A stretch of 52,465 nucleotides of DNA from a bacterium (GTDB lineage: Bacteria > UBP14 > UBA6098 > 4484-93). The stretch is from positions 1-52,465 of the forward strand of contig JAGGUN010000026.1 of assembly GCA_021158465.1 (NCBI GenBank), read 5' to 3'. A model generated the notes under the pieces. The model made no database searches and was not told where the DNA came from. It saw only the letters and a list, made by a program, of their open reading frames with translations. Position numbers and translations under genes: made by a program. This document shows, piece after piece, positions 1 through 52,465 of this stretch (the stretch's first letter is position 1; each line of letters opens with the position of its first letter).

Positions 1-3000
1 AACCCGGTCAGTGGTAGATATGAATTCTCGATGAGCCCGCTTACCAACGGGCAGGTGATAGAATATTGCGTCTACAATCTTGTAGATATCTATGGATGTA
101 GAGCGGATTCCACCTGTGAAACGATAACGGTTGACCTTGAGCCTCCCCATGCAGCAAACCCAAGCCCTTACTATGAACCGGTGGCAGATCCTGTCAGCCC
201 TATAACGGTGGAGCTGGTGGATACTATATGCGGAATATTTATAAACTCTCTTGTGATCGAGGTTCAGGGCGAAACTCTCTCCTGGCCCGATGCACGGCTT
301 CACTGGGACGATGTCTCAGGTATTTTGACTTATACCCCGTTTTCCCCTTATGTTGGTGACACTGTGCGTGTCTGTATCATCGATGTCAGGGACAATGCGA
401 CTCTCTGTGGTGGAAACCATCTCTCTCCTGCACCTTACTGCTGGGAGTTCTATACCGATGTCGAGCCACCTGAAATTACTCCTATACTTCCCGTTGGTGG
501 AATATTTACATCCTGCCCTGACCAGGAAATATTCATATCGATAATGGACCGCAACGGCGTCGACGATTCCTCGATTGTTCTGAACATAAACGGAAGTCTA
601 TTCACGATTGAAAACCCGGAGCTAACATATAATAGTAGCACAAGCAGGCTTGAGTTTGTTCCCTCTGGTCCTGTCTTCTCGGATGGGGATATCGTAACGG
701 TCAGTGTTGATTCTGCGTGTGACAGCACGGGCAATTGCATTCCTTCTCCTGTTACATTCTCCTTCCGTGTGGATATGTCGCCGCCCTATCTCTTTGGTGT
801 CCCGTCTCCGCCTCCTTATGGATTTGTGCCGTTTTTGTACCCTGATATAAATGTGGGGATCACTGATGATTATTCTGGGGTTGACCCGAACTCGATACGG
901 GTTAGTGTGAATGATATTGAGGTTTCCTGGCCCCATTTGGGTCTTTCATATGAGGGAGACCTCCTCACTATTTCCACTGCGAGCATCCCAGGGTTTACCC
1001 CTTCTCTATTTGATACGGTAGAGGTTTGCATTCTCGATATTGCTGACCAGGTTATAACCTTCCTCACCGACTCGCACTACTGTGAGGCGAACTCGCTTGA
1101 GACGGACACCTGCTGGACATTTTATATCGATGCTGAAGGTCCTCGCGTGAATATGACATTTCCTCCTGTTGGCTCGGTTGTGAGTTGTGTTGATTCCCCG
1201 ATTGTGCTCTCTGTTTTTGACCATCTTCCGATTGATACGCTCTCACTTCAGGTGAGGATAACGACAAGGACAGGGAGTTTCCTTTACCCTTGGGGGAATC
1301 CTGACCTTCATTACATTCCTCCCTCATCGCCGGGTGATACGGGTCAGATTGTGATTGACCCGCCTCCTTCGTATTCCAGTCAGGACACGATCGATGTTGA
1401 GATACTTTCACTCAACGATTCCATCAGGAACCCGGTGGAGCCTCCGAGACTTTGGCGCTTCTATTTTGATGCCGAGCCTCCATGGGCAACACCTGTTCAT
1501 CCTCTGGAACCGAGGGTTTCTCACTTTGACGATATAAGGATTCGCGTTCAGGATGCTATGTCACCTATCTGTGTTGATTCGCTCCTTTTCAGGATCGTTA
1601 TAAATATGGTTGACACATTCATCTTCGGGGTAGATACGATGGGCTTCTACTGGTTGGCTGTGGATTCTGTTTTGAGAATCGTTCCATGGGAGTATCCTGC
1701 TTTTCCTGAGCTTGAGGATGGTGATAGCCTCGAGGTCTGTCTTATCCGTGCCACAGACAGTCTTGACTTCTGCGACTATAACCATATGGGTTCACCTGTC
1801 TGCTGGTCGTTCCTTATGAGCCTATCTGGACCGACGGTAAGGCTCCTCTCCCCGCCCGACGGTTCTGTTATATCTTGTGATTCATTTGTAATAACTATGC
1901 TCTTGCGTGACGGGAACGGGGTCATCCCTGATAGCGTCGTATTTACCTACAATACAACGGAATATACGCTTTCCTCCTATCCTTCGATGACCTATGAGAA
2001 CGATACTCTCATCTTTCCCATTCCTTTTCCGCTCTCATCAGGGGATATGGTTACATTTGGCATAACGCAGGCGTATGACTCGCTTTACAATCCGCTTGAT
2101 ACTGTGGTCTTTTGGGCAACTACCGTGGATTTAGACCCGCCTGTTTTCGGTTCTACATATCCGGCTGATGGCGCGGTTATAACGGATATGACGCCCGACA
2201 TGTCGATAGAACTTTACGATATGATAGCAGGTGTTCTTGCCGAGAGCCTGTATGCTACAATAACGGTCGGGGCGTTTGAAACGACTATTTCCTTCAGCGA
2301 CCCTGCTCTTATCTACAGCTCGACAGACTCCCTCGTTACGATATTCACCGATTCTATAGACGGTTTTCATCTCAGTGGTGGTGATGCAGTAACGGTCTGT
2401 TTGTTTGCGACCGATGCCGTCGACTGGATGGATGTCTGCCCACCGAATGCCGATAGTTTCTGCTTTGACTTTTCTCTTCCTGCTGATGGTCCAATTGTTA
2501 CGCCTATCACGCCTCATCCAGGCTGGATAATCAGCTGTCCATATATTGATACAATAGTCATAAGCATTGTCGATACCGACGGTGTGGACGAGAGCACGAT
2601 AGAGATAGTTCTCAATGGTGATACCATCTCCTGGCCAGACCCAAGGCTCTCCTTTGAGGATAGTGTGTTGTATTTTGTCCCCTCTCCCGTTATAACCGAG
2701 GATGGCAGGTATGATATAACTGTGATCCATGCGATGGATTCCCTCGGAAATGATATAGGTGGTGGTATGACGAGCTGGTTCTTTATACTTGATACCGAGC
2801 CTCCGATTGCGTTTAATCCTGAGCCTACCGGTGTCGTTACCGAGATTGCACCGCTTGTATGTGTGGACATTGTAGATTCGAGCGGAATACTCGATACAGC
2901 GTCTCTCACGGTCGATATAACATCTCCTGGTGTTTCGCTGACTGCCCATTTCTCTGATCCGTTTGTCAGTTGGTCATCTCCGACGCTTTGTGTAGATCCG

Positions 3001-6000
3001 GAGGCTGCTGGCATTCATTTTGCCGGTGGCGATACCGTGAGTGTCTGTGTAACCTATGCCTCCGATATGCCCGATACCTGTGAGCCGAATGTAATGGAGC
3101 CTTACTGCTGGGAGTTCCTCATAGCAGGCGGAGGTCCCGTTGTCAATCTTGCTTCTCCCGAGGAAGGACTTATCCTTGCCTGCGTTCCGCCTGACTCTTT
3201 CATATTTACGCTCGCCGATACGGACGGTGTTATGGAATCTTCCATCGTTATGGGCGTTATAATAGGGGAGGATACAATCCGCTATCCATACGGTGACCCA
3301 TCCATTGTTGTTATCGAGTCTGACACGCTGGATACACTCATATTCTATCCGCCCGGTACTATCTTCTCCGATGGCGATACATTCGAGGTTATGGTGCTTG
3401 AGGCTACCGATGAACTTCTGAACCTTCCCAGCTCTGTTCCTTACACATTCTATATTGACTGGACAGCTCCCTATGTGACAGGGTTTTATCCGCCAGACGG
3501 TGCTCTGTGGACTGACCCAACGCCTGATGTATGGATGCATATTGTTGACGACATCTCCGATGTTGACCCTGACAGTATTGTCTTTACGGTGAATGAAACG
3601 CTCATCTTTACTGCTGCCGACTCACCTGCTATCTGGTACGATATATCTGACAGCACGCTCTATTTCTTTGCGGATAGTGTGGGGCTTCTATTCCACAGGG
3701 ATGACACGGTCGAGTTCTGCCTCGAATATATACAGGATGCGCCTGATGATTCCTGCCCCAATCCGCTGGATTCTGCTGTCTGCTGGAGTATAATTATCAA
3801 TCAAGGTGGACCGTTTGTTCATCTGATTTCACCTGCGGAGTCGACATTTATCTGCCAGGATGACTCAATCCTTATCTATCTTTTCGATGAGGACGGCGTT
3901 GACGATACAACGATTATCTTCTCATACTGTGGGGTGGATTACACGATAGACAGCACGGCTATTTCCTTTGTTGATGATTCCCTCTTGATATTTGTTCCTG
4001 TCCCCGATGCCTTCTGTGAGCGGGAGACGCTGGAGGTTTCTGTCTTCGCGAGAGATAATCTTGGCTATGCTGCGGAAGGGGATACATCCTGGCTGTTTTA
4101 TATGGACCTGACCCCTCCTGAGGCGGTGCCTGTGTCTCCTGCCCCGATGGAGACCGATGTTGATTACACGCCGGATATCACACTTGTGATAACAGACACA
4201 TTCAGCCCAATCGATTCCACCAGCATTCGCTTGAGGATAAACGGGGTTGTCTATTCTGTCTCCACCGATACGCTTACCTGGGATGCAACGAGTGGGACAC
4301 TTACATTCAGTTCGACTGCGGCAGGGATATATTTTCTTGCTGGAAGCACTGTTGAGGTCTGTCTGGACAGTGTCAATGACCTGCCTCTCGGTGGCTGCTC
4401 GCCCAATGTCTTCACCGATACTCTCTGCTGGAATTTCACCATAGTTATAACAGATGGACCGTCTGCGATAATGATAAGTCCTCACGACAGCGACTTTGTT
4501 TCCTGCGATTCGTCTGAGTTTGTCGATTCGATACTCGTTCTTGACCCTGAGGGTGTAATTGACACGACGGTTATGATAGGGATAGAGGTGTTCCGCGATG
4601 GCTCTCTCTACTATATAGATAGCCTGCTTGTTGGCACCGACACGACAATCGAGTTTATCGGGGATACGCTCGTCATATTTGATTGGGGGGTGAGCTTCGC
4701 CGATGGTGACACTGTCAGAATATCGCTTCTCTCTGCTCTCGATTCACTTGGCAACCCGGCGGATTCCGTTGCCTGGTGGTTCTTTGTCGACTACTCTCCG
4801 CCGTATGTGGAATCTGTTTCTCCCGATGACGGTGAGTTCGTTTCGACGAGGTATCCTGAGATTCGTGCTCACTTTATAGATGATATAGATGATGTAGACC
4901 CTTACTCCGTCTTTATGACAATAACAGCGGGGAGCAGTGTCTGGCATCTGAGTGTCGATTCGGCAGGTGTTGTTTATACATCGGACGATACATTTGTGGT
5001 GGATACGCGGCTTGCTGGCATAATATTCACGGGAGGTGATACCGTTTTGGTATGCATTGATTCGCTCTCCGATTCGCCTGATCTGTGTGAGCCGAACTGG
5101 ATGGATTCTTCCTATTGCTGGGAATTTTATATCCCGACAGGCGGTCCCGTTGTTGAGAATATCCTTCCGTTTGACTTGGCGACGACGAGCTGCCTCGATG
5201 AGTCCATTGTGGTCAGTATATCCGACCCCGATGGTGTGGAACCGGACTCGATTGTGATATATGTTGGCGGTAGTATGTATAGGTATCCTGAAACCTCTCT
5301 AAGATATGAAAATGATACGCTTGTCTTCAACCCTTCGACCCCTTTCTCCGATGGTGATGCGGTTGTATGGTATATCGTTCAGGCTTACGATTCCCTCGGC
5401 AACGATGTCGACTCTGTTGACACCTTCACATTTATTGTCGACCACTCTGTTCCGGTTGCAGATTTTATCTTCCCGACGCCTGGATACATCACATACGACA
5501 CCCTGCAGGATATAACCTTCCATATATTCGATGAGATAACCTGGGTAGATACATCGTATATAGTTCTTACAGTGGATGAAACAGAGATTCCCTGGGGAGA
5601 GACAGGACTTTACTTCATCGATGGTGATACGCTTATCTTCTCGCCCGAGGATTATGGGCTTATTTTCTGCGAGGGTGAGACGATTGATGTCTCGCTATAT
5701 GTCAGGGACACGGTGGACTTTTGTCCTGCTAACGAGACAACATACACAACCTCTTTCTACATAAACGATGATGACTCGCTTCCACCTGTGTTCTCCGAGC
5801 TTCTGCCTGATTCTGTGAGGGCGCTCACTCCGTTTGTGATAACTGCATACATCGTCGATAGCCTCGACCAGTCCGGCGTCCACGATGGGATACTCGGTCC
5901 TGACGACCAAGGGGTGTTTCTTGTCTACTCGACTGTTGGTCCTGTTGATTACCTCTCCGGGACATACGATGGGATAATCTATATGCATTACGATTCGATG

Positions 6001-7113
6001 CTGCATATCGCTGAAAGTGATACAATCGTGGGCTATCCTGAAGGAACACCGTTTTACTTCCAGATAGTTGCATGGGATAACGACTTCGACTGTGCAATGG
6101 AGAGCGACCGTTCGATGGGTGTATCACAGGTCGATTCGGTTGTCTTTACCAATATCGAGCCGCCTTTAGTCTCGTTTGTCTATCCTCATACAGGTGAGTT
6201 CACATCCTGCGAGAGGCAGGAGGTTGTGCTTGCCCTCGATGACCCCAACGGGATAAACAGCTCGACAATTGAGCTTATCGTGAACGGACAGCCTCACCAC
6301 ACAACATCTCCTGGTCCACTTGGAACAGTTGAACTGCGTGAATACCCCTATCCTGTTCTGGATACGCTCGTCTTCCGCCCGACGGATTCCTGGGCAGATG
6401 CTGAAACGGTGACGGTCGTTATGGGCTATGTTGAGGACAACTTCGGCAACGCATACACAGACTCTGCCGGGATTAGTTTCATCGTTGACCTCTCGCCGCC
6501 TGTTTGCTACTCCTCTTATCCGCCGGACAGCACATTCTTTGACCCTGGTGAGTTCACGGAGATAAGGTTTGAGGTAGGAGATGAGCTCTCCGGTGTTGAC
6601 CCGCTATCGATAGTCATCGATATGAACGGTAACCTGTATTCTATGGGCACAACCCCAGGACTTGACTATGATAACGGAACGATTACGGTCGACATTGAGC
6701 GGACAGGCTTCCATTATGAGCGCGGTGACACGGTCTGGTTCAGCATAAGCGATATGACCGACAATCCGACCCGATACTGCGAGCCAAACCATCTTGTGGG
6801 TGCTTGTTCCACATGGGTTTTCATAAAGCCTATAACCGGCTGCAAGGTAACCCCGATTCCGTTCACGCCGAACCGCGATGGGTATAATGACTATGCAAGT
6901 TTCGACTTCCCCGGCAGGTTCGATAAGGAGGCAGTGGTGAAGATATACAATATGCGCAACTCCCTTGTGAGAGAGATTCATCCGGAGCATTTCAATTATA
7001 TCTGGGACGGCAACGACTCGTCTGGTAATCCCTGCCGGCAAGGGGTTTACATCTATGTAATAGAGCGAGACGGCAAGGTTCTTTGCAGTGGAACTGTGGT
7101 TATAGCGAGATAA
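1..7113 (+). CDS. Giant secreted Ig-like repeat protein, 5' end cut by window
   Basis: The frame is open from the first base, so at least 2370 residues are visible and the true start lies upstream. The protein is built almost entirely of about 100-residue beta-rich modules of two kinds that alternate (see the repeat feature). It ends in a roughly 90-residue domain (from about base 6832) with the motif FTPNRDGYND, a strand of the type VKIYNMRNSLVREI and a WDGNDSSGNP turn, finishing in VVIAR. This pattern matches gliding-motility/FlgD-like C-terminal domains (type B T9SS-like) from general family knowledge. The likely role is a very long extracellular adhesin or filament. The next gene, 7 bases downstream, is a shorter relative, followed by two barrel-OmpA proteins. 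The exact ligand and secretion route are unknown. The coding call is secure, the adhesin role is inferred. Confidence 0.9.
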   Translation, partial: NPVSGRYEFSMSPLTNGQVIEYCVYNLVDIYGCRADSTCETITVDLEPPHAANPSPYYEPVADPVSPITVELVDTICGIFINSLVIEVQGETLSWPDARLHWDDVSGILTYTPFSPYVGDTVRVCIIDVRDNATLCGGNHLSPAPYCWEFYTDVEPPEITPILPVGGIFTSCPDQEIFISIMDRNGVDDSSIVLNINGSLFTIENPELTYNSSTSRLEFVPSGPVFSDGDIVTVSVDSACDSTGNCIPSPVTFSFRVDMSPPYLFGVPSPPPYGFVPFLYPDINVGITDDYSGVDPNSIRVSVNDIEVSWPHLGLSYEGDLLTISTASIPGFTPSLFDTVEVCILDIADQVITFLTDSHYCEANSLETDTCWTFYIDAEGPRVNMTFPPVGSVVSCVDSPIVLSVFDHLPIDTLSLQVRITTRTGSFLYPWGNPDLHYIPPSSPGDTGQIVIDPPPSYSSQDTIDVEILSLNDSIRNPVEPPRLWRFYFDAEPPWATPVHPLEPRVSHFDDIRIRVQDAMSPICVDSLLFRIVINMVDTFIFGVDTMGFYWLAVDSVLRIVPWEYPAFPELEDGDSLEVCLIRATDSLDFCDYNHMGSPVCWSFLMSLSGPTVRLLSPPDGSVISCDSFVITMLLRDGNGVIPDSVVFTYNTTEYTLSSYPSMTYENDTLIFPIPFPLSSGDMVTFGITQAYDSLYNPLDTVVFWATTVDLDPPVFGSTYPADGAVITDMTPDMSIELYDMIAGVLAESLYATITVGAFETTISFSDPALIYSSTDSLVTIFTDSIDGFHLSGGDAVTVCLFATDAVDWMDVCPPNADSFCFDFSLPADGPIVTPITPHPGWIISCPYIDTIVISIVDTDGVDESTIEIVLNGDTISWPDPRLSFEDSVLYFVPSPVITEDGRYDITVIHAMDSLGNDIGGGMTSWFFILDTEPPIAFNPEPTGVVTEIAPLVCVDIVDSSGILDTASLTVDITSPGVSLTAHFSDPFVSWSSPTLCVDPEAAGIHFAGGDTVSVCVTYASDMPDTCEPNVMEPYCWEFLIAGGGPVVNLASPEEGLILACVPPDSFIFTLADTDGVMESSIVMGVIIGEDTIRYPYGDPSIVVIESDTLDTLIFYPPGTIFSDGDTFEVMVLEATDELLNLPSSVPYTFYIDWTAPYVTGFYPPDGALWTDPTPDVWMHIVDDISDVDPDSIVFTVNETLIFTAADSPAIWYDISDSTLYFFADSVGLLFHRDDTVEFCLEYIQDAPDDSCPNPLDSAVCWSIIINQGGPFVHLISPAESTFICQDDSILIYLFDEDGVDDTTIIFSYCGVDYTIDSTAISFVDDSLLIFVPVPDAFCERETLEVSVFARDNLGYAAEGDTSWLFYMDLTPPEAVPVSPAPMETDVDYTPDITLVITDTFSPIDSTSIRLRINGVVYSVSTDTLTWDATSGTLTFSSTAAGIYFLAGSTVEVCLDSVNDLPLGGCSPNVFTDTLCWNFTIVITDGPSAIMISPHDSDFVSCDSSEFVDSILVLDPEGVIDTTVMIGIEVFRDGSLYYIDSLLVGTDTTIEFIGDTLVIFDWGVSFADGDTVRISLLSALDSLGNPADSVAWWFFVDYSPPYVESVSPDDGEFVSTRYPEIRAHFIDDIDDVDPYSVFMTITAGSSVWHLSVDSAGVVYTSDDTFVVDTRLAGIIFTGGDTVLVCIDSLSDSPDLCEPNWMDSSYCWEFYIPTGGPVVENILPFDLATTSCLDESIVVSISDPDGVEPDSIVIYVGGSMYRYPETSLRYENDTLVFNPSTPFSDGDAVVWYIVQAYDSLGNDVDSVDTFTFIVDHSVPVADFIFPTPGYITYDTLQDITFHIFDEITWVDTSYIVLTVDETEIPWGETGLYFIDGDTLIFSPEDYGLIFCEGETIDVSLYVRDTVDFCPANETTYTTSFYINDDDSLPPVFSELLPDSVRALTPFVITAYIVDSLDQSGVHDGILGPDDQGVFLVYSTVGPVDYLSGTYDGIIYMHYDSMLHIAESDTIVGYPEGTPFYFQIVAWDNDFDCAMESDRSMGVSQVDSVVFTNIEPPLVSFVYPHTGEFTSCERQEVVLALDDPNGINSSTIELIVNGQPHHTTSPGPLGTVELREYPYPVLDTLVFRPTDSWADAETVTVVMGYVEDNFGNAYTDSAGISFIVDLSPPVCYSSYPPDSTFFDPGEFTEIRFEVGDELSGVDPLSIVIDMNGNLYSMGTTPGLDYDNGTITVDIERTGFHYERGDTVWFSISDMTDNPTRYCEPNHLVGACSTWVFIKPITGCKVTPIPFTPNRDGYNDYASFDFPGRFDKEAVVKIYNMRNSLVREIHPEHFNYIWDGNDSSGNPCRQGVYIYVIERDGKVLCSGTVVIAR
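130..6834 (+). repeat. Alternating A/B Ig-like module array (about 20 modules)
   Basis: Module boundaries are marked by strings such as VDLEPP, TDVEPP, VDMSPP and IDAEGP. Type A modules carry SGVDP-like and VEVCI-like strings and end in C..N followed by CWEFY. Type B modules open with an SC shortly after the boundary, then D.DGVD, then F.DGD and DSLGN. Counting boundaries gives about ten A and nine B modules in strict alternation, with one divergent module near bases 5761-6160. The repeat is at protein level; the DNA copies are well diverged. Confidence 0.8.
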
Positions 7114-7120
7114 AGGTATA

Positions 7121-10100
7121 ATGAGAAGAGTTATTCTTACGATATTTTTCCTTTTCTCCTTTCTTAGTCTGTTGGAGGCGGTAGGGCGGAAGGCTGTTCA
7201 TCTTGTCCCGAGCAGCGGGAAGGCTATGATAGAGAACGACCGAATAAAGGTTGTCGTTTCCGATAGTAGTGGGCAGTTTACCATTGGGACACCTGCTCAC
7301 GATGGGCACAAGAAGCTCCTTTTTGGCTTCCCTGCACAGTATTCCACGAGCCATACACATATATTTGTCGACGGGAGCGTCTATGCCACATTGAAGGATT
7401 CTATACCTGGTCGTCCAGCACCGTTGCATATGCTTGCACCTGCAACGGTTGTAGATACCTCTATATACTGCTATTTCGAGGTTTCCGGTGTCTTCATTAC
7501 ACAGGTTACTACTCCTGTTTATTTCGGTGGCAATCCTATGATACTTATCGAATATCATATCGAGAACAGGGATGATGTTTCTCACTCTGTCGGTGTTCTG
7601 CTTTTCCTTGACACGATGATAGACAGCAGCGACAACGCACCGATAGCCACCGAATACGGTTATTCTCGTATAGGTCAGGAGTATGTGTATCCGGAGGTTC
7701 CCGGGTACTGGCAGGCGTTTGAGCGGAGTCCGTTTCAGCCTGATTCCCTATTGATTGGCGAGGGGATTCTTGCGGGAGGGGAAGCTGTTTGTCCAGACAG
7801 GTTTGTCTATGGCGATTTCGGGCGCTACTCGCGTGTATTCTGGGATTACACCGTATATGAGGAGGAATATTTCGATAGTTGCGTTCTTCTTCGTTGGGAT
7901 GCGGTTCTTCTTCCACCAGGTGAAACAAGGTATATTGCTACATACTATGGGCTTGGCTCGGCAGAGACCGTTCCTGGCGAGCTTAGGCTCTCTGCATTCT
8001 CTCACTCGGATCTCCTGACAATAAGGGACTGCGATCAGTACTCCCCTAACCCTTTTACCATAGACCTTATAGTATCCAGCACTATTATAGACACACTTGA
8101 TTCAGTCTTTGCTGAGATAACCCTTCCTGATGGTTTTTCGCTTGAGGAGGGAGAAGCTCGCGTTCCGCTCTCTCCGCTTCCGCTTTTGACGGATAGTGAG
8201 GCTACCGCTTCGTTCAGTGTTCGTTGCAATGTGAATCCACCAGTTGACACCACATACTGCTTTGGGCTCGGGGTGTATGCCCCAGGCTACGATACGACAG
8301 GCGCCTCTATATGTATCAATGTTCCTCACAGGACGGAAACGCCTCCAGAGCTTACGGTCTTAGGGCGGTCTCCGGCTGACGGGGAGTTCACATCCTGTGA
8401 CAGTTTCTACTTATCGTTTTCTCTGTCCGACCTGGAGGGCGTGGACTGGTATAGTATGAGTTGCGAGATAAACGGATTGTCTGTTCCAGGGGAGTATCCA
8501 TTTAGTGAGCATTCCATTCCACAGTTCGCCGTAGGGGGGCGTTTCAGCGACTTCGGGACAGATACTGTTGAATTTACGCTCCTGCATATCGAGGATGGAG
8601 ATGGCTGCAGCCTTGACAGTGTGAACTGGAGCTTCCTGCGGGATGCTTCTCCCCCTGTTATACTTGAGGTATCGCCTTCCGACTACTCCTTTGATGTATC
8701 ACCTCTTATATTCTTCCGGATCACAGATTCCCTCTCTGGCGTCGATTTCTCTGAGCTCGATATTATTCTTGCGGACTCTTTACATCTCAGGGTAGCTGAT
8801 ACAGGTGTGAGGCTATCCGGCGATACGGTGTTCGTGGACTGCCTCGAGGCGGGCATCTCTTTTCTTAGTGATGATTCCGTTCGGGTCTGTATAACCGGCA
8901 TCCAGGATATGGCGGTCGGTTGTGGACCGAATGTAGCGGGCGATTACTGCTGGGAGTTCCTTGTTGCCGCATCTCATCCTACTGCTTCTGTTCTGTTCCC
9001 TGATACAGGTGTCTGGGTCTCCTGTGATTCTGTGGTTATCGAGGTAGAGGACCCTTACGGTATAGATGGAGGGACTATCTCACTTTCGGTCTCAGGGGAA
9101 ATATTTGACACCTCCTCGACGGAGCTCTCTTTCAATGGTGAGCAGATTGTCTTTACACCAGAGATTTCAAGGGATACGGTTCTCTACTTCTCTTTGAATT
9201 TGCTTAATGTTCTTGGCAGGGCGCTTCCTACTCTAACCTTCTCTGTCTGGTTTGACCATACTCCGCCTTATGTTTCTTCTTTTTACCCTGAGGGGAGGTT
9301 ATTTTCTCTGCCCGACTCCATCTCGTTTAGTATTGGTGATTCATCGAGTGGACTGGATTCGTCAACCGTGTCTGTTCAGGTCTCATCCAATTTTGGCTTC
9401 TCGAGACTGCTTTCGATTTACTCCATCGGTGTCTCATTCACTGCTGGTCGTTTCGTGATTGACCCGGAGGAGATAGGTGTTGTTGTGGCTGGTGGTGAGA
9501 CGGTTTCTGTCTGTGTTACGGCGGCTGACCTTGCTGTGCGATGCGGGGCAAATGTACTACCCGATACCTGTTTCTTCTTCTTCGCTGACACAACTGGTCC
9601 TTCGGTTTCACTCATCTTGCCAGAGGATAGTGTTATCTCCTCCTGTGATACACTCGTTGCGGTTGCTGTTTTCTCTGACGAGGAAGGGATAGATACTGGC
9701 TCGGTTCGAGCGCAACTCTCTGGTGGAATTACAGGTGTTTTGGCTTATGGTTCCGGTTTGGAGATATCTGGAGACACAGTATACATAACGGTACCTATCC
9801 CGCCAGAGGCAGAGGGTAGATGGGTCGATGTAAGGTTTACTTCGTTTCCGGACATCTTCGGCAATCCGGCATCCGATACAACAGTTTTTAGTTTCTTTGT
9901 TGACAGGATTCCACCTGATATAGTTACCGTTTCTCCTGCCCCCGGTTGCACGATTTCCACAGGGGAGCCGGATATGTACTTTGAGTTTATGGAGATCGGA
10001 AGCGGCATCGATACAGAGAGCGTTATATTCGTTGTGAACGATGACACTGTAGATTTCGAGGATGGCATCATCGATTTCTCGGGTGGCAGGGCATCCGTCT

Positions 10101-12337
10101 CCTCGTCGGATGCTGGTTGGCACTTCGTAGGCGGTGATACTGTCTCCGTGTGCGTGGAGCTGTCTGATCTTGCAACGCTTTGCGGTGAGAATACCTCCGA
10201 TACCTGCTGGCAATTCTTTATCCAGTCAGAGGGACCGTCTGTTTATCTGGTTGAACCGGCGGATTCTGCCGTGACAGGTTGTGACCCTCAACAGATTCTG
10301 TTCTATATTACCGACCCGGAGGGTGTGGATGCCTCGAGCATCCAACTGGAGGTTGCATCTGTTATCTATGATACATCTTCTCCTTATCTTATCTTCTCCG
10401 ATGATACTCTGAGGTTTATTCCGCCTGCAGGTTTCTTCCACGAGGGGGAGGTTGTTGTTAGGCTTCTCTCCTGCGAGGATGTGCTTCATAATCCGTTCTC
10501 CGAGGAGCCGTTTCTGTTTCGCTTCTTTGTGGATATGACTCCACCCGAGATAGCCTTTGTTTACCCTGCTCCCTCCGATACTATCGCAAATCAGCTCGAA
10601 CCGCTCCGGCTCGTCATTATGGACAATTTTGCCGGACTGAATCTGGAGATGTTTGAACTGTCTTTGAATGACGACCGATACGATACATCTTATCTGGCTG
10701 TCACGGGAGATACTCTCATATTCTACCCGGAGAGCCTTGGCTTCCTGTATCCTGAGAGCGTTGAGGTATGTGTGGATGTGTATGATGCAGCATCGCTTTG
10801 CCCGAATGAGCTTGACACCTGTTGGAACTTCTTTGTTCTCAGAAACATCCCGCAGATTGTCTGGACCTCTCCCGAGGACGGCTTCCACATCTCCTGCGAT
10901 ACCGTGGGGATTGTATTCTGTGTCTCATCCTTGTATCCCATAGTTGAGGATTCTGCTCGTGTTGTGGTCAACGGGCATTCTCTCTCCCCTACCTGGGATG
11001 GGAACGAGGCAGCAGTTATTGTCCCTGAGTCGCTGCTTCTTGATACAAACGATGTGACTATAAGCGGTGTTATGGACATCTGGTGGCAGACGGCTCCTGC
11101 CCTGACATTCGAGTTCATCCTTGACCGTGAGCCACCTGTTCTTACATTCTGCTATCCGTCGGACGGTGAGACACTTCATACTGCTTCTCCCAGCTTTGCC
11201 TTCGGAATATTCGATGTGACTCCACTCGATACAACAAGCTTCATAACAATCAACGGGGATTCGATTAGTATTTTCGGCATTTTTACCGATTCGCTGATAG
11301 AGGTTCCAGAGGGGAGGTTTGTTTTCTCAGGTGGTGACACCGTTAATGTTTGCCTGCATCTTGCAGACCTTCCTGATATGTGTGAGCCAAACCGCCTCGA
11401 TACTTGCTTAGTATTTTATATATCAGACGAACTTCCCGAATACGAGATCATCGAACCTGTGGTGGGTTCTGTAACGCATCTTGAGAGGCAGCCTCTTATC
11501 TTCCGTGTTTCATCTCCCAATGAGCTTGATTCCGTCTGTGTTTTCTTTGATGGGAGTATGTACTGTGAAGGGACTTCCTTTGAATTTTCAGCTGATACGG
11601 TCTTTTTCACTCCGCCTTATCCTGTGCCTGACCAGTCGGAGGAGAGGGTAGGAATTTACATTGTCGATGTTCTCGGGAATCGGCTTGAGTTCTATGATTG
11701 GTACTTCTATGTTGACCTTTCACCTCCGTCGATTCTCGATGTTGTCCCTGCTCCTGGCGAGGTGGTGTATGACTCCGCTCCTGATATATCTTTTGTACTA
11801 TTGGATACTTTATCAGGTGTGAACTTCTCCTCGCTTGTGTTCTGGGTTTCTGGGCAGAATTTCTCGATAGGTGATGCAGGGGTTTCCCTTACAGGTGATC
11901 GTGTTGTTATATCCTGCCGTGATGCGGGGCTATCTTTTTCCGTTTGGGATACGGTCTGGGTGGAGGTTACCTCGGTGGAGGATTATTCACCGTTTGGTTA
12001 CGGTGCGCCGAACTCATTGCCCGAGCCTTTCTCCTGGTGGTTTTTCATAGATAGGGAGGGATGTCTTGCTTCACCCAATCCGTTCACGCCAAATAATGAC
12101 GGCTACAACGATCTGGTTCGCTTCTCGTTTTCGGGGAGTTCGGTTGCCGATTGTAGGATACTGATATATGACTTGAAGTATTCTCTCGTGCGGATAATAG
12201 AGGATAAAGATGGTCTTCTGTGGCAGTGGGATGGCAAGGATGCATCTGGTAGGGATGTCTTACCCGGTATTTATATATATGTAGTAGAAGAGGGGAATAA
12301 GGTTATATGTCAGGGAACAATCTCGTTGGCGAGATAA
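7121..12337 (+). CDS. Giant secreted Ig-like repeat protein with signal peptide
   Basis: The 1738-residue product starts with a hydrophobic signal peptide (residues 1 to about 20). Residues about 21-400 form an unfamiliar beta-rich head with a NDRIKVVVSD-like opening. About residues 407-1645 hold twelve modules in strict B-A alternation, homologous to those of the preceding gene. The last 90 residues contain PNPFTPNNDGYND, a LIYDLKYSLVRII strand and a WDGKDASGRD turn, and end in ISLAR. This is the same FlgD/type B-like C-terminal domain as the upstream giant protein. The gene starts 7 bases after its neighbour with an AAAGG site ahead of the ATG, so the two are co-transcribed. Likely a cell-surface or released adhesin-like protein exported by Sec and then across the outer membrane. 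The head domain may carry the specific function, and I do not recognise it. Confidence 0.88.
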   Translation: MRRVILTIFFLFSFLSLLEAVGRKAVHLVPSSGKAMIENDRIKVVVSDSSGQFTIGTPAHDGHKKLLFGFPAQYSTSHTHIFVDGSVYATLKDSIPGRPAPLHMLAPATVVDTSIYCYFEVSGVFITQVTTPVYFGGNPMILIEYHIENRDDVSHSVGVLLFLDTMIDSSDNAPIATEYGYSRIGQEYVYPEVPGYWQAFERSPFQPDSLLIGEGILAGGEAVCPDRFVYGDFGRYSRVFWDYTVYEEEYFDSCVLLRWDAVLLPPGETRYIATYYGLGSAETVPGELRLSAFSHSDLLTIRDCDQYSPNPFTIDLIVSSTIIDTLDSVFAEITLPDGFSLEEGEARVPLSPLPLLTDSEATASFSVRCNVNPPVDTTYCFGLGVYAPGYDTTGASICINVPHRTETPPELTVLGRSPADGEFTSCDSFYLSFSLSDLEGVDWYSMSCEINGLSVPGEYPFSEHSIPQFAVGGRFSDFGTDTVEFTLLHIEDGDGCSLDSVNWSFLRDASPPVILEVSPSDYSFDVSPLIFFRITDSLSGVDFSELDIILADSLHLRVADTGVRLSGDTVFVDCLEAGISFLSDDSVRVCITGIQDMAVGCGPNVAGDYCWEFLVAASHPTASVLFPDTGVWVSCDSVVIEVEDPYGIDGGTISLSVSGEIFDTSSTELSFNGEQIVFTPEISRDTVLYFSLNLLNVLGRALPTLTFSVWFDHTPPYVSSFYPEGRLFSLPDSISFSIGDSSSGLDSSTVSVQVSSNFGFSRLLSIYSIGVSFTAGRFVIDPEEIGVVVAGGETVSVCVTAADLAVRCGANVLPDTCFFFFADTTGPSVSLILPEDSVISSCDTLVAVAVFSDEEGIDTGSVRAQLSGGITGVLAYGSGLEISGDTVYITVPIPPEAEGRWVDVRFTSFPDIFGNPASDTTVFSFFVDRIPPDIVTVSPAPGCTISTGEPDMYFEFMEIGSGIDTESVIFVVNDDTVDFEDGIIDFSGGRASVSSSDAGWHFVGGDTVSVCVELSDLATLCGENTSDTCWQFFIQSEGPSVYLVEPADSAVTGCDPQQILFYITDPEGVDASSIQLEVASVIYDTSSPYLIFSDDTLRFIPPAGFFHEGEVVVRLLSCEDVLHNPFSEEPFLFRFFVDMTPPEIAFVYPAPSDTIANQLEPLRLVIMDNFAGLNLEMFELSLNDDRYDTSYLAVTGDTLIFYPESLGFLYPESVEVCVDVYDAASLCPNELDTCWNFFVLRNIPQIVWTSPEDGFHISCDTVGIVFCVSSLYPIVEDSARVVVNGHSLSPTWDGNEAAVIVPESLLLDTNDVTISGVMDIWWQTAPALTFEFILDREPPVLTFCYPSDGETLHTASPSFAFGIFDVTPLDTTSFITINGDSISIFGIFTDSLIEVPEGRFVFSGGDTVNVCLHLADLPDMCEPNRLDTCLVFYISDELPEYEIIEPVVGSVTHLERQPLIFRVSSPNELDSVCVFFDGSMYCEGTSFEFSADTVFFTPPYPVPDQSEERVGIYIVDVLGNRLEFYDWYFYVDLSPPSILDVVPAPGEVVYDSAPDISFVLLDTLSGVNFSSLVFWVSGQNFSIGDAGVSLTGDRVVISCRDAGLSFSVWDTVWVEVTSVEDYSPFGYGAPNSLPEPFSWWFFIDREGCLASPNPFTPNNDGYNDLVRFSFSGSSVADCRILIYDLKYSLVRIIEDKDGLLWQWDGKDASGRDVLPGIYIYVVEEGNKVICQGTISLAR
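8339..12055 (+). repeat. Alternating B/A Ig-like module array (12 modules)
   Basis: Six B and six A modules alternate, recognised by TPPELTVL, ASPPVILEV, SHPTASVLF, HTPPYVSSF, TTGPSVSLI, RIPPDIVTV, SEGPSVYLV, MTPPEIAFV, NIPQIVWTS, REPPVLTF, ELPEYEII and LSPPSILDV. A modules keep a VCV/VCI strand, a C..N string and usually a CW string. Five of the six B modules keep the opening Cys (VSC, SSC, TGC, ISC), but the sixth has lost it. Confidence 0.8.
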
Positions 12338-12351
12338 CGAAGTGAGGGATT

Positions 12352-15261
12352 ATGGGTAAAAGCGGAAGCGTAGCTTTGGCACTTATCCTGTTGTGGGCTG
12401 GGGCTCTTTTCTGTTTTAGCCCGGTTGAGGGTACCAGACCTGCTGGAATGGCTGGTGTCTTTGTTGCCACATCGGACGATGCCAATGCAGTGTTCACCAA
12501 CCCGGCGGGTCTTGAGGGGTTGAACCGCGACATATTTACCCTCTCCTATTTCGACTATTGTGCTGGCTTGAAGAATGATAATCTTCAGGAGTTTCTCTTC
12601 TCGTTCTATCACAGGACGGAGAGATTTGGTGCGTTTGGATTCGGTGCCACGCAGTTCTTGTCGAATGTTTACAGGGAGAACCTCTTCTCTTTGGTCTATA
12701 GCAAGAGGCTTGTCAGCTTTCGTAGGAGGCGTGGTTTTGTTGCTCTGGGCATATCGGCGAATCTTCTCCGCACTGATTATGTAACCGGGAACTTCTTTGA
12801 GTTTGACTTTGGCGACCCGCTTTTCAGGAACGGTTCATCATCTCTCTCCTTCGGTGCTGATCTCGGGTTCATCCTTAGGTATCGCTGGCTGTCGCTTGGT
12901 GGTGCGGTGAAGAATATCATCCCTCCGAACCCAACGCTTGGAAATGTGCCATCTGCTACTCTACCGATGGATATAAGAGGGGGTATAGCGCTTAACCTCT
13001 TCGACCTGTTTTTCCCTGGCTTTGAAGGGGAATACATCATCGATGGTTACCGAGACACTACCGAGTTCAACTGGTATGTTGGTGGCGAGTTGTGGCTCTT
13101 CCGCAGAAGGCTTGGCTTACGGGGAGGGTATAATAAGAACCTATTCTCGGCTGGGTTGTCCCTGCGCACAGGAACACGGTATAATATAGGTTTCGACTAT
13201 GCCTACGAGAAGCCTCTGACCGAAGTGGATATACTAAAGATAAATACCCACAGGTTTGCTCTCTCATTTGGCTTGCCCAAAAGGCCGATAAGATATGTCG
13301 ACCTCCTGCTTGAGAAGGAATCACTAAGGTTGAACCCGTCGGTAATTGAGTTTTCTGATTCAGCCCAGCTTATTGCAAGGGTAAAAAATGAGGGGGATAA
13401 ACCCTCAGGCGGTTTCCATTTCACCGTTTGGGCAGAGGATTCGACGGGAGCGGTTAAGCCTATATTCACAAAGAAACTCCGCTCACTTTCCCCTGGTGAA
13501 GAGACGAACATCTCATGGGTCTGGAAGCCGGAAGAGAAGGGTTTTTTCAAGCTCCATTATGCCGCAGATGCTAATCCAGATCAGTTTAGGAGCGAGTATG
13601 GCGGCATCGATGAGTTGGATGAGAGCAACAATAGGGCAACCCAAACGGTGGCAGTGTTCAGTCCGCCGAAGCCTAAGCAACCTGTCTTTACAAGGTCTGG
13701 ACTTACCGTTTCGCAGGCGATCTATCTGACAGAGGATACTCCGATTGTCCCGATAGTATTCTTTGACGAGGGAACGGATGCGGTCTCTGAACGGTTCAGC
13801 CCCACCCTGAATGAGATAGCTAAGCGGATTAAAGACAATGAGAATGTGCTTCTCAAACTCTACGGGTTTTTCGATGTCGGGACCGATGCGACCGCCTTTG
13901 ACTCCATCTCGGATAGAGTTGATACTATGTTGTCTGTAGGGGAATCTCTTGCTGTTGCAAGGGCGAAGAATGTGAAGGCTCTTCTTGTTGAGAATGGTGC
14001 GCCAGCCTATAGGATACAGGTTGTAACGGAAGGTTACGAGAAGAGAATGAGGCGGGCAGGGCAGACGGGAGAGTATTTCTTCCCTCAGGATAGTATATGG
14101 GTTGCTGAGGAGAACCGCCGTGTGGAGATGAAGACAGAGGTCATAGGGGTTGATAATCCTATCCTTGTTCTCGATTACGATGTAGGGGTTGTGAAACTCT
14201 CGGACGAGATGGAGAGGAGTTTTGTTGATAAGGTTAATTCTGTTCTACCGATTCTGGCTGATAATCCTGATATGATACTTCTCTTTGAGGGGTATATAGG
14301 GGATGAGGAGACGCTGTTTGACCTTGCCTTTGACCGTGCCTTTGAGGCGAAATGGGCTCTTGAAGGAAGGATTGACCCAGCCTACTATGAACGGATATTT
14401 GTGATAGGCAATGTCGATGAAAAGAGGGATAAAGGGAAACTTGAGGTGTGGCTGGATGCTGAGGGGCTCCTTGAGCGTCCGGTGAGCCATCTTGTGATTA
14501 CCGGCGGGTTCGAGCTCAAGCATGAGGATATGAACTTCATCGAGGTTGATACGGTGGTATCAGACCAACCGATAGATAGCTTCTCGCTCGTCGTAAAGGA
14601 TGACTCTGGTAGACCGTTCAGGCATCTTGCTTCCGGTAAGGGTAGCCTGCCCAAGGAGGTGGTTTGGGACTGGAGAGACGATGAAGGCAATATTGTCCAG
14701 CCAAATAAGAGCTACTATTGCGAGCTGTTTGTCCGGGATAAGATAGGGCTGATAGCGAGGGTTTCTTCTCTGCCCATTAATATAAGAGCCGAGAGCGAGG
14801 AGAAGCGAGAGGAGATGGTTCTGGTCAAATTCAAGTTCGCCGAGGCAAAGGTGGAGTCGAGATATCTTGAGAGCAGAATGGAGTATTCTGCGAGGAAGCT
14901 CGTGAAACTTGTTGAAGAGAACCCCGATAAGAGGATCGTTGTCATAGTTGGTGGACACACGGACAGAATTGGTCTGGAGGCGGTGAATGCCAAGCTTTCG
15001 CTTGAGCGTGCCAAGAGGGAGCTTGCGAATCTCCGCAAGTATCTTCTGGGGGTAGTCGGACTTAACACATACCCCGAGCTCGACCGCTGGCTTGCCGAGC
15101 ATAATGTTAGACTTAAGGCAAAAGGATACGGTTATACCTCTCCTTTCAAGGTAGTAAAGGTTAAGGATGGAAGGTCTGAGGAGATCCTTTTGGGTGACAA
15201 CAACCTGCCTGAGGGGAGGGTTCTTAACAGGAGGGTTACGGTCGAATTCAAGATAAGATGA
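12352..15261 (+). CDS. Barrel-CARDB-OmpA-FlgD-OmpA envelope fusion protein (paralog 1)
   Basis: The 969-residue product has a signal peptide (1 to about 27) and a PorV/UPF0164-like outer-membrane barrel (about 28-305), with the RPAGMAGVFVA and NPAGL signatures. A CARDB-type beta domain follows (about 312-435, ending DESNNRATQTV). Next is an OmpA-like domain (about 460-597, PIVPIVFFDEG to EENRRVEM), then a degenerate second one (about 603-706), a FlgD-like Ig domain (about 740-803, VVWDWRDDEGN) and a canonical C-terminal OmpA domain (about 822-969). In the last, GGHTD gives Asp871 and LSLERA gives Arg886, 15 residues apart as in the peptidoglycan-binding pair of classical OmpA. Family knowledge suggests an outer-membrane barrel anchored to the cell wall. 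Position directly after two giant surface proteins suggests it holds or exports them. The fusion itself is directly visible; the role is inferred. Confidence 0.85.
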   Translation: MGKSGSVALALILLWAGALFCFSPVEGTRPAGMAGVFVATSDDANAVFTNPAGLEGLNRDIFTLSYFDYCAGLKNDNLQEFLFSFYHRTERFGAFGFGATQFLSNVYRENLFSLVYSKRLVSFRRRRGFVALGISANLLRTDYVTGNFFEFDFGDPLFRNGSSSLSFGADLGFILRYRWLSLGGAVKNIIPPNPTLGNVPSATLPMDIRGGIALNLFDLFFPGFEGEYIIDGYRDTTEFNWYVGGELWLFRRRLGLRGGYNKNLFSAGLSLRTGTRYNIGFDYAYEKPLTEVDILKINTHRFALSFGLPKRPIRYVDLLLEKESLRLNPSVIEFSDSAQLIARVKNEGDKPSGGFHFTVWAEDSTGAVKPIFTKKLRSLSPGEETNISWVWKPEEKGFFKLHYAADANPDQFRSEYGGIDELDESNNRATQTVAVFSPPKPKQPVFTRSGLTVSQAIYLTEDTPIVPIVFFDEGTDAVSERFSPTLNEIAKRIKDNENVLLKLYGFFDVGTDATAFDSISDRVDTMLSVGESLAVARAKNVKALLVENGAPAYRIQVVTEGYEKRMRRAGQTGEYFFPQDSIWVAEENRRVEMKTEVIGVDNPILVLDYDVGVVKLSDEMERSFVDKVNSVLPILADNPDMILLFEGYIGDEETLFDLAFDRAFEAKWALEGRIDPAYYERIFVIGNVDEKRDKGKLEVWLDAEGLLERPVSHLVITGGFELKHEDMNFIEVDTVVSDQPIDSFSLVVKDDSGRPFRHLASGKGSLPKEVVWDWRDDEGNIVQPNKSYYCELFVRDKIGLIARVSSLPINIRAESEEKREEMVLVKFKFAEAKVESRYLESRMEYSARKLVKLVEENPDKRIVVIVGGHTDRIGLEAVNAKLSLERAKRELANLRKYLLGVVGLNTYPELDRWLAEHNVRLKAKGYGYTSPFKVVKVKDGRSEEILLGDNNLPEGRVLNRRVTVEFKIR

Positions 15262-18038
15262 TGATTAAACGGATTTCTGTTCTTGTTGTGTTAATTTCTT
15301 TGGCTTTGCCATCTTTTCTCTTCGCCGGTGCAAGGGAGGCTTCCCTCCTTTGGTCTGACCCACAGTCTCTCGGTCTCCTGAACCCGGCTTCTGTATCCAG
15401 TGTCTCGGGAAGGGTTTTGATAGGCTCGGTCTCAAGGTATCAGTATGGTCTCCCAGAAGCCCAGTATATGCGTTTTTCCATCTTCGGAGGAATAGGATTA
15501 AATAAGCTCGGGAGTCTGGGCTTGGGAATATTCCAGGAATCTTTGAACGGTTACACTAACAGTCGTTTCCATCTTGGGGGAGCGCATCGGTTCTCTCTTC
15601 CTAATGGGGTTCTCTTATCTGCTGGTGCTTACGGGAAGCTCATTTTGAACCGGTTTGACAGAGAAAGGTTCCATAGATTTGATGAGGATGACCCTATCTT
15701 CAGCTCTGGTTATACGAGCTATGCTTTCTCGGCAGATTTGGGAGTAGGTTTTTTATGGAGGGATTTTGGGCTTGGGTTGTCTGTCAGGGATGTGAACGAG
15801 CCGAACCTTTCGTTTGCTTCTCATCCGTCATGGAAGCTCCCGATGGTGGTATCGGGTGGTATCTCCTATCGGTTTCGTGATATGTTTTCTGTTTTCGCCT
15901 CCGTCTGTTATACGAAAGCTTTTGATGAGCCAGTTTTCTCTATGGGGATGGAGGGGAGCCTTTCTGGTTTTGCTCTTCGGGCAGCGACGGATGTCGACAA
16001 TCTTGGTTTTGGTGCCGGATATATGTTCGGGCTTGGGAAAATCTCACGGCTTGGTGTGGATTATGCGGTTGTTCTTCCTCTGACGGAGCTTTCGAAGGTT
16101 GGAGTGAGTAGTCATGAACTCTCCTTGCGGCTCGTCTTTCCTCCGCCTACTTCGAAGCCTAAACGGTTCCCTGACCTGACCATTCTTTCCGCTTCACTTG
16201 AGAAGGACAGGTTTGCCCTCGGTGATTCAACACGCCTGACTTTTGTTGTCGCGAACATAGGGAAGAAGAAGAGCGATAGTTTCAAGGTTACATCCTTTCT
16301 TGTCTCTCCAGACACGGCGAATATGCTTTTCTCGAAGAAACTTCCTTTGCTATCCCCGGGAGAGAGAAAGGAGGTATCTTTTCTGGTTTCACCGGATGCC
16401 GATGGTGAGTATCGGCTCATTATAAATGTTGACGATACGGGAGAACTCTTCCCCGAGGTTTCTGGCAGTGTTACAGAGAGTAATGAGGAGAATAACACCA
16501 GTTTCCTCACATTTTCGGTTTTCAGGAGGACAACTGCCCGTCTTGAGCCACTTTATTCCACCCTTGAGCTTCTGGATGTTTCTGTTCTGGCGGACGAAGC
16601 TCCTGTTATTCCTGTTGTCTTCTTCGAGCGGGGGAGCCCGGAGCTCCCTGAGCGGTTTTTTACATCTTTGAGAACCGTCGCCGAGCGGATAAAGTGTAAT
16701 CCTGATATCCGCCTGGTTATTAAAGGATATATTGACCCGGAAAGCGAGCAAGATGTCCCTGACAAGACTGGGCTTGCAAGGCTCCGAGCAGAGAATATAA
16801 GGTCAAAGCTTATCGAGTTTGGCGCACCCTCCTCAAGGATTACCGTAGCCGCACCGGATAGGTACGATGTGACGGAGCAGAGGATAGTCCCGAGGTTCCC
16901 TGTGTTGACAGAGAAAGATAGGCGTTGGATATCAGAGGAAAATCGCAGGGGAGAAATAGTATCCGAGTTTATGGAACCCTTCCCTACGAGCGTTGTTGTC
17001 GAATCTCCAGATAGGATAACCAAGCTTTCGGAGCTGCTTTCCATCTGGAAGAGAATCCTTTCCTCTAATCCAGATGTCCAGGTTCTTGTTGGTGCTAACA
17101 AAGGAGATGCGCCGTTAGTTGCACTTGACCGTATGGAAGAAGTGCGAAGTAGATTGAACAGGATTTTAGGCACGAAGCCATCGGTTATGTTTGTCGAAGA
17201 CCTTCCCCCGGGGAAGATAGGGATATATCTGAATGCGGACCACCTTTTGTACAGTCCGAGGGAGTATTTTGTGTCCAAGGATATCAGGTTCGGGGACGAG
17301 TCTCAGAAGGAGAATATTGTCAGGCTTGAGCTTGCAACAGCAGTTCCGATAGACACATACTTTGTAAGTGTTGTCGATGACGCAGGGAATCTGGTCAAGG
17401 AGCTTGGTGGGGGCGAAGGGACTCCGCCTATGAGCTTCATCTGGGACTGGACGAACTGTGATGGTAGCATTGTTAATCCTGAGAGGCGCTATTTTGTGAG
17501 GTTAGAGTTGACCGATTCTCTTGGCTCCCATATCCAGACCCTCTCGCCTCCTCTGGAGGTGAAAACTCGTGCTGTAACGGAAAAGAGAGAGTCCTGGATT
17601 ATAATCCAGTTTGTTTTCGATGAGGTTTCTTCTGTATCATATTTCTTTGATAGCCGTCTTGAAGAGTTTGTACAGAGGCTTGTGGAGCTTGCAAGGTCAG
17701 GAAAGCCACTTGTCGTTCGAATAACCGGGCACACAGATAAGATTGGCAGACCGGAGCACAATCGAAGGCTCTCTGTTCAACGGGCTGAGCAAAAATATGA
17801 AGAGTTTTCTTACCATCTTATGCACCGGCTTGGCATCTCGAGGAAGGAGGAGCTTGACCGCTGGCTTGCCGAGCATGATGTTAAGATTGAGGTTCGTGGT
17901 GTCTCGAGCGACGAGCCTCTAACTGTTATGGTGACAAAAGACGGCAGGGTAGAGGAATCTCTTCTCGGGGATGATAACCTCCCCGAGGGGCGCTCAATGA
18001 ATAGACGCGTTACCATTGAGTTTATCACAGGAGAGTGA
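15258..18038 (+). CDS. PorP/SprF-like barrel-CARDB-OmpA-FlgD-OmpA fusion protein (paralog 2)
   Basis: This 926-residue protein overlaps the previous stop by 4 bases (ATGA). After a signal peptide (1 to about 23) comes a barrel (about 24-300) whose strings LLNPAS and [16 protein letters not shown] recall the PorP/SprF family of type IX-associated outer-membrane proteins. A CARDB domain (about 305-425, ending [10 protein letters not shown]), an OmpA-like domain (about 447-572, [11 protein letters not shown] to SEENRRGEI) and a weak OmpA-like segment follow. A FlgD-like domain ([10 protein letters not shown]) and a canonical OmpA domain (about 779-926) complete it. Asp827 in GHTDKIG and Arg842 in LSVQRA keep the 15-residue peptidoglycan-binding spacing. 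SprF-type proteins work with an adjacent giant adhesin, and here two such proteins lie just upstream. Function by analogy only. Confidence 0.83.
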
Positions 18039-20284
18039 TGAGAGAACCCGCTGTTACAGTGAAGCTTGCCCGTGAGCATGGTTTATCCGATGAGGAGTTC
18101 GGGAAGATAAACTCTATTCTTGGCAGGACACCGACCTACACGGAGCTTGGAATATTCTCTGTTATGTGGTCGGAGCATTGCGGGTATAAGAATTCGATAC
18201 TCCTTATCAGGACGCTTCCGAGGACGGGGGAATCTCTGCTTGCTGAGCCAGGGAAGGAGAATGCTGGGGTTGTCGATTTCTCCGATGAGTATGCGATTGT
18301 GTTCAAGATAGAGAGCCACAACCACCCATCTGCTGTCGAGCCGTTTCAAGGAGCGGCAACCGGAGTAGGCGGAATATTGAGGGACATCTTCGCTATGGGT
18401 GCCAGACCTCTCGCCTGCCTTGACTCGTTGAGGTTCGGTCCACTTTCGGATGAGCATACAAGATACCTATTCCGTGGGGTTGTGGAGGGGATTGGCTTCT
18501 ATGGCAATTGCTTCGGTGTTCCGACCGTTGGCGGGGAGGTTTATTTTGAGGAAGCATACAGGGACAATCCTCTGGTGAATGCGATGGCAGTAGGACTTGT
18601 TAGAAAAGATAAACTCGCCAGTTCCGTTGCAGCAGGTGTTGGAAATCTTGTCCTGTATGTTGGCGCGGCAACTGGTAGGGACGGCATCCACGGTGCCACA
18701 TTTGCCTCCGAGGAGCTCTCTGAGAAGTCTGGGGAAAGAAGACCTTCTGTCCAGATAGGAGACCCGTTTATGGAGAAGCTGCTTGTCGAGGCAACGCTTG
18801 AAATGATAGAGAAAGGGCTTGTGGTGAGTGTTCAGGATATGGGGGCAGCTGGTCTTACATCCTCCTCCGTGGAGATGGCGGCAAAGGGGGGGCTCGGCGT
18901 GGAGCTGGACCTATCCCTTGTCCCCCAGAGAGAGGAGGGGATGACCCCGTATGAGATAATGCTCTCAGAATCGCAGGAGAGGATGTTGTTTATTGTTGAG
19001 GAAGGAAAATTTGATGAGGCAAAGGAGGTTCTTGAACGCTGGGACCTGCATTACGCCGTTGTTGGCAGGGTAACGGATGATGGAATGCTTACCGTCAGAA
19101 TGAACGGGAGGGTTTATGCTACTATCCCTGTGGATGCGCTTGTTGTCGGCGGCGGCTGCCCTGCTTACGAGAGAGAACCCGTTTATCCAAAATACCTCGA
19201 TAGAGTAAACGGCTTCACTCCAGATGACTTTCTTCCGGCAATCTCGGCAGAAGAGGCTCTTGTTCAGCTTATTTCATCGCCAAATATAGCGTCGAAGAGC
19301 TGGGTTTTCCGTCAGTATGACCATCAGATTATGAGCAATACGGTTGTCCTTCCAGGGGGCGATGCCGCTGTCCTACGAATAAAGGGAACTGGTAAAGGTA
19401 TAGCAGTTTCCACGGATTGCAACGGTAGATATTCCTATCTTGCACCTTACACAGGGGCGGCGATTGCTGTAGCGGAATCTGCCAGGAACGTTGTTGTTAC
19501 GGGAGCGAAACCTGTTGCTATCACCAACTGTTTGAACTTCGGTGACCCATATAACCCTGATGTTTACTATCAGTTCTCAGAGGCTATCCGTGGTATAGGG
19601 GATGCCTGCAGGGCTCTTGGAACCCCAGTTACAGGTGGAAATGTTAGCTTCTACAACGAATCTGCCACCGGAACGGTTGTCTATCCTACTCCTGTTATAG
19701 GGATGCTTGGGATACTGGATGATATAGCCTCTTTCATCACTGCCAGCTTCAAGCAGGAAGGAGATGTTATTCTACTTCTCGGTGAGACACTGCCGGAGAT
19801 AGGTGGTAGTGAGTATTTGAAAGAGATATATCAAGCGGTTTGGGGACCGCCTCCTTCAGTTGACCTTGCGAAGGAAAAAGCCGTTCAGGACGCCTTCCTC
19901 GAGATAGCTGGTCTCCGACTTGCAACATCTGCTCATGATGTCTCCGATGGTGGACTTGCTGTTGCTCTTGTTGAGATGGGTATATTCGATAGAGAAAATC
20001 CGCTTGGATTTGTGCTGAACGCCTCTATATTAAACGGCTTCTCGGAAAAGGAGTATCATCTTTTCCTTTTCTCGGAGAGCCAGTCGAGGATAGTTATGAC
20101 CTGCAGGGAGGAGCATCTGTCAAAGGTAAAGGAGGTTCTTTCTCGATACGATGTTAAATCGCTTCTACTTGGAAAAGTTTGTGGGGATAAATTTGACTTT
20201 GGTAGGTTTTCCATCCCTGTGTCGGATGCTCTGGATTTGTATTATAACTCTATCGAGAGAATCTTAAAAGGAGAATGGAAGTGA
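18038..20284 (+). CDS. purL: Phosphoribosylformylglycinamidine synthase, large subunit PurL
   Basis: PurL converts formylglycinamide ribonucleotide, ATP and ammonia from glutamine into formylglycinamidine ribonucleotide, a step of purine synthesis. The 748-residue length fits the small bacterial PurL that works with separate PurQ and PurS. Visible motifs include [11 protein letters not shown] (the catalytic His at about 47), [14 protein letters not shown] and the second half-repeat with [11 protein letters not shown] and [15 protein letters not shown] lies one codon earlier at 18035, but the AGGAG at 18029-18033 sits 4 bases before the ATG at 18038 and only 1 base before that GTG, so I chose the ATG, which shares one base with the upstream stop. 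It sits inside a run of surface-protein genes with no purine neighbours in the window. Confidence 0.96.
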
Positions 20285-22398
20285 GAAAAGGCATCTTCTT
20301 TTTGGTCTTGTTCCTGTTTTTCTCCGTTTCCTCGGCTTACCCTGACCCACCGATTGAGTTTGTAGGGACGGCGCTGTGGGCTGATTTTGAGGAGGTCGAG
20401 CTTCGAGGGGTCTGTCTTTACGCCGCCTTCAATTACGGTCTTGGCGTCTTCGATGTTGCTGACCCATCGCATCCTGAGCTTATCGGATGCGCCTATGCTG
20501 AGGGTGAAGGTAAGCGTGTTGCCCTTTCCGGCTCCTATGCCTACCTTGCTGATTATGACGGCGGGCTTAAGGTATTTAATGTCTCCTCTCCTTCTGAGCC
20601 GTATCTTGTTGGCGAGCTCGAATTTATTGACCGGGCAAACGATGTTGTCGTTGGGGAGGATAATATTGCTTATGTCGCTGGTGCCACAAGGGGTATCCAT
20701 GTTGTCGATATCTCTGACCCGTCCAACCCTCTGGAAATTGGGATGGTAGCTGTTTCCGGTGGTTGCCAGACGCTCTGTATCGCAGATGGGTATCTCTTTG
20801 TTGCCAAGGGGTTATCAGGTATGGCGATATACTCGCTCTCGGAACCTACCTCACCTGCCTATCTTGGGGAGTACTCTACGACCTCGATGATATACGAGAT
20901 CGAGGTAGAAGGTGGATATGCCTATGCCGCCGCCGACATGAACGGACTGCTGGTGATAGACTATTCCGATCCGGCAGAACCAACTGTTGTCGGGCAGTAT
21001 GTGATACCGTCGCTTTTCGTCTACTCTCTATCTGTTTCCGAGGACTACTGTTATCTCGGTGCGGGAAACCAGGGAGTATATATTGTAGATGTGAGCGACC
21101 CGTCATCACCGGAATATGTCTTCCGATACTATACTCCAGCAAACTTTGTCAGAGAGCTTGTTGTAGGTCCACCTTATGCTTATCTCTCGACGAATAAAGG
21201 GCTTATCGTCCTTAACATTGCTAACCCAACAGCCGTGTCCCAGGAAGGGTTCAACCTCCGAAGCAGGAACTACCGCCGGTTCTACAGGTTTATGAACAAC
21301 CTATACTGTGCCGCAGAGTTCGATGGAATGGATGTTCTGGACATCACCGACCCATCGGACCCTGTCCATATCTCAGATTTTGTCCTCTCTGTTCCGTTCT
21401 TCGACATATCCGTCTGGGAGAACTATGTTTTTATTGCGAGCGGTGGTATGGGCATGCAGATACTCGATGTGTTTGATCCGGAGGAACCAGTCTTCCTCGG
21501 ATACTACGCCATCCCAGAAGGGTCGCAGGCTCTCGAGATAAAGGTTATTGGTGATTGGGCGTTCCTTGTTGTGGATAGCCTCGGGCTTGTGAAGGTGGAT
21601 ATAACTGACCCGTATGAACCGACTTATGTCGCTATGGTAGGCGGGAGGGATGCACGGAGCATCTACTTTGAGGGGACAAAATGCTATTTCACGAGCGGAA
21701 TCTCCGGGCTGAAGATTATCAACTGGATGGATATGTCGGTTGTCGGTCACCTCGATATGGGCATTCCAAGCACCGGATTAACCAAGATAGGAGACTACCT
21801 TTATGCTTCCTGTGATAGAGAGGGGGTTTGGGTGTTCGATGTATCGGATGAGGCATCTGTGGAGTTTGTCGGCAGCTTTGATACGGAGGATAGAGCGTAT
21901 TATATCGCCAGCGATTCGACCTTCCTCTATGTCGCCGCTGATGACGAAGGTCTCCAGGTGTTCGATGTGTCGGATGACCCCATCTCTCCGGATAACCTCG
22001 GCTGTTTTACCACAGGAGGCAAGGCGAGAGGCTTGTTGACCTGGCGTGGAGGATATATCTACCTTGCGGATAACACCGGCATCTTTATACTGCGAAATAC
22101 GGTCCTTGATGTTAACGGAAGTCCAATTACTCCTTCAGAGTACTCAATTTCCGCTTATCCAAATCCGTTCAACTCGTCAGTTACTCTATGCCTGAGGATG
22201 CAGAAGCCGGATAGGGTGAACATCACTGTTCGTAACATACTTGGTGAGGAGGTAGCCGCGATATTCGATGGTGAGCTTTCTGCTGGTACCCATAGCTTCT
22301 GCTGGGAGCCCGAATCTTGTGCTCCGAGCGGACTATATCTTGCTACTGTTTCAGGAAGAAAATTTAATTTATCTAATAAATTACTTTATGTGAAGTAG
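20281..22398 (+). CDS. Secreted LVIVD-repeat protein with type A-like C-terminal sorting domain
   Basis: The 705-residue product begins with a signal peptide ([18 protein letters not shown]). It is followed by about twelve LVIVD-type beta-propeller repeats with strings like [22 protein letters not shown] and [16 protein letters not shown] repeats are common in surface proteins of uncultured bacteria and archaea, with unknown function. The last 80 residues have [29 protein letters not shown] and end in LLYVK. This is the pattern of type A T9SS/Por-secretion tails. An ATG at 20275 is in frame, but the AGGAG at 20269-20273 is only 1 base from it and 7 bases from the GTG at 20281. The GTG also gives the common GTGA overlap with purL, so I take the GTG. 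Probably cell-surface or extracellular. Confidence 0.85.
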
Positions 22399-22439
22399 TG
22401 TATCTTTCGAGATTTAGATAGAGATAGGAGGAGAGGAAG

Positions 22440-24548
22440 ATGAGAGAGATGTTTGTTTTACTGGTCATTCTTCTGTTTGTATCTGTTTCCTTTGCCGATT
22501 ATGGTGGGTGGTTTTGGCAGCATCCTTCGGTGCCTGTGTGTGAGTTAAAGGACATCGAGGTTCTTTCCAGCTCGGTTTATATTATCGCTGGTCAATCTGG
22601 GGTAGTGGAGGTGACATTTGATGCTGGGGAGAGCTGGCAGTTTCGCCCGATCTGCTCGGATTTCTGTATAAATTCTATTGCATTCTCTCGGGATGGTTTT
22701 GGTTATGCTGTGGGTTCTGGTGGGCAGATGTTTGAGACGGCGGATTTCGGGATCAACTGGGCTCCTATCTCTACTGGAACTACCTTTGAGCTGAGGGACA
22801 TTCATCTCTTTGAGAATCTTGACACCGCTTTTGTTGTTGGGACAGAAGGGGTTATACTTCGCACCGAGGATTGGGGGCTGAGCTGGGATGAGTGTGGTGA
22901 GGAGGTAGTCGCCAATCTCACTGCTGTGGATTTTCCTGGAGATGGAGAGGTTGGTTATGTTGTTGGGGAGAGGGGGCAGGTATTCAAGACGACCGATTTT
23001 GGTGACAGCTGGGAGCCTTGCTCGACCGGAATCGAGCAGTATCTCTACGATGTGGATTTTGTCTCACCAGACACAGGTTTTGCTGTTGGGCTTGGTGGTA
23101 GGATAATAAGAACATTCGATGGTGGAGAGAGTTGGTCTATTTCGCCTTCTGGGACGTACAACGCTCTTCTGGGGGTTGAGTTCCCGTTTGAGGGCGGGCT
23201 TGGTTTTGCCTGTGGGTATCATGGAGTAATGCTTTCCACAAACCATTTTGGCAGCCTTTGGGAGAACAATTCGCTGCCTGAGATGGTAACCTTAAACCGT
23301 ATCGCGGTCACGCCAGATACGGTTGTCCTTGTCGTTGGTTCATCGGGAAGCGTTTACAGCTATGACCCTGCCTCCCTTGTCTGGACGAGACTTTCTCCCC
23401 CGACTCCTGATTGGGATTTCCGAGCAGTTGCCTTTGATGAGGAGGGAAGGCTTGGGCTGGTTGTGGGCACTCGGGGCTCTGTGTTTTACACTACAAACTC
23501 TGGCAATAACTGGATGCCCATGCATATTGCGGATACAACAGTTGATTTCAAGCAGGTTAAGCATCTTCCAGATGGGCGGTTTATTGCTGTCTCTGACAGC
23601 TCCCTTTTCCTTTTTGATGGAGTGGAATCCTCGGATAGGTTTGACCTTGATTTCAGATTGAACGACATCTGTCTCTCTGCTGGAAAGTATATAATGGTTG
23701 GCGATACTGGGGTTGTTGGATTCTCTGCGGGTGATCTTTCCAGCTGGACCTGCTTTCCTGTGGCGTCAGAGGACTTGAATTATATTACATCCTATGATTC
23801 GATTGTCCTGGTTGTTGGTGACAGCGGAATAGCTCTCCTATCAAGTGACGCAGGCAGACATTGGACGCCTATTCCCACAGGCTTCTCTTCGAACCTGCTC
23901 CGGGCTTTTATAAGGGTGACATCAGATGATACGCTCTTCTACGCTGTTGGAACTGATGGTGTTCTCATCTCATCTTCCAATCTGGGTGCTACTTGGGGGA
24001 TGATGGTCACCAGCACCATCGAAGACTTTACCGATATCGCGTTCACCCCGGAGGATACCGTCTGGTACCTTGCCACCGCAAGCGGGAGCATATTGAAGAC
24101 CACAGACAACGGCGTAAACTGGAGGCGCCAGGTCTCGCACACGACCCTTCCTATAAATGGCATTGTGTTCCCTGCATCCGCAGACACAGGCTTTGCCGTT
24201 GGGAGCAAAGGAATGATACTTAGAACAAACTTTGGGGGAGAATGGTTTTGGGAGGGTATTGATGAAGAAACGGCAGTCTCTGTTCCAAGGGGAATCGAGG
24301 TTCTTGCCTATCCCAATCCGTTCAACGGTGAATTGACGGTCTCATTCGATAACCCTGTTTGCCAGAGGATCTATGTGGAGGTTCTGAATGTGCTTGGTGA
24401 GCAAGTTTCTGTTCTTGCGGACGGGGTTTACCCTGCTGGGAATGTCAGGTTATCTTGGGATGCAACAGCTTGGTCTTCTGGAATTTACATTATCCATCTT
24501 AAAACAAAATATGAGAATACGGGAGTTAATGTATTATTGGTAAAGTAG
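22440..24548 (+). CDS. Secreted Ycf48/BNR-type propeller protein with type A-like C-terminal sorting domain
   Basis: The 702-residue protein has a signal peptide (MREMFVLLVILLFVSVSFA). About a dozen Ycf48-like/BNR repeats of the form GYVVGERGQVFKTTDFG and GFAVGLGGRIIRTFDGG follow, forming one or two predicted beta-propellers. The tail from about residue 622 contains AYPNPFNGELTV, VEVLNVLGEQV and SGIYIIHL and ends in VLLVK, matching the tail of the preceding LVIVD protein. Strong ribosome-binding signal AGGAGGAG lies ahead of the ATG, and a 41-base gap separates it from its neighbour. Despite the Ycf48 resemblance there is nothing photosynthetic in the window; in other bacteria such propellers occur in many secreted proteins. 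Specific ligand unknown. Confidence 0.85.
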   Translation: MREMFVLLVILLFVSVSFADYGGWFWQHPSVPVCELKDIEVLSSSVYIIAGQSGVVEVTFDAGESWQFRPICSDFCINSIAFSRDGFGYAVGSGGQMFETADFGINWAPISTGTTFELRDIHLFENLDTAFVVGTEGVILRTEDWGLSWDECGEEVVANLTAVDFPGDGEVGYVVGERGQVFKTTDFGDSWEPCSTGIEQYLYDVDFVSPDTGFAVGLGGRIIRTFDGGESWSISPSGTYNALLGVEFPFEGGLGFACGYHGVMLSTNHFGSLWENNSLPEMVTLNRIAVTPDTVVLVVGSSGSVYSYDPASLVWTRLSPPTPDWDFRAVAFDEEGRLGLVVGTRGSVFYTTNSGNNWMPMHIADTTVDFKQVKHLPDGRFIAVSDSSLFLFDGVESSDRFDLDFRLNDICLSAGKYIMVGDTGVVGFSAGDLSSWTCFPVASEDLNYITSYDSIVLVVGDSGIALLSSDAGRHWTPIPTGFSSNLLRAFIRVTSDDTLFYAVGTDGVLISSSNLGATWGMMVTSTIEDFTDIAFTPEDTVWYLATASGSILKTTDNGVNWRRQVSHTTLPINGIVFPASADTGFAVGSKGMILRTNFGGEWFWEGIDEETAVSVPRGIEVLAYPNPFNGELTVSFDNPVCQRIYVEVLNVLGEQVSVLADGVYPAGNVRLSWDATAWSSGIYIIHLKTKYENTGVNVLLVK

Positions 24549-24563
24549 TTAACTGGAGAGAAT

Positions 24564-25868
24564 ATGCAGGATTTATTCTACATAAAGGATGTTTCTCGGT
24601 GTGTTGGTAAGGAGGTTGAGCTCCGTGGTTGGGTTTATCACAGGAGGAGGAAGGGGGCTGTCAGCTTTCTTGTGATTCGGGACGGCACAGGGTCAGGTTA
24701 TATTCAGTGTGTCTTTGTTCGGGGGGAGCTGTCCGATGAGCAGTTCGAGATAACGGATAGGGTTCCTCTTGAGTCTTCGGTTCTGGTTCGGGGTGTTGTT
24801 CGCGAGGATAGGCGTGCCCCTGGTGGCTACGAGATTCTGGGTAGCCAGATTGAGCTGATTCAGGAGGCTTGCGATTATCCGATAACGCCGAAGGAGCATG
24901 GCGTAAGCTTTCTGTTGGACCGCAGGCATCTATGGATACGGTCAAAGCGTCAGAGGGCGATATTGACTGTTCGGAACGAGTTGCTGAAGGCTATTCGGGA
25001 TTTTTATGACCAGCATGATTTTGTGCTTGTTGACACGCCGATCTTAACCGCCACATTTGCCGAGAGTGAGGTTGAGCTTTTTGAGACGGAGTATTTTGAC
25101 CTTGGGAAGGTTTTTCTTACCCAGACGGGGCAGCTCTATCTTGAGGCGGCGATATTTGCGTTCAACAAGGTGTATAATCTTGGTCCGACATTCAGGGCAG
25201 AAAAGTCCAAGACGCGCAGGCACTTGACGGAGTTCTGGATGAACGAGGCTGAGATGGCTTTTTATGACAACGAGATGAATATGGATCTTCAGGAGGAGTT
25301 TGTTGAGTATATCGTTCAGCGGACGCTTGAGAGGTGCAGAGGTGAGCTTGAGCTGCTTGGGCGGGAGATAGCTCCTGTGGAGAATGTTCGCCGTCCATTT
25401 TACAGGATAGAGTATAGCCGTGCGATAGAGATCTTAAGGGAGAAAAATTTTGACATCGAATGGGGTGATGAGCTTGGGGGTGATGAAGAGACTGCTATAT
25501 CGATGAGCTTCGATAAACCCGTTTTCATTATGAATTATCCGAGAGGGATAAAGGCGTTTTATATGAAGCTCAACCCTGAGGACCCGAGGACGGTTCTTAA
25601 TGCTGATCTTCTTGCTCCGGAGGGGTATGGCGAGATAATCGGTGGCTCACAGCGCGAGGATGACTATGACTGTCTTATTGAGCGGATTTCTGAGTTCGGG
25701 CTGCCTGTTCAGCCTTATAGGTGGTATCTTGACCTGAGGAGATATGGCTCTGTGCCGCACTCCGGGTACGGAATAGGTATTGAGCGGACCGTTGCTTGGA
25801 TATGCGGGATAAAGCATGTGAGGGAGGCTATCCCGTTTCCGAGGACAATTAGGAGAATTCGCCCATGA
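24564..25868 (+). CDS. asnS: Asparaginyl-tRNA synthetase
   Basis: This class IIb aminoacyl-tRNA synthetase of 434 residues charges tRNA-Asn with asparagine. It has an N-terminal OB-fold anticodon-binding domain (about 1-105, VELRGWVYHRR). The catalytic core shows motif 2 (FRAEKSKTRRHLTEFWMNE) and motif 3 (GYGIGIERTVAWICG). The HLTEFWMNEAE string and KAFYMK favour AsnRS over AspRS. It starts 16 bases after the previous gene with a GGAG site, and its stop overlaps the next start by 4 bases (ATGA). It is a housekeeping gene embedded in an operon of secreted proteins. An alternative would be an archaeal-type AspRS, which is less likely from the motifs. Confidence 0.93.
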   Translation: MQDLFYIKDVSRCVGKEVELRGWVYHRRRKGAVSFLVIRDGTGSGYIQCVFVRGELSDEQFEITDRVPLESSVLVRGVVREDRRAPGGYEILGSQIELIQEACDYPITPKEHGVSFLLDRRHLWIRSKRQRAILTVRNELLKAIRDFYDQHDFVLVDTPILTATFAESEVELFETEYFDLGKVFLTQTGQLYLEAAIFAFNKVYNLGPTFRAEKSKTRRHLTEFWMNEAEMAFYDNEMNMDLQEEFVEYIVQRTLERCRGELELLGREIAPVENVRRPFYRIEYSRAIEILREKNFDIEWGDELGGDEETAISMSFDKPVFIMNYPRGIKAFYMKLNPEDPRTVLNADLLAPEGYGEIIGGSQREDDYDCLIERISEFGLPVQPYRWYLDLRRYGSVPHSGYGIGIERTVAWICGIKHVREAIPFPRTIRRIRP

Positions 25869-26725
25869 AAAGGATTGATCTGCATCTGCATTCATATTTC
25901 TCTGATGGTACATTCTCGCCAGAGGAGATATTTTCCCGTGCGAAGGCTCTTGGTATCTCAGGTATCTCTATCACTGATCACGACAGGATAGAGGCGGCTT
26001 ATGAAGGGAAGAAACTGTCTGAGAAGTATGGGATTGAGTATGTTCCTGGAACAGAGCTTACCACTATGTATAAAGGAGGAGAGGTTCACATTCTCGGTTA
26101 TTTCTATGACCCTTATGCGGATGGTCTAAAGGAGTTTTTCGATGAGATTGACAGGGTTCGCGCTGCTGGGATACGTTCTATGCTCCACAAACTTAGCAAG
26201 GTTGGTTTTCATCTGACATTCGAGGATGTGCTTGCTCAGTCTGTGTCGGACTACATCGGGAGACCGCATATAGCAAAGGCGCTTGTGGCGAAGGGATACC
26301 TATCATCCGTTCAGGAGGCGTTCACGGATGAGTATATTGGGAACGAGGGGAAATGCTACTCTCCCATATCGTCTCTTTCGCCGAGGGATGCGATCGAAAA
26401 GATTCTCGAGTTTGATGGGATACCTGTTATCGCTCATCCGGGGTCCTTCAAGCCAGGTCGGGACATCACAGAGGATGAGATAAGGGAATTTAGAGAGTTT
26501 GGCTTGATGGGGATTGAGGTTCTTCAGTCGAGGCATACGGTTGAGCAGACCAGAAGGTTCATCGATATAGCCACCAGGCTTGGACTCCTTATGACAGGTG
26601 GCTCCGATTGTCACGGGAATTATTATCCGAAGGTGCTTATGGGGACGGTAGATGTCCCTTACGAGTATCTGGAGAAGCTTCGCTTGAAGAAGCTGGAGAT
26701 GCTTGAGAAAGGGTTCGGCTTATGA
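25865..26725 (+). CDS. PHP-domain phosphoesterase (RNase AM/TrpH-like)
   Basis: The 286-residue protein belongs to the PHP metal-dependent phosphoesterases. Metal-ligand motifs are visible in order: IDLHLHSYFSDG near the start, ITDHD at about 38-42, PGTELTT, VHILGY, RPHIAKALV, VIAHPGSF, and the final GGSDCHG. This order matches the YciV/TrpH family, known in Escherichia coli to act as a 5'-3' exonuclease on RNA (RNase AM) and on 3',5'-bisphosphonucleotides. The start overlaps the asnS stop (ATGA) and the stop overlaps the next start. An AGGAG precedes the ATG by about 11 bases. RNA or nucleotide turnover is the likely role. Confidence 0.85.
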   Translation: MKRIDLHLHSYFSDGTFSPEEIFSRAKALGISGISITDHDRIEAAYEGKKLSEKYGIEYVPGTELTTMYKGGEVHILGYFYDPYADGLKEFFDEIDRVRAAGIRSMLHKLSKVGFHLTFEDVLAQSVSDYIGRPHIAKALVAKGYLSSVQEAFTDEYIGNEGKCYSPISSLSPRDAIEKILEFDGIPVIAHPGSFKPGRDITEDEIREFREFGLMGIEVLQSRHTVEQTRRFIDIATRLGLLMTGGSDCHGNYYPKVLMGTVDVPYEYLEKLRLKKLEMLEKGFGL

Positions 26726-28428
26726 GGTGGTTTCTGCTTTTAGGTTTCATTTTTATTCTTTTCTCCGTTGCTTCCGCTCAGGTTGTGATAAACGAGGTTA
26801 TGTCGAATCCGGCGGGGTCTGAATCGAGCATCCCGGGTGGTGATAGTGATGAGTTCATCGAGCTTTACAACATAGGTGAGGATACTGTTGATTTGTCGGG
26901 ATACAGTTTCTCGGATGGTGATGCCACCGATGACATTCTTCCCTGGACACTTCCCGGTCTGGTTGACAGTGATGTTACCGTGGGGACGAGCCTTCTTTCT
27001 CCTGGTGGGTATGCTGTCATCCTTGACCCTGAGTATGTGGATGAGCGGTCGGTTCAGCCTTATGATTTTCCGGCGGGGACGGTGGTTCTGACCGTTGGGA
27101 ACACGACCCTGGGTAACGGTCTGTCTAACAATGACCCTGTTTTCCTCATTGCTCCTTCGGGTGATACGGTGTCGACGTATGGGCATCCTCTTGGCGGGGA
27201 TGATGGATACTCGATTGAGCGTATACGGGCTGACCTGCCCGATACGCCCGATAACTGGGCTCAATCAGTTGCACCGACTGGTTCAACTCCGGGAGGTGTG
27301 AATTCTGTTACCCCGCTTCCGTTTGACCTTGCTATTCTTGGGATCTCTTTTAATCCTGATAACCCACCAGCTGGTCTTCCGTTTGAGGTTGCTGTTTCTA
27401 TTACAAATGCTGGGACATCTGACTTCCCCGGGGGATGGCTTTTTGTTGTGGCTGATACGAACGAGACAACCCTTTTTGATAGTATAATCGATTCGGTTGC
27501 AATTCCTGCTATTTCTTCCTCAGACACAGAGACGATATTGTTCTTGACAACCTTGGGTGAGGGGATATGGTTTGTTGGAGTTGTTCTTCCACCGGATGAT
27601 AGGGATGAGAACAATAGGATAAGCAGGATGCTTCTTGTTGGTGGGCGTCAGAAAAGCCTTATCTTCTCTGAGATACAGGCTCGTCCCGTCTCTCCTGAGC
27701 CTGAGTGGATAGAGTTTCGCAATATATCGTTCGAGCCTATTTCCCTTGTCTCGTGGGGTATAACCGACCATACCGACACGGTTTATTTTGATGTGGATGT
27801 CACCGTTGGTAGTGGAGAATTCTTCATTATAACGGAGGACTCATTGGGATTTCGCAATGTCTGGGCGGAGGCTGTTTGTCAGGTGTATGAGCTGGGGGAT
27901 TGGCTCACTCTTAACAATGCAGGGGATTCCCTTTTCCTGCTCGATGAGCACAATCTTGAGGTTGAGTCGGTCATCTACACATCGGATTGGTTTTCTGGTT
28001 GTGATAGAGGTGTCTCGCTTGAGCGAGTGAACAGCTTTGGTGATTCCCGTGATAAGGAGAACTGGTGGTGTTCTCGCTCTCCTGATGGAGCGACTCCCTG
28101 CAGTGAGAATACGACCCCGCAGGCTTCCTGGGAAAATGTTCTGATGAATATTACTCCGAACCCGTTTGACCCGAGGCAGGAGCAGGCGGCAATCGAACTC
28201 TATCTTCCGAGGGAGGCTACCCGTGTCACTCTTAAGGTTTATGACTTAGATGGCAGGCTCGTTCGGGTTATAGCGGATGATGAGCGCGCCTCGACATTGT
28301 TTCGCTGGGATGGTAAGGACAAAAGGGGGAGATATGTTCTCCCAGGAGTGTATGTTATCTTTGCTCGGATAGAGGGAGACAAGGCTTTCTCAGTGAAGCA
28401 TTCTGTTGTTGTGGGGTGTCGGAGGTAG
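26722..28428 (+). CDS. Secreted lamin-tail/CARDB protein with FlgD-like C-terminal domain
   Basis: The 568-residue product has a signal peptide (1 to about 19). A lamin-tail (LTD) domain follows at about 20-170 (VVINEVMSNP, DEFIELYN, DTVDLSGYS). A CARDB-like domain lies at about 195-310 and a second, shorter LTD-like domain at about 315-430 (EPEWIEFRN). The FlgD-like C-terminal domain (about 470-568) carries ITPNPFDPRQEQ, VTLKVYDLDGRLVRV and FRWDGKDKRGR. LTD domains in bacteria occur in secreted, often nuclease- or polysaccharide-linked surface proteins. No catalytic domain is visible, so this looks like a structural or adhesive protein. It is the last gene of the long plus-strand run; no hairpin terminator is visible after it. 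Confidence 0.82.
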   Translation: MRWFLLLGFIFILFSVASAQVVINEVMSNPAGSESSIPGGDSDEFIELYNIGEDTVDLSGYSFSDGDATDDILPWTLPGLVDSDVTVGTSLLSPGGYAVILDPEYVDERSVQPYDFPAGTVVLTVGNTTLGNGLSNNDPVFLIAPSGDTVSTYGHPLGGDDGYSIERIRADLPDTPDNWAQSVAPTGSTPGGVNSVTPLPFDLAILGISFNPDNPPAGLPFEVAVSITNAGTSDFPGGWLFVVADTNETTLFDSIIDSVAIPAISSSDTETILFLTTLGEGIWFVGVVLPPDDRDENNRISRMLLVGGRQKSLIFSEIQARPVSPEPEWIEFRNISFEPISLVSWGITDHTDTVYFDVDVTVGSGEFFIITEDSLGFRNVWAEAVCQVYELGDWLTLNNAGDSLFLLDEHNLEVESVIYTSDWFSGCDRGVSLERVNSFGDSRDKENWWCSRSPDGATPCSENTTPQASWENVLMNITPNPFDPRQEQAAIELYLPREATRVTLKVYDLDGRLVRVIADDERASTLFRWDGKDKRGRYVLPGVYVIFARIEGDKAFSVKHSVVVGCRR

Positions 28429-28435
28429 TTTTTCC

Positions 28436-28463
28436 TTGACAAACCTGTAAAAAAAATTATATT
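28436..28463 (+). promoter_or_regulatory. Sigma-70-type promoter for the porin-like gene
   Basis: TTGACA at 28436-28441 and TATATT at 28458-28463 are separated by 16 bases, inside an A/T-rich stretch. The expected transcript start is about 30 bases before the ATG at 28502. The leader carries AAGGAGG at 28491-28497. The same -35 and -10 hexamers with the same spacer occur ahead of atpB. Confidence 0.8.
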
Positions 28464-28501
28464 TACCTCCGTTTATTGGAACCTCAAACTAAGGAGGAAG
28501 T

Positions 28502-29713
28502 ATGAAGAGGGACGGAGTCGTCGTAGTAGCTATTCTGCTTCTCTTTGTTTCTGGTTTGTTTGCGAGTGAGGCTCGTTTGGATGGGCTTGCTGGTGGTGGT
28601 TGGTATCTTCTTGATGAGTCGGATGTTTTCTTTAATCCTGCCTGGGTTGGATTTGACGAGTACCGTGGTTCGGTTTTACTGGAGCTCGGCACATACAACG
28701 GTGTGACTGATCCTACTGGTCAGTACGGCCATGTGAATTTTGGGGTTGGGGATATGCTCACACTTGGTTTTGCCTTCAACAGGGTTGAGGGAGAGGTAGG
28801 AGACATCATTGCAGGTTCTGGTCTTCCTGCTCCTCGCAATGGGCTCGACCTTATGGGAGGGCTCAATCTCGGTAATCTGAACCTCGGGATCGGGGTCTAT
28901 AAGTCTGGTGCGAAAGATTATGCCAAGGACCTTGATGCGGACACCACGGTGTCTGAGTCGACGAAGAAGACAGGTGTTCTCGGCGTTCATCTCGGGACTG
29001 TCCTGAACTTTGGTGAAAGGAACATACTTGATGCCGGTTTCAACCTTCGCTTTAACAGCTATAAGGATGAAGATGTAGCATCAGGCACCACCGAGACAGA
29101 TGAAATCGATGGCGGAATGGCGATAGACCTCGGCGTCAGGAGCTTCTATTACATCAATGATGTTGCTCTTGTCCCGAAGCTTGGATTCTCGACATTCAGC
29201 TACAAGGATAAATATACCAACTCCTCGAATTCGGAGCTTAACACCACCTCTGGTGCTTGGTCGAAGATGACCCTTTTTGCCGGTGCTGGTGCGAACTACG
29301 CATTTGGTGAAGAGAGTCTCCTTTTTGGTGGGGTTGAGTTTCATATGGACAAGGTAACGGATGAGATGGATTCTACCGATGGAACAGTAAAGGAAGAGGA
29401 TACCTGGACTCTGTTCCCGGTATTCACCGGCGGTATTGAAACACCAGTATCCGATAGGTTCACCGCAAGGGCTGGTTTCAGAAAGAGTATGGGTTCACAC
29501 AAGTCTGTTGATGACTTCACAGGCAATACCGGCTCCGAGACAACACGCACTGTTTCCGAGACCGATTTCATCGCTCTTGGTCTCGGTGTAAAACTCTTCG
29601 ACCTCGATATCGATATGACGGTGGGCGAAAACCTGCTTTACAACGGAGGTTACCTTTTGAGCGGGAATTCGTCGAACCTGTTTGGGAAGATGTCTGTAAC
29701 TTACGACTTCTAA
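28502..29713 (+). CDS. Porin-like outer-membrane beta-barrel protein
   Basis: The 403-residue protein has a signal peptide (1 to about 21, ending FAS-E). It continues as a run of amphipathic alternating strands rich in Gly, aromatic and Asp residues, with loops such as SGTTETDEIDG and NTGSETTRT. It ends in VTYDF; a C-terminal Phe is the usual barrel-assembly (BAM) signal. An NPAW string near residue 42 recalls FadL/PorV-type barrels. It has its own strong promoter, an excellent ribosome-binding site and a strong terminator, so it is a single-gene, probably highly expressed unit, as expected for a major outer-membrane protein. The substrate is unknown. Confidence 0.82.
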   Translation: MKRDGVVVVAILLLFVSGLFASEARLDGLAGGGWYLLDESDVFFNPAWVGFDEYRGSVLLELGTYNGVTDPTGQYGHVNFGVGDMLTLGFAFNRVEGEVGDIIAGSGLPAPRNGLDLMGGLNLGNLNLGIGVYKSGAKDYAKDLDADTTVSESTKKTGVLGVHLGTVLNFGERNILDAGFNLRFNSYKDEDVASGTTETDEIDGGMAIDLGVRSFYYINDVALVPKLGFSTFSYKDKYTNSSNSELNTTSGAWSKMTLFAGAGANYAFGEESLLFGGVEFHMDKVTDEMDSTDGTVKEEDTWTLFPVFTGGIETPVSDRFTARAGFRKSMGSHKSVDDFTGNTGSETTRTVSETDFIALGLGVKLFDLDIDMTVGENLLYNGGYLLSGNSSNLFGKMSVTYDF

Positions 29714-29738
29714 AATAAGCTCCCATACGGTTGAGAAG

Positions 29739-29766
29739 AAGGGGGAGTCGAAAGATTCCCCCTTTT
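29739..29766. terminator. Bidirectional rho-independent terminator
   Basis: An 11-bp stem with left arm AAGGGGGAGTC and right arm GATTCCCCCTT closes a GAAA tetraloop, with one G-T pair. It is followed by TT on the plus side. It lies between the converging porin-like gene and dxs, and can serve both. Confidence 0.88.
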
Positions 29767-29769
29767 ATT

Positions 29770-31626
29770 TTACAGATTTTTGAGGATAGTTTCTTTTATC
29801 CCCTCGGGGGTAAGTTTGAGGATATTGAGAAGTTCTTCCCTCTTGCCCTGCTCAATAAATTTATCAGGGATGCCCATCGAGGTTATCTTTCCTTTGAACC
29901 CTGATGTAACGCCAAGAGTTGCTATTTCCTCTCCTAATCCACCGGTAAGAGAGCCCTCTTCTACTGTGAAGATAATGTTAAAACGGGTGAATATCTCGTT
30001 CAACATATTGTAATCCACCGGCTTGATAAAGCGTGCGTTGAAGATAGCGGGCTTAATTCCTTCACTTGATAATAGCTTTCCTGCTTCGATGCTCGCCTTC
30101 ACCATTGTTCCTGTAGCGATTATAGCGATCTCACCTTTGGAGAGTTTTTCCCACTTTCCTATGGGGATCTTCTCGAAATCTCTCTTTTCTTCATAATTCC
30201 ATGCGATATCTCTTGGATATCTTATAGCAAACGGTAGTTCTCTCTGTGAAACGGCAGTGAAGAGTAGGTTTCTCAACTCTGTTCCATCCTTCGGGGCAGA
30301 GAGGATAAAGTTGGGGATAGACCTTATGTACGCTATGTCGAACACTCCGTGATGTGTTGGTCCATCCTGTCCGACTACCCCTGCCCTGTCTATGGCGAAG
30401 ACGACAGGTAGACACTGGAGAGCGATATCGTGGATGAGGCTGTCGTAGGCTCGCTGAAGGAATGTTGAATAGATGGCGCATACGGGTATCATTCCTTCTG
30501 CTGCAAGTCCTGCTGAGAGTATAGTAGCGGTTCCCTCTGCGATCCCGACATCGAAGAAGCGCTTTGGAAACCGTCTGTGGAACTCCGTCAGCCCTGTTCC
30601 CGTCTCCATGGCAGCAGTTACTGTGACGAGTTTGTCGAACCGCTCACCCAGTTCTACGACCGTTTCACCGAACAGATCCGTATAGCTTTTCCTCTTCTTC
30701 TCTTTCAATATCTCGCCTGTTTCAGGCTCGAACGGAGATGTCCCGTGAAAGGCGACAGGGTTCTTCTCGGAGGGATGAAACCCTTTCCCCTTGCGTGTCA
30801 GAATGTGCAAAAGTTTCGGCTTCCTTATATGTTTTATGTTCTCGAGCGTATCGATGAGAAGCTCGATGTTATGTCCATCGATTGGTCCGAAATATTCGAA
30901 TCCAAACGCCTCGAATAGCATCCCTGGTGTGAAGAGCCCCTTGGCGCTGTCGTCTAATTTCTTGAGGATAAAGGTAAGTTTGTTGCTGTATGGGAGCAGT
31001 TCTGCGAGGTGCCATATATGGTCTTTTAGTTTCTGGTATCTTGGGTCAACTATGACATGGGTCAGGTATCGTGAGATAGCACCAACATTAGGGGAGATAC
31101 TCATCTGGTTGTCGTTCAGTATGACCGTAAGCTCCGTGTTAGATGCTCCTGCTACATTCAGCCCCTCGAAGGCGTAGCCTCCGGTGAGTGCGCCATCCCC
31201 GATGACAGCCACAACATTATGACTCTTGCCCGAAAGGTCTCTTGCCTTTGCAAATCCGAGAGAGGCAGAAATAGAGGTAGAGGCGTGACCAGTTCCAAAG
31301 AAGTCGTATCTGCTTTCATCTCTTCTGGGGAACCCGCTTATTCCGCCCAGTTGTCTCAGGGTGTGGAAGCTGTTTTTCCTACCGGTAAGTACCTTGTAAG
31401 CATAACACTGATGTCCGACATCCCAGATGAGCTTGTCCTCTGGCAGGTTGAGGGTATATAGCAGGGCGATTGTTAGCTCTACCGTGCCGAGGCTTGGTGC
31501 AAGATGTCCGCCGGTTAAGGAGACCTTCTGGATGATAAAATCGCGTAGCTCGTCCGCCAGTCGATAAAGCTTATCGATGGAAAGGCGTTTTACATCATCC
31601 GGACTGTTTATATTATCGAGAATCAT
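29770..31626 (-). CDS. dxs: 1-deoxy-D-xylulose-5-phosphate synthase
   Basis: Dxs condenses pyruvate and glyceraldehyde 3-phosphate into 1-deoxyxylulose 5-phosphate, the first step of the MEP isoprenoid pathway, and also feeds thiamine and pyridoxal synthesis. At 618 residues it has normal length. The thiamine-diphosphate motif GDGALTGG is followed by the conserved Asn (ILNDNQ). DRAGVVGQDGPTHHGVFD marks the pyrimidine-binding domain, and TVEEGSLTGG lies in the C-terminal domain. The start overlaps the pyrC stop by 4 bases, so it is the last gene of a three-gene operon that ends at the terminator near 29750. Confidence 0.96.
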   Translation of the reverse strand: MILDNINSPDDVKRLSIDKLYRLADELRDFIIQKVSLTGGHLAPSLGTVELTIALLYTLNLPEDKLIWDVGHQCYAYKVLTGRKNSFHTLRQLGGISGFPRRDESRYDFFGTGHASTSISASLGFAKARDLSGKSHNVVAVIGDGALTGGYAFEGLNVAGASNTELTVILNDNQMSISPNVGAISRYLTHVIVDPRYQKLKDHIWHLAELLPYSNKLTFILKKLDDSAKGLFTPGMLFEAFGFEYFGPIDGHNIELLIDTLENIKHIRKPKLLHILTRKGKGFHPSEKNPVAFHGTSPFEPETGEILKEKKRKSYTDLFGETVVELGERFDKLVTVTAAMETGTGLTEFHRRFPKRFFDVGIAEGTATILSAGLAAEGMIPVCAIYSTFLQRAYDSLIHDIALQCLPVVFAIDRAGVVGQDGPTHHGVFDIAYIRSIPNFILSAPKDGTELRNLLFTAVSQRELPFAIRYPRDIAWNYEEKRDFEKIPIGKWEKLSKGEIAIIATGTMVKASIEAGKLLSSEGIKPAIFNARFIKPVDYNMLNEIFTRFNIIFTVEEGSLTGGLGEEIATLGVTSGFKGKITSMGIPDKFIEQGKREELLNILKLTPEGIKETILKNL

Positions 31627-32894
31627 ACTCCGTCAGAATAGACGATCTCTCCATCCGATATTGTCATCACTGCTTTTCCGATGAGCATCCTTCCGATGAA
31701 TGGGGAGTTCTTCGATTTCGAGCGGAAGCCTTCGACAATCCATTCCTTTTGTGTGTCAAGGACTGTAATATCGGCAGCTACTCCTCTTTTCAGTGTTCCG
31801 GCTGGCAGGTTCAGTATCGATGCCGGAGTAGTGCTCATAAGTGAGACAATTTGTGTAAGGGATAATCTCTTTGTGTGGTAGAATTCTGTGAGTATCACCC
31901 CAACGGCAGTTTCGAGTCCTATCACACCGAACGGAGCAAGTGGGAATTCTACTGCCTTGTCCTGCTCAGCGTGGGGTGCATGGTCTGTTGCTATGCAGTC
32001 GATCCTGCCTTTCACAAGGTCATCTCTCAGGAAGGCGAGCTCTCTGTCATCGCGGAGCGGTGGGTTAACCTTGAAGTTCGGGTCAAACTTTTTCACCTCT
32101 GTGTCGGATAGTGCGAGGTGGTGCGGTGTGATCTCGGATGTAATATGTGCTCCACGCTTTTTTGCCTCTATCACTGCAATCACCGAGCGGTGGGTGCTTA
32201 TGTGGGCGATGTGCAGCCTCGCGCCGACATACTCAGAGAGTATAATATCCCGATACACCATGACCTCTTCCGCGGCCTTTGGTATACCCTTCAGCCCGAG
32301 CAGGTCAGAGACCTCACCCTCGTTCATCACTCCGTTTCGGGACAGGCTTGGTTCCTCACAGTGTGATATGATTGGAACGCCGAGCATCTTTGAGTATTCG
32401 AGAGCATTGAGCATAAGGTCAGTATTTGCAACGGATTTGCCGTCCTCGGAGAAGGCAACTGCACCTGCGCGGACACAATCTATCATATCGGTTAGCTCTT
32501 CTCCTTTTTGCCCCTTGGTGATGCTTGCTATCGGATAAACCTTAATTGGAGCGTTCTTTGCTCTGTCATAAATGAATCTAACTGCGTCGATGCTATCTAT
32601 CGGTGGATCGGTGTTCGGCATACAGGCGATTGATGTGAATCCACCGGCGGCAGCAGCAGTTGTTCCCGAGAGGATAGTCTCTGAATCCTCCCTTCCTGGC
32701 TCGCGCAGATGGGTATGGATGTCGACAAACCCTGGCACTACGACAAGCCCGGAGACATCTATCTCCTTGTACCCTCTCGTGGAGAATTTGCCAATCTTCT
32801 CAATCTTCCCGTTTTTGATGAAGAGATCGGTTACTCTATTTATCTTTTCCGACGGGTCAACAACATGTCCACCTTTCAAGACTATTCTTTTCAT
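31623..32894 (-). CDS. pyrC: Dihydroorotase
   Basis: This zinc amidohydrolase of pyrimidine synthesis interconverts carbamoyl-aspartate and dihydroorotate. The 423 residues match type I bacterial dihydroorotases. Metal-ligand motifs include DIHTHLREPGRED near residue 58, SHCEEPSL, HIAHISTHRS and the late catalytic ATDHAPHA. The start overlaps the upstream gene by 4 bases and the stop overlaps dxs by 4 bases. No other pyrimidine genes are in the window. Confidence 0.95.
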   Translation of the reverse strand: MKRIVLKGGHVVDPSEKINRVTDLFIKNGKIEKIGKFSTRGYKEIDVSGLVVVPGFVDIHTHLREPGREDSETILSGTTAAAAGGFTSIACMPNTDPPIDSIDAVRFIYDRAKNAPIKVYPIASITKGQKGEELTDMIDCVRAGAVAFSEDGKSVANTDLMLNALEYSKMLGVPIISHCEEPSLSRNGVMNEGEVSDLLGLKGIPKAAEEVMVYRDIILSEYVGARLHIAHISTHRSVIAVIEAKKRGAHITSEITPHHLALSDTEVKKFDPNFKVNPPLRDDRELAFLRDDLVKGRIDCIATDHAPHAEQDKAVEFPLAPFGVIGLETAVGVILTEFYHTKRLSLTQIVSLMSTTPASILNLPAGTLKRGVAADITVLDTQKEWIVEGFRSKSKNSPFIGRMLIGKAVMTISDGEIVYSDGV

Positions 32895-33289
32895 CTTACC
32901 GCGTCGTCTATCGTGTGTTCTAACTTCCCGTCCTGGTCGACAAACCAGGTATCTATCACATCGTCGTTGTCTATATTCCCGTAAATCTTTGCTTTGAACC
33001 CGATGCCAGTTGCACTTACTATGTCGAACTTGTAGTGAGATCTTCCCATAAGAATCTGGAGGCTATCCTTGCTTGCAGTGAAGTATCCGTTTTTCGCGAA
33101 AAATGCGTGTTCCTTGCTACAGATATACTTGGCAAGCTCTTTTGCTTCTAACTGATACGCCTTTGACTGGCTTTCTGTGCTTTTTACGCGGGCTTTCTCC
33201 TTGATCTCTTCCTTCTTCCCTTTGGTTAAAAGGCTTAGCCCGGCACCGATGATGATTATTGCCAGGATGAACCAGAAAATAGGCTTCAT
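32891..33289 (-). CDS. Membrane-anchored pilin-C-domain-like protein
   Basis: The 132-residue protein has one N-terminal membrane segment (about residues 4-20), then a charged Lys/Glu linker. The soluble domain ends in GNIDNDDVIDTWFVDQDGKL. That ending resembles the beta-sheet end of type IV pilins and pseudopilins (a GNLDGD...W.ID.DG pattern). However, the usual prepilin cleavage site (G followed by F-T-L-I-E) is absent, so it would stay as a simple membrane-anchored protein facing the periplasm. It is the first gene of the pyrC-dxs operon. The ribosome-binding site is AAAGGGG. Function unknown; pilin kinship is a motif-level suggestion. Confidence 0.7.
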   Translation of the reverse strand: MKPIFWFILAIIIIGAGLSLLTKGKKEEIKEKARVKSTESQSKAYQLEAKELAKYICSKEHAFFAKNGYFTASKDSLQILMGRSHYKFDIVSATGIGFKAKIYGNIDNDDVIDTWFVDQDGKLEHTIDDAVR

Positions 33290-33306
33290 CTTCCCCTTTC
33301 TATAAA

Positions 33307-33334
33307 TATTTAGTCAAAAGCGCCCTAAAGTCAA
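33307..33334 (-). promoter_or_regulatory. Promoter of the pilin-like/pyrC/dxs operon
   Basis: On the minus strand, TTGACT (33334-33329) and TAAATA (33312-33307) are separated by 16 bases. The -10 lies 17 bases ahead of the ATG at 33289, and the short leader still contains an AAAGGGG ribosome-binding site. A weak 6-bp inverted repeat (33317-33322 with 33340-33345) overlaps it and might help end the symporter transcript. Confidence 0.55.
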
Positions 33335-33359
33335 GCTGTCGCTTTGGAAAACCATCGGA

Positions 33360-35513
33360 CTACATTATTTTTTCGATCTTTACCATTCTATCGGGCTTGA
33401 GGTTTCCTTCCTCGAGCATCTTCTTTGATATGATGGCGACATCTCCTTCCTTGTGCGGCTCGCCGAGGTGTATATGGAGTGAACGCAATCCTCCGAGGTA
33501 CCATCTGCTGTCTGCGATATACATCAGGTCGCCGACCTCTGCCTTGAGCTTCTCCATTGCATCCTCTGGCAAGTGGAGCAAACTGTCCTCCTCATCAGCG
33601 ACCTTAAGCGGCAGTTTCACCTTTTTGCCAACAATGTCGTTCGGCTTGCCACCCTTGAAACGAGTTCTACCTTCCTGGATTGTCCAGATGGTAAGTCCTG
33701 CCAGGTCCTTTTTCTCGTCACGCTTTGTGGAGAGGGTCAGGATAACCGCCACGAGAAGTGTTACTAAGAGCCCAAACAACGCCCGGAAGTATCCGAAATT
33801 TCCGCCTGTTTTCACAAAACCAGCGGCAGATGGACCCCCCTCTTCCTTGCCTACGACTTCCACGGCATATCTTGTGCGGGGTTTCAGGTTAGGCATATAC
33901 GCTGAGTAACGATAGAATGTTCTGCCAGCAAGTTGCTCAGTGTAAACATAGGCAGGAACCTCGTTTGTGTAGTTGCCAGGTTCTGTCCCGTAGCGTAGGA
34001 CAAACTTGTCTGTTGGCTTGCCTACGGGTTTCTTCACGCTTGCTTTCCGTATCATTGTGGGAGTTGGGTCATTGTTGACGGTATACCAGGTGACGGTTAG
34101 GTCGTGTCCTGTATCCATACCGTGCGTCAGAGCGAGCGGTTTGATCATATCAGGGGCAAGGAGTGATGAGAAGACGACAACCGCTCCTATCAGTATTGAC
34201 CAGAAGGCTGCCTTTGCGTTGAACCGCTTCCAGAGGATGCCAAGGAATATTGCAACGACCACTGGTGGCGTGATGATACCGACGAATGCATAGTGTGCAG
34301 CGAAGAGTGAACGGCTTGTGGAGAACGGCCAGACGAGGGCGAGTCCGAGGATGGTTGCTCCAACGGAGAAGATACGGGCGACCTTGAGATAGTGTTTATC
34401 TGGTGCATCCTTCCTGATATATGCCTTATAGATATCGAATACTCCTATCGCTGTGCAGGCGTTTATCAGTGTATCGATTGTGGACATAAGGGCGGCTGTC
34501 AGTGCAGCTATCACGAATCCGAATACACCTGGTCGGCAGATGATATTTGTTGCGACGACGAATGTGTGTTTCGGGTTTGCCAGTATATCGGCAGCAGCAG
34601 ACGCGGGGAAAATTCCCTTGGCAATTGCAGATGCCGCCATCCAGCCGACATTCCCAACGACAACAGCAGAAATCGGCATCAGGATAAGCGTGTTCCAGGT
34701 CAGGCATTTTCTTCCCTCATTGACGCTCTTTATCGCAAGATATCGCATTATGAAACCCTGATTCATAAAGGTGAAAGCAAGTGTTCCGACCACTCCCTCC
34801 GACCAGAATATCCCGAATAGGTTAAAATCGCTCGGTCGATTGAACCCTGGAAACGGCATCCTGTGTGCGAGGTCAAGCCCTTCCCACCAGCTGTGGATCC
34901 CTCCAAGATACCTCAGTCCGAGATAGAGCAAGAGCCCTCCTGCAAGGTAAAGAAAAGCCCCCTGCACAAGATCAGTAAATATTACAGCCGTCTGACCACC
35001 GAGGGTTACATATATTGCGGAGATTATAGCCACTGTGATGACAGAATATACAATCGGTATTCCGAGGAGCGATTCCATCGCAATACCGAGCAGATAGAAG
35101 TTGAAGCCGATGTATCCGAGAAGGTAAAGCAGAATAAGCACTGTTGCAATTACTCGGGTTCGCTCATCGAATCGGCGCTGGAAATACTCGGGAATGGATT
35201 TTATCCTCGCAAAATATATTATCGGCATCCAGCCGAACATAAAGAACGGTATGATGAACCAGTCGTTAAGATATGTCAATGTCGATGACATCCCTCGCTC
35301 GAACCCTGCTTGAGCGTATTTGATAAAACTGTATGAACCGATTCCCGTTGCAACGAGACTTGCAGCAATCAGCCACCAGGAAAAACGCTGCCCTCCGAAG
35401 AAGAAATCCTTTGTAGTCTTTGAGAACCTGCCAAAGTAGCTCCCAAAGAGCAGAATTCCAGCAAAGTATACAGCGACTATCACATAATCAATTGGTGTGC
35501 CAAGCATATGCAT
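33360..35513 (-). CDS. Sodium:solute symporter (SSS family) with extracytoplasmic insert and C-terminal domain
   Basis: The 717-residue protein starts with a typical SSS/SLC5 core: an N-terminal helix (IDYVIVAVYFAGILLFG), then SFSWWL-type and SIPEYFQRRF strings and about twelve membrane helices up to residue 455. Residues about 460-570 form a soluble beta domain with DLTVTWYT, FVLRYGTEPG, LKPRTRYAVEV. This recalls fibronectin III/purple-acid-phosphatase N-terminal domains. A further membrane helix (about 577-597) and a roughly 120-residue cytoplasmic tail follow. Normal SSS transporters are about 480-600 residues, so both additions are unusual. The small two-helix protein encoded 16 bases upstream is probably an accessory subunit. 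The substrate cannot be told; other SSS members carry sugars, amino acids, carboxylates or vitamins. An AAGGAGAG precedes the chosen ATG. Confidence 0.85.
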   Translation of the reverse strand: MHMLGTPIDYVIVAVYFAGILLFGSYFGRFSKTTKDFFFGGQRFSWWLIAASLVATGIGSYSFIKYAQAGFERGMSSTLTYLNDWFIIPFFMFGWMPIIYFARIKSIPEYFQRRFDERTRVIATVLILLYLLGYIGFNFYLLGIAMESLLGIPIVYSVITVAIISAIYVTLGGQTAVIFTDLVQGAFLYLAGGLLLYLGLRYLGGIHSWWEGLDLAHRMPFPGFNRPSDFNLFGIFWSEGVVGTLAFTFMNQGFIMRYLAIKSVNEGRKCLTWNTLILMPISAVVVGNVGWMAASAIAKGIFPASAAADILANPKHTFVVATNIICRPGVFGFVIAALTAALMSTIDTLINACTAIGVFDIYKAYIRKDAPDKHYLKVARIFSVGATILGLALVWPFSTSRSLFAAHYAFVGIITPPVVVAIFLGILWKRFNAKAAFWSILIGAVVVFSSLLAPDMIKPLALTHGMDTGHDLTVTWYTVNNDPTPTMIRKASVKKPVGKPTDKFVLRYGTEPGNYTNEVPAYVYTEQLAGRTFYRYSAYMPNLKPRTRYAVEVVGKEEGGPSAAGFVKTGGNFGYFRALFGLLVTLLVAVILTLSTKRDEKKDLAGLTIWTIQEGRTRFKGGKPNDIVGKKVKLPLKVADEEDSLLHLPEDAMEKLKAEVGDLMYIADSRWYLGGLRSLHIHLGEPHKEGDVAIISKKMLEEGNLKPDRMVKIEKIM

Positions 35514-35529
35514 CGTTCTCTCCTTTCCC

Positions 35530-35727
35530 TTATCCGTAAATCGCTGCAGTTATCCAGAGGGCATATATCACGGCAAGCCAGATGTAGCCTCCTATAAGCC
35601 CGAAGAACCAGATGCGGTTATGCTTGTTCTTGAGATTGCAGGCACCAGAGCGAAGTATGAAGAATATCCCCACCAACATAACAACGGCACCCATACCAAA
35701 ATGGTAAAGATATTTCAACCATTCCAT
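35530..35727 (-). CDS. Small two-helix membrane protein, probable symporter accessory subunit
   Basis: The 65-residue protein has two hydrophobic segments (about residues 8-26 and 42-63) joined by a polar loop NLKNKHNR. An excellent AGGAGGAACA precedes the ATG. It ends 16 bases before the symporter start on the same strand. Small membrane proteins encoded just ahead of SSS symporters are known in several bacteria (YhdT with PanF is one example), which supports an accessory role. The sequence alone does not tell which family it belongs to. Confidence 0.7.
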   Translation of the reverse strand: MEWLKYLYHFGMGAVVMLVGIFFILRSGACNLKNKHNRIWFFGLIGGYIWLAVIYALWITAAIYG

Positions 35728-35749
35728 TGTTCCTCCTAACTTTTATTCC

Positions 35750-35777
35750 TTGCCTTTTTCCTCTCCTGAGCTAAATT
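35750..35777 (+). promoter_or_regulatory. Possible promoter for recO
   Basis: TTGCCT (35750-35755) and TAAATT (35772-35777) are spaced by 16 bases, matching the spacing of better promoters in this window. It lies in the divergent gap between the small membrane protein gene and recO. If used, it forces the recO start to the ATG at 35828 rather than the in-frame ATG at 35750. Confidence 0.35.
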
Positions 35778-35827
35778 ATTTTATTAAAAATGTAAATAAT
35801 AACATTGAGAAGGCAAGAGGAAAATAT

Positions 35828-36574
35828 ATGAAACTCACCCGTGTGGAGGGTATTGTTATACGGGTGACGCAATACGCTGAGACGAGCCTTATTGTGAACC
35901 TGTTTACACCCGAGCGCGGTAAAATAGGTCTTATGTTAAAGGGGGCAAGGAGACCCAAAAGCCAGCTTTCTGCTATATTTGACTTCTTCAATCTTGTGGA
36001 GGTGGTCTTCTACGATAAGGAAGGTGCAAATCTTTACCTTGGCAGCCAGGCAACCTTGGTGAGTGACTTCCCTGGTCTTGTGAAGGACCTCGAGGCATAC
36101 AATTATGCTGTTTTTGGGATTGAGGTAGTTGATAAACTTTTCCCGCCGGAGGAGGCAAGCAGAGAAGGATACAGGTACCTTCTCGAATATCTAACGATTC
36201 TCGACTCCGGTGAAAGTGCGAGGAAGTTCGAGCTTCTGAGAGCCTCGTATTACTTGAAGATGCTGACCATAGCAGGGTACCAGCCTCAGTTTTCTGAATG
36301 TATTGTCTGCCACAAAAAGGAGAACCTTCATAAGATTTTCTTCTCACCTCTATCTGGTGGGATAGTATGCGGAGATTGCGCTGGAAACCTCTCGGAGCTT
36401 ATCAAAATGGATGAAGGGATAAGGAGGCTCCTTTTAGCACTCCGTTCCTCCCCACTGTCTGATTTTAGAAGGTTTGCTGCATCAACAAGTCAGATAGAGA
36501 CTATCAACAGGATATTAAAGGATTTTACCGTTTACCAGTCTCTGGAGATAAGAACATTAACAGCAGAGAGATGA
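35828..36574 (+). CDS. recO: DNA repair protein RecO
   Basis: RecO works in the RecFOR pathway, loading RecA onto single-stranded DNA coated with SSB. The 248-residue product shows an N-terminal OB-fold (VEGIVIRVTQYAETSLIVNLFT). A C-terminal helical domain carries a zinc-finger-like motif with Cys158, Cys161, Cys181 and Cys184 (CIVC ... CGDC). An in-frame ATG exists at 35750, but its extension of 26 residues has no resemblance to RecO. The ATG at 35828 has an AGAGG site and begins directly with the family's usual start. The stop overlaps the next start by 4 bases. Confidence 0.92.
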   Translation: MKLTRVEGIVIRVTQYAETSLIVNLFTPERGKIGLMLKGARRPKSQLSAIFDFFNLVEVVFYDKEGANLYLGSQATLVSDFPGLVKDLEAYNYAVFGIEVVDKLFPPEEASREGYRYLLEYLTILDSGESARKFELLRASYYLKMLTIAGYQPQFSECIVCHKKENLHKIFFSPLSGGIVCGDCAGNLSELIKMDEGIRRLLLALRSSPLSDFRRFAASTSQIETINRILKDFTVYQSLEIRTLTAER

Positions 36575-39420
36575 AATATCTGGTCACAATTTTAGCTATT
36601 ATCTTCTTCTTCTCGGCGGCGGTAGCAAGTGATGTAACGGATGTTGCCTATCCGAGTGGTATGGGTGCTGCTTATACAGCTATCTCCGATGGTGGGACCT
36701 CGTTCTTCTACAATCCTGCCGGTGCCTCGACTGTGAAGGGGTATCTTTTCTACGTTGGTTATCAGAACCTATTCTTTAACCTCTCGGAGGACAATCTTAA
36801 CTCCGGCTTCTTTGGTATGATACTGCCGTGGAAAAGGTGTGTGATGGAAGGTGCGCCTTTGCGGATAGGTGCGGGGTTGGGGTTTTGCTACTTCAATTCG
36901 GATATATACTCAAAGACGACATTTTCGCCCGTTGTAGCTGTGAGTTTCCTGAACCATGAGGATTTCTTTGGTAGGGTAGAGAAGAGGGCGCATGTTGGTT
37001 TCCGTTGTAGGTTTTGTAGAGAGCAGTTTAATCCTGATTATGCACGAGACCCGTTTGACCCGCTTCTCTCTGAGAAGGAACCCTGGCGTTCCTTCCTCGA
37101 TGCTGGAGCGATGCTGACATTCGGACATGCGAGTTTGGGCATTTCTGCTCGAAACCTTCTGGCATCTTCCCTTTCCGGTAGTAAGGGCGTTTTTCCTCCG
37201 CTCGGTATTCGCCTGGGGATGGCGGTTGATATGTCACCTTTGCTTTTCTCCGCTGAGGTAGGTTACTCTGACGGCGGATACACGCCGCACCTTGGGTTGA
37301 GCTGGTCTCTTCAGAACGGGTTTGACCTTATGTGTGGGCTTAACTCGAAGCACTGGGCGACAATGGGACTCGGATTTAGGTTAATGAATTCACGGTTCGG
37401 GTATTCTATTGAGATACCGGTTCTCGATGCGCCGGGTGAACTGACAAACCATAGGATATCGGTCGAGTATTCTCTACCCAGATACGATTATCCTGATTTA
37501 TCCGTCAAACTTGACCCAACGGTTGTTGAGTTCCGCTGCGGTGAGCCGCCAGATCTTGTCAATATCACAGGAACGGTCAAAAGGGGCTGGTGTAAGATAT
37601 ACACCCCTGGCTTCGTCTATCTTGGACTTTACACCGCCGACCCTCGCCGCTCTACTCCTGTGGCAAATATGGAAATTCCTATCGATTCCCTGAACGAAGG
37701 GGGATATCGCTTTGCATTCCACGGGGTCCCGTATGACCTTGTTGAGGGAAAGAGAGTCTACATCGGAGTGGACTATACAAATCGTGTATATGAGAAGAGG
37801 TTGAAGAATAACTATGTTCCTCTTGTTGTCAAGCGAGTCGAGCATTGTATTGATCTTATGGTCAACTCCGTTGATGGGAGTGAGGAACCGCTCGTCATCG
37901 ATAGAGTGGCTACCCTCAATCTGGATATATCTTCCACCAACGACTACCCCATTGATACGACAGTCTCCTTGCTTCTCTTCTCCGACAGGGGGGATACGGT
38001 GGCTGCCACCATGCTTCCTGGCGGTTTTCTTTCGAAACGCTCAAATAGGGTTACTGTTGATTTTCTACCCGATTCAACCTTTTTGGATGTGGATACGCTG
38101 TTCTTCGTTATCGATGCTGGGGAGGCTATCCCTGAATCAGATGAGGAGAACAATCTTTTCTCGTTTCCTGTTCTCTTTCAGAGACCTCTTGGGGAGCTTT
38201 CCATTACCCAGAAGCCTGTTGTGTATGATGCTACGCTTTCGCAGGAGCCGCTTGTTCCTGTGGTGTATTTTGCGCCGGGGGCAGATACCCTCGTATTATC
38301 GGATGAGTATAACATCGAGGACCTCAACAGGCTTGGTGAGAGGCTTTCAGCCAACGATAGGATAAAGGTTACCCTCTACGGATATTCTGATATTCTATCC
38401 GATGCAGACTGTTTCAACCTCGACACTGTTTCATTCAAGGATAATCCAGCGGAATGGCGGGCGAATGTTTCTCGGATAAAGAAGAGAGTTCTTTCTGTGG
38501 AGAAATATCGCCTCAAAAGCCTTGCGAGGATGCGAGCAAAGTCGGTAAAGAGGTATCTTGTGAAGAACTTTGGCATCGAGCCGGCGAGGGTATTGCTTGC
38601 AACGGGGTATGATGAGTTTGAGGGTATTAACAACAATCTTCGTCCTGACCCTATCAGCTGGTTTGAGAACAGGCGTGTGGAGATAAGGACGGATAAGAGT
38701 TCACGGAGCGAGCTTTATGCTCCGGAGTATCTTGTCGACGGGGCAGACCCAGCTGACTCGCTCTACTATATCGATATACGAGGTGATGGGATGATCGGTG
38801 GCAGTCTGGATGTTTTTATTCTTGATGAGTATGAGGATACGATCGCCGTTCTGGTAAGGGGTGTTAAGGTCAACTCATCGCCGTATCGTGTCTTCTGGGA
38901 TGGAAGGGGGCTTGAGTTGGGAAGGCAGTACAGGATAAAGGCTGTATTGAGGAATGATCAGCAGGTTAGGGCAGCTGAGTCCCCGCTCGATTTCTTCGCC
39001 AGGGAAAGCATCTATTTTGTTGCACTGTTTAACTTTGGTGAACCCACAAAAAAGAGGGGTTTGTCGGATGTTCTTGCTTACTTCAGTCCAGATTTGGAGT
39101 ATGCCGAGCATGCGGTTAGAACAGCGATAAAGGAAGCGAGAGAAAAGGGAGTTGATATCACACTTCAGAGCTATGCCTCCTACCTCGATGGGACAGCAGG
39201 GGAGTTTGATAATATAAAGCTGGCTGAGAGGAGAGCCTCTTTTGTCCGTCGGATGTTTTCCCTCCGCGAGGACGAGATAGCGACAGTAATCTGTGGAGAT
39301 GTTTGCGAGCGTGAAGGTAGCGGTTGTGACCCTATTTGGTGTAGCAACGAGCAGCTCCAGAAGACGCATCCGAAGAACAGAGTGCTTCTGCGGGCAACAA
39401 TCCTCAAGATTGAGTATTAG
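36571..39420 (+). CDS. Barrel-CARDB-CARDB-OmpA-FlgD-OmpA envelope fusion protein (paralog 3)
   Basis: The 949-residue protein has a signal peptide (1-19) and a PorV/UPF0164-like barrel (about 20-300, SGMGAAYTAIS and FYNPAGAS). Two CARDB-type domains follow (about 310-425 and 427-535, the second ending DEENNLFSF), then an OmpA-like domain (about 559-708, VPVVYFAPGAD to FENRRVEIRT). A FlgD-like domain (about 725-810, YRVFWDGRG) and a C-terminal OmpA domain (about 813-949) complete it. Asp873 and Arg888 keep the 15-residue spacing of peptidoglycan-binding OmpA. The last domain has a Cys-rich loop (CGDVCEREGSGCDPIWC) not present in the other two paralogs. It is co-transcribed with recO by a 4-base overlap. 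Its stop overlaps the converging amidohydrolase gene by 17 bases. Confidence 0.83.
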   Translation: MKYLVTILAIIFFFSAAVASDVTDVAYPSGMGAAYTAISDGGTSFFYNPAGASTVKGYLFYVGYQNLFFNLSEDNLNSGFFGMILPWKRCVMEGAPLRIGAGLGFCYFNSDIYSKTTFSPVVAVSFLNHEDFFGRVEKRAHVGFRCRFCREQFNPDYARDPFDPLLSEKEPWRSFLDAGAMLTFGHASLGISARNLLASSLSGSKGVFPPLGIRLGMAVDMSPLLFSAEVGYSDGGYTPHLGLSWSLQNGFDLMCGLNSKHWATMGLGFRLMNSRFGYSIEIPVLDAPGELTNHRISVEYSLPRYDYPDLSVKLDPTVVEFRCGEPPDLVNITGTVKRGWCKIYTPGFVYLGLYTADPRRSTPVANMEIPIDSLNEGGYRFAFHGVPYDLVEGKRVYIGVDYTNRVYEKRLKNNYVPLVVKRVEHCIDLMVNSVDGSEEPLVIDRVATLNLDISSTNDYPIDTTVSLLLFSDRGDTVAATMLPGGFLSKRSNRVTVDFLPDSTFLDVDTLFFVIDAGEAIPESDEENNLFSFPVLFQRPLGELSITQKPVVYDATLSQEPLVPVVYFAPGADTLVLSDEYNIEDLNRLGERLSANDRIKVTLYGYSDILSDADCFNLDTVSFKDNPAEWRANVSRIKKRVLSVEKYRLKSLARMRAKSVKRYLVKNFGIEPARVLLATGYDEFEGINNNLRPDPISWFENRRVEIRTDKSSRSELYAPEYLVDGADPADSLYYIDIRGDGMIGGSLDVFILDEYEDTIAVLVRGVKVNSSPYRVFWDGRGLELGRQYRIKAVLRNDQQVRAAESPLDFFARESIYFVALFNFGEPTKKRGLSDVLAYFSPDLEYAEHAVRTAIKEAREKGVDITLQSYASYLDGTAGEFDNIKLAERRASFVRRMFSLREDEIATVICGDVCEREGSGCDPIWCSNEQLQKTHPKNRVLLRATILKIEY

Positions 39421-40885
39421 AAAAGATAATCTTCCCCTCCCTAATGACCATCACAGGGTTTGCTGATAGTATATCCTCCCCGTTGAGTATGTCGGAATCA
39501 AGTATGACGAAATCAGCATACTTTCCAACCTCGACTGTACCGCGTACATCGCCCTGAAAGACAAGCTTCGCCGCATTCGATGTGAATAGGCTTGTTGCCT
39601 CGAAGGTGCTTATCCTCTGTGTGGGGTTGTTATGATGAACAGCGGAATATATGCCGAGTAGTGGGTTGATAGGTGTGATAGGGGAGTCCGAGCCGCCGGC
39701 AAGAAGTATTCCAGAATCAAGCATATCCCGGAACGGGTTAAGAAGTTCTTTTCTTTTCTTTCCAAGCCTCTTCTCATACATTCCGCCAGGTTTTCCCCAG
39801 AGGTGGTCGAATGTCGGCTGGACACCTGCTCGCAGTCCGATTCTTGCCATCCTTTCTATCTGCTCTGGGTGAATAAGCTCACAGTGTTCGATGATGTGCG
39901 GGAACGGCTCACCGAGCCGTAGACAGGCTTCCTCCGCTCCTTGTATAAACTGCTCAACGGCTCTGTCTCCTATTGCGTGCAGTGCCACTTGAACCCCTTT
40001 TTCTTGTGCCTCTGTAAAGAAGGAGGCGACCTCCTCATCGGTCTTATACAGGATACCGAGGTTGTTGGGATCGTCTGCATATGGTTCGAATAAGGCTGCA
40101 GTGTGCGAGCCGAACGACCCGTCAAGCAGAATGCACCCACCTACTCGACCGAGACCGAGGGAAGTTGCAAACTCTATATCTTCTATCTCAGGATATGGAA
40201 CAACGCGAATCTTGAGCGATGGAGCAATCTCCAGCAGGAGCTTTAGCCACCATTTCTTCGGGACATAAGAATGCAGGGTAAGACACCCGTTGGAAAGGGC
40301 TATCTTCTCAACCTTGGCTGCTGCTTCGATAAGCTCCTCACGGGTTATCCGCGACGAGAAAAACCTGTCGGCTATTGTGTGAGCCCTCTCGGGTATGAAC
40401 CCACCAACCACATCGTCAGGTTTGATATCTGTTTCTTCAAGCAGAAGCCTGATGAACGCACTGTTTCCAAATGATGAGTGTCCATCCTTCCGACGGACAA
40501 ATATCGGGGTATCTATTGAGATGCTATCAAGAACCTCCCCGGATAGCTCTTCCCCTTCGATGTTCTCAGGGGCGTATCCGAATATCCCTATTATCCGACC
40601 CTTCGGTCTGTTTTTTACCATCTCGGCGATTGCATCCTTTATATCAGACAAGCTGGTAAGTTCCGATATATCGAGTTGGGTAAGGGAAAGCCCAGTTCCA
40701 AAGAAATGCGTGTGCGTATCCTCGAATGCAGGTAGAGCAATCTTGCCGGTGATATCAAGGGTATCACCATCTCCTGGCGTCTCGCTTATCCTCCCGTTCT
40801 TTATATATACCTTGGATAGAAAATCACCCGGATGTTTCATTGTATAAATCTTACCGCCTGTTATCGCCGAGATGTCAGAACTCAT
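39404..40885 (-). CDS. Amidohydrolase family 3 (YtcJ-like) metal-dependent hydrolase
   Basis: The 493-residue protein has the amidohydrolase-3 layout: an N-terminal beta-sandwich with GGKIYTMKH, the metal-binding HTHFFGTGLSL, a central VALHAIGDRAVEQF and HIIEHCELIHPEQ, and a late GGSDSPITPINP. The C-terminal sandwich part includes GKYADFVILDSD, usual for this family. Members hydrolyse amide or imine bonds of small cyclic substrates; the substrate is unknown. It overlaps the upstream outer-membrane protein gene by 11 bases and so ends the ATP synthase operon. Confidence 0.85.
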   Translation of the reverse strand: MSSDISAITGGKIYTMKHPGDFLSKVYIKNGRISETPGDGDTLDITGKIALPAFEDTHTHFFGTGLSLTQLDISELTSLSDIKDAIAEMVKNRPKGRIIGIFGYAPENIEGEELSGEVLDSISIDTPIFVRRKDGHSSFGNSAFIRLLLEETDIKPDDVVGGFIPERAHTIADRFFSSRITREELIEAAAKVEKIALSNGCLTLHSYVPKKWWLKLLLEIAPSLKIRVVPYPEIEDIEFATSLGLGRVGGCILLDGSFGSHTAALFEPYADDPNNLGILYKTDEEVASFFTEAQEKGVQVALHAIGDRAVEQFIQGAEEACLRLGEPFPHIIEHCELIHPEQIERMARIGLRAGVQPTFDHLWGKPGGMYEKRLGKKRKELLNPFRDMLDSGILLAGGSDSPITPINPLLGIYSAVHHNNPTQRISTFEATSLFTSNAAKLVFQGDVRGTVEVGKYADFVILDSDILNGEDILSANPVMVIREGKIIFSNTQS

Positions 40886-42074
40886 AGAGCACCTTCAAGG
40901 ATAGATATGTCGAGATGAAGTTATCCTCTGTAGTCTTGTGCCACTCCGGGCTGTAGGAGAAGATGGCGTCCAGCTTGCACCTTTCGGAGAAACGAATACT
41001 ACCCAGAAGTGATAGCTCAGTGAAGAAGTAATCCGAATATATAGAAAATTCGCCAAGTTTCCTGAAGAACCTGTATCCTGGCGAGACAGTGGCGTCAAGC
41101 CAGAGCCATTGTGGAGAGCTTATTGTTCCGGTTATGTCGCATCTTACATCCGTCCAGTTCTCGCCATCGTAGAGCGTGTCTGCACTGTGATGCTCAAACG
41201 AGGGAACTGCACCAACAGAGTATTTCTCCGTTATATATGAGATGCCAGCGCCTCCCTTTATGTCTCTGTAGTCGAACCAAACGAAGTTCTCATACTCCGT
41301 TTTCAAGACTGTGTAATCGAATCTCGCGGGGAGCGAGATGTTAAAGTTGGGTGAATACTCCACCTCGAGCGAAACCGTGTTCTTCCAGGAGCTCGGATTT
41401 ATCTCACCTTTGTAATCCTTGTAGATAAGCTCATCCTCTCCGGATAACCTGTAACCTGAAAGGAGCTGTTTCTCGAATAAGAGCTCTGTTCCTGCTTCAG
41501 AGTAACATAGGTCAACAGAATCTGGTACAATGTAACCCGTTGTTTGCACAGAGAGAGATATGTCTCTGTCGAAGAAGAGGTAATTTCTCAGCTCCCCTTC
41601 CAGATGGAGCATATGATAATCGTTTCCCGGAGGGCTGGCGCCTGTATAAAATCTGCTTGTTAGATACCCGCTAAGCTCTGTCGTCCAGCTGTTGGTTAGA
41701 GAATGTTTCCAGCTTCCCTTGAGGTAGCTTTTTACATAATCTTTATTGCGCTTCTCGTAATGTGCTTTCCCGTATAGTTTCTCATACAGCCGAATACTCT
41801 TTCCAAGCCTTGCTTCACCCTGTAAGGAGAGATGCGTCGCCTCGGTTCCTGCATATCCGTTTAACTCTATGTTATATGTGTTGTTGTCATCATTTATATC
41901 AAGTGAATTATAAAGGAATAGCTTCAACTCGTTGTCAATTTCGGTAGTATCAGCTTCAATTAAACGGTATCTTTGGGTTATATTATCGTATCCGAGCCCT
42001 ATTCTTGTCGTGAGTTCTGCCTTTGCTGTGGAGCTAAAGAGTATAATAAGGATGATTATGCTGCTCGTTCTCAT
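40875..42074 (-). CDS. Outer-membrane beta-barrel protein of unknown function
   Basis: The 399-residue product has a signal peptide (MRTSSIIILIILFSSTAKA) followed by many alternating amphipathic strands such as YNIELNGYAGTEA and LSLQGEARLG. It ends in LKVLYEF with the terminal Phe expected of BAM substrates. No known family is recognised; a 16-20-strand barrel is plausible from length. It overlaps the stop of the alpha-subunit gene by 4 bases, so it is translated from the ATP synthase transcript, occupying the place where atpG would be expected. Confidence 0.75.
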   Translation of the reverse strand: MRTSSIIILIILFSSTAKAELTTRIGLGYDNITQRYRLIEADTTEIDNELKLFLYNSLDINDDNNTYNIELNGYAGTEATHLSLQGEARLGKSIRLYEKLYGKAHYEKRNKDYVKSYLKGSWKHSLTNSWTTELSGYLTSRFYTGASPPGNDYHMLHLEGELRNYLFFDRDISLSVQTTGYIVPDSVDLCYSEAGTELLFEKQLLSGYRLSGEDELIYKDYKGEINPSSWKNTVSLEVEYSPNFNISLPARFDYTVLKTEYENFVWFDYRDIKGGAGISYITEKYSVGAVPSFEHHSADTLYDGENWTDVRCDITGTISSPQWLWLDATVSPGYRFFRKLGEFSIYSDYFFTELSLLGSIRFSERCKLDAIFSYSPEWHKTTEDNFISTYLSLKVLYEF

Positions 42075-43804
42075 TTAGATGCCGCTATCTGGTCGATTTT
42101 CTCTGTTATTGTTCTATCGAGTGTTTGCTTTTCGGCTATGTAGTTGACGAGCTTTGGGGCTATGCTTTTGATCTTTGAGATGATCTGTTTTTCCCGTGTT
42201 GCCACCTCGGACAGCGGGAACTTGTCAAAGTATCCTTTTGTTCCGAGGTAGATGGATATAATCTCCTCGTGCATCGGCATAGGGGAGAACTGTTTTTGCT
42301 TCATAAGTTCGAGCAGGTGTTCTCCCCGTATGAGTCGAGAGCGTGTTTCGGGGTCGAGCTCGACGCCGAGCTGAGCGAAGGAGGCGAGTTCTCTATATTG
42401 TGCGAGAAAGAGTCTTAGTGGTACGCCTAATTCTTTCATAGCAGGGCACTGGGCGTTCCCACCGACTCTCGAGACCGACAGTCCTATGTTGACTGCTGGG
42501 CGGATACCGGAGAGGAAGAGCTCTCGTTCAAGGTATATCTGTCCGTCGGTGATGGAGATGAGGTTTGTTGGGATGTACCCGGTGATATCGCCGGCGAGTG
42601 CTTCGACGATCGGGAGTGCGGTCATTGAGCCTCCGCCTTTTTCCCGTGATAGGCGAGCTGAGCGTTCGAGCAGTCGCGAGTGGATGTAGAAGATGTCGCC
42701 TGGATAGGCTTCCCTTCCTGGGGGGTGCTTGACCAGTAGGGATATCTCTCTGTATGCTCTGGCGTGTTTTGTTAGGTCGTCGTAGACAACGAGTGTGTCC
42801 TGCCCGCGGTACATAAAGTATTCGGCTATGGTGCAGGCTACGTATGCACTGATGTATTTGACGGCGGCGGGTGCGTATGCTGGTGCCGCAACGACGACTG
42901 TGTAGTCGCTGGCTCCAAGTTCGCGCAGTTTTTTCAGCGTTCTTGCGATGCTTGATGATTTCTGTCCGATGGCAGCGTATACGCAAATGACGCCTTTGCC
43001 CTTCTGGTTTATTATGGTGTCTATTGCTATGGCAGTTTTTCCTGTGTTTCTATCGCCGATTATAAGCTCGCGCTGTCCTCTTCCGATGGGTATGAGGGCA
43101 TCTATAACCTTTATTCCTGTTTCGAGTGGCACCGACACTGGCTCTCTGTCTACTATACCAGGTGCTTTCATCTCTATTGGGCGGCGCTGTTTTGCGTTTA
43201 TCGGTCCCTTTCCATCGACGGGTGCGCCCAGTGGGTTTATGACCCTTCCGAGCAGTTCCTCTCCTACGGGAACCGAGGCTGGTATTCCGAGGGCATCTAC
43301 CCAGTCGCCCTCCTTGACGATGCTTTCCTGGGAGAATATCATTGTTCCTATTTTCTCTTTGTCCAGAGAGAACGCCATTCCGAGGTGTCCTGTGCCGAAC
43401 CGGACGAGTTCGCCGCTTTTAAGGTGTTCCAATCCCTTGAGCCATGCGACTCCGTCGCCGACAGATACCACTTCTCCGAGCTCACGTTTCTCGATAACAG
43501 TTGTCCCGGAGGTGATGCTGTTTTTTGCCGTTGAGATGAAGCTCCTTAGTGCCTTCGTTGGGTCTACATCGTCTGATATGTAAAGCTCCTCCGAGAGAAG
43601 CTGGGACTTTATGTTGTTCAGTTTCCGCTTGAAGCTTGCGTCGTATATCTTGTAGCCTATCCTTGCCACTATTCCGCCTGCAAGTCGACTGTTCAGTACG
43701 GTGTGTATCTCGAACTTACCAAGAACAGGGAACAGTTCCCTTTTTATCATTTTTTTCTGTTCGTCTGTCAGCGGGAACGGGGTCTCGATTGAGATAACCT
43801 TCAT
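42071..43804 (-). CDS. atpA: F-type ATP synthase alpha subunit with fused delta C-terminal domain
   Basis: The 577-residue protein is about 70 residues longer than normal alpha. Residues about 12-70 (LTDEQKKMIKREL, AGGIVARIGYKIYDAS, RKLNNIKSQL) match the C-terminal domain of the delta subunit (OSCP), which joins the peripheral stalk. From about residue 82 the sequence is alpha: the N-terminal GEVVSVGDGVAWLKGL, Walker A GDRNTGKT at 250-257, and Arg446 in VSRVGGNAQ. The N-terminal helical domain of delta is missing and no separate atpH is visible. No ATG, GTG or TTG lies in frame between residue 20 and residue 111, so a normal-size alpha cannot simply be started internally. It overlaps atpF by 4 bases (ATGA). 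Fusion is directly visible; consequences for subunit stoichiometry are inferred. Confidence 0.93.
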   Translation of the reverse strand: MKVISIETPFPLTDEQKKMIKRELFPVLGKFEIHTVLNSRLAGGIVARIGYKIYDASFKRKLNNIKSQLLSEELYISDDVDPTKALRSFISTAKNSITSGTTVIEKRELGEVVSVGDGVAWLKGLEHLKSGELVRFGTGHLGMAFSLDKEKIGTMIFSQESIVKEGDWVDALGIPASVPVGEELLGRVINPLGAPVDGKGPINAKQRRPIEMKAPGIVDREPVSVPLETGIKVIDALIPIGRGQRELIIGDRNTGKTAIAIDTIINQKGKGVICVYAAIGQKSSSIARTLKKLRELGASDYTVVVAAPAYAPAAVKYISAYVACTIAEYFMYRGQDTLVVYDDLTKHARAYREISLLVKHPPGREAYPGDIFYIHSRLLERSARLSREKGGGSMTALPIVEALAGDITGYIPTNLISITDGQIYLERELFLSGIRPAVNIGLSVSRVGGNAQCPAMKELGVPLRLFLAQYRELASFAQLGVELDPETRSRLIRGEHLLELMKQKQFSPMPMHEEIISIYLGTKGYFDKFPLSEVATREKQIISKIKSIAPKLVNYIAEKQTLDRTITEKIDQIAASK

Positions 43805-44295
43805 TTGCTATGCTCGCTCTTCACGAGGTTCACAAACTCGTTGAGCATCCTTTCTTGAAGCTTTGGCTTGACGCTTTCTCCGAGTATATTTGAGGCGATT
43901 GTGATGGCGAGGCTCACTATCTCATCCTTTAGCTCGAGGATAAATCTTTTTTTGAGTTCCTCCCCTTCCTTTCGGGCGTTTTCGATAATCTGCTGGGATT
44001 CCCTTCTTGCTTCCCTTATTATTTTTGTCCGCTCGGCTTCTGCATCGAGCTCTGCCTTCTTGATGATCTCTTCTGCCTTCTTGTATATTTCCTGAAGGTT
44101 TCTTTCTGCCTCTTTTCTTTCTTTCTCGAGTTTTTCCCTTTCGATTTCGATTTCCTTGAGGGTAGATTCAATCTTTTTTCGTCGTTCGTTCAGGATGCGT
44201 TTCACTGGTTTGTACAGGAGGTATGTCAGAATGCCAACGAGGACAAGGAAGTTTATAATCTGGACTATTATTCCTGTGAGTGTTATCTGTTCCAT
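43801..44295 (-). CDS. atpF: F-type ATP synthase subunit b
   Basis: The 164-residue peripheral-stalk subunit has one N-terminal membrane helix (about 5-27, IIVQIINFLVLVGILTYLLY) ending in KPVKRILNERRKKIE. A long charged coiled-coil rich in Glu, Lys and Arg extends to about residue 120, and the C-terminal part (VSLAITIASNILGE) would meet delta. Length is normal. The stop overlaps the start of the delta-alpha gene by 4 bases. Confidence 0.95.
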   Translation of the reverse strand: MEQITLTGIIVQIINFLVLVGILTYLLYKPVKRILNERRKKIESTLKEIEIEREKLEKERKEAERNLQEIYKKAEEIIKKAELDAEAERTKIIREARRESQQIIENARKEGEELKKRFILELKDEIVSLAITIASNILGESVKPKLQERMLNEFVNLVKSEHSK

Positions 44296-44314
44296 TCACT
44301 CTCCAGGGCGTGTT

Positions 44315-44581
44315 TTAGTGCACGAAGTACTTTATGAACGGGTTGGCATACAGGATGATGAGAGCGATGACAAGGACATATATGACCAATGATTCTATCA
44401 TTGCCAGACCGATAATTAGGTTGGTTCGTATACTGTTTCCAGCCTCTGGCTGGCGGGCAATGCTTTCGAGTGCCTTGGAGACGCTTTTCCCCATACTGAA
44501 GGCGCCACCGATTGCAGCGGCGGACAGTGCAAAGCCTGCTGTTACCACACATACGAGTAAGAATGTCTCAAGCCCTGTCAT
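44315..44581 (-). CDS. atpE: F-type ATP synthase subunit c
   Basis: The 88-residue rotor-ring subunit has two membrane helices joined by the polar ARQPEA loop (42-47). The ion-carrying Glu63 is followed by Ser64 and, later, Tyr68 ([21 protein letters not shown]), as in sodium-type c subunits such as Ilyobacter. The helix-1 position that is Gln in sodium-type rings is Met30 here. The coupling ion is therefore not clear. It starts 2 bases after the EIIA stop with a GGTGGAG site inside that gene, so translation is probably coupled. Confidence 0.95.
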
Positions 44582-44583
44582 CT

Positions 44584-45066
44584 TTATCGCTCCACCTTTG
44601 TTACTATCGGAATCGAGTTTAACACGCCTTTTATCTTCTCTTCGGTCTCAGCCTCGAGCAGTTTTTGGTAGAAGTCTCCGCTTCCGATTGCCTCAGAGAT
44701 GGAGGAGAGTATCTTTATATGGGCTTCGGAGTCCTTCTTCGGTGTGACCACAAGGAAGAATAGGTATGCTGGCTCGCCGTCGAGGGAGTCGAATTCAACA
44801 CCTTCCTTTATCCTGCCGAAGCTACCGATGGGGCCTTCTATATTTTCATAGTGGCAGTGTGGTATGGCAAGTCCGTTCCCTATTCCAGTGCTAACTATCA
44901 TCTCCCGTTCAAGCACTGCCTCAAGTATCGCTTTCCGCTTCTCCATGTCTATGATACAAGCATCGAACAGGATATCGATAAGCTCTTCTATGACACCCTC
45001 TTTTGTACTGCTTGCCAGGTCTGGCTTTATCCTGAAGGCAACGAACATGTCGAGAAATCTTTCCAT
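44584..45066 (-). CDS. PTS EIIA (fructose/nitrogen-type) domain protein
   Basis: The 160-residue single-domain protein matches the EIIA-2/PtsN family. The phosphorylatable His70 lies in [10 protein letters not shown], followed by a [14 protein letters not shown] string and [19 protein letters not shown]. Such proteins are phosphorylated by HPr-like carriers; PtsN-type members regulate potassium transport, nitrogen and stress responses rather than import sugar. It sits between atpB and atpE inside the ATP synthase operon, 9 bases after atpB and 2 bases before atpE. No other PTS gene is in the window, so a regulatory role is more likely than sugar uptake (inference). Confidence 0.88.
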
Positions 45067-45075
45067 TGTTTTCTC

Positions 45076-45900
45076 CTATTTTCTTTCGGGTAGCTCCTCC
45101 ATCGCGCCGCAGATATAGAGTGTGGCGAGTAGCACGAAGATGAATGTCTGGATGATGCTTGTGAATATCGCCAGAAACATTACCGGCAGTGGTGCGCCGA
45201 GTGGGGCGAGGGAGAAGACGCCAAGTGTCACAAGCAGAAGTTTTGTCAACCCTTTGTATTTTGGCGAGAGTTTTCCAAACCGTCTGATAAGGAATACTGT
45301 CACGAATCCAACGATAAATACCGGGTATACCTTCAGAAGCAGCACCTTCTTCATAGCAATCACGATCAGGCTGACAAGGAAATACAGCATTGCAAGTGTC
45401 TTATCTTCCCCCATTATATTTCCGAACAGCCTGACAGAGAGTGAGAGCGGTCTTGCTATCTCGCTGACTATGTGTATCGGCAGAAGGATTGGGGCGAGGA
45501 ATATGTTGTTCCCCGTGAACTGCTTGAGATAGCTAACTCCAAGCTCTTTGAAACCGACAAAATGTGTCGAGAAAAAGACGACGAGAGCCAGGGCAACAGT
45601 TGTGTTGAGTGAGGATGTCGGTGAGATGAATCCTGGAACAAGCCCTATGAGGTTTGAGAGCAGGATAAATATCCCGAGTGTGCCGAGCAACGGCAGGAAC
45701 CTGGGTCCATTGCTTGAGAAGGACAGAAGCAGATTCTCGATAGACTCGAGAACATATTCGATGAAATTCTGCAGACTGCCGGGGATAATCGATAGGTGTC
45801 TTGTGGCAAGGTAAGAAACAGCGATTATCACTGCCATAACGAACCAGCTGTTGGTGATGTAGCCGGGAATGCCGTTTATATGTAATATTGTAAATTTCAT
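45076..45900 (-). CDS. atpB: F-type ATP synthase subunit a
   Basis: The 274-residue stator channel subunit has five to six membrane helices. The essential Arg157 is in LSLSVRLFGN, and GLVPGFISPTSSLNTTVALA precedes it as usual. A further long helix pair ends in LATLYICGAMEE. It is the first gene of the atp operon. The promoter lies directly upstream and leaves only about 8-10 leader bases, without a recognisable Shine-Dalgarno site. Confidence 0.95.
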   Translation of the reverse strand: MKFTILHINGIPGYITNSWFVMAVIIAVSYLATRHLSIIPGSLQNFIEYVLESIENLLLSFSSNGPRFLPLLGTLGIFILLSNLIGLVPGFISPTSSLNTTVALALVVFFSTHFVGFKELGVSYLKQFTGNNIFLAPILLPIHIVSEIARPLSLSVRLFGNIMGEDKTLAMLYFLVSLIVIAMKKVLLLKVYPVFIVGFVTVFLIRRFGKLSPKYKGLTKLLLVTLGVFSLAPLGAPLPVMFLAIFTSIIQTFIFVLLATLYICGAMEELPERK

Positions 45901-45915
45901 TTTTTAATAGTCGAC

Positions 45916-45943
45916 AATATATGATAAAATTCGCATTTGTCAA
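45916..45943 (-). promoter_or_regulatory. Promoter of the ATP synthase operon
   Basis: On the minus strand TTGACA (45943-45938) and TATATT (45921-45916) are separated by 16 bases. This is identical in hexamers and spacing to the porin-gene promoter. The -10 ends 15 bases before the atpB ATG, so the leader is very short. The -35 overlaps the stop codon of the upstream ATPase gene. Confidence 0.75.
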
Positions 45944-46824
45944 TTCTCAATTTCGATTTTCTCTCTCACAATCTTCCAGAGGTTTTTTATTGTCTTGGTT
46001 GTTGTCGATTCTGCGAATTCGATGATGCTTTTTTTGTGTATCTGCGCCTCGGTGAAGGCTCGGTCGTATGGTATTTTCCCTATTAGTGGGACATTGAGTT
46101 TCTTGAGGGTTTTCTCAATGTTTTCTGTTACTTCTTTATTTATATCCCATTTGTTGATGACTACGACAGCTGGAACGGACATATTTTTTGTCAGCTCGAT
46201 TATGCGGACGAGGTCAAACTCACCGGAGGTGGTCGGTTCTGTGACCGCAAGGGCGAGTGTTGCGTTACTCATTGATGCGATGACTGGGCAGCCGATGCCG
46301 GGAGGACCATCGATTATCACAAGCTCCTTCCCATTTTCTTTGGCGATCTTTTTTGCTTTTTCCCTTATGAGTGTGACGAGTTTACCGGAGTTCTCCTCTG
46401 CTATGCCCAGGTGTGCATGCACCATATAGCCAACTCTTGTCTCGGAGACAAAGAGCTCCCCGTTTATGACAGGATTAAACTCGATTGCGTTCTCGGGGCA
46501 GTTCCACACACAGACTCCACAGCTGTCGCAGAGTGTAGGGTCAACTCGGTACTTCCCGTTGCTTTTGTCGATGGATATGGCGTCGAACCGGCAGATGGAT
46601 TGGCATATCCCGCAAGCGGTGCAGTTCTCCGGTATAATCTTTGCCTTTTTCCCTCCACTGAAATCTTCTCTTGACCTGATGCTGGGCTCAAGTATCAGTG
46701 GAATATCTGGTGCATCGACATCGCAGTCAGCGATAACGGCTCCCTTCGCGATGGTAGCAAATGCTGCTGTGATGCTTGTTTTGCCAGTTCCGCCTTTACC
46801 GCTTACTACCACTAACTCCTTCAT
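45940..46824 (-). CDS. MinD/Mrp-type P-loop ATPase with inserted ferredoxin domain
   Basis: The 294-residue protein has a deviant Walker A (GKGGTGKTS) at its start and a two-[4Fe-4S] ferredoxin insert at about 65-120 (CTACGICQSIC, CDSCGVCVWNC). Switch motifs VIIDGPPGIGCPV and VVINKWD follow. Such ATPases usually occur in tandem pairs in anaerobes and are linked to iron-sulfur or metallocofactor biogenesis (Mrp/Nbp35-like). Exact clients are not established. The start overlaps the upstream paralog by 29 bases. Confidence 0.88.
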   Translation of the reverse strand: MKELVVVSGKGGTGKTSITAAFATIAKGAVIADCDVDAPDIPLILEPSIRSREDFSGGKKAKIIPENCTACGICQSICRFDAISIDKSNGKYRVDPTLCDSCGVCVWNCPENAIEFNPVINGELFVSETRVGYMVHAHLGIAEENSGKLVTLIREKAKKIAKENGKELVIIDGPPGIGCPVIASMSNATLALAVTEPTTSGEFDLVRIIELTKNMSVPAVVVINKWDINKEVTENIEKTLKKLNVPLIGKIPYDRAFTEAQIHKKSIIEFAESTTTKTIKNLWKIVREKIEIEN

Positions 46825-47665
46825 CTATGATTTCCTTTACCTTGTAGAATATTTCAGAGAAGTTTCTCTTTATCTCGGGGACTGCTTGCGGGATGAGCCT
46901 TCCATGTGAGTATGCTATGGCTATTCTTCTGTCGAGGGGTATCCTGGAGAGGATCGGGATCTTCTCGCTTGATAGAAAGTCTTCAACCTCGGGGAATCCA
47001 CGCTGGTATCTGTTTATAACCACGCCGAAAGGGAGGGAAAGCTGTCTTATCACGCTGATGGCGAGTTTTAGGTCGTTCAGTCCGAACGGTGTTGGTTCGG
47101 TGACGAGTATGGCAAAGTCTGTTCCTCTGACGGTTTCTACCATAGGGCATGATGTTCCTGGCGGGGCATCTATAACGGTTATTCCGTCAGCGGGGCATCT
47201 TTTCTTCACCTCTTTTATCACTGGGATTGCCCTGACCTCACCGATATTCATTCTTCCTTCGATGAATCCTATCCTACCAGATTTCCCTTCCCTTATTGTT
47301 CCTGTTTCCCTCATAACCTCCGTAATAGCGTTCTCTGGGCAGGCGAGCGAGCATCCACCGCAGGAATGGCAGAGTTCTGGGAATATGAGAGCAGTCTTTT
47401 CCGTATTGACGATTGCCCCATACTGGCAGACCTCTCCACACCGTTTTCTGTTTTTGCATTTGTCGAGGTTGACCTTTGGAACAAGGACACCGACAGGCTT
47501 CTCTGTTTCAATCTCCGGCTTGAGGAAGATATGCCCATCTGGTTCCTCGACATCGCAGTCAAGATAGTTAACGGGTATCCCTTTCTCTGAGATGATATAT
47601 GCGAGCCCTGTAGCGACTGTTGTTTTGCCTGTTCCGCCCTTGCCGCTTGCCACCGCTATCTTCAT
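46796..47665 (-). CDS. MinD/Mrp-type P-loop ATPase with inserted ferredoxin domain (paralog)
   Basis: The 289-residue sibling of the next gene has a Walker A GKGGTGKTT at residues 9-17. Its ferredoxin insert shows an altered first site (CKNRKRCGEVC) and a canonical second (CHSCGGCSLAC). Further motifs are VIDAPPGTSCPM and VVINRYQ. The stretch CKNRKRC carries a longer first spacing than a normal CxxCxxC. It probably forms a heterodimer with the adjacent paralog (inference). The start overlaps the NifX-like gene by 4 bases. Confidence 0.88.
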   Translation of the reverse strand: MKIAVASGKGGTGKTTVATGLAYIISEKGIPVNYLDCDVEEPDGHIFLKPEIETEKPVGVLVPKVNLDKCKNRKRCGEVCQYGAIVNTEKTALIFPELCHSCGGCSLACPENAITEVMRETGTIREGKSGRIGFIEGRMNIGEVRAIPVIKEVKKRCPADGITVIDAPPGTSCPMVETVRGTDFAILVTEPTPFGLNDLKLAISVIRQLSLPFGVVINRYQRGFPEVEDFLSSEKIPILSRIPLDRRIAIAYSHGRLIPQAVPEIKRNFSEIFYKVKEIIDEGVSGSKR

Positions 47666-47985
47666 TCTTGACCTTTTTTGAAATCCTCGATTGCTTCTCT
47701 CACGGTTTTTCTCTCTCGTGGCATTACTACCTTGATGTTTGCCGCATCTATAGCCCTGGCTGCGTTTGGTCCGATGTTGCCGGTGATAAGGGCTTCCACA
47801 TTCTCGCTTATAAGCATCTGTGCTGCTTGTGGACCTACACCGTGGGTTCCCTGAGCGTGCTCATTTTTAACAGCCTTGAACTCCATATTCTCTGTGTCCA
47901 CGAAGATGAAATAGTTAGCCCTTGCGAACCTCTCATCAATCAGGTCGTCGAGGTTCGGTCCTGTCGATGTCACTGCTATCTTCAC
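47662..47985 (-). CDS. NifX/NifB-type dinitrogenase cofactor-binding domain protein
   Basis: The 107-residue protein has the small NifX/NafY fold: KIAVTSTGPNLDDLIDERF, YFIFVDTENMEF, GVGPQAAQMLIS, ALITGNIGPNA. Stand-alone members occur beside ferredoxin-MinD ATPases in many anaerobes that do not fix nitrogen and are thought to carry iron-sulfur or metal cofactors. A longer open frame continues upstream, but the GTG at 47985 has an AAAGGGGG site 4 bases ahead and overlaps the upstream stop as GTGA, so I chose it. Confidence 0.87.
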   Translation of the reverse strand: MKIAVTSTGPNLDDLIDERFARANYFIFVDTENMEFKAVKNEHAQGTHGVGPQAAQMLISENVEALITGNIGPNAARAIDAANIKVVMPRERKTVREAIEDFKKGQE

Positions 47986-48857
47986 TTTTCCCCCTTTGTT
48001 TTGTATTTTTGTCCTTTGACGACGAGACTGCCGACAGGTAGCCCGATCTCTTTTTCGACCACATGGCATTTTACCTTGAACAGGAAGAAGATGTTGTGTC
48101 TGACATCGCTTAAAGATTCGTAATTTCCCTGTCCCTTTGAGATGATGAGGTCTGATCTCCAGAAGCGCCTTTGGAAATCTTCTGAGCAATCACCAAGTAT
48201 TGTCCCTGGTGCATCCGAGCCGTTGTCGATGACGGTAGCAAGTTCTGTTATTCCTGATGCTCTTGCATCTTCGAATGTTGCATCGTTTATGGTGGGTGCA
48301 CCTCTCACCACATATGTTATTTTCTCCCGCGGCATCTTCTCGATAAGCAGTCTGTCGAGGACAATCTCTCCTGCGTTATCACCGAGAAAGAGGATGCTTT
48401 TTGCTTTTGTTATCTCCTCCTTGAGGTGTGCTACCTCCTCTTTATCGAGTGGTGGTGAGGTTGCATCGAGGATATCTCTTTCGATCTCCTCTGTGCCGAT
48501 TGCGCCCTTGGCGGCGGAATCCATTATATTTCCGGCAATGGAGTAGCGAACAGCCATCTCGAACGGGTCATCGGATTCTTTTATTTTCTGCCTCAGATGG
48601 GGCAAGAGAGCCAGAGCCTCCCTGTTTATCCTTTCCTTTATCTTTTGATATGGATCGGTGTTTCCTGTTGTTTCCTTTATAAGTCGGTGAATCTTCTGCC
48701 CGATGTGTGGAGGTGGAAGCGAAAGGTCAAATTGGGATATTTCCTCAAGCAGCTTCTGGATGAATTCTACTTGCTTTTCCTCGCAGGGTGTGGCGAGCTG
48801 GACAGCCTCAACCGCCTGACGAGCAAAACAAGGTATGCATTCGAGATATGTTTTCAT
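47982..48857 (-). CDS. DUF89-family protein (ARMT1/AF1104-like)
   Basis: The 291-residue product matches the microbial DUF89 family. It starts with KTYLECIPCFARQAVEAV, carrying two Cys, and has the metal-site strings LFLGDNAGEIVLDR, YVVRGAPTINDAT and SDLIISKGQGNYESL. Eukaryotic and archaeal relatives are metal-dependent phosphatases acting on damaged or phosphorylated metabolites; the substrate here is unknown. A GTG 7 codons earlier (48878) is in frame, but family proteins begin at the MKTY equivalent. No Shine-Dalgarno site is seen for either start. It heads the iron-sulfur cluster operon. Confidence 0.82.
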   Translation of the reverse strand: MKTYLECIPCFARQAVEAVQLATPCEEKQVEFIQKLLEEISQFDLSLPPPHIGQKIHRLIKETTGNTDPYQKIKERINREALALLPHLRQKIKESDDPFEMAVRYSIAGNIMDSAAKGAIGTEEIERDILDATSPPLDKEEVAHLKEEITKAKSILFLGDNAGEIVLDRLLIEKMPREKITYVVRGAPTINDATFEDARASGITELATVIDNGSDAPGTILGDCSEDFQRRFWRSDLIISKGQGNYESLSDVRHNIFFLFKVKCHVVEKEIGLPVGSLVVKGQKYKTKGEK

Positions 48858-48869
48858 GGTTGGGTAGAT

Positions 48870-48897
48870 TAGATACACATTTTTTGGCTGTTTGCAA
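48870..48897 (-). promoter_or_regulatory. Possible promoter for the DUF89-led operon
   Basis: On the minus strand TTGCAA (48897-48892) and TATCTA (48875-48870) are spaced by 16 bases. The -10 ends 12 bases before the ATG at 48857, which would leave a leader of only about 5 bases. This is consistent with the lack of a ribosome-binding site there. Confidence 0.4.
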
Positions 48898-48925
48898 GAG
48901 GTTTTTCTCTTTGGGAAGAGATAAA

Positions 48926-48955
48926 GGGATGCCCACAGTTTCCCGCAGACATCCC
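48926..48955 (-). terminator. Rho-independent terminator after the clan CD peptidase gene
   Basis: Read on the minus strand, an 11-bp stem (GGGATGTCTGC with GTGGGCATCCC, three G-T pairs) encloses an 8-base loop and is followed by TTTATCTCTT. It lies 22 bases after the stop of the peptidase-like gene and separates it from the DUF89 operon. Confidence 0.7.
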
Positions 48956-48977
48956 CGTAAAAGATTTTCGTATGAGG

Positions 48978-51371
48978 CTACTTCAACAGAAGCATCTTCC
49001 TCTTTTTCGTGCCGAAATCGGTCTTTATCTCATACAGATATACGCCGGTTGGCAGATTGTCTGCATTAAATTTGACAAGATGATAGCCGGCGGGGAAATT
49101 CTCATTCTCGACAACTGTTTCGATTTTCTCGCCGAGTATGTTGAACACATCGAGCGTAACCTTCGACTCATCGGGGAGAGCGAACGAGATATTGGTGCTT
49201 GAGTTGAACGGGTTCGGGAAGTTGGCGAAGAGCTTAAACCTGTCGGGGATTTTCCTTGTCGGTTCATCCACACTGACCTCATACCAGTTGAAACTGCTCC
49301 TTATTCCCCAGGCGTCGAACTCAAACGCCAGGGGAGAGCCAGAGGTGGAGAAGTATATTGAACCGACATCGAGCATCTCCGGGCTTTCCTCCATTTCCCA
49401 CATCATATAGGCACCGAGATGGACCTGATAAACTCCTGGCTCGTATATGTCTAAATAGTGCCAGGGGAATTCTGCACCCTCCATCGCTATATACAGTTCA
49501 CCGGGGTTTATAACCTCAGCGATGTCGAGGTTAAGGTAGATATCCTCCCAGGATAGGTTTGGCTCATAGTAGAAGCCGACATTGAGGTCTGTGACTCCTA
49601 TACCTTCTCCCATAAATCTTGGGAGTTCGGTCAGCTCGATGCCAAGTGTGTCGTGAAAGACAGTCCAGGGAGATTCGACTATCTCCCCGAATTCCTCTCC
49701 ATTGCCATCGTTGAAACCGTAAGAAGGTCCAACGAAATCGTAGTTTATCAGCCGTGATTGTGGGTGCTCCTGAGTATAACATTGTGTAACTCTCATAGTG
49801 AATGTGCTGTCCTCGTTGTGTATTATGAAATGTCCTGTGGATGAGCTGTCGGCGTTTAGATACCGGACATTATTCCCCTCAGTATAGCCGATGGAGCCGG
49901 GTATATTCCAGTTCCAGCTACCGACTTCCCTGTGTGAGCCATCACTGTTGACCTCATAGATGGTGACATTCCCGCAGCTGGAGGAATTACCCTCAAACTT
50001 TATCTCTACCTGCCCGCCGGGTGGGACATATATTCGTACGGAATCGCAGAAGCCTATGGTAGGAATGATTGTTTTACATATTCCCTTGCCGATGGCGTTT
50101 CTTCTCCTATTCACGGACTCCCGCCATTTTACGGTATCTCTGACCCATTTCTCGCGTCTAACCGAATCGACCGTTCCGGGTGGATGGCGCTCGAGCCAGG
50201 CTCTAACCGAGTCTATATTTTCTTCAATCTGCCTGATTCTTCTCCTTAGATAATTCTCATAGTTTTGCTTTGCTCCCCTGACAGCCCCTTCATACGAGGA
50301 ATCAGCCATCAGCAGAGCGAGTTTCTCCTTGAGCCATTCATCTCCGCTGGTTGGTGACCATGAACGGCCGGTTGTGCCCGAGGATGAGCTGATATGGATC
50401 CTCGCCTTGCCCTTTGGGTCGAGACCCGAGACGCCGACAGCTGTGCTGCCACCATAACATTGGTTGAACTCATCGTATATCTCGTCGCAACAGGAGTCGA
50501 TGATTGCCTGCTGCATCTCTTTCAGCGAATCAGCTGTAAGCGTGTCGCCGTCACGCAAACGGATGGCACCGCCTGGACTGCCGTGGTTTCCCACAAACTT
50601 CTGAAAAGTTGCGGTTGTATCCCCGCAATCCCGGGCAATTCTTGCCGCAATAGAATCGTGAACTGCCCTTATATTCGACATCGTAGCAGCCTGCACCATC
50701 GAATCGGGAATGTTTGCCGGGTCAGGGTTACGAGTACCATCGTCGTAGAGAACAAATACATTTTCCTTACAATATCCTGCTGAGTCCTTGTATTCGTAGA
50801 AGTTCTTGATATCGTTTTCAAAAGCTTCTCTTCTCCCTCTGCCGGAGTTCTTTGCCACAATTGCAACAGCAAACTTGCAGGGGTCACACTCTTCATCGAG
50901 CAACCCTTTGCCATCTTCTTCTCTATCCTTCCGGGGTGCTTCTCCTTTGCTACCGCCTGTATCGGGGAACATAGACGGGAACATTATCTCGTAATCCAGC
51001 GGCTCAATAAGTATCTCGAGTGTGTCATCAGGATAGATTGGGTCGGGGTCCGTTCGCCTGCTGAGGATGCCTCTCACGATGATGCCACCTCCATACCAGG
51101 CACTATCGGGTGGCGGAGGGTCAAGCACGAAGATCACCGAAAACGGTGGGGGATATTCGGTGGAAAGATAATCGTCGTAAAAATCGAAGAGCAACTGCTC
51201 CTCTGGCGTAGTATAATACCCTATAACAGAGACGGTATCTCCGTCGGCAAGCTCGGGCAGTGCATCGTAAAGCCCGGGAATAGTGTAGGTTACATCCTGT
51301 CCCGTTGCAGGAATGCATAGACAGGCGAAGAATAGCAACAGTAGCACCGGTAAGGAAATGTTCTTTGACAT
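48978..51371 (-). CDS. Secreted clan CD cysteine peptidase-like protein with type A-like sorting domain
   Basis: The 797-residue product has a signal peptide (SKNISLPVLLLLFFACLCIPATG) and a beta-rich N-terminal part. The caspase-like domain at about 160-360 has the His of VGNHGSPGG at about 263 and the Cys of FNQCYGGS at about 305, the dyad layout of clan CD peptidases (legumain, gingipain, clostripain). A coiled segment with Arg/Glu and a beta region follow, and the tail holds ANFPNPFNSSTNISF, LDVFNILGEKI, TGVYLYEI and ends in MLLLK, a type A T9SS-like sorting domain. An open frame starts earlier at 51443, but the ATG at 51371 has GAGGAGG at 51377-51383 and gives the signal peptide directly. 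Proteolysis is inferred from the dyad only. Confidence 0.82.
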   Translation of the reverse strand: MSKNISLPVLLLLFFACLCIPATGQDVTYTIPGLYDALPELADGDTVSVIGYYTTPEEQLLFDFYDDYLSTEYPPPFSVIFVLDPPPPDSAWYGGGIIVRGILSRRTDPDPIYPDDTLEILIEPLDYEIMFPSMFPDTGGSKGEAPRKDREEDGKGLLDEECDPCKFAVAIVAKNSGRGRREAFENDIKNFYEYKDSAGYCKENVFVLYDDGTRNPDPANIPDSMVQAATMSNIRAVHDSIAARIARDCGDTTATFQKFVGNHGSPGGAIRLRDGDTLTADSLKEMQQAIIDSCCDEIYDEFNQCYGGSTAVGVSGLDPKGKARIHISSSSGTTGRSWSPTSGDEWLKEKLALLMADSSYEGAVRGAKQNYENYLRRRIRQIEENIDSVRAWLERHPPGTVDSVRREKWVRDTVKWRESVNRRRNAIGKGICKTIIPTIGFCDSVRIYVPPGGQVEIKFEGNSSSCGNVTIYEVNSDGSHREVGSWNWNIPGSIGYTEGNNVRYLNADSSSTGHFIIHNEDSTFTMRVTQCYTQEHPQSRLINYDFVGPSYGFNDGNGEEFGEIVESPWTVFHDTLGIELTELPRFMGEGIGVTDLNVGFYYEPNLSWEDIYLNLDIAEVINPGELYIAMEGAEFPWHYLDIYEPGVYQVHLGAYMMWEMEESPEMLDVGSIYFSTSGSPLAFEFDAWGIRSSFNWYEVSVDEPTRKIPDRFKLFANFPNPFNSSTNISFALPDESKVTLDVFNILGEKIETVVENENFPAGYHLVKFNADNLPTGVYLYEIKTDFGTKKRKMLLLK

Positions 51372-51433
51372 CTTAACCTCCTCGATAATAATGAATGTTT
51401 TAACTATTTTATCTTTGCCTTTTACCGTATAGA

Positions 51434-51462
51434 AAAATAACATATAAATACTAAAAAGTCAA
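51434..51462 (-). promoter_or_regulatory. Promoter of the clan CD peptidase-like gene
   Basis: On the minus strand TTGACT (51462-51457) is followed after 17 bases by TATTTT (51439-51434), in a strongly A/T-rich stretch. The predicted leader of about 55 bases carries the GAGGAGG ribosome-binding site ahead of the ATG at 51371. Confidence 0.55.
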
Positions 51463-51519
51463 TTTTTTTACACCTGTGAGAGAATGAAATAGCTGGGACA
51501 GTCTGCCAATTGCAGTTTA

Positions 51520-52465
51520 TTATCTCGATAGGATTGATTTTATGATATACATCGGGTTCCAGCGCTTGTTATCGGGTGAGTAGGGCAGGTCGCAGCTTCG
51601 GCAGGCGGCGACATCTTGTGTCCTTTGTTCGATGAGAGCGAGTCTCATTTGTTGGTATCTTTCACCGTTCCATATGTTCATAATCTCATCCTCGAAGACA
51701 TTTCCCAGTATAGTTCTTGCCGATGTATCTCGGCAGCAGGCAACGGCGTTGCCGTCCCAGGTGACAGCGAGCATTGTCCATGGGTATGGGCAGAGACGGT
51801 ATCTTTTTCCTTTCTCGAAATTGAGATGTCCTGTGAAATTGTGGAACTCTCGTGTATAAAATTTTATATTTCGTGTAAGATGTTCTGGGAATAGTGAGCG
51901 CATCTCCCGGAGGGAGGATTTCTCTTCTGTGCCTGCGAATGTTGAGATGTCGACTATTTCGACCTTGACCTTTGGATTTTTTCTTGCCACTTCGACGAGG
52001 TATTTCAGGTTTTCGTACACGGGCTCAAAGTCGCCCTTTTTTCCTCGGATCTGCTCGAATATCTCCTTTTTCGCTGCGAAGTCGACCGATATAGAGAATC
52101 CACCTGCCTTCACAAGCTCATCGATTACACGGGGGTAGAGTAATCTTGCGTTTGAGGAGAATCGTGGGGTAAGCCCGAACTCGTTTGTGATAGCGACAAG
52201 CTCGACAAAATTCGGGTTCAGGAGCGGCTCGCCGTCGAGTGTCAGAGAAGAATTCCTATTGCCTGGAGATAACGCATTTCTTTTCTTCAGGAATAGTTTG
52301 TAATTCTCGACGGAGAGGTACCCCTGCTCTCTCTCGAATTTGTGCTTCGGGTCGGACTGCGGGCAGAATGAGCAGGCGAAGTTGCAGATATTTGTCGGCT
52401 CGATTGTATAGAAGTATGGCGGGTAGGGGAGAACTACCGATTTCTTTATATAGTGATACGCAATT
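51520..52465 (-). CDS. Radical SAM/SPASM-domain protein, 5' end cut by window
   Basis: The frame is open to the window edge, and 314 residues are visible. Near the edge is the radical SAM cluster motif CNFACSFC (CX3CX2C), about 27 codons in, followed by an LTLDGEPLLNP string and FSSNA. The C-terminal SPASM-type part has CPYPWTMLAV, ACCRD, ILGNV, IWNGERYQQMR and CRSCDLPY, Cys ligands for an auxiliary iron-sulfur cluster. SPASM enzymes modify peptides, proteins or alcohol groups. I see no precursor peptide in the window. A shorter start at 52113 would cut off the cluster motif and is rejected. Confidence 0.88.
   Translation of the reverse strand, partial: IAYHYIKKSVVLPYPPYFYTIEPTNICNFACSFCPQSDPKHKFEREQGYLSVENYKLFLKKRNALSPGNRNSSLTLDGEPLLNPNFVELVAITNEFGLTPRFSSNARLLYPRVIDELVKAGGFSISVDFAAKKEIFEQIRGKKGDFEPVYENLKYLVEVARKNPKVKVEIVDISTFAGTEEKSSLREMRSLFPEHLTRNIKFYTREFHNFTGHLNFEKGKRYRLCPYPWTMLAVTWDGNAVACCRDTSARTILGNVFEDEIMNIWNGERYQQMRLALIEQRTQDVAACRSCDLPYSPDNKRWNPMYIIKSILSR

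Follow-up and report, generated by a model that had tools for sequence, protein, structure and literature searches.

A probable T9SS-exported cysteine endopeptidase from the legumain-like part of clan CD in a bacterium of the UBP14 lineage

Introduction

Which kind of enzyme, if any, is made by the minus-strand gene at positions 48978-51371 of a 52,465-nucleotide stretch of DNA (here called the window) from a bacterium of the UBP14 lineage, whose genome is a 2.0-Mb draft assembly? A sequence-only reading of this gene had seen in its product a secreted clan CD cysteine peptidase with a T9SS-like tail, close to no family that could be named, and had raised the prospect of a maturation protease related to the gingipains and PorU of family C25. 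Here we compare the protein with the C13, C25, C14 and C11 peptidases by model, profile and tree, and conclude with good confidence that it is a secreted cysteine endopeptidase, exported by T9SS and belonging to the legumain-like (C13-like) enzymes of clan CD, its activity and its export both being predicted. Among the papers searched, none dealt with C13 together with T9SS.

Results

The gene and the layout of its product

The open reading frame and its translation, the homologues and the ratio of substitution rates all support a whole gene at 48978..51371 (-), encoding a C13-like peptidase of 797 residues. In its longest form the frame starts at 51443; a ribosome-binding site read from the sequence, GAGGAGG (51377..51383, (-)), just precedes the ATG at 51371, which is therefore the right start, and the stop codon occupies 48980-48978. 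Coordinates, strand and start had thus been placed correctly before. Comparison with the congener genome gave a dN/dS of about 0.05 over residues 25-797, showing that the gene is under purifying selection, and no repeats of note were found inside it. A consensus scan marked a possible promoter, TTGACT-17-TATTTT, its second hexamer preceded by TG (51434..51462, (-)), such matches occurring near the chance count, and a terminator-like hairpin of 14 pairs just 3' of the gene (48925..48956, (-)). The hairpin suggests transcription as a single-gene transcript.

The product begins with a signal peptide, residues 1-24 (MSKNISLPVLLLLFFACLCIPATG/QD; 51300..51371, (-)), read from the sequence; the congener protein has another hydrophobic leader, which ends just ahead of an identical QDVTYTIP. 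Next comes an N-terminal beta domain, residues 25-135 (YTIPxLYxxL..GDTVxVxGYYT..; 50967..51299, (-)), delimited by the family alignment and the model and common to the whole family; its strand order makes it a candidate OB-like domain. The catalytic caspase/hemoglobinase-fold domain spans residues 158-376 (50244..50900, (-)) according to the model, Foldseek and hhalign, and runs into a helical segment, residues 360-426 (50094..50294, (-)), seen in model and alignment and varying in length within the family. Beta domains conserved family-wide fill residues 431-700 (WNWNxPGS ... IHNDxG ... WGLRS; 49272..50081, (-)) and are probably sugar- or surface-binding. When the model of the whole protein was submitted to Foldseek, GH2 enzymes were mixed with legumains in the resulting list, legumains first; the GH2 enzymes presumably match the beta domains. 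At the C-terminus, residues 718-794 form a T9SS type A sorting domain (48990..49220, (-); PF18962 5.4e-10, TIGR04183 7.8e-9). As an observation on N-terminal variety, one family member (L045:196-2763) carries an N-terminal cupredoxin domain.

An invariant catalytic dyad

Both motifs that had suggested a clan CD dyad, VGNHGSPGG and FNQCYGG, are present, and His263 and Cys305 lie exactly 42 residues apart. Across the 15 aligned sequences the two lie 41-42 residues apart, except in four members whose inserted loop widens the distance to 51. The catalytic His263 (NHG; 50583..50585, (-)) stands just after beta3 and Cys305 (QCYGG; 50457..50459, (-)) just after beta4. Since both residues are invariant in 15/15 aligned sequences, whose source MAGs bear several different phylum labels, the dyad is not a product of chance. 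It is kept also in two further members, G208 and G170, which were added by a broader profile search, making 17/17, and in all aligned C13 outgroup proteins. Gly264, after the His, and Gly308, three after the Cys, are invariant too in the family alignments.

Near-full-length homologues share 30-97% identity in the family alignment; the congener homologue is 97% identical to the window protein, and the other aligned members 30-38% when the full alignment is counted. They occur in 7/17 genomes of the phylum, its own genome counted and several of the 17 being incomplete. A species-level genome collection yielded 14 loci, in part identical with records already obtained; MAGs among them are labelled, as given in the records, Zixibacteria, Eisenbacteria, Bacteroidetes/Bacteroidales and Elusimicrobia. 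No viral relative was found in IMG/VR, and fold matches in BFVD were mostly generic caspase-like and VWA proteins. Against anti-phage defence proteins the window domain gave no match, and matches elsewhere were incoherent and confined to single members.

Three family loci deserve a remark as records. Downstream of the protein of L035 (696-3554), a frame at 3762-4439 begins similarly to the N-terminus of that protein and is a possible tandem copy. The L042 homologue (2258-4707) is split by an apparent frameshift, as is a radical SAM gene upstream of the homologue of L032 (L032:1897-2830), in both cases probably an assembly error.

The conservation bears on whether this is an enzyme at all. A protein that had kept the fold while becoming catalytically dead or purely structural, a pseudo-enzyme adhesin, might be expected from beta domains that make up about half of the 797 residues in the model, and from the variation at positions aligned with the S1 residues of legumain. 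We think this quite unlikely, given that His and Cys are invariant in 17/17 members though identity outside the congener is 30-40%, and given the strong purifying selection and the invariant glycines directly after the His and three residues after the Cys.

The fold points to C13

Single-sequence searches with the window protein, Pfam and NCBIfam among them, gave no match to a peptidase family. PF01650 matched neither the window protein, nor anything else in its genome, nor any of the 7 family members scanned, and a sequence search of the PDB returned nothing significant, with metacaspase-4 at an E-value of 0.85 only. At this level the protein is indeed close to no family that can be named; at the level of profile and fold it is C13-like, as follows.

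A model of residues 158-376, the catalytic domain, drew on 15 family members and reached a pLDDT of 89.3 and a pTM of 0.88. The order of elements in the model is beta1-alpha1-beta2-alpha2-beta3(His)-alpha3-beta4(Cys)-alpha4-beta5. In the caspase/haemoglobinase fold as defined, the His follows beta3 and the Cys follows beta4 (PMC4357240), so that the model has the core of this fold, and the clan CD assignment of the dyad stands. Foldseek was run against the PDB with this predicted domain model as the query, rather than a solved structure. Ranks 1-49 were all legumains, asparaginyl endopeptidases/ligases or the GPI transamidase subunit, and caspase-7 followed at rank 50. The best E-value was 3.2e-8, and TM-scores, normalised to the query, were 0.57-0.73; the rmsd of 5-7.5 A is large, so the matches indicate kinship of fold and not near identity.

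For the profile comparison, Pfam C13 matches from other bacteria were aligned and compared by hhalign with the family profile. The two matched with a probability of 98 and an E-value of 3.4e-14, His falling on His and Cys on Cys. The score of 96.5 compares with a mean of 12.8 (sd 2.2) for 60 column-shuffled versions, about 37 SD above them. In addition, the family profile recovers Pfam C13 proteins of four genomes (G117, G092, G136, G005) at E-values of 1e-10 to 1e-7. One canonical legumain-like protein taken alone (L058) gave a weak link (probability 20, E 0.001).

The other families fared differently in the comparison that had been proposed. Membership of C25 was rejected on two grounds: a profile of the eight C25 proteins that score highest in this genome gave an hhalign probability of 0.2 and z 0.7 against shuffled versions, similarity at the shuffled level, and none of the 50 best PDB fold matches is a gingipain. 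Nor is the window frame among the 9 matches to PF01364 in its own genome. For C14 the signal was weak (probability 4.4, E 0.009, z 4.2), with an approximate match of His to His and Cys to Cys, which is consistent with distant clan kinship only. C11 was rejected as well, with a probability of 0.8 over 17 columns, a figure that comes without a shuffle test.

Export and the question of T9SS maturation

The tail that had been called T9SS-like scores above the cut-offs of both models, Por_Secre_tail (PF18962) with 39.9 bits against 27 (E 5.4e-10) and TIGR04183 with 35.6 against 23. The genome encodes its own PorU, which scores 608 bits where the cut-off is 420, and a SprA that likewise exceeds its cut-off, and it is rich in T9SS tails, with 93 further matches to the sorting tail of the window protein at E <= 0.01.

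The same genome (G000, loci L001-L008) has nine Peptidase_C25 matches over the cut-off. The window itself holds three plus-strand proteins, at 12352-15261, 15258-18038 and 36571-39420, that combine a PorP/SprF-like part with a CARDB region and an OmpA domain; their PorP/SprF and TraF_2 scores are partly below the cut-offs. The first two are preceded at 7121-12337 by a protein of 1738 residues with a borderline CHU_C tail.

In other lineages the C-termini differ. The Zixibacteria members end in dockerin-like repeats, recognised by reading the sequence (Pfam gave no score), and the G208 and G170 members in FnIII-like sequence. The enzyme has thus been paired with different export or attachment ends. 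These results weigh against taking the protein for a C25 enzyme of the gingipain/PorU type with a role in maturing T9SS cargo. The idea is naturally invited by the T9SS tail of a clan CD protein whose genome encodes about 90 such tails. Besides the C25 similarity at the shuffled level, set against the strong C13 match, and the absence of gingipains from the top 50 folds, PorU and SprA are encoded elsewhere in the genome, the family is present in only 7/17 genomes of the phylum (several of these incomplete), and members of other lineages carry repeat or FnIII-like ends in place of T9SS tails. We judge a C25 maturase very improbable, and neither the tie to gingipains and PorU nor the role in T9SS maturation is supported. 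The C13-like endopeptidase remains the preferred reading.

Linkage of homologues to the giant surface proteins of the window was looked for, and no conserved linkage was found. Of the neighbouring genes, those for radical SAM/SPASM and ARMT1-like proteins are conserved in the congener alone, and hence no functional hint comes from operon or partner genes. Further along the window, the minus-strand genes at 42071-45900 read as ATP synthase subunits a, c and b and an alpha subunit whose N-terminus is unusually extended. A PTS EIIA-like gene (44584-45066) breaks up the series, after which there comes an outer-membrane-like protein and no gamma or beta gene. At 33360-35513 (-) a single protein joins a sodium:solute symporter domain to a purple acid phosphatase N-terminal (FnIII-like) domain.

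A distinct branch beside bacterial C13

A tree of the catalytic domain groups the 17 family members as a monophyletic branch (support 100/99), with six bacterial C13 proteins next to it; L058, the only legumain-like sequence included, forms a long branch whose placement is unsure. Four cysteines mark the branch in 17/17 members: Cys162-x-x-Cys165 (50877..50888, (-)), Cys201 (50769..50771, (-)) and Cys249 (50625..50627, (-)). All are found in 0/7 outgroup proteins, a count that for Cys162 and Cys165 applies to the sequences as aligned, the outgroup rows being cropped close to these positions. Secondary structure would place the four close to the edge of the sheet on the side away from the active site, where they may form either disulfides or a structural metal site. 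A Glu two residues before the catalytic Cys is found in 0/17 members, as against 5/7 outgroup proteins. The branch is small, divergent and previously unlabelled, with no match to a Pfam or NCBIfam peptidase model in the members scanned.

The probable S1 pocket also differs. In legumain, Arg44 and His45 form part of the S1 pocket that reads Asn/Asp (PMC4357240). Ala183 (50823..50825, (-)) aligns with Arg44, a mapping that is tentative in this variable region. The aligned residue is A in the window protein and its congener, R/K in 11/17 members and R in 6/7 outgroup proteins. Cleavage after Asn is accordingly not to be assumed.

The residues around the dyad raise the most interesting rival, that the protein is a C13-like peptide ligase or transpeptidase, joining peptides or attaching proteins to a surface acceptor. 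The nearest folds include both kinds of enzyme, with plant asparaginyl ligases and the GPI transamidase subunit among them, and the residue after Cys305 in the family is Tyr or Phe, not the Glu190 brake of legumain; residues around the legumain dyad (Asn42, Glu190, Ser215) tune the balance between protease and ligase (PMC9604545). On the other hand, fold similarity does not part ligases from proteases within C13, the Arg44-equivalent position is changed, and no dedicated acceptor gene or conserved neighbour accompanies the gene. A ligase is, in our estimate, unlikely. A broader proposal can be made tentatively: the 17 proteins might be the first of a clan CD family or subfamily in its own right, a sister group of bacterial C13 whose members bear four cysteines in a structural cluster, prefer to cleave after a residue other than asparagine or act as ligases, and serve uncultured bacteria at their surface. 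We regard this as possible, short of probable.

Discussion

The observations allow us to outline how a secreted C13-like endopeptidase could act. The protein would be exported by its Sec signal peptide and would then probably pass through the outer membrane by T9SS. Its sorting tail would be removed or exchanged by the separate PorU of the genome, leaving the enzyme extracellular or on the surface. There Cys305 would attack the scissile peptide bond with His263 as proton donor/acceptor, as in legumain, while the N- and C-terminal beta domains probably hold the enzyme on its substrate, on sugar or on a surface. Its likely job would be to break down or process proteins outside the cell, in company with the gingipain-type (C25) peptidases that the genome also encodes.

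If so, the family adds a secreted legumain-like branch whose members current Pfam and NCBIfam models miss as peptidases. Little is known of exported proteolysis in the lineages concerned, among them Zixibacteria-like, Eisenbacteria-labelled and Bacteroidota ones. The family also suggests, for genomes with a T9SS, the use of C13-like peptidases next to those of gingipain type. Family C13 holds both proteases and peptide ligases, and with its probable S1 pocket changed the branch offers a natural comparison for shifts of specificity in clan CD.

Among known systems, the gingipains and PorU of C25 are likewise clan CD enzymes with T9SS type A tails and occur in the same genome, but show no profile similarity above shuffled controls and no place among the top fold matches. 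The catalytic subunit of GPI transamidase (PIG-K/GPI8), an extracytoplasmic C13 enzyme, is among the top fold matches; it works by transamidation in a membrane complex, whereas no such partners are seen for the window protein. Legumain, the asparaginyl endopeptidase of plants and animals (C13), is the nearest solved fold. The His-Gly motif is common to both, and the dyad is spaced by 41 residues in human legumain (His148, Cys189) as against 42 here. They differ in Arg44 and His45 of the S1 pocket, replaced by Ala183 and Phe184 in a sequence alignment of a variable region, and in Glu190 after the Cys, replaced by Tyr. The C-terminal LSAM prodomain of legumain has no clear match in the window protein, in which a helical segment of variable length follows the catalytic domain, and the bacterial export tail has no counterpart in legumain.

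Bacterial secreted Peptidase_C13 proteins (PF01650; L118 in G005, L119 in G092, L120 in G136) share the same core, with His and Cys in register. The branch described here adds to that core four invariant cysteines, an invariant Gln288 and Glu/Asp301; it lacks the Glu two residues before the Cys, has other N- and C-terminal domains and goes unseen by PF01650. Many of its members nonetheless start the domain in a similar way (SGG..NN..RYW), and the bacterial C13 proteins are also secreted and multidomain, L119 with a dockerin and L120 with a T9SS tail. The last of these, a Pfam C13 protein, provides a precedent for a C13 protein with a T9SS tail.
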